Below are positions 1 to 52,428 of a stretch of DNA of 52,428 nucleotides, in pieces. The translations under genes were made by a program, and so were the position numbers. The stretch lies in the NCBI RefSeq assembly GCF_027604915.1, contig NZ_JAJAQC010000053.1, positions 1 to 52,428 on the forward strand, read 5' to 3'. How positions within the stretch are numbered: the first letter of the stretch is position 1; every line of letters starts with the position of its first letter. Source of the DNA: Streptomonospora mangrovi (GTDB lineage Bacteria; Actinomycetota; Actinomycetes; Streptosporangiales; Streptosporangiaceae). The notes under the pieces were generated by a model, which made no database searches, was not told the origin of the DNA, and was given only the letters and a program-made list of their open reading frames with translations.

Positions 1-172
1 AGGCGCGGGCGGCGCGGCGCCGACGCCGGCGCGGCCGCCGGGCGCCGGTGCGCGGGGCGGGGCTGGGCGGCGTCCGGGCGCCGCCGGCCGGCCGCCGCGT
101 GGCGGGGACCGTCCACGCGCTCCGGCTTGCGCGTCACCATGACCGTGCGCTCCCTTGTATCACTCACAGTGG
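1..172. other. left-edge sequence without a supported gene
   Basis: This G+C-rich stretch lies downstream of rmuC and runs off the window edge. The open frames crossing it are also open on the other strand through rmuC and look like composition artefacts. I see no convincing start, ribosome site or RNA gene here. Confidence 0.4.
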
Positions 173-1654
173 TCAGTGTGTCACTCTCGGTGGGAGATTC
201 GGTTGCTCCCCGGCGGTCGTGTCCCCATCCGAATCCTCATTCCCGCCGCCCGCGTCCGCCATGTCCGCACCCTCCGCCACGCCTCGCATGCCGCCTCCCT
301 CAGCGCCGCCGTCGCCGTCCCGCTCGTCGAAACCGCCGCCGAACGCGGCGCCGTAGAGATGGACGCGGGGATCAGGTGCGTCCGTTCCGTCAGCACTGTG
401 CCCGGTTTCCGGTGAGTCATCCCGGTACCGGGGGATCTCGCCGGTCAGCTCCGCCGCCGCCAGCGGCCGCGCCTGCTCGGCCACGCCCTCGGGCCGCGCC
501 AGTTCGTCGTCGACCAGCCCGATCTGCTCGAACCGCCGCGCCGTCACCAGGACGCGGCTCTCCAGCGACCCCACCGTCTGGTTGTAGGCCGCCACGGTGC
601 GCGAGAGCGCCCGGCCCAGGCCGTCGACGTGCCCGCCCAGGGTCGAGAGCCGGGCGTGGAGCTGCTTGCCCAGCTCGAAGACCGCCCGCGCGTTCTCGCT
701 CAGCGCCTCCTGCTGCCAGGCGTACTGGGCCGTGCGCAGCAGCGAGATGAGGGTGGTGGGCGTGGCGATGTGCACGCGCCGCCCCATGGCGTGCTCCAGC
801 AGCCCCGGGTCGTACTCCAGCGCCGGCGCCAGGAACGCCTCGCCCGGCACGAACAGCACCACGAACTCCGGCGCCGGGCTGAACGCCGTCCAGTAGGACT
901 TGGCCGCCAACTGGTCGACGTGGGTGCGCAGGTGCCGGCTGTGCGCCCGCAGGCGGTCGGCGCGCACGTCGGGGTCGTCGGTCTCCACCGCCTCCAGGTA
1001 GGCCGCCAGCGACACCTTCGAGTCCACGACGATGTTCTTCCCGCCGGCCAGCCGCACCACCATGTCCGGCCGCTGTCGGCCGTTCTCGCCCGCGGCCGTT
1101 GCCTGCTCCTCGAAGTCGCAGTAGGCGCTCATGCCCGCCAGTTCGGCCACCCGGCGCAGTTGCAGCTCGCCCCAGCGCCCGCGCGCCTCGGGGCGGCGCA
1201 GCGCCGTCACCAGCGCCTGGGTCTGGTCGCGCAGCCGCTCCGAGCCCTCGCGCACGTAGTCGACCTGCTTGGCCAGTTCGGCGTGCGCGGCGCGCCGTCC
1301 GGCGTCGACCTCGCGCAGTTGGCCCTCCACCCGTGCCAGGGTGTCCTTCAGCGGCGCCACCAGTTGCTCCACGGCGGCGCGGCGCTGGTCCATGTCCTGC
1401 CCGGCCTGGGCGCCCACCGCCCGCAGCCGGCCCTCGGCCAGTTCCAGGAAGCGCTGGTTGGTGGCGTCCAGGGCCTCGGCCGACAGCGCGCGGAACCGCT
1501 CGCCCAGCCGCTCCTCGATGTAGGCGGCCCGGTCGTCGGCCGCCTCGGCGCGCGCCCGCGCCTCGGCGACGCGCCCGCGCGCCAGCGTCCACCCCAGGGC
1601 GACACCGATCGCCAGTCCCACCAGTAGCACCAGGATCACGTCAAGGCCGTTCAT
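173..1654 (-). CDS. rmuC: DNA recombination protein RmuC
   Basis: The 493-residue product matches the RmuC family, membrane-anchored proteins with a nuclease-like core linked to limiting recombination at inverted repeats. A single hydrophobic segment lies at about residues 4-24. A long Ala/Glu/Arg-rich coiled coil follows to about 140, then the conserved core with GRWGELQLRRV, DMVVRL and NIVVDSKVSLAAYLEA. The Gly/Asp/Glu-rich tail after about 420 is poorly conserved and probably disordered. The start was taken at MNGLDVILVLL because it places the membrane segment at the extreme N-terminus; 27 further in-frame codons upstream are Arg-rich and unlikely. The ribosome site is weak. Actinobacterial rmuC is often found near ychF, as here. 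Confidence 0.93.
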   Translation of the reverse strand: MNGLDVILVLLVGLAIGVALGWTLARGRVAEARARAEAADDRAAYIEERLGERFRALSAEALDATNQRFLELAEGRLRAVGAQAGQDMDQRRAAVEQLVAPLKDTLARVEGQLREVDAGRRAAHAELAKQVDYVREGSERLRDQTQALVTALRRPEARGRWGELQLRRVAELAGMSAYCDFEEQATAAGENGRQRPDMVVRLAGGKNIVVDSKVSLAAYLEAVETDDPDVRADRLRAHSRHLRTHVDQLAAKSYWTAFSPAPEFVVLFVPGEAFLAPALEYDPGLLEHAMGRRVHIATPTTLISLLRTAQYAWQQEALSENARAVFELGKQLHARLSTLGGHVDGLGRALSRTVAAYNQTVGSLESRVLVTARRFEQIGLVDDELARPEGVAEQARPLAAAELTGEIPRYRDDSPETGHSADGTDAPDPRVHLYGAAFGGGFDERDGDGGAEGGGMRGVAEGADMADAGGGNEDSDGDTTAGEQPNLPPRVTH

Positions 1655-1804
1655 AGCCGCCCATGGTCTCAATCCCCGGCGGTTCCGGGCGGAGCGCCAC
1701 GCGCGGGCGGGGAAGTGGGGTAGTGGACACCGCACGCGGGCCGCCGCCGCCGGAGCCGGGCAGCGGCGCCGCCCGGCGGCCCCACCAGCGGCTCCGGACG
1801 ATTC

Positions 1805-1833
1805 TGGACTATTTACCGAGTGATCGGTAGGTT
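1805..1833 (+). promoter_or_regulatory. promoter with embedded TetR-like operator upstream of the GH3 gene
   Basis: A -35-like TGGACT (1805-1810) and a -10-like TAGGTT (1828-1833) are separated by exactly 17 bp. Between and overlapping them is the perfect inverted repeat TACCGA-GTGA-TCGGTA (1814-1829). An operator in the promoter spacer is the classic arrangement for repression by steric block. The half-site resembles TetR-family operators, but a LacI or other repressor is not excluded. The rest of 1655-1895 shows nothing else of note. Confidence 0.6.
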
Positions 1834-1895
1834 AAATTCCGGTTTCGGCCGCCGCCGCACCGCCACCGCCCCATCTCCCGACCGGCAGGAGCGTC

Positions 1896-4379
1896 ATGAC
1901 CACTCACCTCCCGTCCGTGCATCCCGCCGAGGCCGAGCGCGAGCGCCACGTCGAGGCCGCGCTGGCCCGGCTCGACCTCACCGGCAAGGTCCGGCTGCTC
2001 TCGGGCGCCACCATGTGGGCGATCGCGCCCAATCCCGAGATCGGCCTGGACCGCCTGGTCATGTCCGACGGCCCGGTCGGCGTCCGCGGCGAGCGCTGGA
2101 CCCCCGAGGACCCCTCGGTGCAACTGCCCAGCCCCACCGCGCTCGCCGCCACCTGGGACCCCGACCTCGTGCGCACCGCCGGGCACCTGCTCGCCCAGGA
2201 GGCCCGGCGCAAGGGCGTGCACGTGCTCCTGGCGCCCACCGTCAACATCCACCGCTCGCCGCTGGGCGGCCGGCACTTCGAGTGCTACTCCGAGGACCCC
2301 CACCTCACCGGGCGGATCGGCGCCGCCTATGTCGCCGGGGTGCAGGAGGGGGGCGTGGGCACCACCGTCAAGCACTTCGTCGCCAACGACTCCGAGACCG
2401 ACCGGTTCACCGTCGACGTCCGCGTGGACGAGCGCACCCTGCGCGAGATCTACCTCGCCCCCTTCGAGGCGATCGTCGCCGAGGCCCGGCCCTGGGGCGT
2501 CATGGCCGCCTACAACAGCGTCAACGGCACCACCATGACCGAGCACGCCGACCTCAACGCGGTCCTGCGCGACGAATGGGGCTTCGACGGGTTCATCGTC
2601 TCCGACTGGACCGCCGCCCGCGACACCGTGGGCTGCGCCCTGGCCGGCCTGGACGTCGCCATGCCCGGCCCCGCCACCGTCTACGGCGAGCACCTGGTCG
2701 CCGCCGTGCGCGAGGGCCGCGTGCCCGAGGCCGCCGTCGACGCCATGGCGCGCCGCGTGCTGCGCCTGGCCGCCCGCGTCGGCGCGCTGGAGGGCGCCGA
2801 GCCCGTCGTGAAGGCGGCCGACCTGCCCGCCGCCCTCGACGGCCGCGCCGTGGCGCGCCGGGCCGCCGCGCGCTCCTTCACCCTGCTGCGCAACGAGGGC
2901 GGAGCGCTGCCGATCGACCCCGCCCGCGTCCGCAGCGTCGCCCTGATCGGCCTGGCCGCCGACGAGGCCCGCACCAGCGGCGGCGGCAGCGCCACCGTCT
3001 TCAGCGAGCACACCGTCAGCCCACTGGAGGGGCTGCGCGCGGCGCTGCCCGACCACGTGCGGCTCGACTACGCCGTCGGCGCCGACCCGCGCCGCGGCCT
3101 GCCGCCCCTGCGCCACCCGCTCACCGCGGTCTTCCGCGCCGCCGACGGCACCGAGCTGGGCACCGAGCGACTGGCCGACGGCGCCGCCCGCTGGATCGGC
3201 GAACTGCCCCCCGGCATCGACGCGGAGCGCCTGGCGGCCGTCGAGGTCACCGGCACCTTCACCCCCCAGACCACGGGCACCCACGTCTTCGGCGTCACCG
3301 GCGTGGGCCACTTCACCCTCACCGTCGACGGCGAGGTCCGCTTCGACGGCGACAACGAGATCGAGGGCACCGACCCGGCGGCCGTGCTGCTCAACCCGCC
3401 CCAGTCCACCGTCGAGGTCGAACTGACCGCCGGGCGCCCGGTGCCGGTGTCGGCCACCACGCCGGTGCCCGAGGGGTTCGGCGGCGGCTTCCCCTTCATC
3501 GGGTTCGCCCTCAACCACCTGGAGCCGCGCGCGAGCGAGGACGAGCTGATCGAGGAGGCCGTGGCCGCCGCCGCGGCGGCCGACGTCGCGATCGTCGTCG
3601 CCGCCACCACCGAGCAGGTGGAGTCGGAGGGCTTCGACCGCGCCGACCTGCGGCTGCCCGGCCGCCAGGACGAACTGGTCGCCCGCGTGGCCGCGGCCAA
3701 CGACCGCACCGTCGTGGTGGTCAACGCGGGCTCGCCGGTGCTCATGCCCTGGCGCGAGGACGCCGCCGCCGTGCTGGTCACCTGGTTCGGCGGCCAGGAG
3801 GTGGGCGCGGCGCTGGCCGACGTCCTGCTCGGCGCCGAAGAGCCCGGCGGCCGGCTGCCCACCACCTGGCCGGCCGAGGAGGCCGACGTCCCGGTGATCG
3901 AGGTCCGGCCCACCGACGGCCGCCTGGTCTACGACGAGGGCGTGTTCGTCGGCTACCGCGCCTGGCAGCGCGCCCAGACCCCGCCCGCCTACTGGTTCGG
4001 CCACGGGCTGGGCTACACCACCTGGGACTACACCGGCGTCGAGGCCCGGCCCGCGCCCGACGGCGGCCTCACCGTCACCGTCGGCCTGGCCAACACCGGC
4101 GAGCGCGCCGGGCGCGAGGTCGTGCAGGTCTACCTGGAGCCGCACGGGGGCGCCGCCGCCGACACCCCCGAGCGCCCCCGCCGGTGGCTGGCCGGGTTCG
4201 CCGCCGTCAGCGCCGAACCCGGCGCCCGCGCCGAGGCGGTCGTGGCGGTGCCGCCGCGCGCCGCCCAGGTCTGGGACACCGCCGCGCGCGCCTGGCGCAC
4301 GGTGCCCGGCGGCTACGACGTGGTGGTGGGCCGCTCGGCGGGCGACACCCGGCTCAGAACGGCGGTCGAGATCGGCTGA
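1896..4379 (+). CDS. GH3 beta-glucosidase with PA14 insertion
   Basis: This 827-residue glycoside hydrolase family 3 enzyme should release terminal beta-linked glucose (or related sugars) from oligosaccharides or glycosides. No signal peptide is seen, so it probably acts in the cytoplasm on imported substrates. The N-terminal barrel has KGVHVLLAPTVNIHR, GGRHFECYSEDP, TVKHFVAND and the nucleophile motif IVSDW with Asp237. A PA14-type insert lies at about 395-545 (TFTPQTTGTHVFGVTGVG). The second catalytic domain has ESEGFDR around 576-582, with the acid/base Glu at 576 or 578, then a fibronectin-III-like C-terminus from about 730. AGGAG sits 4 nt before the ATG. A palindromic operator in its promoter indicates substrate-controlled repression. 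Exact substrate specificity cannot be read from sequence. Confidence 0.93.
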   Translation: MTTHLPSVHPAEAERERHVEAALARLDLTGKVRLLSGATMWAIAPNPEIGLDRLVMSDGPVGVRGERWTPEDPSVQLPSPTALAATWDPDLVRTAGHLLAQEARRKGVHVLLAPTVNIHRSPLGGRHFECYSEDPHLTGRIGAAYVAGVQEGGVGTTVKHFVANDSETDRFTVDVRVDERTLREIYLAPFEAIVAEARPWGVMAAYNSVNGTTMTEHADLNAVLRDEWGFDGFIVSDWTAARDTVGCALAGLDVAMPGPATVYGEHLVAAVREGRVPEAAVDAMARRVLRLAARVGALEGAEPVVKAADLPAALDGRAVARRAAARSFTLLRNEGGALPIDPARVRSVALIGLAADEARTSGGGSATVFSEHTVSPLEGLRAALPDHVRLDYAVGADPRRGLPPLRHPLTAVFRAADGTELGTERLADGAARWIGELPPGIDAERLAAVEVTGTFTPQTTGTHVFGVTGVGHFTLTVDGEVRFDGDNEIEGTDPAAVLLNPPQSTVEVELTAGRPVPVSATTPVPEGFGGGFPFIGFALNHLEPRASEDELIEEAVAAAAAADVAIVVAATTEQVESEGFDRADLRLPGRQDELVARVAAANDRTVVVVNAGSPVLMPWREDAAAVLVTWFGGQEVGAALADVLLGAEEPGGRLPTTWPAEEADVPVIEVRPTDGRLVYDEGVFVGYRAWQRAQTPPAYWFGHGLGYTTWDYTGVEARPAPDGGLTVTVGLANTGERAGREVVQVYLEPHGGAAADTPERPRRWLAGFAAVSAEPGARAEAVVAVPPRAAQVWDTAARAWRTVPGGYDVVVGRSAGDTRLRTAVEIG

Positions 4380-4385
4380 GGCCGC

Positions 4386-4423
4386 GCGCCCGGGCCCCGG
4401 GCGCTCCCCGGCCGGCGCCGGGG
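4386..4423. terminator. double hairpin between convergent genes
   Basis: Two adjacent GC hairpins lie between the GH3 gene and the FkbM gene: GCGCCCGGG/CCCGGGCGC (4386-4404) and CCCCGGC/GCCGGGG with a 4-nt loop (4406-4423). Neither has a U-tract, as is usual in high-GC actinobacteria. The pair could serve both strands. Confidence 0.55.
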
Positions 4424-4427
4424 CGGG

Positions 4428-5360
4428 TCAGCGGCCGGCGAACGCCGCGCGCCAGGCGCGGGCCAGCCGCCACACCCGCTCCGGCACGGGCTCGGGCGCG
4501 AACAGCCACATCCGCTCGTGGGGGGCGGCGCCGGCGGCCCGGATCATCGGGCTGGGGGCATAGGGCGGCTCACCGCTCAGGTGGTACCAGCGGTAGCCGA
4601 ACGGCTCCAGCAGCGCCATCAGCCGCTGCTCGGCGCCGTTGCCGGGCCGCACCTCGCACACGATCCACGGGCGGCAGCGGCGCAGCACCTCCAGGCCGCC
4701 GGCGATCACGTCGGGCTCGGTGGCGGCGGTGTCGACCTTGACCACGGCGGGGTGGGCGCCCGTGCGCTCGCGCCAGTGCGACAGCGTGTCGACGGTCACC
4801 GGGACGCGCCCGAGTTGGGGGCCGGGGCCCCAGGCCAGGGAGTTCGCGGTGTCGGCGGTGGCCGACAGGCGCAGCGCGGCGGTGCCGCCGTGGTTGCTCA
4901 GCGCCAGTTGCACGACCTCGACGTCCAGCCCGTTGTCGGCGGCGATGGCACGGGCGGTGGCGGCGGTGTGCGGAGTCGGCTCGAAGGCGTAGACCCGGCG
5001 CCGGCCGCGTGCGGCGGCCAGCGCCGCGTACAGCCCCACGTTGGCGCCGATGTCCAGCACCGAGCCGGGGCGGGCGTGTTCGAGCAGGGCCAGGAAGCAG
5101 GCGGTGGCCTCGGGTTCGTAGCCGGCCAGGCCGCCGCTGTGCAGCAGCCGGGGCAGGCGCAGGTCGCCCGGCGCGGTGACCGACAGCGCGGCCGGCCCGC
5201 CGCCGGCCCACCCGGATCTGGACGGGAGGGCGAGTTCGAAGTGCCGCACGCGCGGGGGCACGTGCGCGGGATCCAGGCCGCCCAGGCGCTGCGGCAGGTG
5301 GATCCGGATCTTGCGGGTGGCGTAGCGCACCGCGGGATATCGGCGGACCAGAGCCCGCAT
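4428..5360 (-). CDS. FkbM-family SAM-dependent methyltransferase
   Basis: About 310 residues with an FkbM-type methyltransferase domain. The SAM-binding motif is SVLDIGANVGLYAALAA, followed by VYAFEPTPHTAATA (acidic residue binding the ribose) and an AVVKVDTAATEPDVIAGG segment typical of the family. FkbM enzymes usually O-methylate sugars or small molecules, and the substrate here is unknown. No secretion signal or membrane segment is seen. The start is uncertain: ATG at 5360 has no ribosome site. TTG at 5375, with GGGGGG 7 nt upstream, or a GTG still further upstream would add 5 to about 20 residues. Flanking genes are not functionally related, so there is no operon context. Confidence 0.8.
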   Translation of the reverse strand: MRALVRRYPAVRYATRKIRIHLPQRLGGLDPAHVPPRVRHFELALPSRSGWAGGGPAALSVTAPGDLRLPRLLHSGGLAGYEPEATACFLALLEHARPGSVLDIGANVGLYAALAAARGRRRVYAFEPTPHTAATARAIAADNGLDVEVVQLALSNHGGTAALRLSATADTANSLAWGPGPQLGRVPVTVDTLSHWRERTGAHPAVVKVDTAATEPDVIAGGLEVLRRCRPWIVCEVRPGNGAEQRLMALLEPFGYRWYHLSGEPPYAPSPMIRAAGAAPHERMWLFAPEPVPERVWRLARAWRAAFAGR

Positions 5361-5711
5361 CTGAGCGTGTACCAATGTCGTTCCCCCCAATGCCCACACG
5401 TGGCCGGCATCTGGTCGGCATGGCGCCGCCGCGGCACGGGAGGATCCCGTGCCGACCGGTCGCGACCGCGTCGGGCCGCCCCCCAGCGGCCGGGCCGAGA
5501 ACACGGCCGCGCGCCCCCTCCGCGCACGAGCCGTCCTTTCGCGCCGACGTGACCGGTCGCACATGAACGTACTCCGATTTGCACTTGTGCGCAGGACGTT
5601 TCCGCCAAACAGGGCACCGCGCCCGCGCGGGGCGCCCCGGCGGGGTCCGGGCCGGCCCCCGGCGCCTCGGCCGCTCCGGGCGGCGGCGGGCAGCGCCTAG
5701 AATCAACGACC
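5361..5711. other. divergent intergenic region before ychF
   Basis: About 350 bp between the FkbM gene and ychF. Apart from the ychF -10 box described separately, I see no protein-coding pattern. The part around 5560-5600 is less G+C-rich and may hold the promoter of the leftward FkbM gene. Confidence 0.4.
5698..5703 (+). promoter_or_regulatory. -10 box TAGAAT of ychF, probably leaderless
   Basis: TAGAAT fits the actinobacterial TANNNT -10 consensus and ends 8 nt before the GTG start of ychF. No Shine-Dalgarno sequence lies between them. Transcription would begin at or within 1-2 nt of the start codon, giving a leaderless mRNA. Confidence 0.6.
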
Positions 5712-6806
5712 GTGAGTCTGTCTATAGGGATCGTCGGCCTGCCCAACGTCGGCAAGTCCACGCTGTTCAACGCACTGACCAAGAACGACGCTCTGGCCGC
5801 GAACTACCCGTTCGCCACCATCGAGCCCAACGTGGGCGTCGTGGGGGTGCCCGACTCCCGCCTGGACAAGCTCGCCGAGATGTTCCAGTCGGCCAAGGTG
5901 GTCCCGGCCACCGTCGACTTCGTCGACATCGCCGGGATCGTGCGCGGCGCCTCCGAGGGCGAGGGCCTGGGCAACCAGTTCCTGGCCAACATCCGCGAGT
6001 GCGACGCCATCTGCCAGGTCATCCGGGTCTTCAACGACCCCGACGTCACCCACGTCGACGGCGACATCGAGCCCTCGCGCGACATCGAGACCATCAACAC
6101 CGAGCTGATCCTGGCCGACCTCCAGACCCTCGACAAGGCGCTGCCGCGCCTGGAGCGCGACGCCAAGCGCAACGCCAAGGACAAGACCGCCCAGGAGGTC
6201 CTGGCCGCCGCGCGGGCGGCGCGCGGCGTGCTGGACGAGGGCGTGGGGCTGTCGGTGGGCGCCGCGCCGGCCGGGATCGACACCGCGCTGCTGCGCGAGC
6301 TGAACCTGCTGACCGTCAAGCCCTTCATCTACGTCTTCAACGTCGACACCGACGAACTGGGCGACCCCGGCCTGCGCGCCAAGCTGTCGGAGCTGGTCGC
6401 CCCCTCCGAGGCGATCTTCCTCGACGCCAAGATCGAGTCGGAGCTGGCTGAGCTGGACGAGTCCGAAGCGGCCGAGCTGCTGGAGTCGCTGGGCCAGACC
6501 GAGTCCGGCCTCGCCCAGCTCGCCCGCGTGGGCTTCGCGACGCTGGGCCTCCAGACCTTCCTCACGGCCGGCCCCAAGGAGTCGCGCGCCTGGACCATCA
6601 AGAAGGGCGCCACCGCCCCCGAGGCGGCCGGGGCCATCCACACCGACTTCCAGCGCGGGTTCATCAAGGCCGAGGTGGTCTCCTACGACGACCTGGTCGA
6701 GGCGGGCTCGATGCAGGCGGTGAAGGCGGCGGGCAAGGCCCGCATGGAGGGCAAGGACTACGTGATGGCCGACGGCGACGTGGTGGAGTTCCGGTTCAAC
6801 GTGTAG
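5712..6806 (+). CDS. ychF: redox-regulated ATPase YchF (OLA1 family)
   Basis: The 364-residue protein is full length for the YchF/Ola1 family, P-loop NTPases of the Obg superfamily that bind ribosomes and prefer ATP. The P-loop [11 protein letters not shown] is at residues 6-16, [13 protein letters not shown] supplies G3, and NVDTDE replaces the usual NKxD, in keeping with relaxed nucleotide specificity. A coiled-coil helical domain lies at about 125-200. The C-terminal TGS domain includes [22 protein letters not shown] and ends [16 protein letters not shown]. The GTG start agrees with family alignments and with the -10 box 8 nt upstream. The gene is monocistronic and ends in a very strong hairpin. 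Confidence 0.97.
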
Positions 6807-6855
6807 CCGCTTCGTCGCCGTGCGCTGGATATGATCCGGCAAGCACGCAGGCCGG

Positions 6856-6887
6856 AAGGGGCCGGCTCCGCGCGGAGCCGGCCCCTT
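6856..6887 (+). terminator. ychF terminator
   Basis: A perfect 15-bp inverted repeat (AAGGGGCCGGCTCCG and its complement, centre CG) begins about 50 nt after the ychF stop. It ends in CCCCTT. The 3' ends of ychF and the leftward regulator gene converge here, so it may act on both. Confidence 0.85.
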
Positions 6888-6926
6888 CGTCATGGCTGCC
6901 CCGTCCGCGAGGTGGAACCGAGCGCC

Positions 6927-7910
6927 TCAGGCGCGGACGCGGAACCGCCGGCGGTACTCGGTGGGCGTCACGCCCATCGCCCGCCGGAACGCCCGGTTGA
7001 GGGTGTCGACGGTGCCGAACCCGCAGGCCGTGGCCACTCGCGCGACGGTGTCGTCGGTGGCCTCCAGGCGGTTGCGGGCGACCTCGATCCGCGCCGACTC
7101 GATGTAGGCCGCCGGCGTGGTCCCCAGCTCCGTCTTGAAGACGCGGGTGAGCTGCCGGTCGCTGATGTGCAGGTGCGCCGCCAGGTCGGCGACGCTGAGC
7201 CGGTCGCCGACGTGCTCGGTGATGTAGTGGCGCAGCTCCTCCACCCGCCGGCTCGCGGAGACGGTCTTGAGCGGGACGCTGAACTGGCTCTGGCCGCCGG
7301 GGCGCTTGAGGTAGACGACGAGCTGGCGGGCGACCTTCTGGGCGAGGACGTCGCCGAAGTCGTCGGCGACCAGGGCCAGGGCGAGGTCGATGCACGAGCT
7401 GATGCCGGCACCCGTCCAGACGTCGCCGTCGCGGATGAAGATGGGGTCGGGGTCGACCTCGATCTTCGGATGCTCGGCCGCGAGCTGGGCCGCCGTCGAC
7501 CAGTGGGTCGTCGCGCGCCTGCCGTCGAGGAGGCCCGCCGCGGCGAGGATGTGCGCACCGACGCAGACCGAGGTCACGCGCCGGGTGTTGGCCGCCAGGC
7601 GGCGCACCCGCTCGACGACCGCCGGGTCGGCGAGGGCTTTCGCCCGACCGTCCTCCTCGACCTCGACGGAGCCGGGCACGATGAGGGTGTCGACGGCCCG
7701 CCCCGCGAGCCGCTCGAAGGTGGTGTCGGGCAGGACCCGGACGCCCGCGGAGGTGGTGACCGGGTCCATCGTCTCGGCGGCGAGCACGACCTCGTAGCCG
7801 GTGGGCCCGTCCGTCTCCCGCCGCAGGAGGGAGAACACCTCGGGCGGGCCGGTGACGTCGAGGAGGTCGACCTGGTCGAACAGGACAACGACGACGAGGC
7901 GCTCGATCAT
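6927..7910 (-). CDS. GlxA-family transcriptional regulator (DJ-1/PfpI + AraC HTH)
   Basis: The 327-residue protein has an N-terminal DJ-1/PfpI (class I amidotransferase-like) sensor domain at about residues 1-190, including SVCVGAHILAAAGLLDGRRATTHW. An AraC-type double helix-turn-helix follows at about 215-320 (LSVADLAAHLHISDRQLTRVF, IEVARNRLEATDD, GFGTVDTLNRAFRRAMGVTPTEYRRRF). Such proteins usually activate a neighbouring catabolic gene. GGAGG precedes the ATG at 7910; the longer frame upstream would start inside the shared promoter. It is divergent from the isochorismatase-like gene, and CCGACAT repeats lie between the two, so that gene is its likely target. Confidence 0.9.
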   Translation of the reverse strand: MIERLVVVVLFDQVDLLDVTGPPEVFSLLRRETDGPTGYEVVLAAETMDPVTTSAGVRVLPDTTFERLAGRAVDTLIVPGSVEVEEDGRAKALADPAVVERVRRLAANTRRVTSVCVGAHILAAAGLLDGRRATTHWSTAAQLAAEHPKIEVDPDPIFIRDGDVWTGAGISSCIDLALALVADDFGDVLAQKVARQLVVYLKRPGGQSQFSVPLKTVSASRRVEELRHYITEHVGDRLSVADLAAHLHISDRQLTRVFKTELGTTPAAYIESARIEVARNRLEATDDTVARVATACGFGTVDTLNRAFRRAMGVTPTEYRRRFRVRA

Positions 7911-7930
7911 CGCGGCTCCCTCCGGCGGGG

Positions 7931-7986
7931 ATGTCGGTTTTTGCAGGTTACCCGACATTGCCGACATGCCGCCGCGCTCCTAGCGT
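7931..7986. promoter_or_regulatory. CCGACAT repeats over the hydrolase promoter
   Basis: ATGTCGG (7931-7937) is the inverse of two direct CCGACAT copies (7952-7958 and 7961-7967). The copies flank and overlap a -35-like TTGCCG (7958-7963), which is 17 bp from a -10-like TAGCGT (7981-7986). This fits binding by the divergently encoded AraC-type regulator. Expected transcription start is near 7993, about 43 nt before the hydrolase ATG. Confidence 0.6.
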
Positions 7987-8035
7987 GGATCCAGGCCCGC
8001 CGACCGCGGCCGGTCCACGACTCAAGGGGCATCCC

Positions 8036-8626
8036 ATGGCACGCACGACCCTGCGCGAACTCAACGGCTTCGACCAGACACCGGCCTCCCTGGCCGACTC
8101 CACGCTGGTCCTGGTCGACTACCAGAACACCTACACCACGGGCGTCATGGAGCTGGACGGCTGGCGGCCGGCCCTCGAGGCCGCCGCCGACCTGCTCCAG
8201 CGCGCCCGCGCCGCCGGTGCCACCGTCATCCACGTCGTCAACGACGGCGGCGAGGGCACCCCCTACGACATCCGCGCCGAGATCGGCCGGATCCATCCCC
8301 GCGTCGCGCCGGTCGAGGGCGAGGACGTCGTCGTGAAGACCGCGCCGAACGCCTTCGTGGGCACCGACCTGGGCGAGCGCGTCGCGGCCGCCGGCCACGA
8401 CGACCTCGTCGTCGCCGGCTTCATGACGAACATGTGCGTGCAGTTCACCTCCGAGGGCGCCTTCCTGGCCGGCAGGAAGCCCACGGTCGTCGCGGACGCC
8501 TGCGCCACCCGGCCGCTCGAGAGCGGGATCGCCCCCGTCTCCGCCGAGCAGTTGCACGAGGCCGCCCTCGCGACCATCGGCGACCTCTACGGCGTGGTCG
8601 TGCGGAGCGCGTCGGACCTGGACTGA
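8036..8626 (+). CDS. isochorismatase-like cysteine hydrolase
   Basis: The 196-residue protein has the isochorismatase-like alpha/beta fold. The catalytic triad is visible: Asp28 in LVLVDYQN, Lys101 in DVVVKTAPNAF and Cys134 in GFMTNMCVQFT. A cysteine nucleophile marks the amidase/nicotinamidase-like branch, not a true isochorismatase. The substrate is unknown. AAGGGG lies 6 nt before the ATG, giving the natural N-terminus MARTTLRELNGFD. The gene is probably controlled by the divergent GlxA-type regulator, since such regulator-hydrolase pairs are common. Confidence 0.92.
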   Translation: MARTTLRELNGFDQTPASLADSTLVLVDYQNTYTTGVMELDGWRPALEAAADLLQRARAAGATVIHVVNDGGEGTPYDIRAEIGRIHPRVAPVEGEDVVVKTAPNAFVGTDLGERVAAAGHDDLVVAGFMTNMCVQFTSEGAFLAGRKPTVVADACATRPLESGIAPVSAEQLHEAALATIGDLYGVVVRSASDLD

Positions 8627-8651
8627 GCGGGCGTCATCGGACCGGGCCGTG

Positions 8652-8673
8652 CCGGGGAGGGCGCGCTCCCCGG
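8652..8673. terminator. bidirectional terminator hairpin
   Basis: CCGGGGAG (8652-8659) pairs perfectly with CTCCCCGG (8666-8673) across a 6-nt loop. It lies in the 73-bp gap between the convergent hydrolase and VOC genes. Confidence 0.65.
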
Positions 8674-8699
8674 GTGTGCGCCCCTTCCGCGCCACGGCG

Positions 8700-9110
8700 C
8701 TACTCCGGTGTCGGGTCCGCGAACCGGGCCCGGGCCGCCTCGGCGGACGGGGTGAAGAAGTTGACCAGGTTGCCGTCGGGGTCCCGGACGAGGAGTGAGC
8801 GGTTGCCCCACGGCATGTCCGTCGGCTCGTTGACGACGTCGGCCACGACGTCCCGGAGCGCCCGGTAGGTCGCGTCGACGTCCTCGACCAGGAAGTCCAG
8901 CGCGACGCTGCGGTTGGCGCGGGCCTCGGCGACGCCCTCGCCGAGCAGCGGCACCGTCGCCGAAGCGGCGAGCGCGAGCGTGCCCGAGGGGGTGCGCAGC
9001 TCGGCGAACATCGGGTGGAGGCGCGCGGCGCCGATGCTGGTGGCCGTTTCGTAGAACGCCACCAGGGCGTCCAGGTCGTCGGTGAAGATCCGGGTGGCTG
9101 CCAGTCGCAT
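8700..9110 (-). CDS. VOC (glyoxalase/bleomycin-resistance fold) protein
   Basis: This 136-residue single-module protein of the vicinal oxygen chelate superfamily contains TRIFTDDLDALVAFYETATS, SVALDFLVEDVDATYRAL and the closing motif GNRSLLVRDPDGNLVNFFTP. Members are dioxygenases, isomerases or drug-binding resistance proteins, and the role here is unassigned. GAGGAGA precedes the ATG by 6 nt. It is divergent from a WYL regulator gene whose start is 116 bp away, and the pair is probably coregulated. Confidence 0.88.
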   Translation of the reverse strand: MRLAATRIFTDDLDALVAFYETATSIGAARLHPMFAELRTPSGTLALAASATVPLLGEGVAEARANRSVALDFLVEDVDATYRALRDVVADVVNEPTDMPWGNRSLLVRDPDGNLVNFFTPSAEAARARFADPTPE

Positions 9111-9226
9111 CGCTGTCTCTCCTCGCGGTGAGCGGGTCGGGGTGCCGGTGTGGCCCCTGTGGCCACGGGAGGCACCGTAGGCGCCAAACCGGGCGAGATC
9201 TGTCCGGTATGGGCGAGGATTGGTCC

Positions 9227-10216
9227 ATGGCCGATCCCACCGCCCGGGCGCTGCGGCTGCTGGAGCTGCTCCAGTCCGCGCCCCCGCGCACCGCCGCCGA
9301 GCTCGCCGAGCGCCTCGGCGTGGACGAGCGCACGGTGCGCCGGGACGTGGCGCGCCTGGGCGAGGCGGGGGTGCACGTCGAGGTCCTGCGCGGCAGGTAC
9401 GGCGGCTACCGGCTCGCGCCCGGCCGGCGGGTCCTGCCGATCGTGTTCAGCGGCGCGGAGGTGGTGGCGGTCTTCCTCGGGTTCACACACGCGCGGGAGT
9501 CCGCGGACGAGCCGGATACCGCCGTGCGGACCGCCCTGGCCAAGATCAAGCGGGCGATGCGGCCCGAGGACGCGGAGCGGGTGGCCGCCGCCCTCGCGGC
9601 GATGACGCGCGGCGCCCGGCGCGGCGACGTCGATCCCGACCCCGCCGTGACGCTGGCCCTCGCCGAGGCGGTGAGCCGCAGCCGGGTGGTCGAGCTGCGC
9701 TACCGCAGCGGCGAGGGCGTCCTGTCGCGGCGCAGGGTGCACCCCCGCGACCTGGTGGCGCACGCGGGCCGGTGGTACCTCGTCGCGTACGACACCGACA
9801 AGCGGGAGGAGCGCACGTTCCGCGTCGACCGGATCCGGACGGCCCGCGCGCTCGCGGAAACCTTCAGCGCGCCTCAGCGCCCCGACGCGGCGGCCCGGCT
9901 CGCCGAGCGCTTCGCCGACGCGGACTACCGCTGGCGGGTCGTGCTGCGCGTCCGCGCGACCGAGGACCACATCCGCGCCCACCTGCCGCCCAGCGTCGCC
10001 CGGCTCCGGCGCCTGGACCCCGAGGTGGACGGCGCGGACGGGTCCGCCCCGCCCTGGTACCGGGCCGAGATCCGCGCCGAGAGCCTGGACTGGATCCCGC
10101 CCGTCATCGCGGCCCTCGACCGCGCGGTGGTGATCGACCAGCCCGACGCGCTCCGCGAACGGGTGCGGACCGCCGCGACGAGGATGCTGCGAGCGGCGTC
10201 CGGCGAGGACGGGTGA
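9227..10216 (+). CDS. HTH + WYL domain transcriptional regulator (YafY family)
   Basis: The 329-residue regulator has a DeoR-type winged helix at about residues 1-60 (LLELLQSAPPRTAAELAERLG, DERTVRRDVARL, GRYGGYRLAPG). A WYL sensor domain spans about 140-225 (VVELRYRSGEGVLSRRRVHP, WYLVAYDTDKREERTFRVDRI). A WCX-like C-terminal domain follows. WYL domains sense ligands or nucleic acids. GAGGA lies 7 nt before the ATG at 9227; codons further upstream belong to the shared promoter. The divergent VOC gene is the likely target. Confidence 0.92.
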   Translation: MADPTARALRLLELLQSAPPRTAAELAERLGVDERTVRRDVARLGEAGVHVEVLRGRYGGYRLAPGRRVLPIVFSGAEVVAVFLGFTHARESADEPDTAVRTALAKIKRAMRPEDAERVAAALAAMTRGARRGDVDPDPAVTLALAEAVSRSRVVELRYRSGEGVLSRRRVHPRDLVAHAGRWYLVAYDTDKREERTFRVDRIRTARALAETFSAPQRPDAAARLAERFADADYRWRVVLRVRATEDHIRAHLPPSVARLRRLDPEVDGADGSAPPWYRAEIRAESLDWIPPVIAALDRAVVIDQPDALRERVRTAATRMLRAASGEDG

Positions 10217-10310
10217 TCGCCCGGGTGGGAGCCGGACGGCCCGCACCGTGGCGACGCGGCGGCATACCGTACATCGATCGCGCGCCTCAGAGCCTCGGCG
10301 ATCTCCCGGA

Positions 10311-11138
10311 TCAGCCGGCCGACGGCGCGTTGCGCGGCTCGGCGGTGAGGGCGGGGCGCAGGATCGCCGCGTACATGCGCGCCGACAGCCGCCGGGGCAG
10401 GACGTACTTCGTCAGGACGTCGGTGAGCACGTTCATCGCGCCGGGGACGACGTGGGCGCGCCTGCCGAGGCCGGCCAGGGCCGCGTCCGCCACGCGCGCA
10501 GGGGGCATCTTCGCGCCGCTGAGCCGGCTGAAGTCGATGCCCGGCGCGCTGTCGAGGCCCTCCGTCTGGGTCTGCCCGGGGGAGACCACCAGGACGTCGA
10601 CGCCGTCCCCCTTGAGTTCGTGGTGCAGCGCCTGGCCCAGCGACAGGACGTAGCTTTTTGCGGCCGCGTAGTTGGCCTCGTAGGGGACGGCGCTGGCCGC
10701 GATGCTGGACGACACCAGGACGATCGCCCCCCGGCCGCGCGCCGCGAACGCGCGGCCGAAGCGGTGCGCCATCCGCAGCGGCACCGCCGTGTGGAGGGTG
10801 AGGACGTCCAGTTCGTCCGCCAGCGGGTTGGCGGTGAGCGGGCCCGCGAAGTAGAACCCCGCGTTCGCGACGACGATCCCCACGTCGAGCCCGGCGACCC
10901 GCTGCCACAGGTCGTCCACCGCCCCGGGGGCGAGGAGGTCCAGCGCGAGGGGGATGTTGGCGGTGCCGTGGAGGCGGGACAGCTCCGCCGCCAGGGCCTC
11001 AAGGCGCTCCTCGCGGCGCGCCACCAGGACGACGTTGACTCCCGCGGCGGCGAGCCGGCGCGCGAACTGCTCACCGATACCCGACGACGCTCCGGTGACG
11101 ACGGCGTACTGGCCGTACTGGGTGCGGAGATCCTTCAC
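10311..11138 (-). CDS. short-chain dehydrogenase/reductase
   Basis: The 275-residue classical SDR has the NAD(P)-binding glycine motif TGASSGIGEQFA, the basic VARREERL favouring NADPH, VANAGF and VLVSSS, and the catalytic pair Tyr-x3-Lys in YEANYAAAKSYVLS. The extended C-terminus (VLTDVLTKYVLPRRLSARMYAAIL) resembles the DltE/YqjQ-like branch. The substrate is unknown. The GTG start, giving MKDLRTQYGQYAVVTG, fits the family N-terminus; its ribosome site is weak. The TetR gene 138 bp away in the opposite direction probably regulates it. Confidence 0.9.
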   Translation of the reverse strand: MKDLRTQYGQYAVVTGASSGIGEQFARRLAAAGVNVVLVARREERLEALAAELSRLHGTANIPLALDLLAPGAVDDLWQRVAGLDVGIVVANAGFYFAGPLTANPLADELDVLTLHTAVPLRMAHRFGRAFAARGRGAIVLVSSSIAASAVPYEANYAAAKSYVLSLGQALHHELKGDGVDVLVVSPGQTQTEGLDSAPGIDFSRLSGAKMPPARVADAALAGLGRRAHVVPGAMNVLTDVLTKYVLPRRLSARMYAAILRPALTAEPRNAPSAG

Positions 11139-11212
11139 GGTGGTTTCCCGTCTGGCTGGTAGGTGGGAAGCGCAGGTGGCGACGATGGCCCGCCCGACTT
11201 CCATGCAACCGT

Positions 11213-11270
11213 TCAATAAGTCGCGCACCACCGTACTACTTCTGGAACGATGGTCAAGAAGTCGTAGGAT
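11213..11270. promoter_or_regulatory. operator-like repeats and TetR promoter
   Basis: TCAATAAGTCG (11213-11223) and TCAAGAAGTCG (11254-11264) form direct repeats 41 bp apart, about four helical turns. ACTTCT (11238-11243) and AGAAGT (11257-11262) form an inverted repeat. The -10-like TAGGAT (11265-11270) ends 6 nt before the TetR ATG, suggesting leaderless transcription. The elements would suit autoregulation by TetR plus control of the divergent SDR. Confidence 0.5.
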
Positions 11271-11276
11271 GGCGCC

Positions 11277-11891
11277 ATGGCCCGGACCGGACGACCCCGC
11301 AGGTTTGACACCGCCCAGACCCTCGAACAGGCGCTCGGCATCTTCTGGGCGTCCGGCTACGGCGCGACGTCGGTCCAGGACCTGGTCGAGGGCCTGGGCG
11401 TCGAGCGCGGCAGCCTGTACGCCGCCTACGGCGACAAGCGGCGGCTGTACCTCAAGACCGTGGAGCTGTACTGGGCCGAGTACGAGCGGGCGCTGCGGTC
11501 GGCGCTCTCCAGCGTCCCCCTGCTCCCGGCCCTGCGGGAGATCCTGCTGATGGCGACGCGGCTCGGCGCCGCGGCGGCCGACCAGCGCGCCCCCCGCGGC
11601 TGCATGATGGGCAACACGGCCGTGGAGCTGGTGCCCCAGGACGACGAGGCGACGGCGTTCGTCGAGCGGTCCTTCTCCCGGTTCGTGGACATGACCGCGC
11701 ACGCCCTCGGCGAGGCGCAGGAGCGCGGCGAGGTGGTGGCGACGTCGCCGCCCGAGGCCCAGGCGCGGCTCCTCCTCGTGGTCGCCCAGGGCACGTCCCT
11801 CCTGGCGCGGACCGGGACCGAGCCGGAGGCCGCGGCCGCGGCGATCGACGCTGCGCTGGCCGGCCTCCGCCGGTCCGGTGACACCGCGTGA
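11277..11891 (+). CDS. TetR/AcrR family repressor
   Basis: The 204-residue regulator has the N-terminal TetR HTH (FDTAQTLEQALGIFWASGYGATSVQDLVEGLGVERGSLYAAYGDKR, residues 9-53). The C-terminal ligand domain includes RGCMMGNTAVEL, typical of the YxaF/LmrA-like branch that controls reductases and quinone- or drug-responsive genes. No Shine-Dalgarno sequence is seen, and a TAGGAT -10 box ends 6 nt before the ATG. The divergent SDR is the expected target. There is no evidence that it controls the secretion operon downstream. Confidence 0.92.
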   Translation: MARTGRPRRFDTAQTLEQALGIFWASGYGATSVQDLVEGLGVERGSLYAAYGDKRRLYLKTVELYWAEYERALRSALSSVPLLPALREILLMATRLGAAAADQRAPRGCMMGNTAVELVPQDDEATAFVERSFSRFVDMTAHALGEAQERGEVVATSPPEAQARLLLVVAQGTSLLARTGTEPEAAAAAIDAALAGLRRSGDTA

Positions 11892-12351
11892 CACGTGTGA
11901 GACCGGGCGGGGGAGTGCGCGGGGGCGCTCCGCGACGCCCCGCCGTGCGCCCGCCCGGGGTCGCGTGGGCCGCGGCGGGTGGAATGTCACACCCGGGACC
12001 TATGGTGAGGATCGGCCACCGGGTGTGGTGCCGCCACCGGCCGGCGCGACCTCTCTAGAGACCTAAACGCCACACCCGCCTTCCTGAACGGCGCTAGCTT
12101 CCTTTCCGGTCCAACCGCAATCCCGGCGTTGACCATGGCAGTTTCCTGAGTTTTGCTGGTATTGCCCCGATGTGCCCCAATCGCCCCTCGATCTTGAGCT
12201 GCGTCCGGGGTGCACCGTGTGCATGGACACGAAACACGGAGGAGTATTGGCGCTCGGGATCCGAAACAATGGCGCACCATAGGTATGGGGTAGACATGGT
12301 TCGGGAAAACGGCCGCCAGGGCCAGTGCTCGGGACGGGATGGGGAGGCGTG
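11892..12351. other. intergenic region before the secretion operon
   Basis: About 460 bp without a convincing gene. It contains an inverted repeat CACACCCGG/CCGGGTGTG (11988-11996, 12019-12027) that may be the tetR terminator, a perfect palindrome TCTCTAGAGA (12052-12061), and a -35-like TTGACC (12129-12134) without a good -10 at normal spacing. The stretch 12060-12300 is clearly less G+C-rich than its surroundings, as expected for a promoter region. The operon promoter probably lies here, but I cannot place it. A 60-codon open frame ending at 12352 lacks a ribosome site. Confidence 0.45.
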
Positions 12352-13323
12352 ATGGCTCGCAAGCCGACCGCGCGGCGCGGCGGCCGACCCGCTGAGGACT
12401 CCGCCGACGCGGACCTCTACGAGTTCGGCGACCCTCCGCAGCGCAGCCGGCGGCTCCGCGCCGGCTCGGGCGGGCGCTGGTGGGTGTGGATCGGGCGCGC
12501 CGTGCTGTGGGCGTTCATCATCGTCGTCATCTTCAACGGCGTCTGGCAGCCGCTGCGCAACGGGTTCGCCCAGCCCTCCGCCGACGAGGAACCCGCCGCC
12601 GAGCAGCCCGCCTTCCCCGAGACCGCCGCCGCCGGGTTCGCCCTGCGCTTCGCCGACGTCTACCTCAACACCGGCGGCCTCGCGGGCCAGGAGCGCGCCG
12701 AGGCGCTGGCCGCCTACGTCCCCGAGGGCCGCGCCACCGAGTTCACCGTCGAGGACTCCGAGTTGACCGGCGAGAACCTTGGCGTGGTGGGGGTCGACGT
12801 CCGCGACGACCACAACGCCGTCGTCACCCTGAGCGCCGACGTCAACGGCGCCCCCATGAGCCTGGACGTCCCCGTCTACGCCGCCGACTCCGACAGCCTT
12901 GTGATCTCCGGGCCGCCCGCCCTGCTCGCCAGCCCGAGCCGGGCCGACCTCCCCGCGCCCGAGTCCGCCGAGACCGACACCGCCGTCCGCGACGAACTGG
13001 TGCCGCGCCTGGAGCGGTTCTTCGCGGCCTACGCCGAGGACCCCGGCTTCCTGTCCGACTTCGTGGAGCCCGGCGCCCGGATCGAGCAGTTGCCGCCCGA
13101 CACCCTGGAATTCGCCGAACTGTCCGATATCGCCGTACCCGTCGACGGTTCGGGGGATGATGATGGACGACAGGTCACGGCCACCGTGGTGTGGCGGCTG
13201 GCCGGTTCCGACGAGTCCACCCCCGCCGAGCTGACCCAGACCTATGAGCTGACCGTCGTCCGCGACGGCGAGACCTGGTATGTCCGAGACATCCAAGGAG
13301 CCCCGCAGTCGTTCGGCGAGTGA
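12352..13323 (+). CDS. TcpC-family conjugal transfer protein (VirB8-like)
   Basis: The 323-residue protein starts after GGGGAGG. It has a basic, probably disordered cytoplasmic N-terminus of about 38 residues, one membrane helix (WVWIGRAVLWAFIIVVIFNGVW, about 40-61), and two extracytoplasmic NTF2-like domains. These lie at about 85-185 (FALRFADVYLNTG to VPVYAADSDSLVI) and about 215-323 (LERFFAAYAED to ETWYVRDIQGAPQSFGE). This is the layout of TcpC of pCW3 and ConB/Orf13 of ICEBs1/Tn916, VirB8-like assembly factors of the Gram-positive type IV channel. It is the first gene of the operon. Confidence 0.82.
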   Translation: MARKPTARRGGRPAEDSADADLYEFGDPPQRSRRLRAGSGGRWWVWIGRAVLWAFIIVVIFNGVWQPLRNGFAQPSADEEPAAEQPAFPETAAAGFALRFADVYLNTGGLAGQERAEALAAYVPEGRATEFTVEDSELTGENLGVVGVDVRDDHNAVVTLSADVNGAPMSLDVPVYAADSDSLVISGPPALLASPSRADLPAPESAETDTAVRDELVPRLERFFAAYAEDPGFLSDFVEPGARIEQLPPDTLEFAELSDIAVPVDGSGDDDGRQVTATVVWRLAGSDESTPAELTQTYELTVVRDGETWYVRDIQGAPQSFGE

Positions 13324-13370
13324 TCGCCGCACCACCCCGGCAGGGCTCGAAGCCAAGGAGAAGAAGCACC

Positions 13371-13409
13371 ATGCAGCACAGATGTGAGACGCGAGGGGAC
13401 GGCGACTGA
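13371..13409 (+). CDS. possible 12-residue leader peptide
   Basis: ATG at 13371 is preceded by a strong AAGGAG and opens a 12-codon frame encoding MQHRCETRGDGD. Its TGA overlaps the ATG of the following gene (TGATG at 13407-13411). The strong ribosome site and exact overlap suggest translational coupling, with the short peptide guiding ribosomes to the small membrane protein. The alternative is that the AAGGAG is incidental and the weaker GAGGGGA is used directly. No homology can be claimed for so short a peptide. Confidence 0.35.
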   Translation: MQHRCETRGDGD

Positions 13410-13714
13410 TGCTCCCCCTGCTCTCCAGTCTCACGCACGCGGCTCTGGACGTCGCGGCCCCTCTCGCGCTGGCGGCCACCGAGGACGCCCCCGACACCTC
13501 GGGGCTCGCCGACTTCCTGCGTGGCTTCTTCGGGCCGCTGTTCCTGGTGATCGTGTCGGTCGTCGCGATCTTCTTCCTGTTCACCAGGGAGATCACCCGG
13601 TTCGCGCAATTCATCATCCTGGCGATCTTCATCGGGATCGTCTTCTACGTGCCCGGGATCATCGAGGTCACCGCCGTGGCCATCGCGCGAGCAATGGGCG
13701 TCTCGACCGAGTAG
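13409..13714 (+). CDS. small two-helix membrane protein of the secretion operon
   Basis: The 101-residue protein has an N-terminal hydrophobic stretch ending in an Ala-rich region (LALAATEDAPD), which may be a signal sequence. Two strong helices follow: FFGPLFLVIVSVVAIFFLF (about 41-59) and FAQFIILAIFIGIVFYVPGI (about 66-85). Position and shape match the small membrane subunit between TcpC and TcpE in Tn916-like systems, and loosely VirB2/TrbC-type proteins. I do not recognise a specific family. It is followed after 12 nt by the giant TcpE-like gene. Confidence 0.7.
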   Translation: MLPLLSSLTHAALDVAAPLALAATEDAPDTSGLADFLRGFFGPLFLVIVSVVAIFFLFTREITRFAQFIILAIFIGIVFYVPGIIEVTAVAIARAMGVSTE

Positions 13715-13726
13715 GAGGCCGGAGAC

Positions 13727-16700
13727 GTGGACCTGCCCACGTACACCAACATCTGGCGTATCGAGAAAAGGCTGTACAAGCTCTACGATTTCCGGCTGCC
13801 GCAGCCGGTCTCGGTCGTCTACCTTGGTGTTCTCCTGGGCGTGTTCGCCGTCTGGCTGACTCTGATGGTGCTGCTCGGCGTCCCCGCCGAGACCCCCTGG
13901 CACGTCGTGTGGCTGGTGCCGCCCTTCGTCATCGCCTTCCTGGCCACCAGGCCGGTGATCGAGGGCAAGCGCCTCAGCGAACTCGTCGTCTCCCAGGTCC
14001 GCTACGTCACCGAGGCCCGGGTCTACACCCGGCTGGCGCCCGAGCGCGAGCCGGGTGAGGTCCGTGTCACCGTCCGGGTGTGGCACCGCGACCCCGCGGC
14101 GGGGCCGCTGCCCGCACCCGGCAAGCGCGCGGCGCGTTCGGCCGCCCAGGCGGCCGAACGCGGGCGCGCACGCCGCCGCGACCGCGCCGCCGAGGCGCCC
14201 GTGTCCACCCCCGCGCCCCGGCGCACCGCCCGCCAGGCGCCGTCGCTGGAGGAGGTGCTGCCCGCGTCGCCCAACGGCAGCGGCGCGCGGGCGCACGCCG
14301 GTTCGGGACCGGCCGACCTCCCCGACCCCGCGCCGCTGTGGAACGGCGAGCAGGCCGCCGCGTCCGGCCCTCGTGAGGACTACGAGAAGCACGAGGAATA
14401 CGAGAAGTACGACGAGGCCGCCAACTGGCGGGCCGCCGACCCCTACGTCCCGGCCGAACCCCCGCCCTCGGTGCGCGAGCGGGTCGCCGAGCGTGAGGCG
14501 GCGTTCGGTGGCGGTGCCGAGCGCGAGCCGTGGGAGTGGGAGCCCGCGGAGCCGCGCGCGGCCGGCGCCGGCCGGCGGGACCGGGTCGAGCACGCCGACG
14601 GCCTCGACGAGGACGACCTTCGCGACGACGACCTCCGCGAGGCGGAGCGTGAGGCGGCGTTCGATGGCGGTGCCGAGCGCGAGCCGTGGGAGTGGGAGCC
14701 CGCAAAGCCGCACGCGGCCGGCGCCGGCCGGCGGGACCGGGTCGAGCACGCCGACGGCCTCGACGAGGACCGCCTCCGCGAAGCGGAGTTCTGGTCCGAG
14801 CGCCGCAACGGCTTCCGCCCCGAGCGCGCCGCCGGCGCCGAGGCCGCCCCGGCACGCGGCCGCCGCGCCGAGACCGAACCGGAACCCGAGCCCGAAGCGT
14901 TCGCCGCCGCGGCCGAGCCCTGGCCGCTGCCCGAGGCCGACGACGACTTCCCGGCCCGCGAGCGCGAATCCCTCGACCAGCGGCGGGAGTGGGAGCGCGA
15001 CTACGACCGCGACCGCGACCGCGACCGCGCCGCGCCCCGGCGCGGCATGGGCAAGAAGGTCCTCAACTACTTCGGCTTCGCCCTGGACAAGCCGGCCGCC
15101 GGCTCCGCCGCCGACCGCGCCCGGCGCGACCCCGGCGCCGGCCGCGGGCACCGCCCGGCGCGCGGACACACCGGTCCCATTCCCGGCGCCGCCCGCACCC
15201 CGGCCGAACTCGCCGCGCACCTCGCCGACTACACCGACGAGCGGTCCCCCGACCACGGCGTCCGGCCGGACCAGGCGGACCGGACGGGCTCCGAGCCCGC
15301 GACCGGCCACACGGACCGGCTGGAGACCGAGCCCGCCGCCGACCACACCGACCGGCCGGACCCCGCCTCCGCCACCGGCTACGCCGTGCCCGAGCGCGCG
15401 CCGCAGCGCGTCGAGGACCAGGCCACGCCGCTCTTCGCCCCCGCCGACCCCGGCGCCGAGTCCGCCGCGCCGGCCGAACCCGCGCCCGACCGGGGCACCA
15501 CCGCGCGCCGCCGCGCCGAGGAGATGATGGCGGCGCCGCCCACCCCCGCCGAGGCCCCGCGCGGCCGCGGCACCGACCCCGCCGCGCGCCCGTTGGCCGA
15601 CGCCGGCGAGCCGGAGGCGGCCGAACCCCGGCGGTCCCGCGACCCCGATGCCGCGGACGCCCGTCAGCCGTCACGCCACCCCGAAGCCGCGGACGCCTCC
15701 CAACCGTCCCGCGCCGAGGACGCCGACACGCGTTCCGGTGCGTTCGGCCGCGCCCGCCCGTGGGAGCGCCGGGAGCGGCCCGCCGCCACCGGTTCCGCCC
15801 GCGACCGCGCCGCCGGCGACGACACCGCGTCCGCCGCCGACCGCCCCGGCCCGCAGCGCCGCCTGCGCGGCCGTATCCAGGGCGTCCTGGTCACGCGCCG
15901 CCTCGAACGCGAACGCGACGCCGCCGAAACCGCGTCGGGAGTTGAGCAGGCCCCCGCCGAGCACGACACCGAGCGCGCCCGCGAACGCGCGCGGGCCGCA
16001 GAGCCGCCGCCGCGCGCCAAGGCTCAGGGGCTCGGCGCCCCCGAGTCCGCCGACGCCACCGAAACCCCCGGGCCCGCTGAGACCGGCCGCCCGTCGCTGC
16101 GCGCCCGCCGCCTCCAACAGCGTCCGCACGCCGCACCGTGGGACCTCCCCACCCCGCTCGACAGCGCCGCCGCCGAGCAGCGTGCCCAGCAGGAGGGGGC
16201 GCCCGCCGAGCGCCCGGCACCGGAGGCGGAACGCGCCCAGGAGGACCGTGAGCAGGGTGCCCCCGCCGAGCCGGGCGAGGCGAAGCCGCACCTCCAACTC
16301 GACCACGGCACGGGCGAGCACGAGAGCCTGTCCGAGGTCATCCGGGTGTTCTCGGCGCCGCCGGGCACCGCCGGAGCCGTCGACCAGCCTGCGGTCCGAG
16401 ACGACGAGGACGCTGCTGCGGAACGGGAGCCGGAGGCCGCCACCGAGGTCGAGGCCGAGGTCACCGCGCCGGACACCTATGCCGAGGACGCCCAGCCCCC
16501 CGCCGCCCGCGCCGCCGCCGAGGCCGCGGCCGAGCCCGAGGACGACACCAAGCCCCCGCTGCAACTGGACCACGGCACGGGCGAGCACGAGAGCCTGTCC
16601 GAGGTCACCCGCGCCCTGTCGACGGGAACCGGCGAACCGGAACGCCAGGGTTCCGCCGCCCTCCCGGTCCAGGACGACCGGGAGGAGTCCGCCCGCCCGA

Positions 16701-19700
16701 TCCGGGGCGGCCGGGACGAGGCCGCCGAGGAGGCGGCCGCCGAGGCACGCGCCGCGCGCGGCGACACCGCGCAGGCGCGGCCTGAGGGCAAGCCGCCGCT
16801 CCAGTTGGACCACGGCACGGGCGAGCACGAGAGCCTGTCCGAGGTCACCCGCGCCGTGGCGGCGCCCGAGGACCGAACCCGCCCGGCCCGCGCAACGGAC
16901 CCGGACGCCACCCGGCCGCCGTCGCCCGACACCGCGCCCGCACCGGACCGCGCGCGGCCGGAGAATCCCGCCGCCGCCGACCGCGCGCGAGGCGGCGAGG
17001 TGCCCGAGGCCGGCGGGGAGCAGCCCTCGCCCGCGGAGTCGGGTGCGGCCGGTCTCCGCATCCCCGACCTCTCGGCCCCCAAGCCCGCGCTGCAACTGGA
17101 CCACGGCACCGGCGAGCATGAAAGCCTCTCCGATGTCGCCAACGCCGCAGCGACCACGCCCCCGCACGGAGACCGCCCAGCGGAGCGCCCCACCCGCGCC
17201 GCGCGCCGCCCGTCGGGCGCCCGGCGCGCCGAGGAGTCGGCCGCCGGATCGGGTACTGAGGCGGCTCTGGACACGCCAGCAGAGGCGTCGCGCGACGCCT
17301 CTGACGTGGAGACGCCTTTCCACGGCGACGGCGGCGCGGACCGCCGCGCCGCAACGGTGCGTCAGTCGGGTCCTGAGACTGCTGCGGACACGTCGGCCGA
17401 GGCGCCGCGTGGCACCTCTGACGTGGAGGCGCACCCCTCCGGAACGCGCGCGGATGAGCGCGCCAACGAGGGCCGCTCGTCGGGTGCGCGGCGCGCCGCC
17501 TCGGCTGTGCCTCCGGCGGGCGACACCGCTGATGCCGACGTCCCTGACAGCGCTCCTGACTCCTCCGCCGACGTGGACACCACGGGCGCGGCGCCCGATC
17601 CGGTCAGCCCGTCCCCCGGAGGTGTTTCGGACGACGACGGGCCGGAGGCGGCCACGGCCGTCCCGCCGCAGGACGACACCCGGGGCGGATCCGGCTCGGA
17701 GGCCCCGCGCGAGCACCACGACGAACCGCGCGACCGCGCCGCCTCCGACCGGCTGGAGGTGCTGGACCGCTACCTGAACCACGCCGACACCCCGCCGCCG
17801 CCCCCGCCGCGCTTCGCGGAGGCGACCGGGAGCCAGCCGCCGCGTCGGCCGGTCTCGTGGTTCGCCGACACCCCCGTTCCCGCCCCCGCCGATCGGGGTC
17901 CGTCCGCCTCCCGGGCGGCGGAGTCGGCGGGAGTCGAGAGCGCGCCGGGCTCGGCGTCCGACGACGACCCCCGCCGGGTGCCCGATGAGCGGCACGGCTC
18001 CGGCCGGAACGCCGCCCGCGATGCGGCCGGCCACGGCGGCGCCCACGGACCGGCCCGCACACCGCGCGCGGCGGAGCACACCGATCGTGCCGACGACACC
18101 ACGTCGGTGGACGACCCCGCCATGGAGACCGGGCACGCCGCGCGCGCCGGTGGCGTGCCGGAACCCGGCCCGGCCGAGGATTCGCTTGACTCCCGGCCGC
18201 ACGGCGACCGGCACGAACCCGCCTCCACCGCCCACGGCGCCGCGCCGGCCCACCCGGACGCCGACCGCGCCGCCTCGACCGACGCGCCCGCCTCCGCCGA
18301 CGCCGCCTCCGGCGGCGCGGCGGTCCGCCAGGCTCCCCGCGACCAGGGCGGCGACCTCGCGAACGCCGGGCGCGCCGCAGAGAGCCCGGCCGACCGCGCC
18401 GGACACGGCGCCGAGTCCGCTCCGGCTTCAGCCTCGGCCTCGGCCAAGCCGCCCCTCGAACTCGACCACGGCACCGGCGAGCACGAGTCGTTCGGACACG
18501 TCAACGCGCCGCAGCGCACCACGGCCGCCGACCTCGAAGCCGCCGAGGCCGCGGCCATCCGCGCCCGCCGCCGCGACCTCGCCCACAACACCGGCTCCTC
18601 CGGCCAGGGCGACACCGCCGACCCCGGCGGCGACAGCGCCTCGGCCCAGCGGCAGGCCGACCCCGCCACGGGGGGCGAGCGCTCCATGCGCCTGGCCCGC
18701 ACCATCCGGGCCAACCCCACCGGCGGGCAGCCGTCCGCCGCCCCCGGCCGCACCGCCGACCCCGCCGCCCCTCGCGACTCCCGCGACTCCGCCGCGCGCG
18801 ACCCCGAGACCACCGACCCCGACGCACCCGGCGCACCCCCGGCATCCCCGACGCGCGGGGGCCGCACCCGCACCCCCGCCACGGGCGACGACAACGTCTT
18901 CAGCCGCGTCGCGCAGAACGCCCGCCGCCTCAGCCACCTCTTCGGCCAGACCCCGCCGGGCACCCCCCCGGAGTCCGCGCCGGCCGAGGGCGGGCGCGGC
19001 CGGGGCGACACCCGCACCCGGTCCGGCGCCGACACCCCGGCCGCCGGCGCCACCGGCACCGCGCCCGGCGCGCCCGCCGACTCCCACGCCGACAAGCCGT
19101 CACTCCAGCTCGACCACGGCACCGGCGAGCAGCAGCGGCTCGGCGACACCCCCAACGGCACCCCGTCCCACGCCCAGCCCGCGCGAGGCGGCGGCGCCGG
19201 ACGCCCGGCGGCGGATTCCGACTCCGGCGCCACGCGCGGGTGGCGGCGACTGGCGCGGGTCGTCACCGGCGGCTCCACGCCGGCGGCCCGCTCCGACCTC
19301 CCGCCCGGCGACATCGAGCGCCTGCGCACCGCCCTGCCCGCCCCCCGCACCGTCGTGGTCCTGGGCTGCACCGGCGGCGCTGGCCAGACCGTCACCACCC
19401 TCATGCTGGGCCACACCCTCGCGGCCTACCGCGACGAGCGCGTGGTGGCCGTCGACGTCAACCCCGGCGGCGGCGGGCTGTCGCGGCGCGTCCGCGCCGA
19501 GACCCCCGAGACCCTCACCTCGCTGCTGGCCAACGCCGAGGCCGTCAACGGCTACCTGGGCATGCGCCGCTACACCTCCCAATCGCCCAGCGGCCTGGAG
19601 GTGGTGTCCACGCTGGACGACCCCTACGTCCAGACCCTCGACGACCGCGACTACGCCGGGCTGGCCGGCCTGCTGGAGCAGTTCTACGAGGTCGCGCTGC

Positions 19701-20140
19701 TGGACCCCGCCGCCACCGGGGTGGCGCGCGCTCTGCCGGTGGCCGACGGCATGGTCCTGGTGGCTCCGGCCAGCGAGGATGCCGCCCGCGCCGTGGCCAT
19801 GACCTTCGAATGGCTCGACGGGCACGGCTACGCCGCCCTGCGGTCCAAGGCCGTGGTCGTCATCAACGGGGTCAGCAAGCGCAGCCTCGCCGACGTCGAC
19901 GCCGCCGAGCAGGTGGCGCGCGGGCGCTGCCGGGCGATCGTGCGCGTCCCGTGGGACGACCACCTGGCGGCCGGCAAGGTCGTCGACACCGGCGCGCTGC
20001 GGGCCACCACGCGGCGCGCGCACGCGGCCCTCGGCGGGGTGCTGATGCACGGCCTGGCGGCCGTGCCCGGCCCCGGCGCCGGGCCGGGCGCGCCCGGCGG
20101 CGGCCAGGGCCCCCGGCGGGCGCCGGAGGCCCGCCGATGA
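13727..20140 (+). CDS. giant TcpE-like / disordered repeat / ParA-like fusion protein
   Basis: A single uninterrupted 2137-codon frame starts at GTG 8 nt after AGGAGG. Residues 1-125 resemble TcpE/ConD conjugation proteins: IEKRLYKLYDFRLPQPVS, then two membrane helices (VVYLGVLLGVFAVWLTLMVL and WHVVWLVPPFVIAFLAT), then an arginine-rich strand region. Residues about 130-1860 are Ala/Pro/Glu/Asp/Arg/Gly-rich and probably disordered. They contain a duplicated 42-residue block and six copies of KPxLQLDHGTGEHESLSEV. Residues about 1865-2110 form a MinD/ParA-like domain (VVVLGCTGGAGQT, VVAVDVNPGGGGLSRRV, VALLDPAATGV, VVVINGVSKRS), with Thr1882 and Gln1887 where the P-loop lysines should be. I know of no described protein with this architecture. 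It lies in the operon between the small membrane protein and VirB4, so it is presumably a membrane-tethered scaffold of the machine. Confidence 0.8.
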   Translation: MDLPTYTNIWRIEKRLYKLYDFRLPQPVSVVYLGVLLGVFAVWLTLMVLLGVPAETPWHVVWLVPPFVIAFLATRPVIEGKRLSELVVSQVRYVTEARVYTRLAPEREPGEVRVTVRVWHRDPAAGPLPAPGKRAARSAAQAAERGRARRRDRAAEAPVSTPAPRRTARQAPSLEEVLPASPNGSGARAHAGSGPADLPDPAPLWNGEQAAASGPREDYEKHEEYEKYDEAANWRAADPYVPAEPPPSVRERVAEREAAFGGGAEREPWEWEPAEPRAAGAGRRDRVEHADGLDEDDLRDDDLREAEREAAFDGGAEREPWEWEPAKPHAAGAGRRDRVEHADGLDEDRLREAEFWSERRNGFRPERAAGAEAAPARGRRAETEPEPEPEAFAAAAEPWPLPEADDDFPARERESLDQRREWERDYDRDRDRDRAAPRRGMGKKVLNYFGFALDKPAAGSAADRARRDPGAGRGHRPARGHTGPIPGAARTPAELAAHLADYTDERSPDHGVRPDQADRTGSEPATGHTDRLETEPAADHTDRPDPASATGYAVPERAPQRVEDQATPLFAPADPGAESAAPAEPAPDRGTTARRRAEEMMAAPPTPAEAPRGRGTDPAARPLADAGEPEAAEPRRSRDPDAADARQPSRHPEAADASQPSRAEDADTRSGAFGRARPWERRERPAATGSARDRAAGDDTASAADRPGPQRRLRGRIQGVLVTRRLERERDAAETASGVEQAPAEHDTERARERARAAEPPPRAKAQGLGAPESADATETPGPAETGRPSLRARRLQQRPHAAPWDLPTPLDSAAAEQRAQQEGAPAERPAPEAERAQEDREQGAPAEPGEAKPHLQLDHGTGEHESLSEVIRVFSAPPGTAGAVDQPAVRDDEDAAAEREPEAATEVEAEVTAPDTYAEDAQPPAARAAAEAAAEPEDDTKPPLQLDHGTGEHESLSEVTRALSTGTGEPERQGSAALPVQDDREESARPIRGGRDEAAEEAAAEARAARGDTAQARPEGKPPLQLDHGTGEHESLSEVTRAVAAPEDRTRPARATDPDATRPPSPDTAPAPDRARPENPAAADRARGGEVPEAGGEQPSPAESGAAGLRIPDLSAPKPALQLDHGTGEHESLSDVANAAATTPPHGDRPAERPTRAARRPSGARRAEESAAGSGTEAALDTPAEASRDASDVETPFHGDGGADRRAATVRQSGPETAADTSAEAPRGTSDVEAHPSGTRADERANEGRSSGARRAASAVPPAGDTADADVPDSAPDSSADVDTTGAAPDPVSPSPGGVSDDDGPEAATAVPPQDDTRGGSGSEAPREHHDEPRDRAASDRLEVLDRYLNHADTPPPPPPRFAEATGSQPPRRPVSWFADTPVPAPADRGPSASRAAESAGVESAPGSASDDDPRRVPDERHGSGRNAARDAAGHGGAHGPARTPRAAEHTDRADDTTSVDDPAMETGHAARAGGVPEPGPAEDSLDSRPHGDRHEPASTAHGAAPAHPDADRAASTDAPASADAASGGAAVRQAPRDQGGDLANAGRAAESPADRAGHGAESAPASASASAKPPLELDHGTGEHESFGHVNAPQRTTAADLEAAEAAAIRARRRDLAHNTGSSGQGDTADPGGDSASAQRQADPATGGERSMRLARTIRANPTGGQPSAAPGRTADPAAPRDSRDSAARDPETTDPDAPGAPPASPTRGGRTRTPATGDDNVFSRVAQNARRLSHLFGQTPPGTPPESAPAEGGRGRGDTRTRSGADTPAAGATGTAPGAPADSHADKPSLQLDHGTGEQQRLGDTPNGTPSHAQPARGGGAGRPAADSDSGATRGWRRLARVVTGGSTPAARSDLPPGDIERLRTALPAPRTVVVLGCTGGAGQTVTTLMLGHTLAAYRDERVVAVDVNPGGGGLSRRVRAETPETLTSLLANAEAVNGYLGMRRYTSQSPSGLEVVSTLDDPYVQTLDDRDYAGLAGLLEQFYEVALLDPAATGVARALPVADGMVLVAPASEDAARAVAMTFEWLDGHGYAALRSKAVVVINGVSKRSLADVDAAEQVARGRCRAIVRVPWDDHLAAGKVVDTGALRATTRRAHAALGGVLMHGLAAVPGPGAGPGAPGGGQGPRRAPEARR
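14489..14770 (+). repeat. tandem duplication inside the giant gene
   Basis: Two near-identical 126-bp blocks (14489-14614 and 14645-14770) recur with a 156-bp period, preserving the frame. Each encodes a 42-residue unit with AEREPWEWEPA and RRDRVEHADGLDED. The blocks differ at only a few residues (GG/DG, E/K, R/H), which points to a recent duplication. Confidence 0.9.
16283..19150 (+). repeat. six dispersed copies of the KPxLQLDHGTGEHESLSEV motif
   Basis: Copies begin at residues 853, 942, 1022, 1119, 1574 and 1790 of the giant protein (nt 16283, 16550, 16790, 17081, 18446, 19094), each 57 bp long. Copies 1-3 share 40 identical nucleotides from the Asp codon onward, and copies 2 and 3 agree further. 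Copy 4 has SDV for SEV. Copy 5 has LELDHGTGEHESFGHV and copy 6 LQLDHGTGEQQRLGDT. The LDHGTGE core is invariant at protein level, while the sequence between copies is unrelated and low in complexity. Confidence 0.92.
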
Positions 20141-20256
20141 CCCCTCGCACCCCCACGGCCGGGGGCCGGCCCGCGGCCGCGGTGTCCGCGCGGCGGCCCC
20201 CGCACCGCACACCCCACCACGCCGCACACGACAGCATCCGGGAGGCCACTCGATGA
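20137..20256 (+). CDS. 39-residue ORF bridging the giant gene and virB4
   Basis: ATG at 20137 overlaps the TGA of the giant gene (ATGA). GGAGG lies 7 nt upstream. The frame ends in a TGA (20254-20256) that overlaps the ATG of virB4 (20253), again as ATGA. The Arg/Pro/His-rich product (MTPRTPTAGGRPAAA... ending SIREATR) has no recognised domain. The overlap at both ends and the good ribosome site argue for a real coupled cistron. The alternative is that it only carries ribosomes across the 112-bp gap. Confidence 0.45.
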   Translation: MTPRTPTAGGRPAAAVSARRPPHRTPHHAAHDSIREATR

Positions 20257-22763
20257 TCGGCAGCAGAGGCGGAACCCGCCTTTCGGTCCGCTACTTCGAC
20301 GACCGCATCCTGCTCAGCGAAGCCGACGCCTGGGCGTACTTCCGGCTGCCGACGGTCTCCTACGAGTTCGCCACGCCGGAGGAGCGCGAGGCGCTCGCCA
20401 CCAACATCACCATCGCGCTGGCCGCCATCCGGATGAACGACGCCGAGGTCCACCTGCGCGTGGCCCACCGCACCTACCCGGCGGCGGAGTGGGCCACCCG
20501 GCTCGACGGCACCTCCGACTCCGGGCCGGGGTGGTACGACTACCTCGACGAGATGTACCGGCACGTCTGGGCCAAGGACTTCTGGACCAAGGAGGTCTAC
20601 CTGGGAGTCCGGCTGGGCCTGCGCGGCGGGGTGCGCGGCCAGTTGTCGCAGAGCGTGTTCGCCCAGTTCCTGTCGGCCTACCAGCGCGGCGAGCAGATCC
20701 TGGGCATGGAGGACGACGCGATCGACCCCAAGGAGATCGCCCGCTGGACCGACCAGGCCGAACGCCTGGGCCGGGCGCTGGCCGCCAGCTCCCTGCACGC
20801 CCGCCACGCCACCTCCGACGAGATCGCCTGGCTGGTGCGCCACGCGGTCACCGGCACCATCGAGGAGGACCGCCGCTCGGCGGCGGGCCGGCGCACCTGG
20901 GGCCGGGGCGAGATCGAGCAGTTGGTCGAGGGCGTGATCCACAACGGGCGGTCGCTGCTGCGGCTGGACCAGCCCACCGGATCCACCTACATCGCGCACC
21001 TGTCGTTCTCGCGGTTCCCCGACCTCATGCCGTTCCCCGACGGCGAGCCGTGGCTACACTACGCCGACGCGCTGCCGTTCCCCGTCGAGATCTCGCTGCG
21101 GCTGAAGTTGATCCCGCCGGCCAAGGCCAGCAAGGACGTCGGGCGCAAGCTCGCCCACGCCCGCGACATGGACGCCCACATCCGCGAGGCGGGGGTGCCC
21201 GCGCCCATCGCGCTCGCCGAGCAGATCGACGCCGCGCGCATGCTCGAGCACGGCATCACCAAGGAGCGGCTGCCGTTCGTGTACGGCTGGCACCGGCTGA
21301 TGGTGTCGGCGCCCACCGAGGACCTGCTGGTGCAGCGGGTGGAGGCGGTGGTGGAGCACTACCGCGACATCGGCATCGACGTCGTCAACTCCACCGGCGA
21401 CCAGTTCGCGCTGTTCTCGGAGTCGCTGCCGGGCGACCGGATCCGGCTCAACGCCTACGCCCAGCGCCAGCCGCTGCGCACCATCGCCGGGGGCATGCCC
21501 ACGGCCACCATCGACCTCGGCGACCGCCGCGACTCCAGCGGCGCCGGCTGGACCGGCCCCTACATCGGCGAGACCCTGGGACGGGCGCGCTCCATCGTGC
21601 ACTTCGACCCGATGGTGGCGGCGGCCCGCAACCGGCCCACCGCGATCGCGATCACCGGCGAACCCGGCGGCGGCAAGACCACGCTGGCGCTGCTGCTGAT
21701 CTACCAGTTGGCGCTGCGCGGGGTCACCGTGGCGGCCATCGACCCCAAGGGCGACGCGGAGTCGCTGGTCCGACTGCTGCAACGGCGCGGCCGCAAGGCG
21801 AGGATCATGTCGATGGCCTCGGCCGAGCCCGGACTGCTCGACCCGTTCTCCTTCGGCGACGACCTCTCCACCCAGAAGACCATGGCCACCGAGACCCTGC
21901 GGCTGCTGCTGCCCCGCATGAGCGAGGAGCGGGAGTCGGCCATGATCCAGGCGGTGGCGGCGGTGGCCAACCAGCCGCGGCCCAGCCTGGCCAAGGTCGT
22001 CGCCTATCTGGAGGACTCCGACGACGCGGCGTCGCGCAACCTGGGGGCGGTGCTGCGCTCGATGTCGGAGATGCGGCTGGCGGGGCTGTGCTTCGACCCC
22101 CAGGGCCAGACCCAGATCGACACGGAGGGCTGGACCACCGTGTTCACGCTGGGCGGGCTCACCCTGCCCGACTCCACCATCCAGCGCGACGACTACTCCT
22201 ACGAGCAGCGGCTGAGCGTCGCCCTGCTCTACCTGGTGAGCCAGTTCGCGCGGCGGCTGATGAACGGCATCGACCGCCACCTGCCCAAGGCCATCTTCCT
22301 CGACGAGGCGTGGGCGGTGACCTCCACCCCGGAGGGCGCCAAGCTCGTGCCGGAGGTGTCGCGGATGGGCCGCTCGCGCAACACCGCCCTCATCCTGGTC
22401 AGCCAGAACGCCGGTGACCTCCTCAACGAGCAGGTCACCAACTGCCTCTCCAGCGTGTTCGCGTTCCGCTCCAGTGAGCGGTTCGAGGTGGAGAGCGTGA
22501 TGGCGCTGCTGGGAGTCGACCCGTCCGAGGAGCACCAGGCGATGCTCCGCAACCTCGGCAACGGCGAGTGCATCTTCCGAGACCTCGACGGCCGCGCGGG
22601 GCGCATCGCCGTCGACCTGGTGTCCGAGGAGCTACTGGCGTGGCTGGACACCAACCCCACCCGGCAACGACCCGAGACCGCCGAAGACGACACCGCCGGC
22701 CCCGGCGCCCTCGTTGGCACGGGCAGCGCGGGAGGCACCACGAGGACGGGGCACCACCAGTGA
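20253..22763 (+). CDS. VirB4-family conjugation ATPase (TcpF/ConE-like)
   Basis: The 836-residue ATPase powers assembly or transport in type IV secretion. The N-terminal VirB4 domain (about 1-400) includes SVRYFDDRILLSEADAWAYFRLP and EISLRLKLIPPAKA. The C-terminal RecA-like domain has Walker A TGEPGGGKTTLAL with Lys475, IDPKGDAESLVRLLQRRGRKAR, Walker B AIFLDEAWAV with Asp684-Glu685, and SQNAGDLLNEQVTNCLSSVFAFR. All key ATPase residues are intact, unlike the upstream ParA-like domain. GGGAGG precedes the ATG. Its 3' end overlaps the next gene by 4 nt (GTGA), so it is cotranscribed. Confidence 0.93.
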   Translation: MIGSRGGTRLSVRYFDDRILLSEADAWAYFRLPTVSYEFATPEEREALATNITIALAAIRMNDAEVHLRVAHRTYPAAEWATRLDGTSDSGPGWYDYLDEMYRHVWAKDFWTKEVYLGVRLGLRGGVRGQLSQSVFAQFLSAYQRGEQILGMEDDAIDPKEIARWTDQAERLGRALAASSLHARHATSDEIAWLVRHAVTGTIEEDRRSAAGRRTWGRGEIEQLVEGVIHNGRSLLRLDQPTGSTYIAHLSFSRFPDLMPFPDGEPWLHYADALPFPVEISLRLKLIPPAKASKDVGRKLAHARDMDAHIREAGVPAPIALAEQIDAARMLEHGITKERLPFVYGWHRLMVSAPTEDLLVQRVEAVVEHYRDIGIDVVNSTGDQFALFSESLPGDRIRLNAYAQRQPLRTIAGGMPTATIDLGDRRDSSGAGWTGPYIGETLGRARSIVHFDPMVAAARNRPTAIAITGEPGGGKTTLALLLIYQLALRGVTVAAIDPKGDAESLVRLLQRRGRKARIMSMASAEPGLLDPFSFGDDLSTQKTMATETLRLLLPRMSEERESAMIQAVAAVANQPRPSLAKVVAYLEDSDDAASRNLGAVLRSMSEMRLAGLCFDPQGQTQIDTEGWTTVFTLGGLTLPDSTIQRDDYSYEQRLSVALLYLVSQFARRLMNGIDRHLPKAIFLDEAWAVTSTPEGAKLVPEVSRMGRSRNTALILVSQNAGDLLNEQVTNCLSSVFAFRSSERFEVESVMALLGVDPSEEHQAMLRNLGNGECIFRDLDGRAGRIAVDLVSEELLAWLDTNPTRQRPETAEDDTAGPGALVGTGSAGGTTRTGHHQ

Positions 22764-25165
22764 CGTTCACGCATCCCACCGGCGCGCCCGCGGACACCCC
22801 CACCCCGCCGCCCGCCGCCCGCCCGCGCCGACGCCGCCTCACCCGCGGCCTCGTCATGACCCTGCTCATGGCGGCCTTCCTGCTGACCCCCCTCAGCAGC
22901 GCCCAAGCCGCCCCCGTGTGCGAGGGAGAACCGGCCCCCCAACCCGAGGCCGCCGGCAGCGGAGCCGACGGCCTCCTGGTGCCGCCGCAGGCGGCCGACA
23001 CCGCCGCCGAGTCGCCTGACGGCCTGCCCCCCGACTCCAGCCTGTATGGGCAGTACGGCACGGCCGGCCAGCAGTGGCACGTCATCCGCGAGTCCTGCGT
23101 CGACAAGATGGGCTCCGCCGCCGTCGCCACGCTGAGCAACACGGCCTGGGACCTGTCGAAGACCATCAACCAGTCGACCATCACGGTGTACCAGGCGGCG
23201 CTCTCCGACGAACTGCTGGAAAGCTTCAACCGCATGGTGGCCGACATCGTCACGCAGTTGCGCGAGGGTGTCTGGCGACCCCTGCTGCCGACCGTCATCA
23301 TCCTGGGCGCCGTGTGGCTGGGCTGGTACGGCCTGGTCCGCAAGCGCGTGACCCTCACGCTCGAAAGCGCCGCGTGGATGGTGGTCGCCACCGCGCTGGG
23401 CATCTGGATCCTGGTCAACCCGATGCAGATCCTGGGGTACGCGGGCACCATCGTGAACTCCGGCAGCCAGTTGGTGAACAGTTCCATCTCGCGGGTCACC
23501 CCGCCCGGTGCCGCCCAGACCTGCCCTCGTGGCGCCGAGGAGGTCCAGAAGGCCGAGTGGGAAAGCCAGAACGACTTCGCGATCCGGAAGAACTCGCAGA
23601 TGCTGTGGTCCGGGCTGGTCTGCCAGCCGTGGATCGCCGGGGAATTCGGCTCGGTGGCCGGCTCCAACACCGCCGAGCGCGAGCACGGGCTCGCGCTGCT
23701 CCAGGCCCAGGGGTTCAGCCGGGTGGAGCAGCAGCAGATCCTCGACGGTGACGTGGACGCGGCCGAACTCGCCCAGGAGAAGCAGAACCAGTACGAGCAG
23801 ATCGCCTCGGAGATCGAGTCGAACTATCCGCAGATCTACCCGTTGTTCGAAGGCGAGCAGCAGGGCAGCCGACTCGGTGTCGCGACGCTCGCCCTGTTCG
23901 CCTCGATCTTCGCGGGCGGGCTCATCCTCGCCGGCTCGGTCGCGCTGATCGTGCTCAAGATCGGCTTCCTCCTGCTCCTCCTCTTCTCACCGGTGTTCCT
24001 GCTGATCGGTATCCATCCGGGGTACGGGCGCACGGTACTGCTGCGCTGGTTCGAGATGCTGCTCGGGCTGCTGCTCAAGCAGGTGTTCATCGTGCTGCTG
24101 ATCTCCGTGCTGGTGCTGTGCTACGGCATGATCATCGGCTCCTCCCTCGGGTGGGGCCTGCAAATGATCCTGCTGGCCCTGTTCACCCTGGCCCTGTTCG
24201 TGTACCGCAAGCCGTTCGCGCACCTGTTCCAGTCCGTCAACGCCAACACGTTCACCTCGCGGATGGTCAGCGACGCCGTCTCCAGCAACGCCCTGAGCGC
24301 GAGCGCGAACATCCTGCCGCCGGTGGCCTACATGCGGGCGCAGAAGTGGGGTCTCAACCGGGCTCCGCAACTGGCGGCCGCCGCGGCCGCCGTTCCGGCA
24401 GCGGGTGCGGCGGGCGGTGCCCTCGGCGCCGAGTCGGGTGACACCGTCCGAGGCGGCGCGGCCGTGGCAGGCGACACGGCCGACGGCGACGGCGGCCGGG
24501 TGCGCGGGGAAGCCGGGCGGGCGCGAGGCACCGTGGGCTACGGCCGGGTACGCGGAAACGCGGCGCCGCCGCCGCTGCCGCTGCGTGAACGGGCGCAGGG
24601 CGAGCCGAACCGCTCGCAGCCGAAGGTCTCCACCGGTCGCAGTTCCGACGAGGCGCCGCGCCTCAGCGCGGCGGCCTCCGGCGGGCTGGCCGGTTCCCGG
24701 TCGGCGGGCGGCGGTGGCGGCTCGATTCCGCCCCGTCCCTCAGGCGGCTACACCGGCACCGGCGACACCGGCTGGGCCTCGGTCTTCGGTACCGGTTCGG
24801 GCAGCGGGCAGCGTGCCGCGGCCGCTCCCCGCAGCAACGGCGATGCCGCCGAACCGACCGAGAGGCCCGCTCCCAGCAGCGGTCAGGGCATCTTCCGCGG
24901 GCGTTCAGCCACACCCGCGCAGGGCAGCGCGGCCCGCGGTTCCCGCTGGGGCGGCCCGCGCGAGCGCCAGGGCCGTGCGGCGCCCCCGCCGCGAGCCCAG
25001 CGCCCGGCGCCCAGTGCGGAGCGCCGGGACGGCGACAACTGGATCACCGGATCCGGCCGCCGGAACAACGACGCGCCCATCGCTCCCTTCTGGACGGGGT
25101 CGGAGAACCTGCGCCGCCGCGAGACCCGCCGCGACGTCCCCTTCTGGCTCCGTGACGAAGACTGA
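22760..25165 (+). CDS. VirB6/TrbL-like polytopic membrane protein (TcpH/ConG-like)
   Basis: The 801-residue protein begins at a GTG overlapping the virB4 stop; an ATG at 22857 is an alternative start. It has a signal-like sequence (GLVMTLLMAAFLLTPLSSAQA, about 32-52) and an extracytoplasmic N-terminal region. About six membrane helices follow at roughly 174-194, 205-225, 372-418 (two) and 433-484 (two), the last with FEMLLGLLLKQVFIVLLISVLVL. After VYRKPFAHLFQSVNA comes a Gly/Ser/Arg/Pro-rich tail of nearly 300 residues, predicted disordered and probably cytoplasmic. Position and topology match the inner-membrane channel component VirB6. The long tail parallels the disordered linker of the giant protein. 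Confidence 0.82.
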   Translation: MTFTHPTGAPADTPTPPPAARPRRRRLTRGLVMTLLMAAFLLTPLSSAQAAPVCEGEPAPQPEAAGSGADGLLVPPQAADTAAESPDGLPPDSSLYGQYGTAGQQWHVIRESCVDKMGSAAVATLSNTAWDLSKTINQSTITVYQAALSDELLESFNRMVADIVTQLREGVWRPLLPTVIILGAVWLGWYGLVRKRVTLTLESAAWMVVATALGIWILVNPMQILGYAGTIVNSGSQLVNSSISRVTPPGAAQTCPRGAEEVQKAEWESQNDFAIRKNSQMLWSGLVCQPWIAGEFGSVAGSNTAEREHGLALLQAQGFSRVEQQQILDGDVDAAELAQEKQNQYEQIASEIESNYPQIYPLFEGEQQGSRLGVATLALFASIFAGGLILAGSVALIVLKIGFLLLLLFSPVFLLIGIHPGYGRTVLLRWFEMLLGLLLKQVFIVLLISVLVLCYGMIIGSSLGWGLQMILLALFTLALFVYRKPFAHLFQSVNANTFTSRMVSDAVSSNALSASANILPPVAYMRAQKWGLNRAPQLAAAAAAVPAAGAAGGALGAESGDTVRGGAAVAGDTADGDGGRVRGEAGRARGTVGYGRVRGNAAPPPLPLRERAQGEPNRSQPKVSTGRSSDEAPRLSAAASGGLAGSRSAGGGGGSIPPRPSGGYTGTGDTGWASVFGTGSGSGQRAAAAPRSNGDAAEPTERPAPSSGQGIFRGRSATPAQGSAARGSRWGGPRERQGRAAPPPRAQRPAPSAERRDGDNWITGSGRRNNDAPIAPFWTGSENLRRRETRRDVPFWLRDED

Positions 25166-25253
25166 CACCCGTACCGGCCCTCCGGCGTCGTCCCCCGAAG
25201 CGGACACCGCTTCCCGACCGCGTCGGCCCGACACGATGTAGGACATTCCGCCC

Positions 25254-25907
25254 ATGCCCAAGTCGCTTTCCGAAGGTCAGCAGCGGTTGGTTTTCGGTGC
25301 GCTTGTCGTTGCCCTCGTCGCCTGCGGGATCTACCTGAGCGTGGCCGGGATCCCGGGCGGCGGCTCCGACTCCGCGACCGACCCGAACGGGTCCACCGGC
25401 GCGGAGCGGGGCCAGGACACCGACCAGCCCGCCGCGGTCGCGCCGAGCCCGATTCCCGCCACGGCCGCCGAGGACATGCGGGTACTCGACTGGTTCCCCT
25501 TCACAGAGGACGAGTTCAAGGCGGCCGCCGCCACCGCGCAGGGATTCGCCGAGGCGTACGGGACCATCGACTACTCCGAGTCCCCCGAAGCCTATTTCCA
25601 GTCGATGGAGGAGTTGGCGACCGAGGAGTACGCGCAGACTCTCGCGCAGAGTTCGGGCGCGGGGGCGCACTGGCAGGAGATGCGGGAGCAGGAGGCGGTC
25701 GCGGAGGGCCGCGCCAACGTCGAGTCCGTGCGCAGCTTCGACGACCGGTCGATCGTCTTCGTGCTGACCGTCCAGTCCATCACCGAGGGAGAGGGCGGCG
25801 CCACAGAAGACCTCGGTGAGTACTCCGTGACGGTCATGGAGGACGGCGGCGAATGGCGGGTGTTCGACTTCCAGCCGGCCGACGCCGGAAACCTCGGAGA
25901 CCGCTGA
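25254..25907 (+). CDS. membrane-anchored NTF2-like protein of the secretion operon
   Basis: The 217-residue protein has one N-terminal helix (LVFGALVVALVACGIYLSVAG, about 11-31), a Ser/Thr/Pro/Asp-rich spacer to about 75, and a compact domain. That domain begins EFKAAAATAQGFAEAYGTIDYSESPEAYFQSM and ends GEYSVTVMEDGGEWRVFDFQPAD. The helix-then-sheet pattern with a terminal WRVFDFQ strand suggests an NTF2/VirB8-like fold, which would make it a second VirB8-type subunit beside the TcpC protein. I do not recognise the exact family. The ribosome site is weak. Its TGA overlaps the ATG of the following cell-wall hydrolase. Confidence 0.65.
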   Translation: MPKSLSEGQQRLVFGALVVALVACGIYLSVAGIPGGGSDSATDPNGSTGAERGQDTDQPAAVAPSPIPATAAEDMRVLDWFPFTEDEFKAAAATAQGFAEAYGTIDYSESPEAYFQSMEELATEEYAQTLAQSSGAGAHWQEMREQEAVAEGRANVESVRSFDDRSIVFVLTVQSITEGEGGATEDLGEYSVTVMEDGGEWRVFDFQPADAGNLGDR

Positions 25908-27100
25908 TGCGAACCGATCCCCTGAACCCGGCGGCACCCCCGGCCCTCGCCCAGGGCACGGCCGACCGGGGCTCCCTCACCACGCGGGTGGCCCTCGGCA
26001 TGGGACTGGCAGCCGCGCTCATGGCCGCGCTGATGGTGGCGGTCGTCGCCGGCGTCGCCACGAGCCCCGGCATCCTCACGGCTGTGGGCGGCTTGCAGTG
26101 CACCTCGGACGGTGTGGTCCAGCAGGCCGGGAGCAGCGGGTATGCCGAGGACTCCATTCCCGAGAACTACCTGGAGATCTACCGGAGCGTGGGGGAGGAG
26201 AAGGGGGTCCCCTGGAACGTCCTCGCCGGTATCGGACAGGTCGAGAGCAAGCACGGTCGATGGGAGGGGCCCGGAATCACCGAGGGCCACAACGACTGGG
26301 GCGCCGCGGGGCCGATGCAGTTCGGGGCGCTCGACGGCTCCGCCGCCGGCAACAGTTGGGGCGGAGAACCCGTCATGGACACCGAGGACCGGCCCGAGGA
26401 GGGGTACGGCCAGGACGGCAACGACGACGGCGTGGTCAGCGTCTACGACCCGGCGGACGCCATCCCGGCGGCGGCCGACTACCTGCTGGCCCACGGTGCC
26501 GAGGACGACCTGCGGCAGGCCATCTTCGGCTACAACCACGCCTGGTGGTACGTCGAGGACGTGCTGGACTGGGCGGAGACCTACGCCGACGGCGAATTCG
26601 ACACAGCTTCCTCCACCGAGGTGGCCGTCAACTGCGAGGTCAACGCCGACGGCGTGCCGATCGCGCAGGCTCCGGACGAACTCACCCAGGCGGTCGTGGA
26701 CTGGGCCATGGACCAGCGGGGCAAGCCCTACGTCTACGGCGCCGTCGGTCCCAGCTCCTTCGACTGCTCCGGTCTGGTGATGCAGGCATACCAGAGCATT
26801 GGCGTCTCCTTGCCCCGGGTCTCACAGGACCAGTGGGAGTTCGGCCCACGGGTGCCCGCCGGAGAGGAGCAGCCAGGCGACCTCGTCTTCTTCGACGTGC
26901 ACACTCCCGGCGAGCCGCCCGGGCCCGGGCACGTCGGGATGGTCATCGGCGACGGCCTGATGGTGGAGGCGCGGTGCACCAACTGCGGTCCCATCGCCAC
27001 GGCCGACTACAGCGCCGAGGGCCGCGCCGAGATCATCGGGTTCACCCGTCCCCTGGAGCACCCTGATGTGCAGGCGCAGTTGACCGAGCGGAACAAGTAG
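25907..27100 (+). CDS. bifunctional cell-wall hydrolase: lytic transglycosylase + NlpC/P60 (CwlT-like)
   Basis: The 397-residue protein opens peptidoglycan for the channel. A membrane helix or signal anchor lies at about 27-50 (VALGMGLAAALMAALMVAVVAGV). A lysozyme-like transglycosylase domain spans about 85-230, with VPWNVLAGIGQVESKHGRW (catalytic Glu113) and GAAGPMQFG. A C-terminal NlpC/P60 peptidase domain covers about 265-390, with catalytic Cys287 in SFDCSGLV, His342 in PGHVGMVIGDG and the closing IIGFTRPLE. The domain order is that of CwlT/Orf14 and TcpG/TcpI. The ATG overlaps the upstream stop and GGAGA precedes it. All catalytic residues are present. Confidence 0.92.
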   Translation: MRTDPLNPAAPPALAQGTADRGSLTTRVALGMGLAAALMAALMVAVVAGVATSPGILTAVGGLQCTSDGVVQQAGSSGYAEDSIPENYLEIYRSVGEEKGVPWNVLAGIGQVESKHGRWEGPGITEGHNDWGAAGPMQFGALDGSAAGNSWGGEPVMDTEDRPEEGYGQDGNDDGVVSVYDPADAIPAAADYLLAHGAEDDLRQAIFGYNHAWWYVEDVLDWAETYADGEFDTASSTEVAVNCEVNADGVPIAQAPDELTQAVVDWAMDQRGKPYVYGAVGPSSFDCSGLVMQAYQSIGVSLPRVSQDQWEFGPRVPAGEEQPGDLVFFDVHTPGEPPGPGHVGMVIGDGLMVEARCTNCGPIATADYSAEGRAEIIGFTRPLEHPDVQAQLTERNK

Positions 27101-27138
27101 CCTCTTCCTGCCCCGCCCCCTGAGGTTGAGGAACAAGC

Positions 27139-27900
27139 ATGCCCGAGACGACGAGAACACGGCGCGCCAAGCAGGGCGTCCACGGGTGGCGCGCCTTCCT
27201 GCTGATGTTCGGGTGCGGTACCACCGCTGCGGTGCTGGTGATGGCGGTCATCGTGGGCGGCCTGCGCCTGGTGGCCTCCACGGTCGGCTCCGCGGCGGCT
27301 CCCGAGGGGCCGCAGAGCATTCCGACCCGCGAACCCCGGGAGTCCATGAGCCCCGGGCTGCTCGACCTGTGCGCCGTCCTGGAGCAGGACGTGCTGACGA
27401 CTGACCTGTACCCCCGCCGCCAGGACGACGGCGGTACCCCGCCGGACTCGGCCACCATGGAGCCCGCCCCCGACCCGGACTTCCGGACCGTCGAGGACGA
27501 GTGCTCCTGGCTCGTCTCTCCGGACGGCCTCACGGACTGGCGGCTGGAGCTTTCCTACACGGCCTACGTCGAGTCCTCCGGGAGCACGTCGGTGGCGGCC
27601 CGAGCGGAGGAGGAGATGGCCTCGGCCGAGCAGCGCCTCCGGACGGAACTGGCCGGTGCCCAGGCGTCTCCCGGGAAGTCCACCTGGGGCGATGCCGCCA
27701 CGGCCCTGTACGCGCCGGGAAGCGGTGTGGAACCGCCCGCCTACGCGGTGGTCATGCGCAAGAAGGGCGCGGTCTGCGAACTCGTCCTGCGGCCCGAGGA
27801 GCAGGCCGACGGCATGACGCGGGCCGACTTCGAGGTCGAGGCCGATCCCGCGCTGACCGCCATCGACCAGGAACTCCACCACCTGCTGCCTGACCGCTGA
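27139..27900 (+). CDS. membrane-anchored protein at the end of the secretion operon
   Basis: The 253-residue protein has one N-terminal helix (FLLMFGCGTTAAVLVMAVIVGGLRLVAS, about 17-44), a Pro-rich spacer and an extracytoplasmic domain with two cysteines in LLDLCAVLEQ and DECSWLVS plus a later one in KKGAVCELVLR. The Cys pattern and CSWLV context recall DUF3558-type actinobacterial surface proteins, but I cannot assign it firmly. A GAGG-rich leader lies upstream of the ATG. It starts 38 bp after the hydrolase stop and is probably the last gene of the operon. Confidence 0.7.
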   Translation: MPETTRTRRAKQGVHGWRAFLLMFGCGTTAAVLVMAVIVGGLRLVASTVGSAAAPEGPQSIPTREPRESMSPGLLDLCAVLEQDVLTTDLYPRRQDDGGTPPDSATMEPAPDPDFRTVEDECSWLVSPDGLTDWRLELSYTAYVESSGSTSVAARAEEEMASAEQRLRTELAGAQASPGKSTWGDAATALYAPGSGVEPPAYAVVMRKKGAVCELVLRPEEQADGMTRADFEVEADPALTAIDQELHHLLPDR

Positions 27901-27938
27901 CCGGGCCGCCGTCCGTTCCTGGGCGCCTGCGGTTGAAG

Positions 27939-27947
27939 TTATCCACA
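27939..27947 (+). promoter_or_regulatory. perfect DnaA box TTATCCACA
   Basis: TTATCCACA (inside GTTATCCACAGG) is an exact match to the high-affinity DnaA box. It stands alone in the gap after the secretion operon, upstream of the AbiEi-like gene. A single box suggests DnaA-linked regulation or titration, not an origin. Confidence 0.5.
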
Positions 27948-27997
27948 GGCTGGTGATTTCGGTGGCGGGGCGGGTGGGGGTGGGGGAGGGTGGGGGC

Positions 27998-28657
27998 ATG
28001 TTTCAGGGGAATTCCTTGCCCTGCCAGGGCGATGAGGCGGTGGCGTTGTTCGCCGCTGGGCAGTTCGGGTTGGTCAGTGCGGCGCAGGCGCGGCGGGCGG
28101 GGTTGGGGGCTCGGGATGTCGCGGTGCGGTTGCGGCGGGGGATGTGGGCGCGGACGCTGCACTGGGGGGTGTACCGGGTCGCCGGGTACGGGGCGTTGGG
28201 GTCGCCGTTGAAGCGGGCCGTCATGGCGGCGCAGTTGGCGTTGGCGCCCGGGGCGTTCGCGTGTCGGGACACCGCCGCCCGGTTGTGGGGGCTGGAGGGG
28301 CTGCCGGAGTGGGACGGGCGCACGGTGGACGTCGCGCTGCGGGGGCGGTCCCGGTCGGGTGGGGGCCGTGCCGGGCTGCGGGGGGTGGCTCCGGGCGTGC
28401 GGATCCACCGGTTGCGGGTGTCGGACTGCGACGTGGTGCGGCGGGCGCCCCTGTGGTTGACGGGGGTGGGGCGCACGCTGCGGGACATGGCCGGGTGCAG
28501 CGGGCAGGGCACCAGTTCGCGGCTGTGCGAGTCGGCGCTGGAGCGGGGGATGGTGAGCCGGGCGCCGACCAGGCGGCTGGCGGCGCGCCGCCCGGCGTCC
28601 TGCGGGGAGCGCGGGGTGGTCCGGCACGGGGCCGGGGGCGAAGGGGCCACGGAGTAA
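27998..28657 (+). CDS. short AbiEi-like antitoxin-domain protein
   Basis: The 219-residue product begins with an AbiEi-type winged-helix (ALFAAGQFGLVSAAQARRAGLGARDVAVRLRRGMWARTLHWGVYRVAG) and continues with FACRDTAARLWGLEGLP and a region matching the middle of actinobacterial AbiEi/DUF559-associated proteins. Those are usually about 300 residues with a C-terminal Vsr/DUF559-like nuclease-fold domain. Here the frame ends soon after RLCESALERGMVS, with an Arg/Gly-rich tail and no such domain. No partner toxin gene is adjacent. ATG at 27998 follows a G-rich ribosome site, and a longer frame from 27953 is possible. It may be a truncated remnant. Confidence 0.65.
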   Translation: MFQGNSLPCQGDEAVALFAAGQFGLVSAAQARRAGLGARDVAVRLRRGMWARTLHWGVYRVAGYGALGSPLKRAVMAAQLALAPGAFACRDTAARLWGLEGLPEWDGRTVDVALRGRSRSGGGRAGLRGVAPGVRIHRLRVSDCDVVRRAPLWLTGVGRTLRDMAGCSGQGTSSRLCESALERGMVSRAPTRRLAARRPASCGERGVVRHGAGGEGATE

Positions 28658-28680
28658 GGCGCGGGCGGCAGGTTTCCCGG

Positions 28681-29727
28681 TCAGCGGGGCGGCCAGAGGC
28701 GGAGCACCGGTTGGCGTGGGGGGTCGGGGAGGCGGACGGCTACCTCGGTCCACTTGGTGGTGAGGAGGGCGCGTAGCGCCGGCGTGTGGGGTGGGCCGGG
28801 GTGACCGGCGGCGGCGAGGGACTCCGTGAGGAGGTCGGTCGCGGTGGGGCGGTTTGCCGGGTCCTTGGACATCGCCGCGAGCACCAGGGGCTCCAGGCGC
28901 GGGGGCAGGCGGTCGAGGTCGGGTTCCTCGCGCAGCACGCGGCGGGCCATCTCCTTGGGGTGGCCGTGGCCGAACGGGTCGTGCGCGGCGGCGGCGAACG
29001 CCACCAGGCACCCCCACAGGAAGACGTCGGAGCGGTCGGTGGCCGGTTGCCCCCGGTACTGCTCCGGGCTGATCCACCCCGGGGTGCCCACCCGGTCGGC
29101 CGGGACCGCCGACACCTCCGGGTCGTCGGGCAGGTCGGCGGGTTCGGGCAGGCGCAGCGTGCGCACGCGGCGGCGGAAGCGGCGGACGCGCATCCAGCGG
29201 GTGGGGTCCTCGGGCGTGGTGGGCCGGGCGATCCCGAAGTCGAGGATCTTGGGCCCCGAGGGCGCGATCACCACGTTGCTCGGTTTGAGGTCGCGGTGCA
29301 CGATGCCGACCGAGTGCACCGCCCGCAGCGCCTCGGCGGCTCCGGCGGCCAGGCCCCAGAGCATGCCGCCGCGCAGCGGGCCGTGCCGCTCCACGTGGTG
29401 GCGCACGGTGGGTCCCGGCACGTACTCCGTGGCGAGCCAGGGGAGGGGCGCCTCCACGTCCGCCTGGACGAACCGCGCCACGCACGGGCTGTTGACCCGG
29501 GCCAGGAGGCGGGCCTCGTGGGCGAACTGGCGGCGGAACTCGGGGGTGGTGGCGTGCTCCTCGGTGATGACCTTGACCGCGAGGTATCCGCGCACGCCCG
29601 GGATGGTCGCCGCGTAGACGGTGCCCATGCCCCCCGAGCCGATACGCCCGACCAGTTCGTACCCGCCGACGTGGGTGGGGTCGTCGGGCAGCAGCCGGTG
29701 CAGCCGGCGGATTCCCCGCGCCTTCAC
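28681..29727 (-). CDS. Hanks-type Ser/Thr protein kinase
   Basis: The 348-residue kinase has the glycine loop RIGSGGMGTVY, Lys52 in LAVKVI, catalytic Asp146 in HRDLKPSN and DFG at 163-165, so it should be active. The segment from DFG to GTPGW (214-218) is about 51 residues, roughly 30 longer than usual. The extra part carries a basic stretch WMRVRRFRRRVRTLR followed by an acidic one. No transmembrane helix or extracellular sensor domain follows the kinase domain; the C-terminus ends about 50 residues after it. The GTG start has a poor ribosome site. The gene converges on the AbiEi-like gene and is divergent from recD2. Confidence 0.9.
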   Translation of the reverse strand: MKARGIRRLHRLLPDDPTHVGGYELVGRIGSGGMGTVYAATIPGVRGYLAVKVITEEHATTPEFRRQFAHEARLLARVNSPCVARFVQADVEAPLPWLATEYVPGPTVRHHVERHGPLRGGMLWGLAAGAAEALRAVHSVGIVHRDLKPSNVVIAPSGPKILDFGIARPTTPEDPTRWMRVRRFRRRVRTLRLPEPADLPDDPEVSAVPADRVGTPGWISPEQYRGQPATDRSDVFLWGCLVAFAAAAHDPFGHGHPKEMARRVLREEPDLDRLPPRLEPLVLAAMSKDPANRPTATDLLTESLAAAGHPGPPHTPALRALLTTKWTEVAVRLPDPPRQPVLRLWPPR

Positions 29728-30121
29728 GCCGTCACCACGGCAGCCATGGTCGCGATGGCACCGGGCGGCGGGACCGGCGCGGCTGAACGGCGGTGGGGGA
29801 GGGGCATCAGGGCCGTCCAGGGACTCGGCGGGCGGTGGCGGCCGCGCGCGGCGCCGGCGACGGTGCCCGCGGCGGCGGTGAGAAGTCTATGGGGTGGGCC
29901 GGGTCCTTCCACAGTGCCGCTCGTGGTGTGGGCGTGATGCCGTCCCAGCCGAGGGGAGGGTGAGGGAGGTATGGCGCGCGGCCCAGGGGGCGGTGGGTTG
30001 CGGGGCTTCCGGCGGTGCGGCTCTGCTCCTTTCCGGTTATCCACAGGGGCTTCGCCGGGGCGGCGGGCGGTCGGGGGTGGGCGGCATGATGGGGATGTCG
30101 GCGGTGCGGAAGGAGGGGGAC
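29728..30121. other. divergent kinase-recD2 intergenic region with a DnaA box
   Basis: About 390 bp without a supported gene. A second perfect DnaA box TTATCCACA lies at 30037-30045, again within GTTATCCACAGG and directly upstream of a gene start. In-frame ATG codons at 30086-30095 precede the chosen recD2 start but lack a ribosome site. No clear -35/-10 pair is visible on either strand. Confidence 0.45.
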
Positions 30122-32368
30122 ATGGGGCAGGGGTCTGGGCGGCGCGAGGGTGGCTCGGGCGGGTTTCGGCCGGCGGTGCTGGAGGGGGTGCTGGAGCGCA
30201 TCACCTTCTCCAACGAGGAGACCGGCTACACCGTGGCCAAGGTCGACAGCGGTCGCGGAAGCGGCGGCGGGGAGCTGACCACCGTCGTCGGCGCGCTGCT
30301 GGGCGCGCAGCCGGGGGAGTCGCTGCGGATGGAGGGCCGGTGGGGCTCCCACCCGCAGTACGGCCGGCAGTTCATGGTCGAGAACTACACCACCGTCCTG
30401 CCCGCGACCGTGCAGGGCGTGCGCCGCTACCTGGGCTCGGGGCTGGTCAAGGGCATCGGGCCGCGCCTGGCCGAGCGGATCGTGGACTTCTTCGGCGTCG
30501 AGGCGCTGGACGTGATCGAGCACACCCCCGAACGCCTCATCGAGGTCCCCAACCTCGGCCCCAAGCGCACGCGGCTGATCGCCGACGCCTGGGAGGAGCA
30601 GAAGGCCATCAAGGAGGTCATGGTCTTCCTCCAAGGCATCGAGGTCTCCACCTCGCTGGCCGTGCGGATCTACAAGAAGTACGGCGACTCCGCCATCGAC
30701 GTGGTGCGCACCGAGCCCTACCGGCTGGCCGCCGACGTCTGGGGCATCGGCTTCAAGACCGCCGACACCATCGCCCAGGCCGTCGGCATCCCCCACGACA
30801 GCCCCCAGCGCGTCATGGCCGGGATCCAGTTCACCCTGTCGGAGTCCACCTCCGAGGGCCACTGCTACCTCCCCGAGGAGCGGCTGATCGCCGAGGCCGT
30901 GAAGATCCTCCAGGTCGACTCCGGGCTGGTCATCGAGTGCCTGGCCACCCTGGTGGCCGAGGAGGGCGTCGTGACCGAGAAGGTCCCCGGCCCCGACGGC
31001 GAGCCCGTCACCGCCGTCTACCTCGTGCCCTTCCACCGGGCCGAGTCCGCGCTGGCCGCCCAGTTGCGCGGGCTGCTCGCCACCCCCGAGGACCGCCTGC
31101 CCGCCTTCGCCGACGTCGACTGGGACGTCGCGCTGAAGTGGCTGGGCGAGCGCACCGGCGCGTCGCTGGCCCCCGAGCAGGAGCAGGCCGTCCGGCTCGC
31201 GCTCACCCGCAAGGTGGCCGTCCTCACCGGCGGCCCCGGCTGCGGCAAGTCCTTCACGGTCGCCTCCATCATCACCCTGGCCGCCGCCAAGCGCGCCAAG
31301 ATCATCCTGGCCGCTCCCACCGGCCGGGCCGCCAAGCGCATGACCGAGCTGACCGGCCACGACGCCTCCACCGTGCACCGGCTCCTGGAACTCAAGCCCG
31401 GCGGCGACGCCTCCTACGACCGCGACCGCCCCCTCGACTGCGACCTGCTGGTGGTCGACGAGGCGTCCATGCTGGACCTGCTGCTGGCCAACAAGCTGGC
31501 CAAGGCGGTCCCGCCGGGCGCGCACCTGCTGCTGGTGGGCGACGTCGACCAGCTCCCCTCGGTCGGCGCCGGGCAGGTACTGCGCGACCTGCTGGACGAC
31601 CGCTCCCCGCTGCCCAGCGTGCGGCTCACCCACGTCTTCCGCCAGGCCCAGCAGTCGGGCGTGGTCACCAACGCCCACCGGGTCAACACCGGGCAGCCGC
31701 CCGAACTCGCGGGTATGACCGACTTCTTCCTGTTTCCCAGCGACGACCCCGAGGCCACCGCCGAACTCACCGTCGACGTGGTGGCCAACCGCATCCCGCG
31801 CCGGTTCGGCCTGGACCCCCGCCGCGACGTCCAGGTGCTGGCGCCCATGCACCGGGGCCCGGCCGGGGCGGGCAACCTCAACGCCCTGTTGCAGGAGGCG
31901 CTGACCCCCGCGCGCGAGGGCACACCCGAGCGCCGGTTCGGCGGGCGCACCTTCCGCGTCGGCGACAAGGTCACCCAGATCCGCAACAACTACGACAAGG
32001 GCGCCAACGGCGTCTTCAACGGCACGCTCGGGGTGATCACCGGGATCGACACCGTGGAGCAGGCGGTCGCGGTGCGCACCGACGAGGACGAGGACGTCTC
32101 CTACGACTTCGCCGAGCTGGACGAGCTGGTGCACGCCTACGCGGTGACGGTGCACCGCTCGCAGGGCAGCGAGTACCCCGCCGTTGTGATTCCCATCACC
32201 ACCAGTGCCTGGATGATGCTCCAGCGCAACCTGCTCTACACCGCCATCACGCGCGCCAAGAAGCTGGTGGTGCTGGTCGGCTCGCGCCGCGCGCTGGCCC
32301 AGGCCGTGCGCAACGCCACCGCCGGGCGGCGGCACACGGCACTCGCGCACCGCCTCGCCGATTTTTGA
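30122..32368 (+). CDS. recD2: ATP-dependent 5'-3' DNA helicase RecD2
   Basis: The 748-residue RecD2-type SF1 helicase is full length. It has the N-terminal OB/helix-hairpin-helix region (VLERITFSNEETGYTVAKV, GVRRYLGSGLVKGIGPRLAERIVDFFG), Walker A LTGGPGCGKSFTV with Lys376, AAPTGRAAKRM, Walker B LLVVDEASMLD with Asp446-Glu447, VGDVDQLPSVGAGQVL, and the C-terminal YAVTVHRSQGSEYPAVVIPI and NLLYTAITRAKKLVVLVG motifs. RecD2 acts in DNA repair outside RecBCD. The start at 30122 is set by AGGAGGGGG just upstream, while the longer frame runs through a DnaA box. It is unrelated by sequence to conjugative relaxase-helicases. Confidence 0.95.
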   Translation: MGQGSGRREGGSGGFRPAVLEGVLERITFSNEETGYTVAKVDSGRGSGGGELTTVVGALLGAQPGESLRMEGRWGSHPQYGRQFMVENYTTVLPATVQGVRRYLGSGLVKGIGPRLAERIVDFFGVEALDVIEHTPERLIEVPNLGPKRTRLIADAWEEQKAIKEVMVFLQGIEVSTSLAVRIYKKYGDSAIDVVRTEPYRLAADVWGIGFKTADTIAQAVGIPHDSPQRVMAGIQFTLSESTSEGHCYLPEERLIAEAVKILQVDSGLVIECLATLVAEEGVVTEKVPGPDGEPVTAVYLVPFHRAESALAAQLRGLLATPEDRLPAFADVDWDVALKWLGERTGASLAPEQEQAVRLALTRKVAVLTGGPGCGKSFTVASIITLAAAKRAKIILAAPTGRAAKRMTELTGHDASTVHRLLELKPGGDASYDRDRPLDCDLLVVDEASMLDLLLANKLAKAVPPGAHLLLVGDVDQLPSVGAGQVLRDLLDDRSPLPSVRLTHVFRQAQQSGVVTNAHRVNTGQPPELAGMTDFFLFPSDDPEATAELTVDVVANRIPRRFGLDPRRDVQVLAPMHRGPAGAGNLNALLQEALTPAREGTPERRFGGRTFRVGDKVTQIRNNYDKGANGVFNGTLGVITGIDTVEQAVAVRTDEDEDVSYDFAELDELVHAYAVTVHRSQGSEYPAVVIPITTSAWMMLQRNLLYTAITRAKKLVVLVGSRRALAQAVRNATAGRRHTALAHRLADF

Positions 32369-32809
32369 CTTCCGCCCCGAACCACCGATTCGACGCGCCC
32401 CGCCGCACACCGCATAAACCGGTAAAACCCGCTCGAAGCAACGCGCCGGTGAACCATTTCGCGCCTATGCGGTAATGCCCCGCAGTCGGCCTGATCATAT
32501 AAGCCAACAGAACGGGAAGATTCGTGCGACCGAACATAGGAATTCCGCGCGGCCGTCCCGTACCGTGGGTGGTACGGGCGCGGCGCCGCTCCCCCTCTCC
32601 CGGCGCATGCGCCCGCGTGCCGGGCGTGTCCGGGCCTTCCGGGCGCTTCCGGCCGGGCCGGGACCGCCGTCCCCCGAGAAGGTACGGACCCGCCTCCTCG
32701 GGTGGGCATGTGGCGCGCGGCGGCGGTTCCCGGTCCGTTCTCCACCGCCGGGCCGCGGTTTTTCGAGTTTCCGCCCCGCGGGCGCCCCGAGGTGAATAGG
32801 CTCAGCTTT

Positions 32810-32980
32810 ATGAAGCGGAAACCGGACGGGAATCCGACGGCCGAGTCGTCGTATCGCCCGTGCGCCCTCCACAGGGTCCTGAGCCGCACGGCGGGATCTC
32901 CCGCCCCCGGGTCCGCTTCAGACCACCGCGCACCGGCGCGGTCCTCGCGCGGAGCCCATCCGCGCGGGACCGCCGGGTGA
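32810..32980 (+). CDS. doubtful 56-residue ORF
   Basis: ATG at 32810 lies 7 nt after a TAGGCT box, as for a leaderless gene, and the frame encodes MKRKPDGNPTAESSYRP... with no recognised family. The terminator-like hairpin at 33052-33084 follows 72 nt after its stop. The promoter-ORF-hairpin layout is coherent, but the composition is close to background and there is no homology evidence. Confidence 0.2.
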   Translation: MKRKPDGNPTAESSYRPCALHRVLSRTAGSPAPGSASDHRAPARSSRGAHPRGTAG

Positions 32981-33051
32981 TCCGGTGGACCGCACACGCA
33001 GCCTCCCTGGACGCTGACGCTCTTTCCACTCCCCCCGGAGAGCGTCGGCCA

Positions 33052-33084
33052 CCTCGGGCGCCGGCTCCGCGCCGGCGCCCGAGG
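33052..33084. terminator. strong hairpin in the gene-poor region
   Basis: CCTCGGGCGCCGGC pairs perfectly over 14 bp with GCCGGCGCCCGAGG around a TCCGC loop. No annotated gene ends nearby (recD2 stops 680 bp upstream), so it may end an unrecognised transcript on either strand. Confidence 0.55.
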
Positions 33085-33323
33085 GCTGCGGGCGCGTCCC
33101 CCGGCCCCGCTCCCCGCGGGTGCGCGGCGCGCTAGGGCCGTGGCGCAGACCACGCCCGCCACGCGGATCCGGCCCGAACCGGTGCACTCTCCCACCCTCC
33201 GGGAGCGGCGGACGGTTCCGGGCACGCCGCATACGGTCGCCGCCGCGGGGGAACCCCTGCGGCCGCGACCGTAACCGGCCGGTGACGTTGTGATCGGGTC
33301 GTGACTGAATTGAAGGTAATTGT

Positions 33324-33353
33324 TTGCGCAGGCCCGAAACTGGGGATTAGCGT
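33324..33353 (+). promoter_or_regulatory. promoter of the 33451 gene
   Basis: A -35-like TTGCGC (33324-33329) and -10-like TAGCGT (33348-33353) are separated by 18 bp in a locally less G+C-rich stretch. Transcription would start near 33360, about 90 nt before the GTG. Confidence 0.45.
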
Positions 33354-33450
33354 CGCTGGCGGCGGTTGATCCGCACGCCGCACCAAATGCAGACGCGGGC
33401 AGCGCCGCCCTGGTGCCGCCCGCAGGTGCCGTCTGGAAAGGCTCGCGTCC

Positions 33451-33741
33451 GTGGGTACGCTCTCCACGATCACCGGCTCGGTGCCGGTGACGCCCGCTCA
33501 GGCCGTCCACCTGCTGCACGGCCGCCTCACGGCCGCCGGGTGGCAGCGCATGTACACGGGCGACCGCGGCCGGGTGGCGGTGCTCTCCCTGCGGGCCGGA
33601 CTCACCGTGTGGTGCTGGGGCGGCCAGTTCCGCTGGCGCGACTCCTCCGGCGCCCAGGTCACCCACCCCGCCGCCGACCCCGACGGCGCGGCCCGCCTCC
33701 TGGGCGCGGCCGACCGCCCGCTCGCGGCGGCGGCCGCCTGA
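33451..33741 (+). CDS. small hypothetical protein
   Basis: The 96-residue protein begins at GTG after GGAAAGG. It has a helical N-terminal part (PAQAVHLLHGRLTAAGWQRMY) and a beta-rich centre with VAVLSLRAGLTVWCWGGQFRWRD, then an Ala-rich end. No membrane segment or signal is present. I do not recognise the family. The pattern of a short helix plus Trp-rich strands resembles small actinobacterial proteins of unknown function. It converges on the DUF5685 gene. Confidence 0.65.
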   Translation: MGTLSTITGSVPVTPAQAVHLLHGRLTAAGWQRMYTGDRGRVAVLSLRAGLTVWCWGGQFRWRDSSGAQVTHPAADPDGAARLLGAADRPLAAAAA

Positions 33742-33795
33742 CGCGCGCCGCCTGACCCCGCGCCGCCCCGCCGCGCGTCCGGCCCCGGCCGGCTC

Positions 33796-35205
33796 CTAGC
33801 AGTCGCACCCGCAGTCGCAGTCTTCGCACACGTTGCAGCACCGGCAGCACTCGCCGCACCCCTCGCAGACGTCGGCGCAGCCGTCGCACCACGCCTCCTC
33901 CGGCTTGCCCGACCACGGTCCTGGGTGCGGGTCGCGGCAGCACTGCTGGCAGGTGCAGCACATGAACAGGGCCACGGCGCACCCGGCCAGCAGCCCCCGG
34001 GGCTGGGGCGGGCGCTTGATCTTGGGCGTCTCGCAGTTGCAGCAGCACACGCAGCCGCCCTGGTCGTGGTCGCCGCGCCGCCGCCGTCGGCGCCCGCCGC
34101 CGCGGCCCCCGCGACCCCCTCCGCCCGAGCCGCCGCCCTGCGCCCCGCCGCCGTGGGCGTCGCCCGGCCCGCCGTGCCCGTGCCCGTGCGGATGCCCCGG
34201 CCCCTCGCCGTTCCCCCACGGGTCCTGCGGCTGCCCGTGTATGTGTCCGTCGCCCCCGATGTATCCGGCGCCCGGCGCGCCGTGCGCGTGCGCGTGCCCC
34301 GGCCCGTGCCCGTGCCCGTGGCCGGGCCCGTGCGGGTGCCCGCCGCCCGGGTGGCCCGCCCGCGCGAACGTCCGCGCCACCGACCGCGCCAGTTCGTCCA
34401 CCAGCAGCGCGTGCACCAGCCGGTCGTCGGTGAACTCCGCCTCCTCCAGCGCCAGCCGCACCCCCAGCACCGCGTCGTCGCACAGCCGCCGCACCTCCGC
34501 CGCCCCGGTGCCGGTGGCCGTGATCGGGTTCCACGCCCCGGACGCGCGGTCCTCCTCCTGGTCCTCCACCGCGTCGAGCAGGTGCGCGATCCGCCCGAAC
34601 AGCCGCCCCGCCTCGCGCAGCGGCGCCTCGTTGCCCGGCCGCCCCGCCAGCACCGCCGTGTGCGCGAACGCCTCGCCCGTGGCGAACTCCGTGGGCCCGG
34701 TGGCGGTCAGGATCGCGCCGGAGGACTCGGCCGCCGACTCCGCCTCGGCCTGGCGCTCCAGCGCGGCCACCAGCGCGCCGCCGTCGAACCCCAGCCCCGA
34801 CCCCGACGAGCGCGCCTGGCGCTGCCAGCGGCCCGCCACCCGCCGCGCCACCGCCCGCACCGGGGGCCGCGCGTAGGCGCCGTCGCCGTCGCCCACGTGG
34901 TCGTCCACCTTGGCCGCCGCCAGCAGCAGCGACACCGACGCCGCCAGCCGCGCGCCCTCGCCCTCGGCGACGTCGGCCCGCCGCATCCCCCGCAGCGGGC
35001 ACGGCCCGGCCGCCCGCATCGCCGCGCGCGGCGCCTGCGCCGAGGTCAGCACCGAGATGACCAGGCCGTCGTAGTTGGTGGCCACCCGGGCCAGTTGGCC
35101 GTGGTCGTCGCGCAGCGCCAGGCACAGCCCGCACATGTGCGACATCCAGTCGCGGGCCAGGTCCCCCGGCAGGGTGTGCCGGCAGGGGCGCAGGATTCCG
35201 AACAC
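33796..35205 (-). CDS. DUF5685 protein with His-rich and Cys-rich tail
   Basis: The 469-residue protein starts at GTG after GAGGAG with the family N-terminus [47 protein letters not shown]. The helical DUF5685 domain extends to about 280 and contains AKVDDHVGD and [13 protein letters not shown], acidic/His motifs that could bind metal or prenyl-like substrates. Residues 285-352 hold 16 His in 68 residues ([14 protein letters not shown]). After a Gly/Arg-rich linker, residues 383-469 hold 24 Cys in 87, ending [10 protein letters not shown], with one short hydrophobic stretch [12 protein letters not shown]. The tail suggests heavy metal-ion or metal-cluster binding. The gene is divergent from mutT. 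Function is unknown. Confidence 0.85.
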
Positions 35206-35307
35206 CGCGGAACACTCCTCGCAGATCAGGGGCGTGAACGCGTCTTTGACGCGGCACCCTGGCCGCGGGTTCCCGCCCCGCCGCCCCCGCCGCCAAGACC
35301 GCGCCGC

Positions 35308-35313
35308 TACCGT
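35308..35313 (+). promoter_or_regulatory. -10 box TACCGT of the leaderless NUDIX gene
   Basis: TACCGT matches TANNNT and ends 6 nt before the GTG at 35320. There is no Shine-Dalgarno sequence. Transcription would begin at the GTG itself. Confidence 0.6.
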
Positions 35314-35319
35314 TGGCCC

Positions 35320-35733
35320 GTGAGTGAGACCCAGATCGTCGTGGGCGCCGCCATCGTGCGCGACGGCGCCGTGCTGGCCGCCCAGCGCGCCCACCCGGCC
35401 GCCGCGCGCGGGCGCTGGGAGCTGCCCGGCGGCAAGGTCGACCCCGGCGAGACCGACACCGCCGCCCTCGTCCGCGAGTGCGAGGAGGAGCTGGGCGTGA
35501 CCATCCGCCCGCTGCGCCGCATCGGCGAGGACGTCGCGTTCCCCCCGCGCCCCGGCGGCCCGCCCGCCGTGCTGCGGGTGTGGCTGGCCGACCTGCCCGA
35601 CGGCCAGCCCGAGCCCGAGGCGCGCGAGCACCTGGCGCTGCGCTGGCTGCGCGCCGCCGCCCTCGCCGACGTCGACTGGCTGCCCGCCGACCGGCCGTTC
35701 CTGGAGCGGATCCGCCCGCACCTGGGCGCCTGA
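35320..35733 (+). CDS. NUDIX hydrolase, MutT-like (8-oxo-dGTP diphosphatase type)
   Basis: The 137-residue protein is the usual length for MutT. It begins [22 protein letters not shown] and has [16 protein letters not shown] followed by a perfect Nudix box (G-x5-E-x7-RE-x-x-EE-x-G) ending RECEEELGV. The C-terminal [26 protein letters not shown] matches MutT proteins that remove oxidised purine nucleotides from the pool. The GTG start is supported by the -10 box 6 nt upstream, and no in-frame ATG is near. It is divergent from the DUF5685 gene with about 115 bp between starts. Confidence 0.9.
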
Positions 35734-35816
35734 AACCCCGGCGCCGCCGGGGATGCGGCCCCCGTGGCCGGCACCGGGTGCGGCGCACGTCTCCCTGCGG
35801 GGTGGGCGGGGCCGCA

Positions 35817-35822
35817 TAGACT
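35817..35822 (+). promoter_or_regulatory. -10 box TAGACT upstream of typA
   Basis: TAGACT fits the TANNNT consensus and would place the transcription start near 35829, about 50 nt before the typA ATG. No good -35 is visible. Confidence 0.4.
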
Positions 35823-35878
35823 GGGGGTCGGCCGCGGGACTCGCGGTTCTTCCCACCACACGAGATCGAGACCTTCGC

Positions 35879-37765
<1,887 letters not shown>

Positions 37766-37772
37766 CCCGCGC

Positions 37773-37811
37773 CGACCGGGTGGCCGGGCCGCGCGCCCGG
37801 CCACCCGGTCG
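37773..37811 (+). terminator. typA terminator
   Basis: CGACCGGGTGGCCGGG pairs perfectly over 16 bp with its complement across a 7-nt loop, beginning 8 nt after the typA stop. There is no U-tract. Confidence 0.8.
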
Positions 37812-37891
37812 CCCCGGCACCCCGAACCTGGTCGGCTCCCGCCCGCCCGCGGTGCCCCGGCCGCCCTGTGGCGCCGCGCGCGATGCCCGCC

Positions 37892-37940
37892 TAGCCTTGG
37901 GGAACCAGGGTCCCGCGCGCCCGAGGCGCCGGGCGGGACC
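37892..37940 (+). promoter_or_regulatory. promoter and 5'UTR hairpin of the FAD monooxygenase gene
   Basis: TAGCCT (37892-37897) fits the -10 consensus and would give a 5'UTR of about 64 nt. Within that leader, GGTCCCGC (37909-37916) pairs with GCGGGACC (37933-37940). The hairpin could stabilise or regulate the message; no known riboswitch is recognised. Confidence 0.4.
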
Positions 37941-37967
37941 GCGTGCCGACCCCCGGAGGGCGCCCCC

Positions 37968-39137
37968 ATGGCAGATCCGCACGCGGTGGTGGTCGGCGGC
38001 GGGATCGCCGGGCTGTCCGCCGCGCTGGCGCTGCACCGGGTGGGCTGGGCCGTCACCGTGTGCGAGCGCGCCCCCGTCCTGGAGTTCGCCGACCACGCCG
38101 TGGCCCTGGCGCCCAACGCCCTGCGCGCCCTGGACACCCTCGACATCGGCGAGGACGTCCGCAAGCGCTCCGCCCACCAGGGCATCGCCGCGCTGCGCCG
38201 CCAGGACGGCCGCTGGCTGCTGCGCACCACACCCGAGCAGACCCGGCGCCGCCACGGCGACCCGGTGTGCGTACTGCGCCTGGCCGAGCTGTGCGGCCTG
38301 CTGCTGGAGCGGCTGCCCGCGTCGGCCGTGCGCACCCACACCACCGCCACCGCCGTCGAACCCGGCGACACCCGGCGCCCGGCCCGCGTCGCCACCGACG
38401 CCGACGACCACACCGCCGACCTCGTGGTGCTCGCCGACGGCGCCCGCTCGCGGCTGCGCACCGAGCTGTTCCTGGAGCACCCCGGCGCGGTCTACGCCGG
38501 GTTCGCCTGGTGGAGCGCCGTCGTGCCCAGCCCCGGCCCCGACCTCCCCTTCGCCGAGACCTGGGGCCAGGGCGGGATCGCCGGGGTGCTGCCGCTGACC
38601 GGCGACGAGGTCTACTGCTACGCCACCGCCAACGCGCCCGCCGGCGAGCGCGCCGAGGACGAGCGCGGCGCGCTCCTGGCGCGGCTGGCCGACTGGCACC
38701 CGCCGCTGCCCGCGCTGGCGGCCGCCGCCCGGCCCGAGGCGGTGCGGCGCACCGACGTCTGGCACGTCGACACCCCGCTGCCCGCCTACCACAAGGGCCG
38801 CGTGGCGCTGGTGGGCGACACCGCCCACGCCATGACTCCCAACCTCGGCCAGGGCGCGGCCCAGGCGCTGGAGGACGCGGTCGTGCTGGCCCACCACATC
38901 AGCGGGTCGGCGGCCTACGTGCCGATAGCCCTCCAGTCCTACACCGACGCCCGGCTGCCGCGCACCAGCGCGCTGGTGCAGCGTTCGGCGCAGTTGGCCG
39001 AGGCGGTGCAGAGCGACTCCCCGCTGGCGGCGCGGGTACGCGACACCGCCGCGGGCGCCCTGGGCCTGGTGGCGCCGCGCCTGCTGGCCCGCTACACCCG
39101 CCCGGCCGACGACTGGCGCCCGCCCGAGGAGACCTGA
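37968..39137 (+). CDS. FAD-dependent monooxygenase (PHBH/UbiH-like)
   Basis: The 389-residue flavoprotein has the Rossmann motif AVVVGGGIAGLSAALALHRVGW at its N-terminus, the DG motif LVVLADGARSRLR and the GD motif VALVGDTAHAMTPNLGQGAAQALEDA, defining class A aromatic-type hydroxylases. It should use NAD(P)H and O2 to hydroxylate an aromatic or polycyclic substrate, which cannot be inferred. GGAGGG precedes the ATG. No biosynthetic cluster surrounds it, so a stand-alone catabolic or detoxifying role is as likely as a biosynthetic one. Confidence 0.93.
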   Translation: MADPHAVVVGGGIAGLSAALALHRVGWAVTVCERAPVLEFADHAVALAPNALRALDTLDIGEDVRKRSAHQGIAALRRQDGRWLLRTTPEQTRRRHGDPVCVLRLAELCGLLLERLPASAVRTHTTATAVEPGDTRRPARVATDADDHTADLVVLADGARSRLRTELFLEHPGAVYAGFAWWSAVVPSPGPDLPFAETWGQGGIAGVLPLTGDEVYCYATANAPAGERAEDERGALLARLADWHPPLPALAAAARPEAVRRTDVWHVDTPLPAYHKGRVALVGDTAHAMTPNLGQGAAQALEDAVVLAHHISGSAAYVPIALQSYTDARLPRTSALVQRSAQLAEAVQSDSPLAARVRDTAAGALGLVAPRLLARYTRPADDWRPPEET

Positions 39138-39138
39138 G

Positions 39139-39162
39139 GCCGGCGCCGGCCCCTGCGCCGGC
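39139..39162 (+). terminator. terminator of the monooxygenase gene
   Basis: GCCGGCGC (39139-39146) and GCGCCGGC (39155-39162) form an 8-bp stem with an 8-nt loop, immediately after the stop codon. Confidence 0.55.
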
Positions 39163-39368
39163 GTGCCCGGCCGGCGGGGGCGGCCGGTGCAGCGGGGGCG
39201 GGTGCGCGAGCAGGGGTTTCGGCCCGGCGGTTCTCCCGCGCGGCGCCCCACGGCGTTACCGAGTCGTAAGCACGGTGTGGGAACGTCCGGTATGTCCCGT
39301 GCGCCGTAGTGGACAAGCGGCCCGCGCGCGGGCCGCCCCCCGCTTCCCCACACCAGAACGCCGAGCCG

Positions 39369-39983
39369 ATGCCGAACTCGCTGGTCCTGACGCTGGCCGC
39401 CGTCGCGGTGGCCGCCGCCGCCATCGCCGTGGCCGTCGTGGTGCTGCGCAACGCCCGCCGCCGCCCGCCCGCCGCTCCTCCGACGCCGCCCGCGCCGGCG
39501 GACCCCTTCGCCGACATCGGCGAGACCCAGGGCGACCCGCTGCGCCTCAAGGCCGGCGACATGCTCGACTTCGGCGCGGAGCGCACCTGGATCCGCGGCA
39601 CGCTGCGGCTGTCCGAGGGCGGCGCCGTGTGGGCCGAGCACTTCGTGGAGGTCGAGGGCGGGCGGCGGTGGCTCTCGGTGGAGCAGGACCCCGACGTGCA
39701 GATGGCGCTGTGGACCGGCCGCCCCGACCTCGACCTCACCCCGCACGGCTCCGAGGTCGAACTCGACGGCGTCCGCTACCGGCTCACCGAGCGCGGCAGC
39801 GCCTCCTACCGCTCCGAGGGCACCACCGGGCTGCGCGCCGAGGGCGGCATGGACTACGCCGACTACGAGTCCGCCGACGGCCGCCTGCTGTCCTTCGAGC
39901 GGTTCGACCACGGCCGCTGGGAGCCCAGCACCGGGGTGCCGCTCACCCGCGCCGACTTCACCGTCTACCCCGGGGGAGGCTGA
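39369..39983 (+). CDS. DUF4178 membrane-anchored protein
   Basis: The 204-residue protein has an N-terminal helix (LVLTLAAVAVAAAAIAVAVVVL, about 5-26), a Pro-rich linker and a DUF4178 domain at about 50-195. That domain includes LKAGDMLDFGAERTWIRGTLRLSEGG, FVEVEGGRRWLSVEQD and the late YADYESADGRLLSFERFDHGRWE. It is the first gene of a five-gene cluster ending in a spermidine-synthase-like protein. The ATG at 39369 gives the helix at the N-terminus; an upstream GTG at 39309 would add 20 residues. Function is unknown, and the domain is often found with DUF350 and aminopropyltransferase-like proteins. Confidence 0.82.
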   Translation: MPNSLVLTLAAVAVAAAAIAVAVVVLRNARRRPPAAPPTPPAPADPFADIGETQGDPLRLKAGDMLDFGAERTWIRGTLRLSEGGAVWAEHFVEVEGGRRWLSVEQDPDVQMALWTGRPDLDLTPHGSEVELDGVRYRLTERGSASYRSEGTTGLRAEGGMDYADYESADGRLLSFERFDHGRWEPSTGVPLTRADFTVYPGGG

Positions 39984-39987
39984 GCCG

Positions 39988-40542
39988 GTGCACACCGCGC
40001 TGTCCGCGCCCTTCGTCGACACCCGCGCCGCCGACCTCACCTGGACGCTGGCCGCCCCCCACCTGCCCGCCCTGCTCACCCGCACCGCCCGCGTCGCCGG
40101 CTACCGGATCGTGCTGCGCGTGCTCGGCGCCTCCCACCAGGTCGAACTGGCCGAGGGCGGGCCCGGCGGCGCCGGGTGGCTGCTGACCGAGACCGTCGCC
40201 TGCCTGCCCGGCGCCGCCGGCGGGCTGCCCGACCGGGCGCGTCCGGCGGTGGCCGGGCTCGCCTCCTACACCTTCACCAGTTCGGTGGCCGTCCCCGAGC
40301 GGGCCGCGTTCACCGACCGGGTGGAGCGCCTCCGCGCCGCCGTGGAGCGCGACCCGCGCGGCGTGGTCGCGTCCTTCCCCGGCGACCCCCACGCCATCAC
40401 CGCGCTGCTGCCCGAGGCCCTTGCCCCCGGGCGGGTGCGGTGGCGGACGTGGCACGCCTACCCCCAGACGCGGGAACTGGTCACCACCACGACCACCTGC
40501 GAACGCCCCCTCCCCGGCCACCGGTCCGGAAAGGACGTGTGA
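39988..40542 (+). CDS. DUF2617 family protein
   Basis: The 184-residue soluble protein starts at GTG after GGGGGAGG, 4 nt beyond the DUF4178 stop. It matches actinobacterial DUF2617 proteins: DTRAADLTWTLAAPHLPALL at the start, LRVLGASHQVEL, LASYTFTSSV and FPGDPHAITALLP, ending with WRTWHAYPQTRELVTTTTTCE. Function is unknown. Its tight spacing on both sides supports cotranscription within the cluster. Confidence 0.82.
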   Translation: MHTALSAPFVDTRAADLTWTLAAPHLPALLTRTARVAGYRIVLRVLGASHQVELAEGGPGGAGWLLTETVACLPGAAGGLPDRARPAVAGLASYTFTSSVAVPERAAFTDRVERLRAAVERDPRGVVASFPGDPHAITALLPEALAPGRVRWRTWHAYPQTRELVTTTTTCERPLPGHRSGKDV

Positions 40543-40964
40543 GTGCCGTGTCCACCAGCAGGCTCTGGCGCGCCGTCGCGCTGATAGCCGGACTCGCCAT
40601 CTTCGGCCTGGTCGGCGCCTTGATGCTGCCCTCGCTGGGCGAGAACTGCGGCGACTACGACCGCGCCGACGCCGAGGACGTCCTCGTCGACCGCTCCCGG
40701 ATCGAGCGCGGCATCGACGGGTTCTCCTACGAGTACGAGCCCGGCGAGGGCGACTACCGCAAGACCGGCCCCGGCGAGTTCGAGTTCGTGGGCTGCGCCG
40801 ACGGGTCGCGCCACGGCGGCGGCGGCTCCACCGGCACGGTCGGCTACGGCACCACCACCGGCACCTCCGGCGGGTCGTCCGGCTCCACCGACTCCTACGA
40901 CGCGCAGGACACCGGCGGATACGGCTCCACCACGCGCGGCGGCGGCCCCGGATTCGGCAAGTGA
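40539..40964 (+). CDS. DUF4247-like small membrane protein
   Basis: The 141-residue protein has one N-terminal helix (AVALIAGLAIFGLVGALMLP), a short domain with two cysteines (GENCGDYDRADAEDVLVDRS, EFVGCADGS), and a Gly/Ser/Thr-rich tail ending TTRGGGPGFGK. The tail and its place between DUF2617 and DUF350 genes suggest the DUF4247 family. The start is either GTG at 40539, overlapping the upstream TGA, or GTG at 40548. A cluster role is probable but no activity is known. Confidence 0.6.
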   Translation: MSAVSTSRLWRAVALIAGLAIFGLVGALMLPSLGENCGDYDRADAEDVLVDRSRIERGIDGFSYEYEPGEGDYRKTGPGEFEFVGCADGSRHGGGGSTGTVGYGTTTGTSGGSSGSTDSYDAQDTGGYGSTTRGGGPGFGK

Positions 40965-41066
40965 CCCCGCGTCGCACCGCACCGCCCCCCGGCCGCGGCG
41001 GCGTCCCCGCCGCCGCGGCCACCTCCCCCCTCCTCCCTTGACCCCCGCGGAAGACAAGGAAGCGCC

Positions 41067-41489
41067 ATGTCCGTCCTCCTCTACGAAGCCGGCGCCAGCC
41101 TGGCCTACGGCGTCCTCGGCATCGTGCTCATGGTGCTGGGCTACCTGGTCGTCGACGTCCTGACCCCCGGCAAGCTGCACCAACTGGTCTGGGAGCACCG
41201 CAACCGCAACGCCTCGCTGCTGCTGGCCACCAACCTGCTGGGCGTGTCCATCGTGGTCGCCACCGCGATCTACGTCAGCACCGGCGGCCTGGTCATCGGC
41301 CTGGCCAGCGCCGGCGTCTACGGCCTGATCGGGCTGGCGCTGATGGCGGCGTCGTTCCTGCTGATCGACCTCATCACCCCGGGCCGGCTCGGCGACGTCC
41401 TCACGGCCGACGAGACCCACCCCGCGGTGTGGGTGAACAGCGCCGCCCACGTGGCCATCGCTGTCATGGTCGCCGCGGCCATCTCCTGA
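41067..41489 (+). CDS. DUF350 (YjfL-like) membrane protein
   Basis: The 140-residue protein is almost entirely membrane-embedded, with four helices: LAYGVLGIVLMVLGYLVVDV, LLATNLLGVSIVVATAIYV, LVIGLASAGVYGLIGLALMAASFLLI and VNSAAHVAIAVMVAAAIS. This is the DUF350/YjfL fold, two pseudo-repeats each with a polar DxxTPGxL motif (DVLTPGKL, DLITPGRL). AAGGAAG precedes the ATG. Its stop overlaps the ATG of the spermidine-synthase-like gene, so the two are translationally coupled and probably act together in the membrane. Confidence 0.9.
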   Translation: MSVLLYEAGASLAYGVLGIVLMVLGYLVVDVLTPGKLHQLVWEHRNRNASLLLATNLLGVSIVVATAIYVSTGGLVIGLASAGVYGLIGLALMAASFLLIDLITPGRLGDVLTADETHPAVWVNSAAHVAIAVMVAAAIS

Positions 41490-43081
41490 TGGCGGCGGGG
41501 GCGGACTCCGCCGCCTCCGGCACCGGTGTCCGGCCCCCGGGCCTGCCGGTGCCACCGCGCGCCGCGCGGCTGCTGGTGCTCTTCGCGGTGTTCGTGTGCG
41601 CCGCGTGCGGGCTGGTCTACGAACTGGCCCTGGTGGCGCTGGGCAGCTACCTGCTGGGCGACACCATCGTGCAGGCGTCGGTGGTGCTGTCGGTCATGGT
41701 GTTCGCCATGGGCATCGGCTCGCTGGCGTCCAAGCGGCTGACCGACCGCCCCGCGTTCTGGTTCGCCGTCATCGAGGGCGCCCTGTCGGTCGTCGGCGGG
41801 CTGTCGGTCCTGGCGCTCTACGCCGCCTTCGCCTGGTTCTCGCTGTACCAGCCGGCGCTGGTGCTGCTCGCCGCCGCCATCGGCGCGCTCATCGGCGCCG
41901 AGATCCCGCTGCTGATGGCGCTGATCCAGCGGATCCGCCGCCAGGAGGCCGCTGACGCCGCCGCCGACATGTTCGCCGCCGACTACGTGGGCGGCCTGCT
42001 GGGCGGCCTGGCGTTCCCCTTCGCGCTGCTGCCGGTGTTCGGGCTGCTCAAGGGCACCCTGCTGGTGGGCGCCGTGAACGCGGTGGTGGGCGTGCTGGTG
42101 GTGCTGTGGCTGTTCCGCGGCTCGCTGTCGCCGCGCGGGCGCCTCCTGCCCGCCGTCGGCCTGGCCGTGGTGCTGGCGGTGCTGGCGGCGTCCTTCGCGC
42201 TGGCCGACCGCTTCGAGGTCAGCGCGCGCCAGGCCCTCTACCGCGACCCGATCGTCCACGCCCAGCGCTCGGAGTACCAGGAGATCGTGGTCACCCGGAG
42301 CCTGTCGGGCTCCGACACCCGGCTGTTCCTCAACGGCGACCTCCAGTTCAGCTCGCTGGACGAGTACCGCTACCACGAGTCGCTGGTGCACCCGGCCATG
42401 AACGGCCCCCACGGCGACGTGCTGGTGCTGGGCGGCGGCGACGGCCTGGCCGTGCGCGAACTCCTGGGCTACGCCGACGTCGGCTCGGTCACCCTGGTCG
42501 ACCTGGACCCGGCCGTCACCCGGCTGGCCCGCACCATGCCCGAGATCCGCGCGCTCAACGGCAACGCCCTGGCCGACGACCGGGTGCGGGTGGTCCACGC
42601 CGACGCGTTCTCCTGGCTGCGGGAGAACCGCCGCCGCTTCGACGTGGTCCTGGTCGACATGCCCGACCCCGACGACGCCGCCACCGCCAAGCTCTACTCC
42701 ACCGAGTTCTACACGCTGGCGCGGCACGCCCTGGCCGAGGGGGGCCGCATGGCGGTGCAGGCGGGCTCGCCCTACTTCGCGCCCGAGGCGTTCTGGAGCA
42801 TCGGCGCCGGGCTGCGCTCGGCCGGCTGGGCCACCGCGCCCTACAACGTGGACGTGCCCAGCTTCGGCAACTGGGGGTTCTTCCTGGCGGTGCCCAAGGG
42901 GCGCGGCGAGCCCGAGGTGGCGCTGCCCGAGGAGCACCCGCCGCTGCGGTTCCTCGACGCGGCCACGCTGCGCGCCGCCCAGACCTTCCCCAAGGACCGC
43001 CGCCCCACCGGCACCGGCCCCTCCACGCTGCTGCGGCCGCGCATCCTCGACTACGAGCGCGGCGCCTGGGAGGGCTACTAG
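41489..43081 (+). CDS. membrane-fused spermidine synthase-like aminopropyltransferase
   Basis: The 530-residue protein has seven or so membrane helices over about residues 28-240 (LLVLFAVFVCAACGLVYELALVALGSYLLG to LLPAVGLAVVLAVLAASFALA). A SpeE-like domain follows at about 255-500, with LNGDLQFSSLDEYRYHESLVHP, the nucleotide-binding VLVLGGGDGLAVREL, VDLDPAVTRLAR, FDVVLVDMPDPDD and KLYSTEFYTLARHAL. The aminopropyl-donor binding residues look conserved, so transferase activity is plausible. The membrane half suggests action at the membrane, perhaps on lipids or envelope components, not on bulk polyamines. Closely related clusters have DUF350 as neighbour. Confidence 0.88.
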   Translation: MAAGADSAASGTGVRPPGLPVPPRAARLLVLFAVFVCAACGLVYELALVALGSYLLGDTIVQASVVLSVMVFAMGIGSLASKRLTDRPAFWFAVIEGALSVVGGLSVLALYAAFAWFSLYQPALVLLAAAIGALIGAEIPLLMALIQRIRRQEAADAAADMFAADYVGGLLGGLAFPFALLPVFGLLKGTLLVGAVNAVVGVLVVLWLFRGSLSPRGRLLPAVGLAVVLAVLAASFALADRFEVSARQALYRDPIVHAQRSEYQEIVVTRSLSGSDTRLFLNGDLQFSSLDEYRYHESLVHPAMNGPHGDVLVLGGGDGLAVRELLGYADVGSVTLVDLDPAVTRLARTMPEIRALNGNALADDRVRVVHADAFSWLRENRRRFDVVLVDMPDPDDAATAKLYSTEFYTLARHALAEGGRMAVQAGSPYFAPEAFWSIGAGLRSAGWATAPYNVDVPSFGNWGFFLAVPKGRGEPEVALPEEHPPLRFLDAATLRAAQTFPKDRRPTGTGPSTLLRPRILDYERGAWEGY

Positions 43082-43100
43082 GACAGCGGCGCCGCCCGGC

Positions 43101-43128
43101 CCGGGGGCCGCCCGCGGGCGGCCCCCGG
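43101..43128. terminator. bidirectional terminator
   Basis: CCGGGGGCCGCCC and GGGCGGCCCCCGG form a perfect 13-bp inverted repeat centred on GC, in the 52-bp gap between the convergent aminopropyltransferase-like gene and the sdhB gene. Confidence 0.75.
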
Positions 43129-43133
43129 CGGGG

Positions 43134-43937
43134 CTACTGCTCCGGGGTGGCGGTGGTGGTGCGCGTGTTGGGCGGCAGCGGGGTGTCGGCGCCCTTGCGC
43201 AGCCCGATCCTGCTGCCCAGCCACACCAGCGGGTCGTACTTGCGGTCGGCCACACGCTCCTTGAGCGGGATGAGCGCGTTGTCGGTGATCTTGATGTTCT
43301 CCGGGCACACCTCGGTGCAGCACTTGGTGATGTTGCAGTAGCCCAGGCCGAACTCGTCCTGGGCGATGGCGCGCCGGTCGGCGGTGTCCTCGGGGTGCAT
43401 CTCCAGTTCGGCCACCCGCATCAGGAAGCGCGGCCCCGAGAAGCTCTCCTTGTTCTCCTCGTGGTCGCGGATGACGTGGCAGACGTTCTGGCACAGGAAG
43501 CACTCGATGCACTTGCGGAACTCCTGCATCCGCTGCACGTCCGCCTGCCGCATGCGGAAGTCGCCGGGCTTGGCGTCGGGCGGCGGCGTGAACGAGGGGA
43601 TCTCGCGCGCCTTCTGGTAGTTGTAGGACACGTCGCAGACCAGGTCGCGGATCACCGGGAAGGTCCGCATCGGGGTCACGGTGACCGCCTCGTCGGGCGC
43701 GAACGTCGACATCCGCGCCATGCAGGCCAGCCGGGGCCGGCCGTTGATCTCCATCGAGCACGACCCGCACTTGCCGGCCTTGCAGTTCCAGCGCACCGCG
43801 AGGTCGGGCGCCTGGGTGGCCTGGAGCCGGTGCAGGACGTCGAGCACGACCTCGCCCTCGTTGACCTCGACCTCGTAGGCGGCCAGGGCACCCGCGCCGC
43901 CGTCGCCGCGCCACACGTTGAACGTCCGCTTGGTCAT
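43134..43937 (-). CDS. sdhB: succinate dehydrogenase iron-sulfur subunit (Sdh1 type)
   Basis: The 267-residue subunit carries three Fe-S clusters: [2Fe-2S] in CKAGKCGSC and a later C (RLACMARM), [4Fe-4S] in CIECFLCQNVC, and [3Fe-4S] plus the last shared Cys in CNITKCCTEVCPENI. It passes electrons from the flavoprotein to quinone. The sequence resembles the SdhB of the Mycobacterium Sdh1 (Rv0247c) type. Its ATG overlaps the sdhA stop (ATGA), and it is the last gene of the leftward operon. Confidence 0.93.
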   Translation of the reverse strand: MTKRTFNVWRGDGGAGALAAYEVEVNEGEVVLDVLHRLQATQAPDLAVRWNCKAGKCGSCSMEINGRPRLACMARMSTFAPDEAVTVTPMRTFPVIRDLVCDVSYNYQKAREIPSFTPPPDAKPGDFRMRQADVQRMQEFRKCIECFLCQNVCHVIRDHEENKESFSGPRFLMRVAELEMHPEDTADRRAIAQDEFGLGYCNITKCCTEVCPENIKITDNALIPLKERVADRKYDPLVWLGSRIGLRKGADTPLPPNTRTTTATPEQ

Positions 43938-45850
43938 CACTTCTCCTCCTTCGACGCGGTGTCGGCGCCCTCGGCCGGGGGCAGCTCCTCCTCGGTGAGG
44001 TACTTGCTCAGCTCCTCGCGGTCGAACAGCGCGAGCAGGTCGGGCCGCATGGCGTCCAGCGGCCGGCGCTCCAGCTCCACGCGGTCGCCCGCCAGGCGCG
44101 CCGCCAGCACGGTGCGCCGCCACTGCGGCGACATCGCCGGGAAGTCGTCGCGGGTGTGCCCGCCGCGCGACTCCTCGCGGGTGAGCGCCGCGCGCGCGAT
44201 CGCCTCGGACACCGCCAGCATGTTGCGCAGGTCCAGCGCCAGGTGCCAGCCCGGGTTGTAGGCGGTGCCGCCCTCGGCGCGCACCGACGCCACCCGCTCG
44301 CGCAGCTTCTCCAGCGACTCCAGGGCCTGCTCCATCTCCGGCCCGCGCCGGATGATCCCGACCAGGTCGTTCATCGTCTGCTGAAGCTCCTGGTGGAGCT
44401 GGTAGGGGTTCTCGCCGGTGTCGCGCCGCAGCGGGGCCGCGACCTCCTCGGCCAGCCGCTCGACGTCGGCGGCGGCCGGCGCCGGGCGCTCGCCCGCCAG
44501 GCCGTCGAGGTAGCGCGCCGCGCCGATCCCGCAGCGCCGCCCGAACACCAGCAGGTCCGACAGCGAGTTGCCGCCCAGCCGGTTGGAGCCGTGCATGCCG
44601 CCGGCGACCTCGCCGGCGGCGAACAGCCCCGGCACCCGCGCCGCGCCGGTGTCGGCGTCGACCTCGACGCCGCCCATGACGTAGTGGCAGGTGGGGCCGA
44701 CCTCCATGGGGCCGGCGGTGATGTCGACGTCGGCCAGCTCCTTGAACTGGTGGTGCATCGAGGGCAGCCGCCGCATGATCTCCTCGGCGGGCATGCGGGT
44801 GGAGACGTCCAGGAACACGCCGCCGTGGGGCGAGCCGCGCCCCTCCTTGACCTCGTTGTTGATGGCCCGGGCGACCTCGTCGCGGGGCAGCAGCTCGGGC
44901 GGGCGGCGGTGGTTGGCCGGGTCGGCGTACCAGCCGTCGGCCTCCTCCTCGGTCTCGGCGTACTGGTTGCGGAACACGTCGGGCACGTAGCCGAACATGA
45001 ACCGCTCGCCCTCGGAGTTGCGCAGCACCCCGCCGTCGCCGCGGACCGACTCGGTGACCAGGATGCCCTTGACCGAGGGCGGCCAGACCATCCCGGTGGG
45101 GTGGAACTGCACGAACTCCATGTTGATGAGCGTGGCCCCCGCGCGCAGCGCCAGCGCGTGGCCGTCGCCGGTGTACTCCCAGGAGTTGGAGGTCACCTTG
45201 AACGACTTGCCGATGCCGCCGGTGGCCAGGACCACCGCCGGCGCCTCGAAGACGACGAACTCCCCGGTCTCGCGGACGTAGCCGAAGGCGCCGGCGATCC
45301 GCCCGGAGGCGTCGGTGAGCAGTTCGGTGACGGTGGTCTCGGCGAAGACCCGCAGCATGGCCTCGGGATGGCCCAGCTCGGCGGCGTCGGCCTGCTGGAG
45401 CTGGACGACGCGCTGCTGGAGGGTGCGGATCAGCTCCAGGCCGGTGCGGTCGCCCACGTGCGCCAGGCGGGGGTACTCGTGGCCGCCGAAGTTGCGCTGG
45501 CTGATCCGGCCGTCGCGGGTGCGGTCGAACAGCGCGCCCCAGTGCTCCAGCTCCAGGATGCGCTCGGGCGCCTCCTTGGCGTGCAGCTCGGCCATGCGCG
45601 GGTCGTTCATGAACTTGCCGCCGCGGATGGTGTCGCGGAAGTGCACCTGCCAGGAGTCGCTTGAGTTGACGTTGCCCAGCGCGGCGGCGGCGCCGCCCTC
45701 GGCCATGACGGTGTGGGCCTTGCCGAAGAGGGACTTGGAGATGATCGCGGTCTTCCTGCCCTGCTGGCGGGCCTCGATCGCGGCGCGCAGCCCGGCGCCG
45801 CCGGCCCCGATCACCACCACGTCGTAGTTGTGCCGTGTTGTCTCGGACAT
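43937..45850 (-). CDS. sdhA: succinate dehydrogenase flavoprotein subunit (Sdh1 type)
   Basis: The 637-residue FAD subunit oxidises succinate to fumarate. It has the FAD-binding VVVIGAGGAGLRAAIEARQQG, the flavinylation-site context SKSLFGKAHTVMAEGGAAAALGN, FVQFHPTGM, the active-site region THY-like GPTCHYVMGGVEVD and LFAAGEVAGGMHGSNRLGGNSLSDLLVFGRR. AGGAAG precedes the ATG; a 12-residue upstream extension is unlikely. It sits between the membrane anchor gene and sdhB in the order C-A-B, as in mycobacterial sdh1. Confidence 0.95.
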   Translation of the reverse strand: MSETTRHNYDVVVIGAGGAGLRAAIEARQQGRKTAIISKSLFGKAHTVMAEGGAAAALGNVNSSDSWQVHFRDTIRGGKFMNDPRMAELHAKEAPERILELEHWGALFDRTRDGRISQRNFGGHEYPRLAHVGDRTGLELIRTLQQRVVQLQQADAAELGHPEAMLRVFAETTVTELLTDASGRIAGAFGYVRETGEFVVFEAPAVVLATGGIGKSFKVTSNSWEYTGDGHALALRAGATLINMEFVQFHPTGMVWPPSVKGILVTESVRGDGGVLRNSEGERFMFGYVPDVFRNQYAETEEEADGWYADPANHRRPPELLPRDEVARAINNEVKEGRGSPHGGVFLDVSTRMPAEEIMRRLPSMHHQFKELADVDITAGPMEVGPTCHYVMGGVEVDADTGAARVPGLFAAGEVAGGMHGSNRLGGNSLSDLLVFGRRCGIGAARYLDGLAGERPAPAAADVERLAEEVAAPLRRDTGENPYQLHQELQQTMNDLVGIIRRGPEMEQALESLEKLRERVASVRAEGGTAYNPGWHLALDLRNMLAVSEAIARAALTREESRGGHTRDDFPAMSPQWRRTVLAARLAGDRVELERRPLDAMRPDLLALFDREELSKYLTEEELPPAEGADTASKEEK

Positions 45851-45949
45851 CTTCCTGACTTTCGGTCGCGGCGGTGCGCGCGCCATCGCGGGCGACGGCG
45901 CGTCGGCGCGGGTCGGCGCGTACCGCCGGTGGAGGGGTGCGGGACGGCC

Positions 45950-46768
45950 CTAGTTGAAGATGCGGGGGTCGGAGACCGTACCGCTCGCGACGAGGGCGAC
46001 ATAGAGGTCGGTTATCACCAGGGTGGCCAGCGTGATCCAGGCGAACGTCATGTGCCGGGTGTTGAGCCGGGTGATCTGGGTCCACAGCCAGTACCGCACG
46101 GGACTGCGGCCGAAGCTGTTGACGCGCCCGCCGAAGACGTGCCGGCAGGAATGGCAGCTAAGCGTGTAGCACCACAGCAGGACGACGTTGCCGAGCAGCA
46201 CGAGGTTGCCCAGTCCGATCCCGAATCCGCCCTGTTCGCCGTGGAACAGGGCGAGAACGGCGTCATAGGTGTTGACGACCGAAATGACCAGGGCGATGTA
46301 GAAGAAGTAGCGGTGCAGGTTCTGCCCGATCATCGGGAACCGCGACTCGCCGGTGTAGCGCTTGTGCGGTTCGCGCACCGCGCAGGCGGTGGGCGCCTGC
46401 CAGATGGAGCGGTAATAGGCCTTGCGGTAGTAGTAGCAGGTGAACCGGAACAGCAGCAGGAACGGCAGGCTGATCGCGGCGTAGGGCAGCCACCAGGGGA
46501 ACTCGAAGGGCAGCCGGCCGAAGTGCGCGGCCTCGGGTGCGCACTGGGCGGCGATGCAGGGCGAGTAGAACGGGGTGAGGTAGCCGTGGTCGGCGGCCCA
46601 GTAGTGGTCCTGCTGGAGCGCGCGGACCAGGCCGTAGACCAAAAACGCGGTGAGTCCGAGAGTCGTCAGCAGCGGGGCGACCCACCATCGGTCGGTGCGC
46701 AAGGTGCGGGCGGATATCCGGGCGCGGGCCAGTCCGGCGCGCTCCGGCGGGGGAAGCGTCGATGTCAT
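45950..46768 (-). CDS. sdhC: Sdh1-type membrane anchor (Rv0249c-like)
   Basis: The 272-residue protein has five membrane helices: WWVAPLLTTLGLTAFLVYGL, WWLPYAAISLPFLLLFRFTCYY, LHRYFFYIALVISVVNTYDAVLALF, LGNLVLLGNVVLLWCYTLSC and TFAWITLATLVITDLYVALVA. It contains the Cys/His signature CHSCRHVFGG and an LNTRHMTFAW loop conserved in the large single-anchor family next to Sdh1 genes. It should dock SdhAB and bind menaquinone; it is unlike the SdhC of the second operon. ATG at 46768 follows GGAGA. It is the first gene of the leftward operon. Confidence 0.82.
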   Translation of the reverse strand: MTSTLPPPERAGLARARISARTLRTDRWWVAPLLTTLGLTAFLVYGLVRALQQDHYWAADHGYLTPFYSPCIAAQCAPEAAHFGRLPFEFPWWLPYAAISLPFLLLFRFTCYYYRKAYYRSIWQAPTACAVREPHKRYTGESRFPMIGQNLHRYFFYIALVISVVNTYDAVLALFHGEQGGFGIGLGNLVLLGNVVLLWCYTLSCHSCRHVFGGRVNSFGRSPVRYWLWTQITRLNTRHMTFAWITLATLVITDLYVALVASGTVSDPRIFN

Positions 46769-47142
46769 TTCGCTGCGTCTCCATCTTGGCGGGGGCGGCC
46801 CCAGCGCGGACGGGACGACGCGGGGCGCGGGCCGCTCTCGCAACCGTGTGATCAGGGAGTGCGGATGTGTTAGGCATGCCACGTTAGGCCGCGGCGATCA
46901 CGAATTCAGCTCGAAATTCGCGCGAAATGAATGTGAAAAATGCCACGCCGACTCTTTTTGGCGCAGGCGTTTGCCGCCAAAAAGTGCGAAATGTAATTGA
47001 ATGCGCTTTTTGTTACCCGTGGTGCGCGTGTGGGGTAATGGGCGCTATGCGAAGGTAAGTCCAGCCTTCATGAATGAAACTTATCGTGTTTTTCGGCGGA
47101 TTCGCGCGCGGCCCCGGCCTTTCCGCGCCCGCAGCCCGGCCC
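46769..47142. other. regulatory region upstream of the Sdh1 operon with palindromes
   Basis: This gap is noticeably less G+C-rich than the genes. For leftward transcription a -10-like TAACGT lies at 46886-46881. Upstream are three palindromes: TTCGCGCGAA (46917-46926); CTTTTTGGCG/CGCCAAAAAG with an 11-nt loop (46954-46963, 46975-46984); and TTACCC/GGGTAA (47013-47018, 47033-47038). The middle one has its T-run 5' and A-run 3' on both strands, so it is not a standard terminator and looks more like an operator. The LysR gene ends at 47143, so its terminator could also lie here. Confidence 0.5.
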
Positions 47143-48090
47143 CTAGGGCCGGAGGGCCGCGATGACCTCCAGGTCCTCGCCCACCTCTTCGCGGGTGAGC
47201 TGGGTCAGGTAGGCCATGAGGTGGCGGCGGAACGCCTTGGCGGTGTGGGAGGGGTCGACGTCCTTGCGGTGGGCCAGGGCGATGGTGCGCAGCAGGCGGG
47301 GCTGGGTGAGCGGGATCCCGCGCAGGCCGGGGCGGTTCTTGAGCACCATGCTCGGCACCACGGCGATCCCCAGGCCGGCCTCCACGAACCGCAGCACGGC
47401 GTCCATCTCGCCGCCCTCCACCGCCAGGCGCGGCTCGAACCCGGCGGCGCGGCAGGCGTGCAGGGTGGCCTCGCGCACGTCGTAGCCGTGGCGGAACATC
47501 ACCAGCGGGCGGTCGCGCAGGTCGGTGATGCGCATGGCGGCGCGGCCGGTGGGCGGGCCGTCGCCGGCGGCGTGCACCACCACCAGGTTCTCGCGCAGGA
47601 TCGGCGTGGTCACGAACGCCGGGTCGCTGCTCTGGAGCGGCAGGATGATCAGCGCGAGGTCGAGTTCGCCGTGGCCCAGCGCGCGGATGAGGTCGCGCGA
47701 CCCGCTCTCCTCGACCTGGAGCTCGATCCCGGGGAACCGGTCGTGGTAGCCGGCCAGCGCCTCGGCGAGCAGGCCCGCGCACAGCGAGGGGGTGGCCCCC
47801 AGCCGCAGCCGCCCCCGGCGCATGCCGGCCAGCTCCTGGACCTCGCGCCGGGCGGTCTCCATGTCGGTGACGATGCGCTGGGCGAGCGGCAGCAGCGCCT
47901 CACCGGCCGGGGTGAGTGTGATATTTCCCCGGGCGCGGCTGAACAGGGAGGCGCCCAACTCCTCTTCGAGGTTGCGGATCTGCTTGCTGAGGCTGGGCTG
48001 CGCGACGCGCGAAAGCTCGGCTGCGCGGGTGAAATGGCGTGTCTCGGCCACCGCGAGGAAGTAGGCCAACTGCTGGAACTGCACGTCCAT
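47143..48090 (-). CDS. LysR-family regulator between the two sdh operons
   Basis: The 315-residue LTTR has an N-terminal winged helix (LAYFLAVAETRHFTRAAELSRVAQPSLSKQIRNLEEELGASLFSRARGNITLTPAGEALLP, residues 8-67). A substrate-binding domain spans about 90-300, with LRLGATPSLCAGLLAEALAGYHDRFPGIELQV, DLALIILPL and VLRFVEAGLGIAVVPSMV. It is divergent from sdhC of the second operon. An inverted repeat with T-N11-A geometry overlaps its start codon, so it probably controls itself and that operon, possibly responding to a C4-dicarboxylate or other metabolite (inference). Confidence 0.93.
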   Translation of the reverse strand: MDVQFQQLAYFLAVAETRHFTRAAELSRVAQPSLSKQIRNLEEELGASLFSRARGNITLTPAGEALLPLAQRIVTDMETARREVQELAGMRRGRLRLGATPSLCAGLLAEALAGYHDRFPGIELQVEESGSRDLIRALGHGELDLALIILPLQSSDPAFVTTPILRENLVVVHAAGDGPPTGRAAMRITDLRDRPLVMFRHGYDVREATLHACRAAGFEPRLAVEGGEMDAVLRFVEAGLGIAVVPSMVLKNRPGLRGIPLTQPRLLRTIALAHRKDVDPSHTAKAFRRHLMAYLTQLTREEVGEDLEVIAALRP

Positions 48091-48105
48091 AGCCTACGGC
48101 TATGG
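48087..48105. promoter_or_regulatory. LysR box CCATAGCC-TAC-GGCTATGG
   Basis: A perfect 8-bp inverted repeat with a 3-nt centre contains ATAG-N7-CTAT, the classic T-N11-A LTTR site (T48090, A48102). It overlaps the LysR ATG (48088-48090) and lies 58 bp before sdhC. The 48106-48163 stretch is AT-rich, with a -35-like TTGTGA followed 17 bp later by TTTATC. Confidence 0.65.
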
Positions 48106-48163
48106 AGACCAGCGTTGTGATGACTTAGACGACTTTGTTTATCAAGATTTAAAGTGACGAGTT

Positions 48164-48865
48164 GTGGCGAACAGTACCCTGACCAAGCAGCGATCGGAGG
48201 CGCTCGGTTCCACGGTGGCCCTCAAGTCCGCGATGGCGGTCACCGGTGTGATCCTGGTGCTCTTCCTGGTCGTGCACATGTACGGCAATCTCAACGTGTT
48301 CGCGGGCCAGGCGGCCTTCGACAACTACTCCCACCACCTGCGCGTCATCGGCGAACCCATGCTGCCCCACGGCGGCTTCCTGTGGATCGTGCGCGTGGTG
48401 CTGCTGGCGAGCGTCCTCATCCACATCTACGCGGCGGTGGCCCTGTGGCGGCGCGCGGGCGCGGCCCGCCCGGTCCGCTACCAGGCGACCAAGCGCGTCC
48501 AGCGCAGCTACTCCTCCTACACGATGCGCTACGGCGGCGTGCTCATCGCGCTGTTCGTGGTCTTCCACATCCTCCACCTGACGACCAACCACATCGCGCC
48601 GGGCGGGGCCTCCGACAGCCCCTACGAGCGGTTCGTGAACGGCTTCCAGCCGGAGTTCTGGTACGTCACCCTCTTCTACGTCCTCACCGTGATCGCCGTC
48701 GGGTTCCACCTGCGCCACGGCATCTGGAGCGCGCTGACCACCCTCGGCGCCAACCGGCAGAGCCGGCAGCGCTCTTTGAACATCATCGCGACCGCGATCG
48801 CGTTCGTGCTGACGGTCGGCTTCCTGCTGGGGCCGCTGTCCGTGACCCTGGGGCTGGTGGAATAA
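48164..48865 (+). CDS. sdhC: succinate dehydrogenase/fumarate reductase cytochrome b subunit
   Basis: The 233-residue protein has five helices: [79 protein letters not shown] and [22 protein letters not shown]. Histidines in four of them (VVHMYG, LIHIYA, FHILHLT, FHLRHG) fit the di-heme b558 type found in Wolinella fumarate reductase and Bacillus SdhC. The start is GTG at 48164 with a weak ribosome site. It is followed without a gap by sdhA. It represents a different SDH class from the leftward operon. Confidence 0.92.
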
Positions 48866-50802
<1,937 letters not shown>

Positions 50803-50806
<4 letters not shown>

Positions 50807-51552
50807 ACATCACCCTGCGCGTGTGGCGCCAGAAGGGCCCCGACGACAAGGGGCGGATGGTCACCTACCAGGTCCCCGACGTGTCGCCGGACATGTCGTT
50901 CCTGGAGATGCTCGACGTCCTCAACGAGAAGCTCCAGCTTGAGGGCGAGGAGCCGGTGGCGTTCGACCACGACTGCCGCGAGGGCATCTGCGGTGCCTGC
51001 GGCGTGGTCATCGACGGCGAGGCCCACGGTCCCGAGACCACCACGACCTGCCAGCTGCACATGCGCAGCTTCAAGGACGGCGACACCATCACCGTGGAGC
51101 CGTGGCGGGCCAAGGCGTTCCCGGTGATCAAGGACCTGGTCGTGGACCGGGGGGCGTTCGACCGGATCATCCAGGCCGGCGGCTACATCAGCGCGCCGAC
51201 CGGGACCGCGCCCGACGCCCACGCCATGCCGGTGCCCAAGGCCGACGCCGACCGCGCGTTCGACGCGGCCACCTGCATCGGCTGCGGCGCCTGCGTGGCC
51301 GCCTGCCCCAACGCCTCGGGCATGCTGTTCACCGCCGCCAAGGTCACCCACCTGGGCATGCTGCCGCAGGGCCAGCCCGAGCGCCAGGCGCGGGTGATCA
51401 AGATGGTGAACCAGCACGACGAGGAGGACTTCGGCGGCTGCACCAACATCGGCGAGTGCGCGGCGGTGTGCCCCAAGGGCATCCCGCTGGACACCATCTC
51501 CCAGCTCAACCGCGACCTGCTGGGCGCGCTGGCCAGCGGCCGGACCGAGTAG
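50803..51552 (+). CDS. sdhB: succinate dehydrogenase/fumarate reductase iron-sulfur subunit
   Basis: The 249-residue subunit starts at GTG overlapping the sdhA TGA (GTGA), after GCGGAG. The clusters are [2Fe-2S] in [15 protein letters not shown] with TTTCQLHM, [4Fe-4S] in [12 protein letters not shown], and [3Fe-4S] in [15 protein letters not shown]. The order C-A-B with single-dicistron overlaps and the strong terminator after it define a complete three-gene operon. It has little similarity to the other SdhB in the window beyond the ligand motifs. Confidence 0.95.
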
Positions 51553-51588
51553 GAGCGAGCAGGGCCGACGCCTGACAGCGCGGCCTGG

Positions 51589-51617
51589 GGCCGCCCCGCG
51601 TGAAGCGCGGGGCGGCC
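51589..51617 (+). terminator. terminator of the second sdh operon
   Basis: GGCCGCCCCGCG and CGCGGGGCGGCC form a perfect 12-bp stem with a TGAAG loop, followed by TCTT. It begins 36 nt after the sdhB stop. Confidence 0.85.
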
Positions 51618-51680
51618 TCTTCGCGTTGGCGGGCGGGTGCGAGTGGCGCACCGCTGCACAGGGCCGCGCCGCCCGGCGGG

Positions 51681-52394
51681 TCAGGGGTGCTGGTCGAACA
51701 CGTGCGCCCGGATCCAGGCGTGCATGGCCACGGCCGCCGCCGCACCGGCGTTGATGGAGCGGGTCGAGCCGTACTGGCCGATGGACAGCACCGCCGCGCA
51801 CACCTCGCGGACCTCCTCCGACAGCCCCGGCCCCTCCTGGCCGAACACCAGCATGCACGCGCGCGGCAGGGGGTAGGTCTCCAGCGGCACCGATCCGGGC
51901 AGGTTGTCCACGCCGATCAGCGGCAGCCCGCGCGCGGCGGCCCACGCCACCAGGTCGGCGGTGCCGGGGTGGTGGTGGACGTGCTGGTAGCGGTCGGTGA
52001 CCATGGCACCCCGGCGGTTCCACCGGCGCCGCCCCACGATGTGCACGGCCTCGGCGGCGAACGCGTTGGCGGTGCGCACCACCGAGCCGATGTTGAAGTC
52101 GTGCTCCCAGTTCTCCACGGCCACGTGGAAGGGGTGCCGCCGGGTGTCGAGGTCGGCGACGATGGCGTCGTTGCGCCAGTAGCGGTAGCGGTCGACCACG
52201 TTGCGCCGGTCGCCCCGGGCCAGCAGGTCGGGGTCGTAGTGGTCGCCCGTGGGCCAGGGGCCCGGCCACGGACCCACCCCGACCTCGGGGCGCTCGGGTG
52301 CGGCCTCGGCGAGGTCCGCCGGGTCGGCGGCATCGGCCGGGCCGGTCCGGTGGGCGCGGTCGGCGGGGGAGTCGGGAAGGGCCTGGTCGGTCAC
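51681..52394 (-). CDS. TrmH/SpoU-family RNA methyltransferase
   Basis: The 237-residue SPOUT enzyme shows motif 1 HDFNIGSVVRTANAFAAEAVHIVG, motif 2 CMLVFGQEGPGLSEEV and motif 3 IGQYGSTRSINAGAAAAVAMHAW, the deep trefoil knot that binds SAM. It should 2'-O-methylate a ribose in tRNA or rRNA. The N-terminal 60 residues are Ala/Pro/Asp-rich and unconserved, leading into RRNVVDRYRYWRNDAIVADLD. The start is taken at GTG 52394, since a TAAGCT -10 box lies 7 nt upstream (leaderless). An in-frame GTG at 52412 would lie upstream of that box and add six residues. Confidence 0.88.
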   Translation of the reverse strand: MTDQALPDSPADRAHRTGPADAADPADLAEAAPERPEVGVGPWPGPWPTGDHYDPDLLARGDRRNVVDRYRYWRNDAIVADLDTRRHPFHVAVENWEHDFNIGSVVRTANAFAAEAVHIVGRRRWNRRGAMVTDRYQHVHHHPGTADLVAWAAARGLPLIGVDNLPGSVPLETYPLPRACMLVFGQEGPGLSEEVREVCAAVLSIGQYGSTRSINAGAAAAVAMHAWIRAHVFDQHP

Positions 52395-52401
52395 GGTGTC
52401 C

Positions 52402-52407
52402 AGCTTA
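52402..52407 (-). promoter_or_regulatory. -10 box TAAGCT of the methyltransferase gene
   Basis: Read leftward, TAAGCT fits TANNNT and ends 7 nt before GTG 52394, with no Shine-Dalgarno sequence between. It decides the start codon of the methyltransferase. The remaining bases to the window end show nothing else. Confidence 0.55.
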
Positions 52408-52428
52408 GGCACGGCGCCGGCCCGCCGC

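What the first reader, a model, noticed from the sequence alone, without database searches (positions are those of the whole stretch)
13727..20140. TcpE-like membrane domain fused through a 1700-residue disordered linker to a ParA/MinD-like domain
The sequence shows one uninterrupted 2137-codon frame inside a type IV secretion-like operon. Its N-terminus looks like the small TcpE/ConD subunit, normally about 120-170 residues. Its C-terminus is a ParA-like domain, usually a separate protein. I know of no described protein with this layout. It could be a membrane-tethered scaffold that gathers partners over tens of nanometres of flexible chain (inference).
Basis: partly seen in the sequence, partly recalled or inferred. 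Interest (0 to 1): 0.9.

Follow-up and report, generated by a model that had tools for sequence, protein, structure and literature searches.

The report
Secretion-machine subunit tethered to pseudo-MinD
A small membrane part of a bacterial conjugation-like secretion machine is joined by a very long flexible chain to a MinD-like domain that has lost its ATP-splitting lysine, and this odd fusion sits at a conserved chromosomal place across an order of filamentous actinobacteria.

Summary
Confirmed and extended. Window 13727-20140 is one 2,137-codon gene: TcpE (Pfam, above cut-off), about 1,700 mostly disordered residues, and a ParA/MinD fold. It is no oddity of one genome. The TcpE part was found in 194 of 200 genomes sampled from the order. 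Of 33 fetched unnamed or plasmid-record loci 32, and of 80 named loci 62, hold both domains in one frame; fused lengths run from 528 to 2,137, the window's being the longest seen. The gene lies in a conserved operon (TcpC, small protein, fusion, VirB4/TcpF, VirB6-like, NlpC/P60), downstream of ychF in 63 of 74 named loci: a core chromosomal machine, not an obvious mobile element. In all 87 distinct fused C-termini the P-loop lysine is glutamine and the signature lysine is lost, while other pocket residues stay: a pseudo-ATPase. Its relatives are EspI-like MinD proteins, intact and separate on Nocardiopsis plasmids with a split version of the system. The linker has conserved islands and, in one clade, a repeated KPxLxLDHGTGE motif. 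Best reading: a VirB3-type subunit carrying a tethered, non-hydrolysing EspI-like regulatory or recruiting head beside VirB4. Architecture solid; function inferred.

The parts
12325..13323 (+). TcpC (VirB8-like) gene of the operon
   Evidence: PF12642 E 2.9e-12, 47.3 bits over cut-off 27
13409..13714 (+). small protein with hydrophobic stretches (position of TcpD), very conserved
   Evidence: 101 aa; 60-100% identity in the 34 loci compared, window included; no TcpD profile match, only a sub-cut-off LptF_LptG match
13727..20140 (+). the fusion gene: TcpE - disordered linker - pseudo-MinD, 2,137 aa
   Evidence: open frame, codon-position pattern, homologues
13727..14101 (+). TcpE domain, residues 1-125; hydrophobic stretches 28-49 and about 59-73; K+R 5 before, 0 between, 10 after (both ends cytoplasmic by inference)
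14102..19228 (+). disordered linker, residues 126-1834
15053..15088 (+). conserved linker island KKVLNYFGFALD, residues 443-454
15503..15535 (+). conserved linker island ARRRAEEMMAA, residues 593-603
15854..15913 (+). conserved linker islands QRRLRGRIQGV and VTRRLERE, residues 710-729; predicted helix 714-736
16118..16153 (+). conserved linker island QRPHAAPWDLPT, residues 798-809
16283..16345 (+). LDHGTGE motif copy 1
16550..16615 (+). LDHGTGE motif copy 2
16790..16855 (+). LDHGTGE motif copy 3
17081..17143 (+). LDHGTGE motif copy 4
18446..18502 (+). LDHGTGE motif copy 5
18524..18583 (+). predicted helix in the linker, residues 1600-1619, pLDDT 91 and 85 in its two 10-residue blocks
18893..18940 (+). 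predicted helix in the linker, residues 1723-1738, within the conserved island NVFSRVAQNARRLSHLFGQTPPGT
19094..19150 (+). LDHGTGE motif copy 6
19229..19279 (+). conserved GWRRLARVVTGG segment before the MinD domain; partly similar segment in some EspI-like relatives
19313..20053 (+). pseudo-MinD domain, residues 1863-2109
19364..19390 (+). degenerate P-loop GCTGGAGQT, residues 1880-1888; Q1887 where MinD has the P-loop lysine
20253..22763 (+). VirB4/TcpF ATPase
   Evidence: AAA_10 E 2e-66; NF052333 TcpF E 2e-72, 244 bits, below that model's cut-off of 1100
22568..25165 (+). TrbL/VirB6-like membrane protein; the listed frame overlaps VirB4, true start probably near 22760 (by eye)
   Evidence: PF04610 E 6e-5, just under cut-off; CD3337/EF1877 E 2e-28, under cut-off
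25254..25907 (+). conserved operon protein with a hydrophobic N-terminal stretch, no family match
25853..27100 (+). NlpC/P60 cell-wall hydrolase (TcpG/VirB1-like role by inference)
   Evidence: PF00877 E 2e-20
5712..6806 (+). YchF GTPase, the upstream chromosomal anchor shared by most loci
   Evidence: PF06071

Best explanation
A TcpE/VirB3-type inner-membrane subunit of a chromosomally fixed, FA-type type IV secretion system has captured an EspI-like MinD protein. The TcpE hairpin docks beside the VirB4 ATPase, encoded downstream. The long cytoplasmic chain carries short docking motifs and ends in a MinD-fold head that has lost ATP hydrolysis but keeps other residues of the nucleotide pocket. 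The head works as a built-in, stoichiometric regulator or recruiter: it holds a fixed, dimerisable MinD surface at the machine and binds a partner there, most likely either the intact EspI-like MinD ATPase that the same genomes encode elsewhere or the substrate side of VirB4. Shown here: one gene, the domains, the disorder, the conserved islands, the invariant K-to-Q change, one group of fused forms in the tree, a conserved locus, split relatives. Inferred: cytoplasmic topology, contact with VirB4, loss of hydrolysis, the partner, and regulation as the output.
For: TcpE profile, with the gene upstream of VirB4/TcpF as in pCW3-type systems, where TcpE is called most likely the VirB3 homologue and where the VirB3-like PrgI (of pCF10) is modelled to bind its VirB4 one to one (passages of PMC12857230). 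Both domains in one frame in 32 of 33 fetched relatives and 62 of 80 named loci. Q at the P-loop lysine in 87 of 87 distinct C-termini, with the Walker A' Asp, Walker B Asp and NGV Asn also in 87 of 87 (these motif roles are recalled). Fold ParA/MinD. Relatives are EspI-like: one lies between mycP and eccD in an ESX locus. EspI lowers ESX-1 secretion when ATP is low, and its Lys425 is called an essential ATP-binding residue (passages of PMC11302016): a precedent for a MinD-fold regulator of a secretion machine. A separate EspI-like MinD with KGGVGKT is present in 22 of 22 genomes tested (neighbourhood and Pro-rich N-terminus seen in a few). The 21 fused rows of the tree form one group, 100/100 support. 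ychF lies upstream on the same strand in 63 of 74 named loci with at least 9 kb upstream.
Against: No experiment and no complex model: binding to VirB4, to the separate MinD, or of the linker motifs to anything is untested. The K-to-Q change does not prove loss of ATP hydrolysis. L064 keeps TcpE (255 aa) and the T4SS genes without a MinD domain, so the head is dispensable at least once. Length varies fourfold and the LDHGTGE motif was not found in 40 of 87 proteins, so neither is essential to a common mechanism. Frames broken in the linker occur: among 80 named loci 6 closed frames lack MinD in frame, 5 of them with MinD further down in another frame or behind stops; and of 9 short frames that I checked, 6 lie at a contig end and 3 have MinD downstream in another, overlapping frame, one of these in G099 on a 6.8 Mb contig (the other two are the same contigs as L100 and L144 by length). 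These may be sequencing errors, real breaks or split genes. In one relative, G026, a coupling-protein-like match lies about 17 kb downstream of the TcpE start, so the lack of a coupling protein near the locus is not universal.
Confidence: 0.5

Rival explanations
1. Positioning head: the pseudo-MinD domain places the machine in the cell (pole, septum or hyphal tip), as atypical ParA proteins such as TadZ/CpaE do for Tad pili, with the long chain as a reach-extender.
For: ParA/MinD fold with degenerate P-loop; long flexible tether. The TadZ/CpaE comparison is recalled; only listed papers.
Against: No membrane-targeting helix or partner site was tested; the closest sequence relatives found are EspI-like, not TadZ.
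Confidence: 0.2
2. Substrate or DNA recruitment: the head and linker motifs gather DNA or protein substrate for a DNA-transfer or DNA-uptake machine, as partition proteins can aid conjugation.
For: R1 partitioning proteins enhance conjugation (title and abstract start of PMC4949242 in the listing); a VirC1 precedent is recalled. A T4SS without VirD4 can take up DNA (ComB; section 20 of PMC12857230). A coupling-protein-like match lies about 17 kb from the locus in G026.
Against: No relaxase among the 29 window ORFs scanned. Of 22 genomes with the system, 7 have no TrwC and no PF03432 relaxase match and no strong PF12696 match; PF02486 was absent from 9 of 9 tested. FtsK-type couplers and other relaxase families were not tested.
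Confidence: 0.15
3. Non-functional join: the MinD part is a fossil kept by chance and the linker is expanding repeat DNA of a GC-rich genome.
For: Many short tandem repeats in the linker, many indels between close relatives, natural absence in L064, several broken frames.
Against: Head 90-100% identical in amino acids in well-aligned codons within the genus, with changes mostly at third positions (1/0/29 for window against L034); invariant Q, D, D and N in 87 of 87; presence across the order.
Confidence: 0.05
4. Artefact: sequencing or assembly fused two neighbouring genes.
For: The GC-rich repetitive linker is error-prone, as the loci with an overlapping frame break suggest.
Against: Fused in one frame in 32 of 33 and 62 of 80 loci of two partly overlapping sets, complete chromosomes among them.
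Confidence: 0.01

Closest known systems
TcpE family (PF12648), VirB3-like subunits of pCW3, ICEBs1 and ICESt3 systems
   Same: Profile match above cut-off; two hydrophobic stretches; gene upstream of the VirB4/TcpF gene; similar gene set (TcpC, TcpE, TcpF, VirB6-like, NlpC/P60).
EspI and EspI-like MinD/ParA proteins of type VII secretion loci
   Same: Disordered N-terminus followed by a MinD domain; a partly similar GW.. segment before the domain in some; 33-39% identity to the fused head in the 19 listed unfused rows.
   Different: The four relatives aligned keep KGGVGKT; the fused head has CTGGAGQT. EspI is not fused to a T4SS membrane subunit (recalled).
Split T4SS of Nocardiopsis plasmids (NZ_CP074136, NZ_CP099838)
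   Same: TcpC, TcpE (65% and 60% identical), VirB4, TrbL-like, SLT-type enzyme and MinD/ParA in one cluster (profiles run for the first plasmid).
   Different: TcpE and MinD are separate genes on opposite strands; MinD has an intact P-loop.
T4SS lacking VirD4 (Ptl, ComB, Trw)
   Same: Core machine without a coupling protein in the locus (section 20 of PMC12857230).
   Different: Those are Gram-negative systems; that section describes no VirB3-MinD fusion.
TadZ/CpaE atypical ParA proteins (recalled)
   Same: ParA fold with atypical Walker A, tied to a surface machine.
   Different: Different machine, no TcpE, not among the closest sequence relatives found.

Membership tests
TcpE (PF12648) | profile match over the curated cut-off | tested here: met
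   69.7 bits against 29.9; 76.5 bits in the genome search
TcpE (PF12648) | small (about 120-170 aa) stand-alone membrane protein | tested here: not met
   528-2,137 aa, median 1,192, in 95 fused copies
TcpE (PF12648) | two membrane spans, gene next to virB4 | tested here: met
   hydropathy: first span strong, second weaker; VirB4 gene follows. In some Nocardiopsis 2.3-2.9 kb with other ORFs lie between
ParA/MinD (deviant Walker A ATPases) | ParA/MinD fold | tested here: met
   AlphaFold2 and Foldseek, E 8.5e-11 to 3ea0, then FleN, FlhG, Soj, MinD; TM-score by target length 0.62-0.79 in the first 15 rows
ParA/MinD (deviant Walker A ATPases) | signature and P-loop lysines (KGGxGK[TS]) | tested here: not met
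   0 of 87 distinct fused C-termini; Q in 87 of 87 at the P-loop position
ParA/MinD (deviant Walker A ATPases) | CbiA/ParA profile over cut-off | tested here: not met
   19 bits against 25.4
ParA/MinD (deviant Walker A ATPases) | ATP-driven dimerisation and hydrolysis | not testable with these tools
   needs protein
EspI | disordered N-terminus plus MinD domain | tested here: met
EspI | encoded in an ESX/type VII locus, intact Walker A | tested here: not met
   T4SS operon; degenerate Walker A
Gram-positive T4SS (MPF-FA type) | VirB1-, VirB3-, VirB4-, VirB6-, VirB8-like core | tested here: met
   NlpC/P60, TcpE, AAA_10/TcpF, TcpC; the VirB6-like (TrbL) match is just under cut-off
Gram-positive T4SS (MPF-FA type) | VirD4-type coupling protein in the locus | tested here: not met
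   none among 29 window ORFs scanned. Elsewhere PF12696 matches in 16 of 22 genomes, 14 of them strong; among the listed matches only that of G026 is near the locus, about 17 kb from the TcpE start
Integrative conjugative element | relaxase and integrase in the element, variable place | tested here: not met
   no such match among 29 window ORFs scanned (ORFs beyond 43081 were not scanned); ychF upstream in 63 of 74 named loci; TrwC and PF03432 matches of the own genome lie on contig C8, not C48

The most novel reading that the evidence does not exclude
An order of filamentous actinobacteria carries, as a core chromosomal organ, a domesticated non-conjugative type IV secretion machine in which the VirB3 subunit and a pseudo-MinD regulator related to those of type VII secretion are one polypeptide, joined by a motif-bearing disordered tether that may also pair with the cell's intact EspI-like MinD ATPase.
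Probability: 0.45. Interest if true: 0.85.

Novelty: new variant of a known kind. Interest (0 to 1): 0.68.

Why it matters
Nearly all known Gram-positive T4SS functions are DNA transfer (section 22 of PMC12857230), and few T4SS were found in actinobacteria in a 2011 survey (passages of PMC3158045). A T4SS core kept at a conserved chromosomal place across an order, in some genomes without a relaxase detected by three profiles, points to another job. The fusion also links, in one chain, a T4SS membrane subunit and a MinD type otherwise seen with type VII secretion, and gives a natural experiment: intact split MinD on plasmids against a lysine-less fused MinD on chromosomes. It makes the question of what a MinD/EspI part does for a secretion ATPase directly testable in non-pathogenic strains.

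Tried and rejected
Rejected: a lone freak or missed frameshift; an ICE or plasmid insertion (the 'plasmid' record of Nonomuraea gerenzanensis is 11.85 Mb, evidently a chromosome); an ordinary active ParA; a featureless linker. The LDHGTGE motif was looked for elsewhere in the window's genome: 6 of 6 matches lie in this gene. Outside the family little was found: 40 of 394 class genomes match, all 40 in the window's family; of the 354 without a match 20 are shown and 334 are not listed by kinship. In the order sample 6 of 200 have no match: three draft genomes of the window's family and three of one other family; one genome of a second other family (G037) matches. Solved structures related to the TcpE profile: 0; to the MinD profile, weak matches to VpsO, BceF, McdA and MinD. 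Paper searches whose listings showed no description of the fusion or of this system; passages or sections were read in PMC12857230, PMC11302016, PMC3218068, PMC3158045 and PMC10149685 (the last was irrelevant). The TrbL test failed in 24 of 52 loci; in the four of these that I looked at, VirB4 lies 2.3-2.9 kb downstream and the held flank ends soon after it. TcpC, the small protein and VirB4 were in place in 52 of 52. AlphaFold2 of residues 1-760 was poor (mean pLDDT 52.6), so the TcpE fold was not confirmed by structure. Three relatives with a TcpE match (G006, G022, G034) were not among the loci compared; G022 was later found cut by its contig end.
Full report
What is there. The frame 13727-20140 encodes 2,137 residues. 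Residues 5-102 match TcpE at E 3e-19, and this is the only TcpE match in the genome. Residues 1863-2109 have a ParA/MinD fold by AlphaFold2 (pLDDT mostly 84-97) and Foldseek, although sequence profiles see it only weakly. Between them lie about 1,709 residues rich in A, P, R, E, G and D, with pLDDT about 35-50 over most of the parts modelled, residues 126-760 and 1480-1834. Chance does not explain the frame: 0 of 300 simulations reach it, and substitutions follow codon positions.

How widespread. A search with the first 120 residues matched 36 of 60 genomes, the window's own included, and 194 of 200 genomes sampled from the order, one match per genome except G034 with two partial matches. I fetched the loci of 32 of the 35 matching relatives, and one plasmid-record locus: 32 of these 33 hold TcpE and the MinD domain in one frame, the exception being L064. 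Of those six, three have overlapping frames as a single break in the linker would give, two show a gap between the frames, and one lies at a contig end. Nine short frames were checked: six lie at contig ends, three have MinD downstream in another, overlapping frame, one of them on a 6.8 Mb contig. The named loci come from, among others, Nocardiopsis, Streptomonospora, Thermobifida, Actinomadura, Thermomonospora, Actinoallomurus, Planobispora, Planomonospora, Sphaerisporangium and Microtetraspora; the two Thermobifida loci did not show an intact fusion (one runs off its contig, one has a frame break). Two 'same genus' genomes share contig lengths with Streptomonospora alba and Streptomonospora sp. 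PA3, so the window is probably a Streptomonospora. In the class sample 40 of 394 genomes match, all in the window's family.

Where it sits. The operon TcpC - small protein - fusion - VirB4 - TrbL-like - unknown - NlpC/P60 is conserved in order in the 34 loci as far as the contigs reach. TcpC, the small protein and VirB4 are in place in 52 of 52 named fused loci with flanks, though in some Nocardiopsis other ORFs lie between fusion and VirB4. YchF lies upstream on the same strand in 63 of 74 named loci with 9 kb upstream, and XseA or IspH in 40 of 74; a NUDIX gene follows in 12 of 33 fetched loci and in the window, with TypA/BipA in L054 and the window (many loci end before that point). This is best read as a vertically held chromosomal locus. 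No relaxase or coupling protein is among 29 window ORFs scanned. Elsewhere in 22 genomes PF12696 matches in 16 (14 strongly, E below 1e-10) and TrwC in 7; one strong PF12696 match, in G026, lies about 17 kb downstream of that genome's TcpE. Of the 8 genomes with neither a strong PF12696 nor a TrwC match, one (G122) has a PF03432 relaxase match; PF02486 is absent from 9 of 9 tested. So 7 of 22 have the system without any of these; FtsK-type couplers and further relaxase families were not tested.

The pseudo-MinD. Relatives by sequence are 'MinD/ParA family' proteins, several with long disordered N-termini, one of them between mycP and eccD in an ESX locus, which is an EspI-like arrangement (recalled; the role of EspI is from passages of PMC11302016). 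The four that I aligned keep KGGVGKT. In 87 distinct fused C-termini (95 copies) Q stands at the P-loop lysine 87 times and the signature lysine is never present; D1910, D1993 and N2047 are in 87 of 87. Such invariance argues for selection on the altered site, not decay. In a tree of 55 rows the 21 fused rows form one group (100/100) apart from the other MinDs; the root is not known and several long branches meet. Each of 22 genomes also has a separate EspI-like MinD with KGGVGKT; in the window's genome its frame has 1,137 codons with a Pro-rich N-terminus, and in the three genomes whose neighbourhood I read it lies near a seryl-tRNA synthetase-like gene and a short conserved gene (names by eye).

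Split state. Nocardiopsis plasmids NZ_CP074136 and NZ_CP099838 encode TcpC, a 158- or 169-aa TcpE, VirB4, an SLT-type enzyme, a TrbL-like protein (profile just under cut-off, tested on the first only) and an intact MinD protein on the opposite strand of the same cluster (for the second plasmid TcpC and VirB4 rest on its annotation and gene order). So the partnership of a TcpE-type T4SS and an EspI-like MinD exists as separate genes, and in the chromosomal lineage the two are joined and the lysines lost. Which state came first is not shown.

The linker. In 13 loci of the window's clade, islands stay alike while the rest drifts: LNYFGFAL, ARRRAEEMMAA, RRLRGRIQG, RPHAAPWDLP, VFSRVAQNARRLSHLFGQ, GWRRLARVVTGG. 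A motif [KR]PxL[EQ]LDHGTGE[QH] occurs in 47 of 87 distinct proteins by the pattern used, 103 copies in all and up to six in one; the window linker has 6, shuffled window linkers 0.0005 on average. Two islands near the C-terminal side are predicted helices in an otherwise disordered chain.

Reading. By analogy with TcpE as VirB3 (PMC12857230 passages) the hairpin should sit next to VirB4, and the charge pattern puts both ends inside the cell (inference). The chain could reach some tens of nanometres (estimate). I think the head is a locked, non-hydrolysing MinD surface that regulates or recruits at the machine; EspI's ATP-linked control of ESX-1 is the nearest working precedent. What the whole machine exports or imports is unknown.

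Limits. No complex prediction, no experiment; the TcpE structure model is poor; the unnamed and named sets overlap, so the 95 fused copies are not 95 independent genomes.

Noticed in passing
L217:7220-10633 (window's genome, another contig): Separate EspI-like MinD with KGGVGKT and a Pro-rich N-terminus; a counterpart is present in 22 of 22 genomes tested; a possible partner of the fused pseudo-MinD.
   Followed up: partly
L064 (unnamed relative): TcpE protein of 255 aa without a MinD domain, VirB4 directly behind it: a natural loss or absence of the head.
   Followed up: partly
L096, L092, L118, between fusion and VirB4: In some Nocardiopsis two ORFs lie inside the operon: one that looks by eye like an ectoine hydroxylase and one that looks like a secreted HNH-type nuclease; no profile search done.
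   Followed up: no
window 28681-29727 (-) and 29894-32368 (+): A Ser/Thr kinase and a RecD2 helicase follow the operon in the window and in several loci of its genus; they were not found there in most other loci.
   Followed up: no
L100, L108, L144, L226: Overlapping-frame breaks in the linker in four genomes, one of them on a 6.8 Mb contig: errors, real breaks or something else.
   Followed up: partly
L069:20223-22091 and L070:28647-30497: The Nocardiopsis plasmids carry a primase-polymerase-like protein near the split T4SS (LigD_Prim-Pol, under cut-off in the first and over it in the second); MOB-suite calls the plasmids non-mobilizable.
   Followed up: no
plasmid record NZ_LT559118.1: An 11.85 Mb 'plasmid' of Nonomuraea gerenzanensis in the plasmid collection is evidently a chromosome.
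   Followed up: partly
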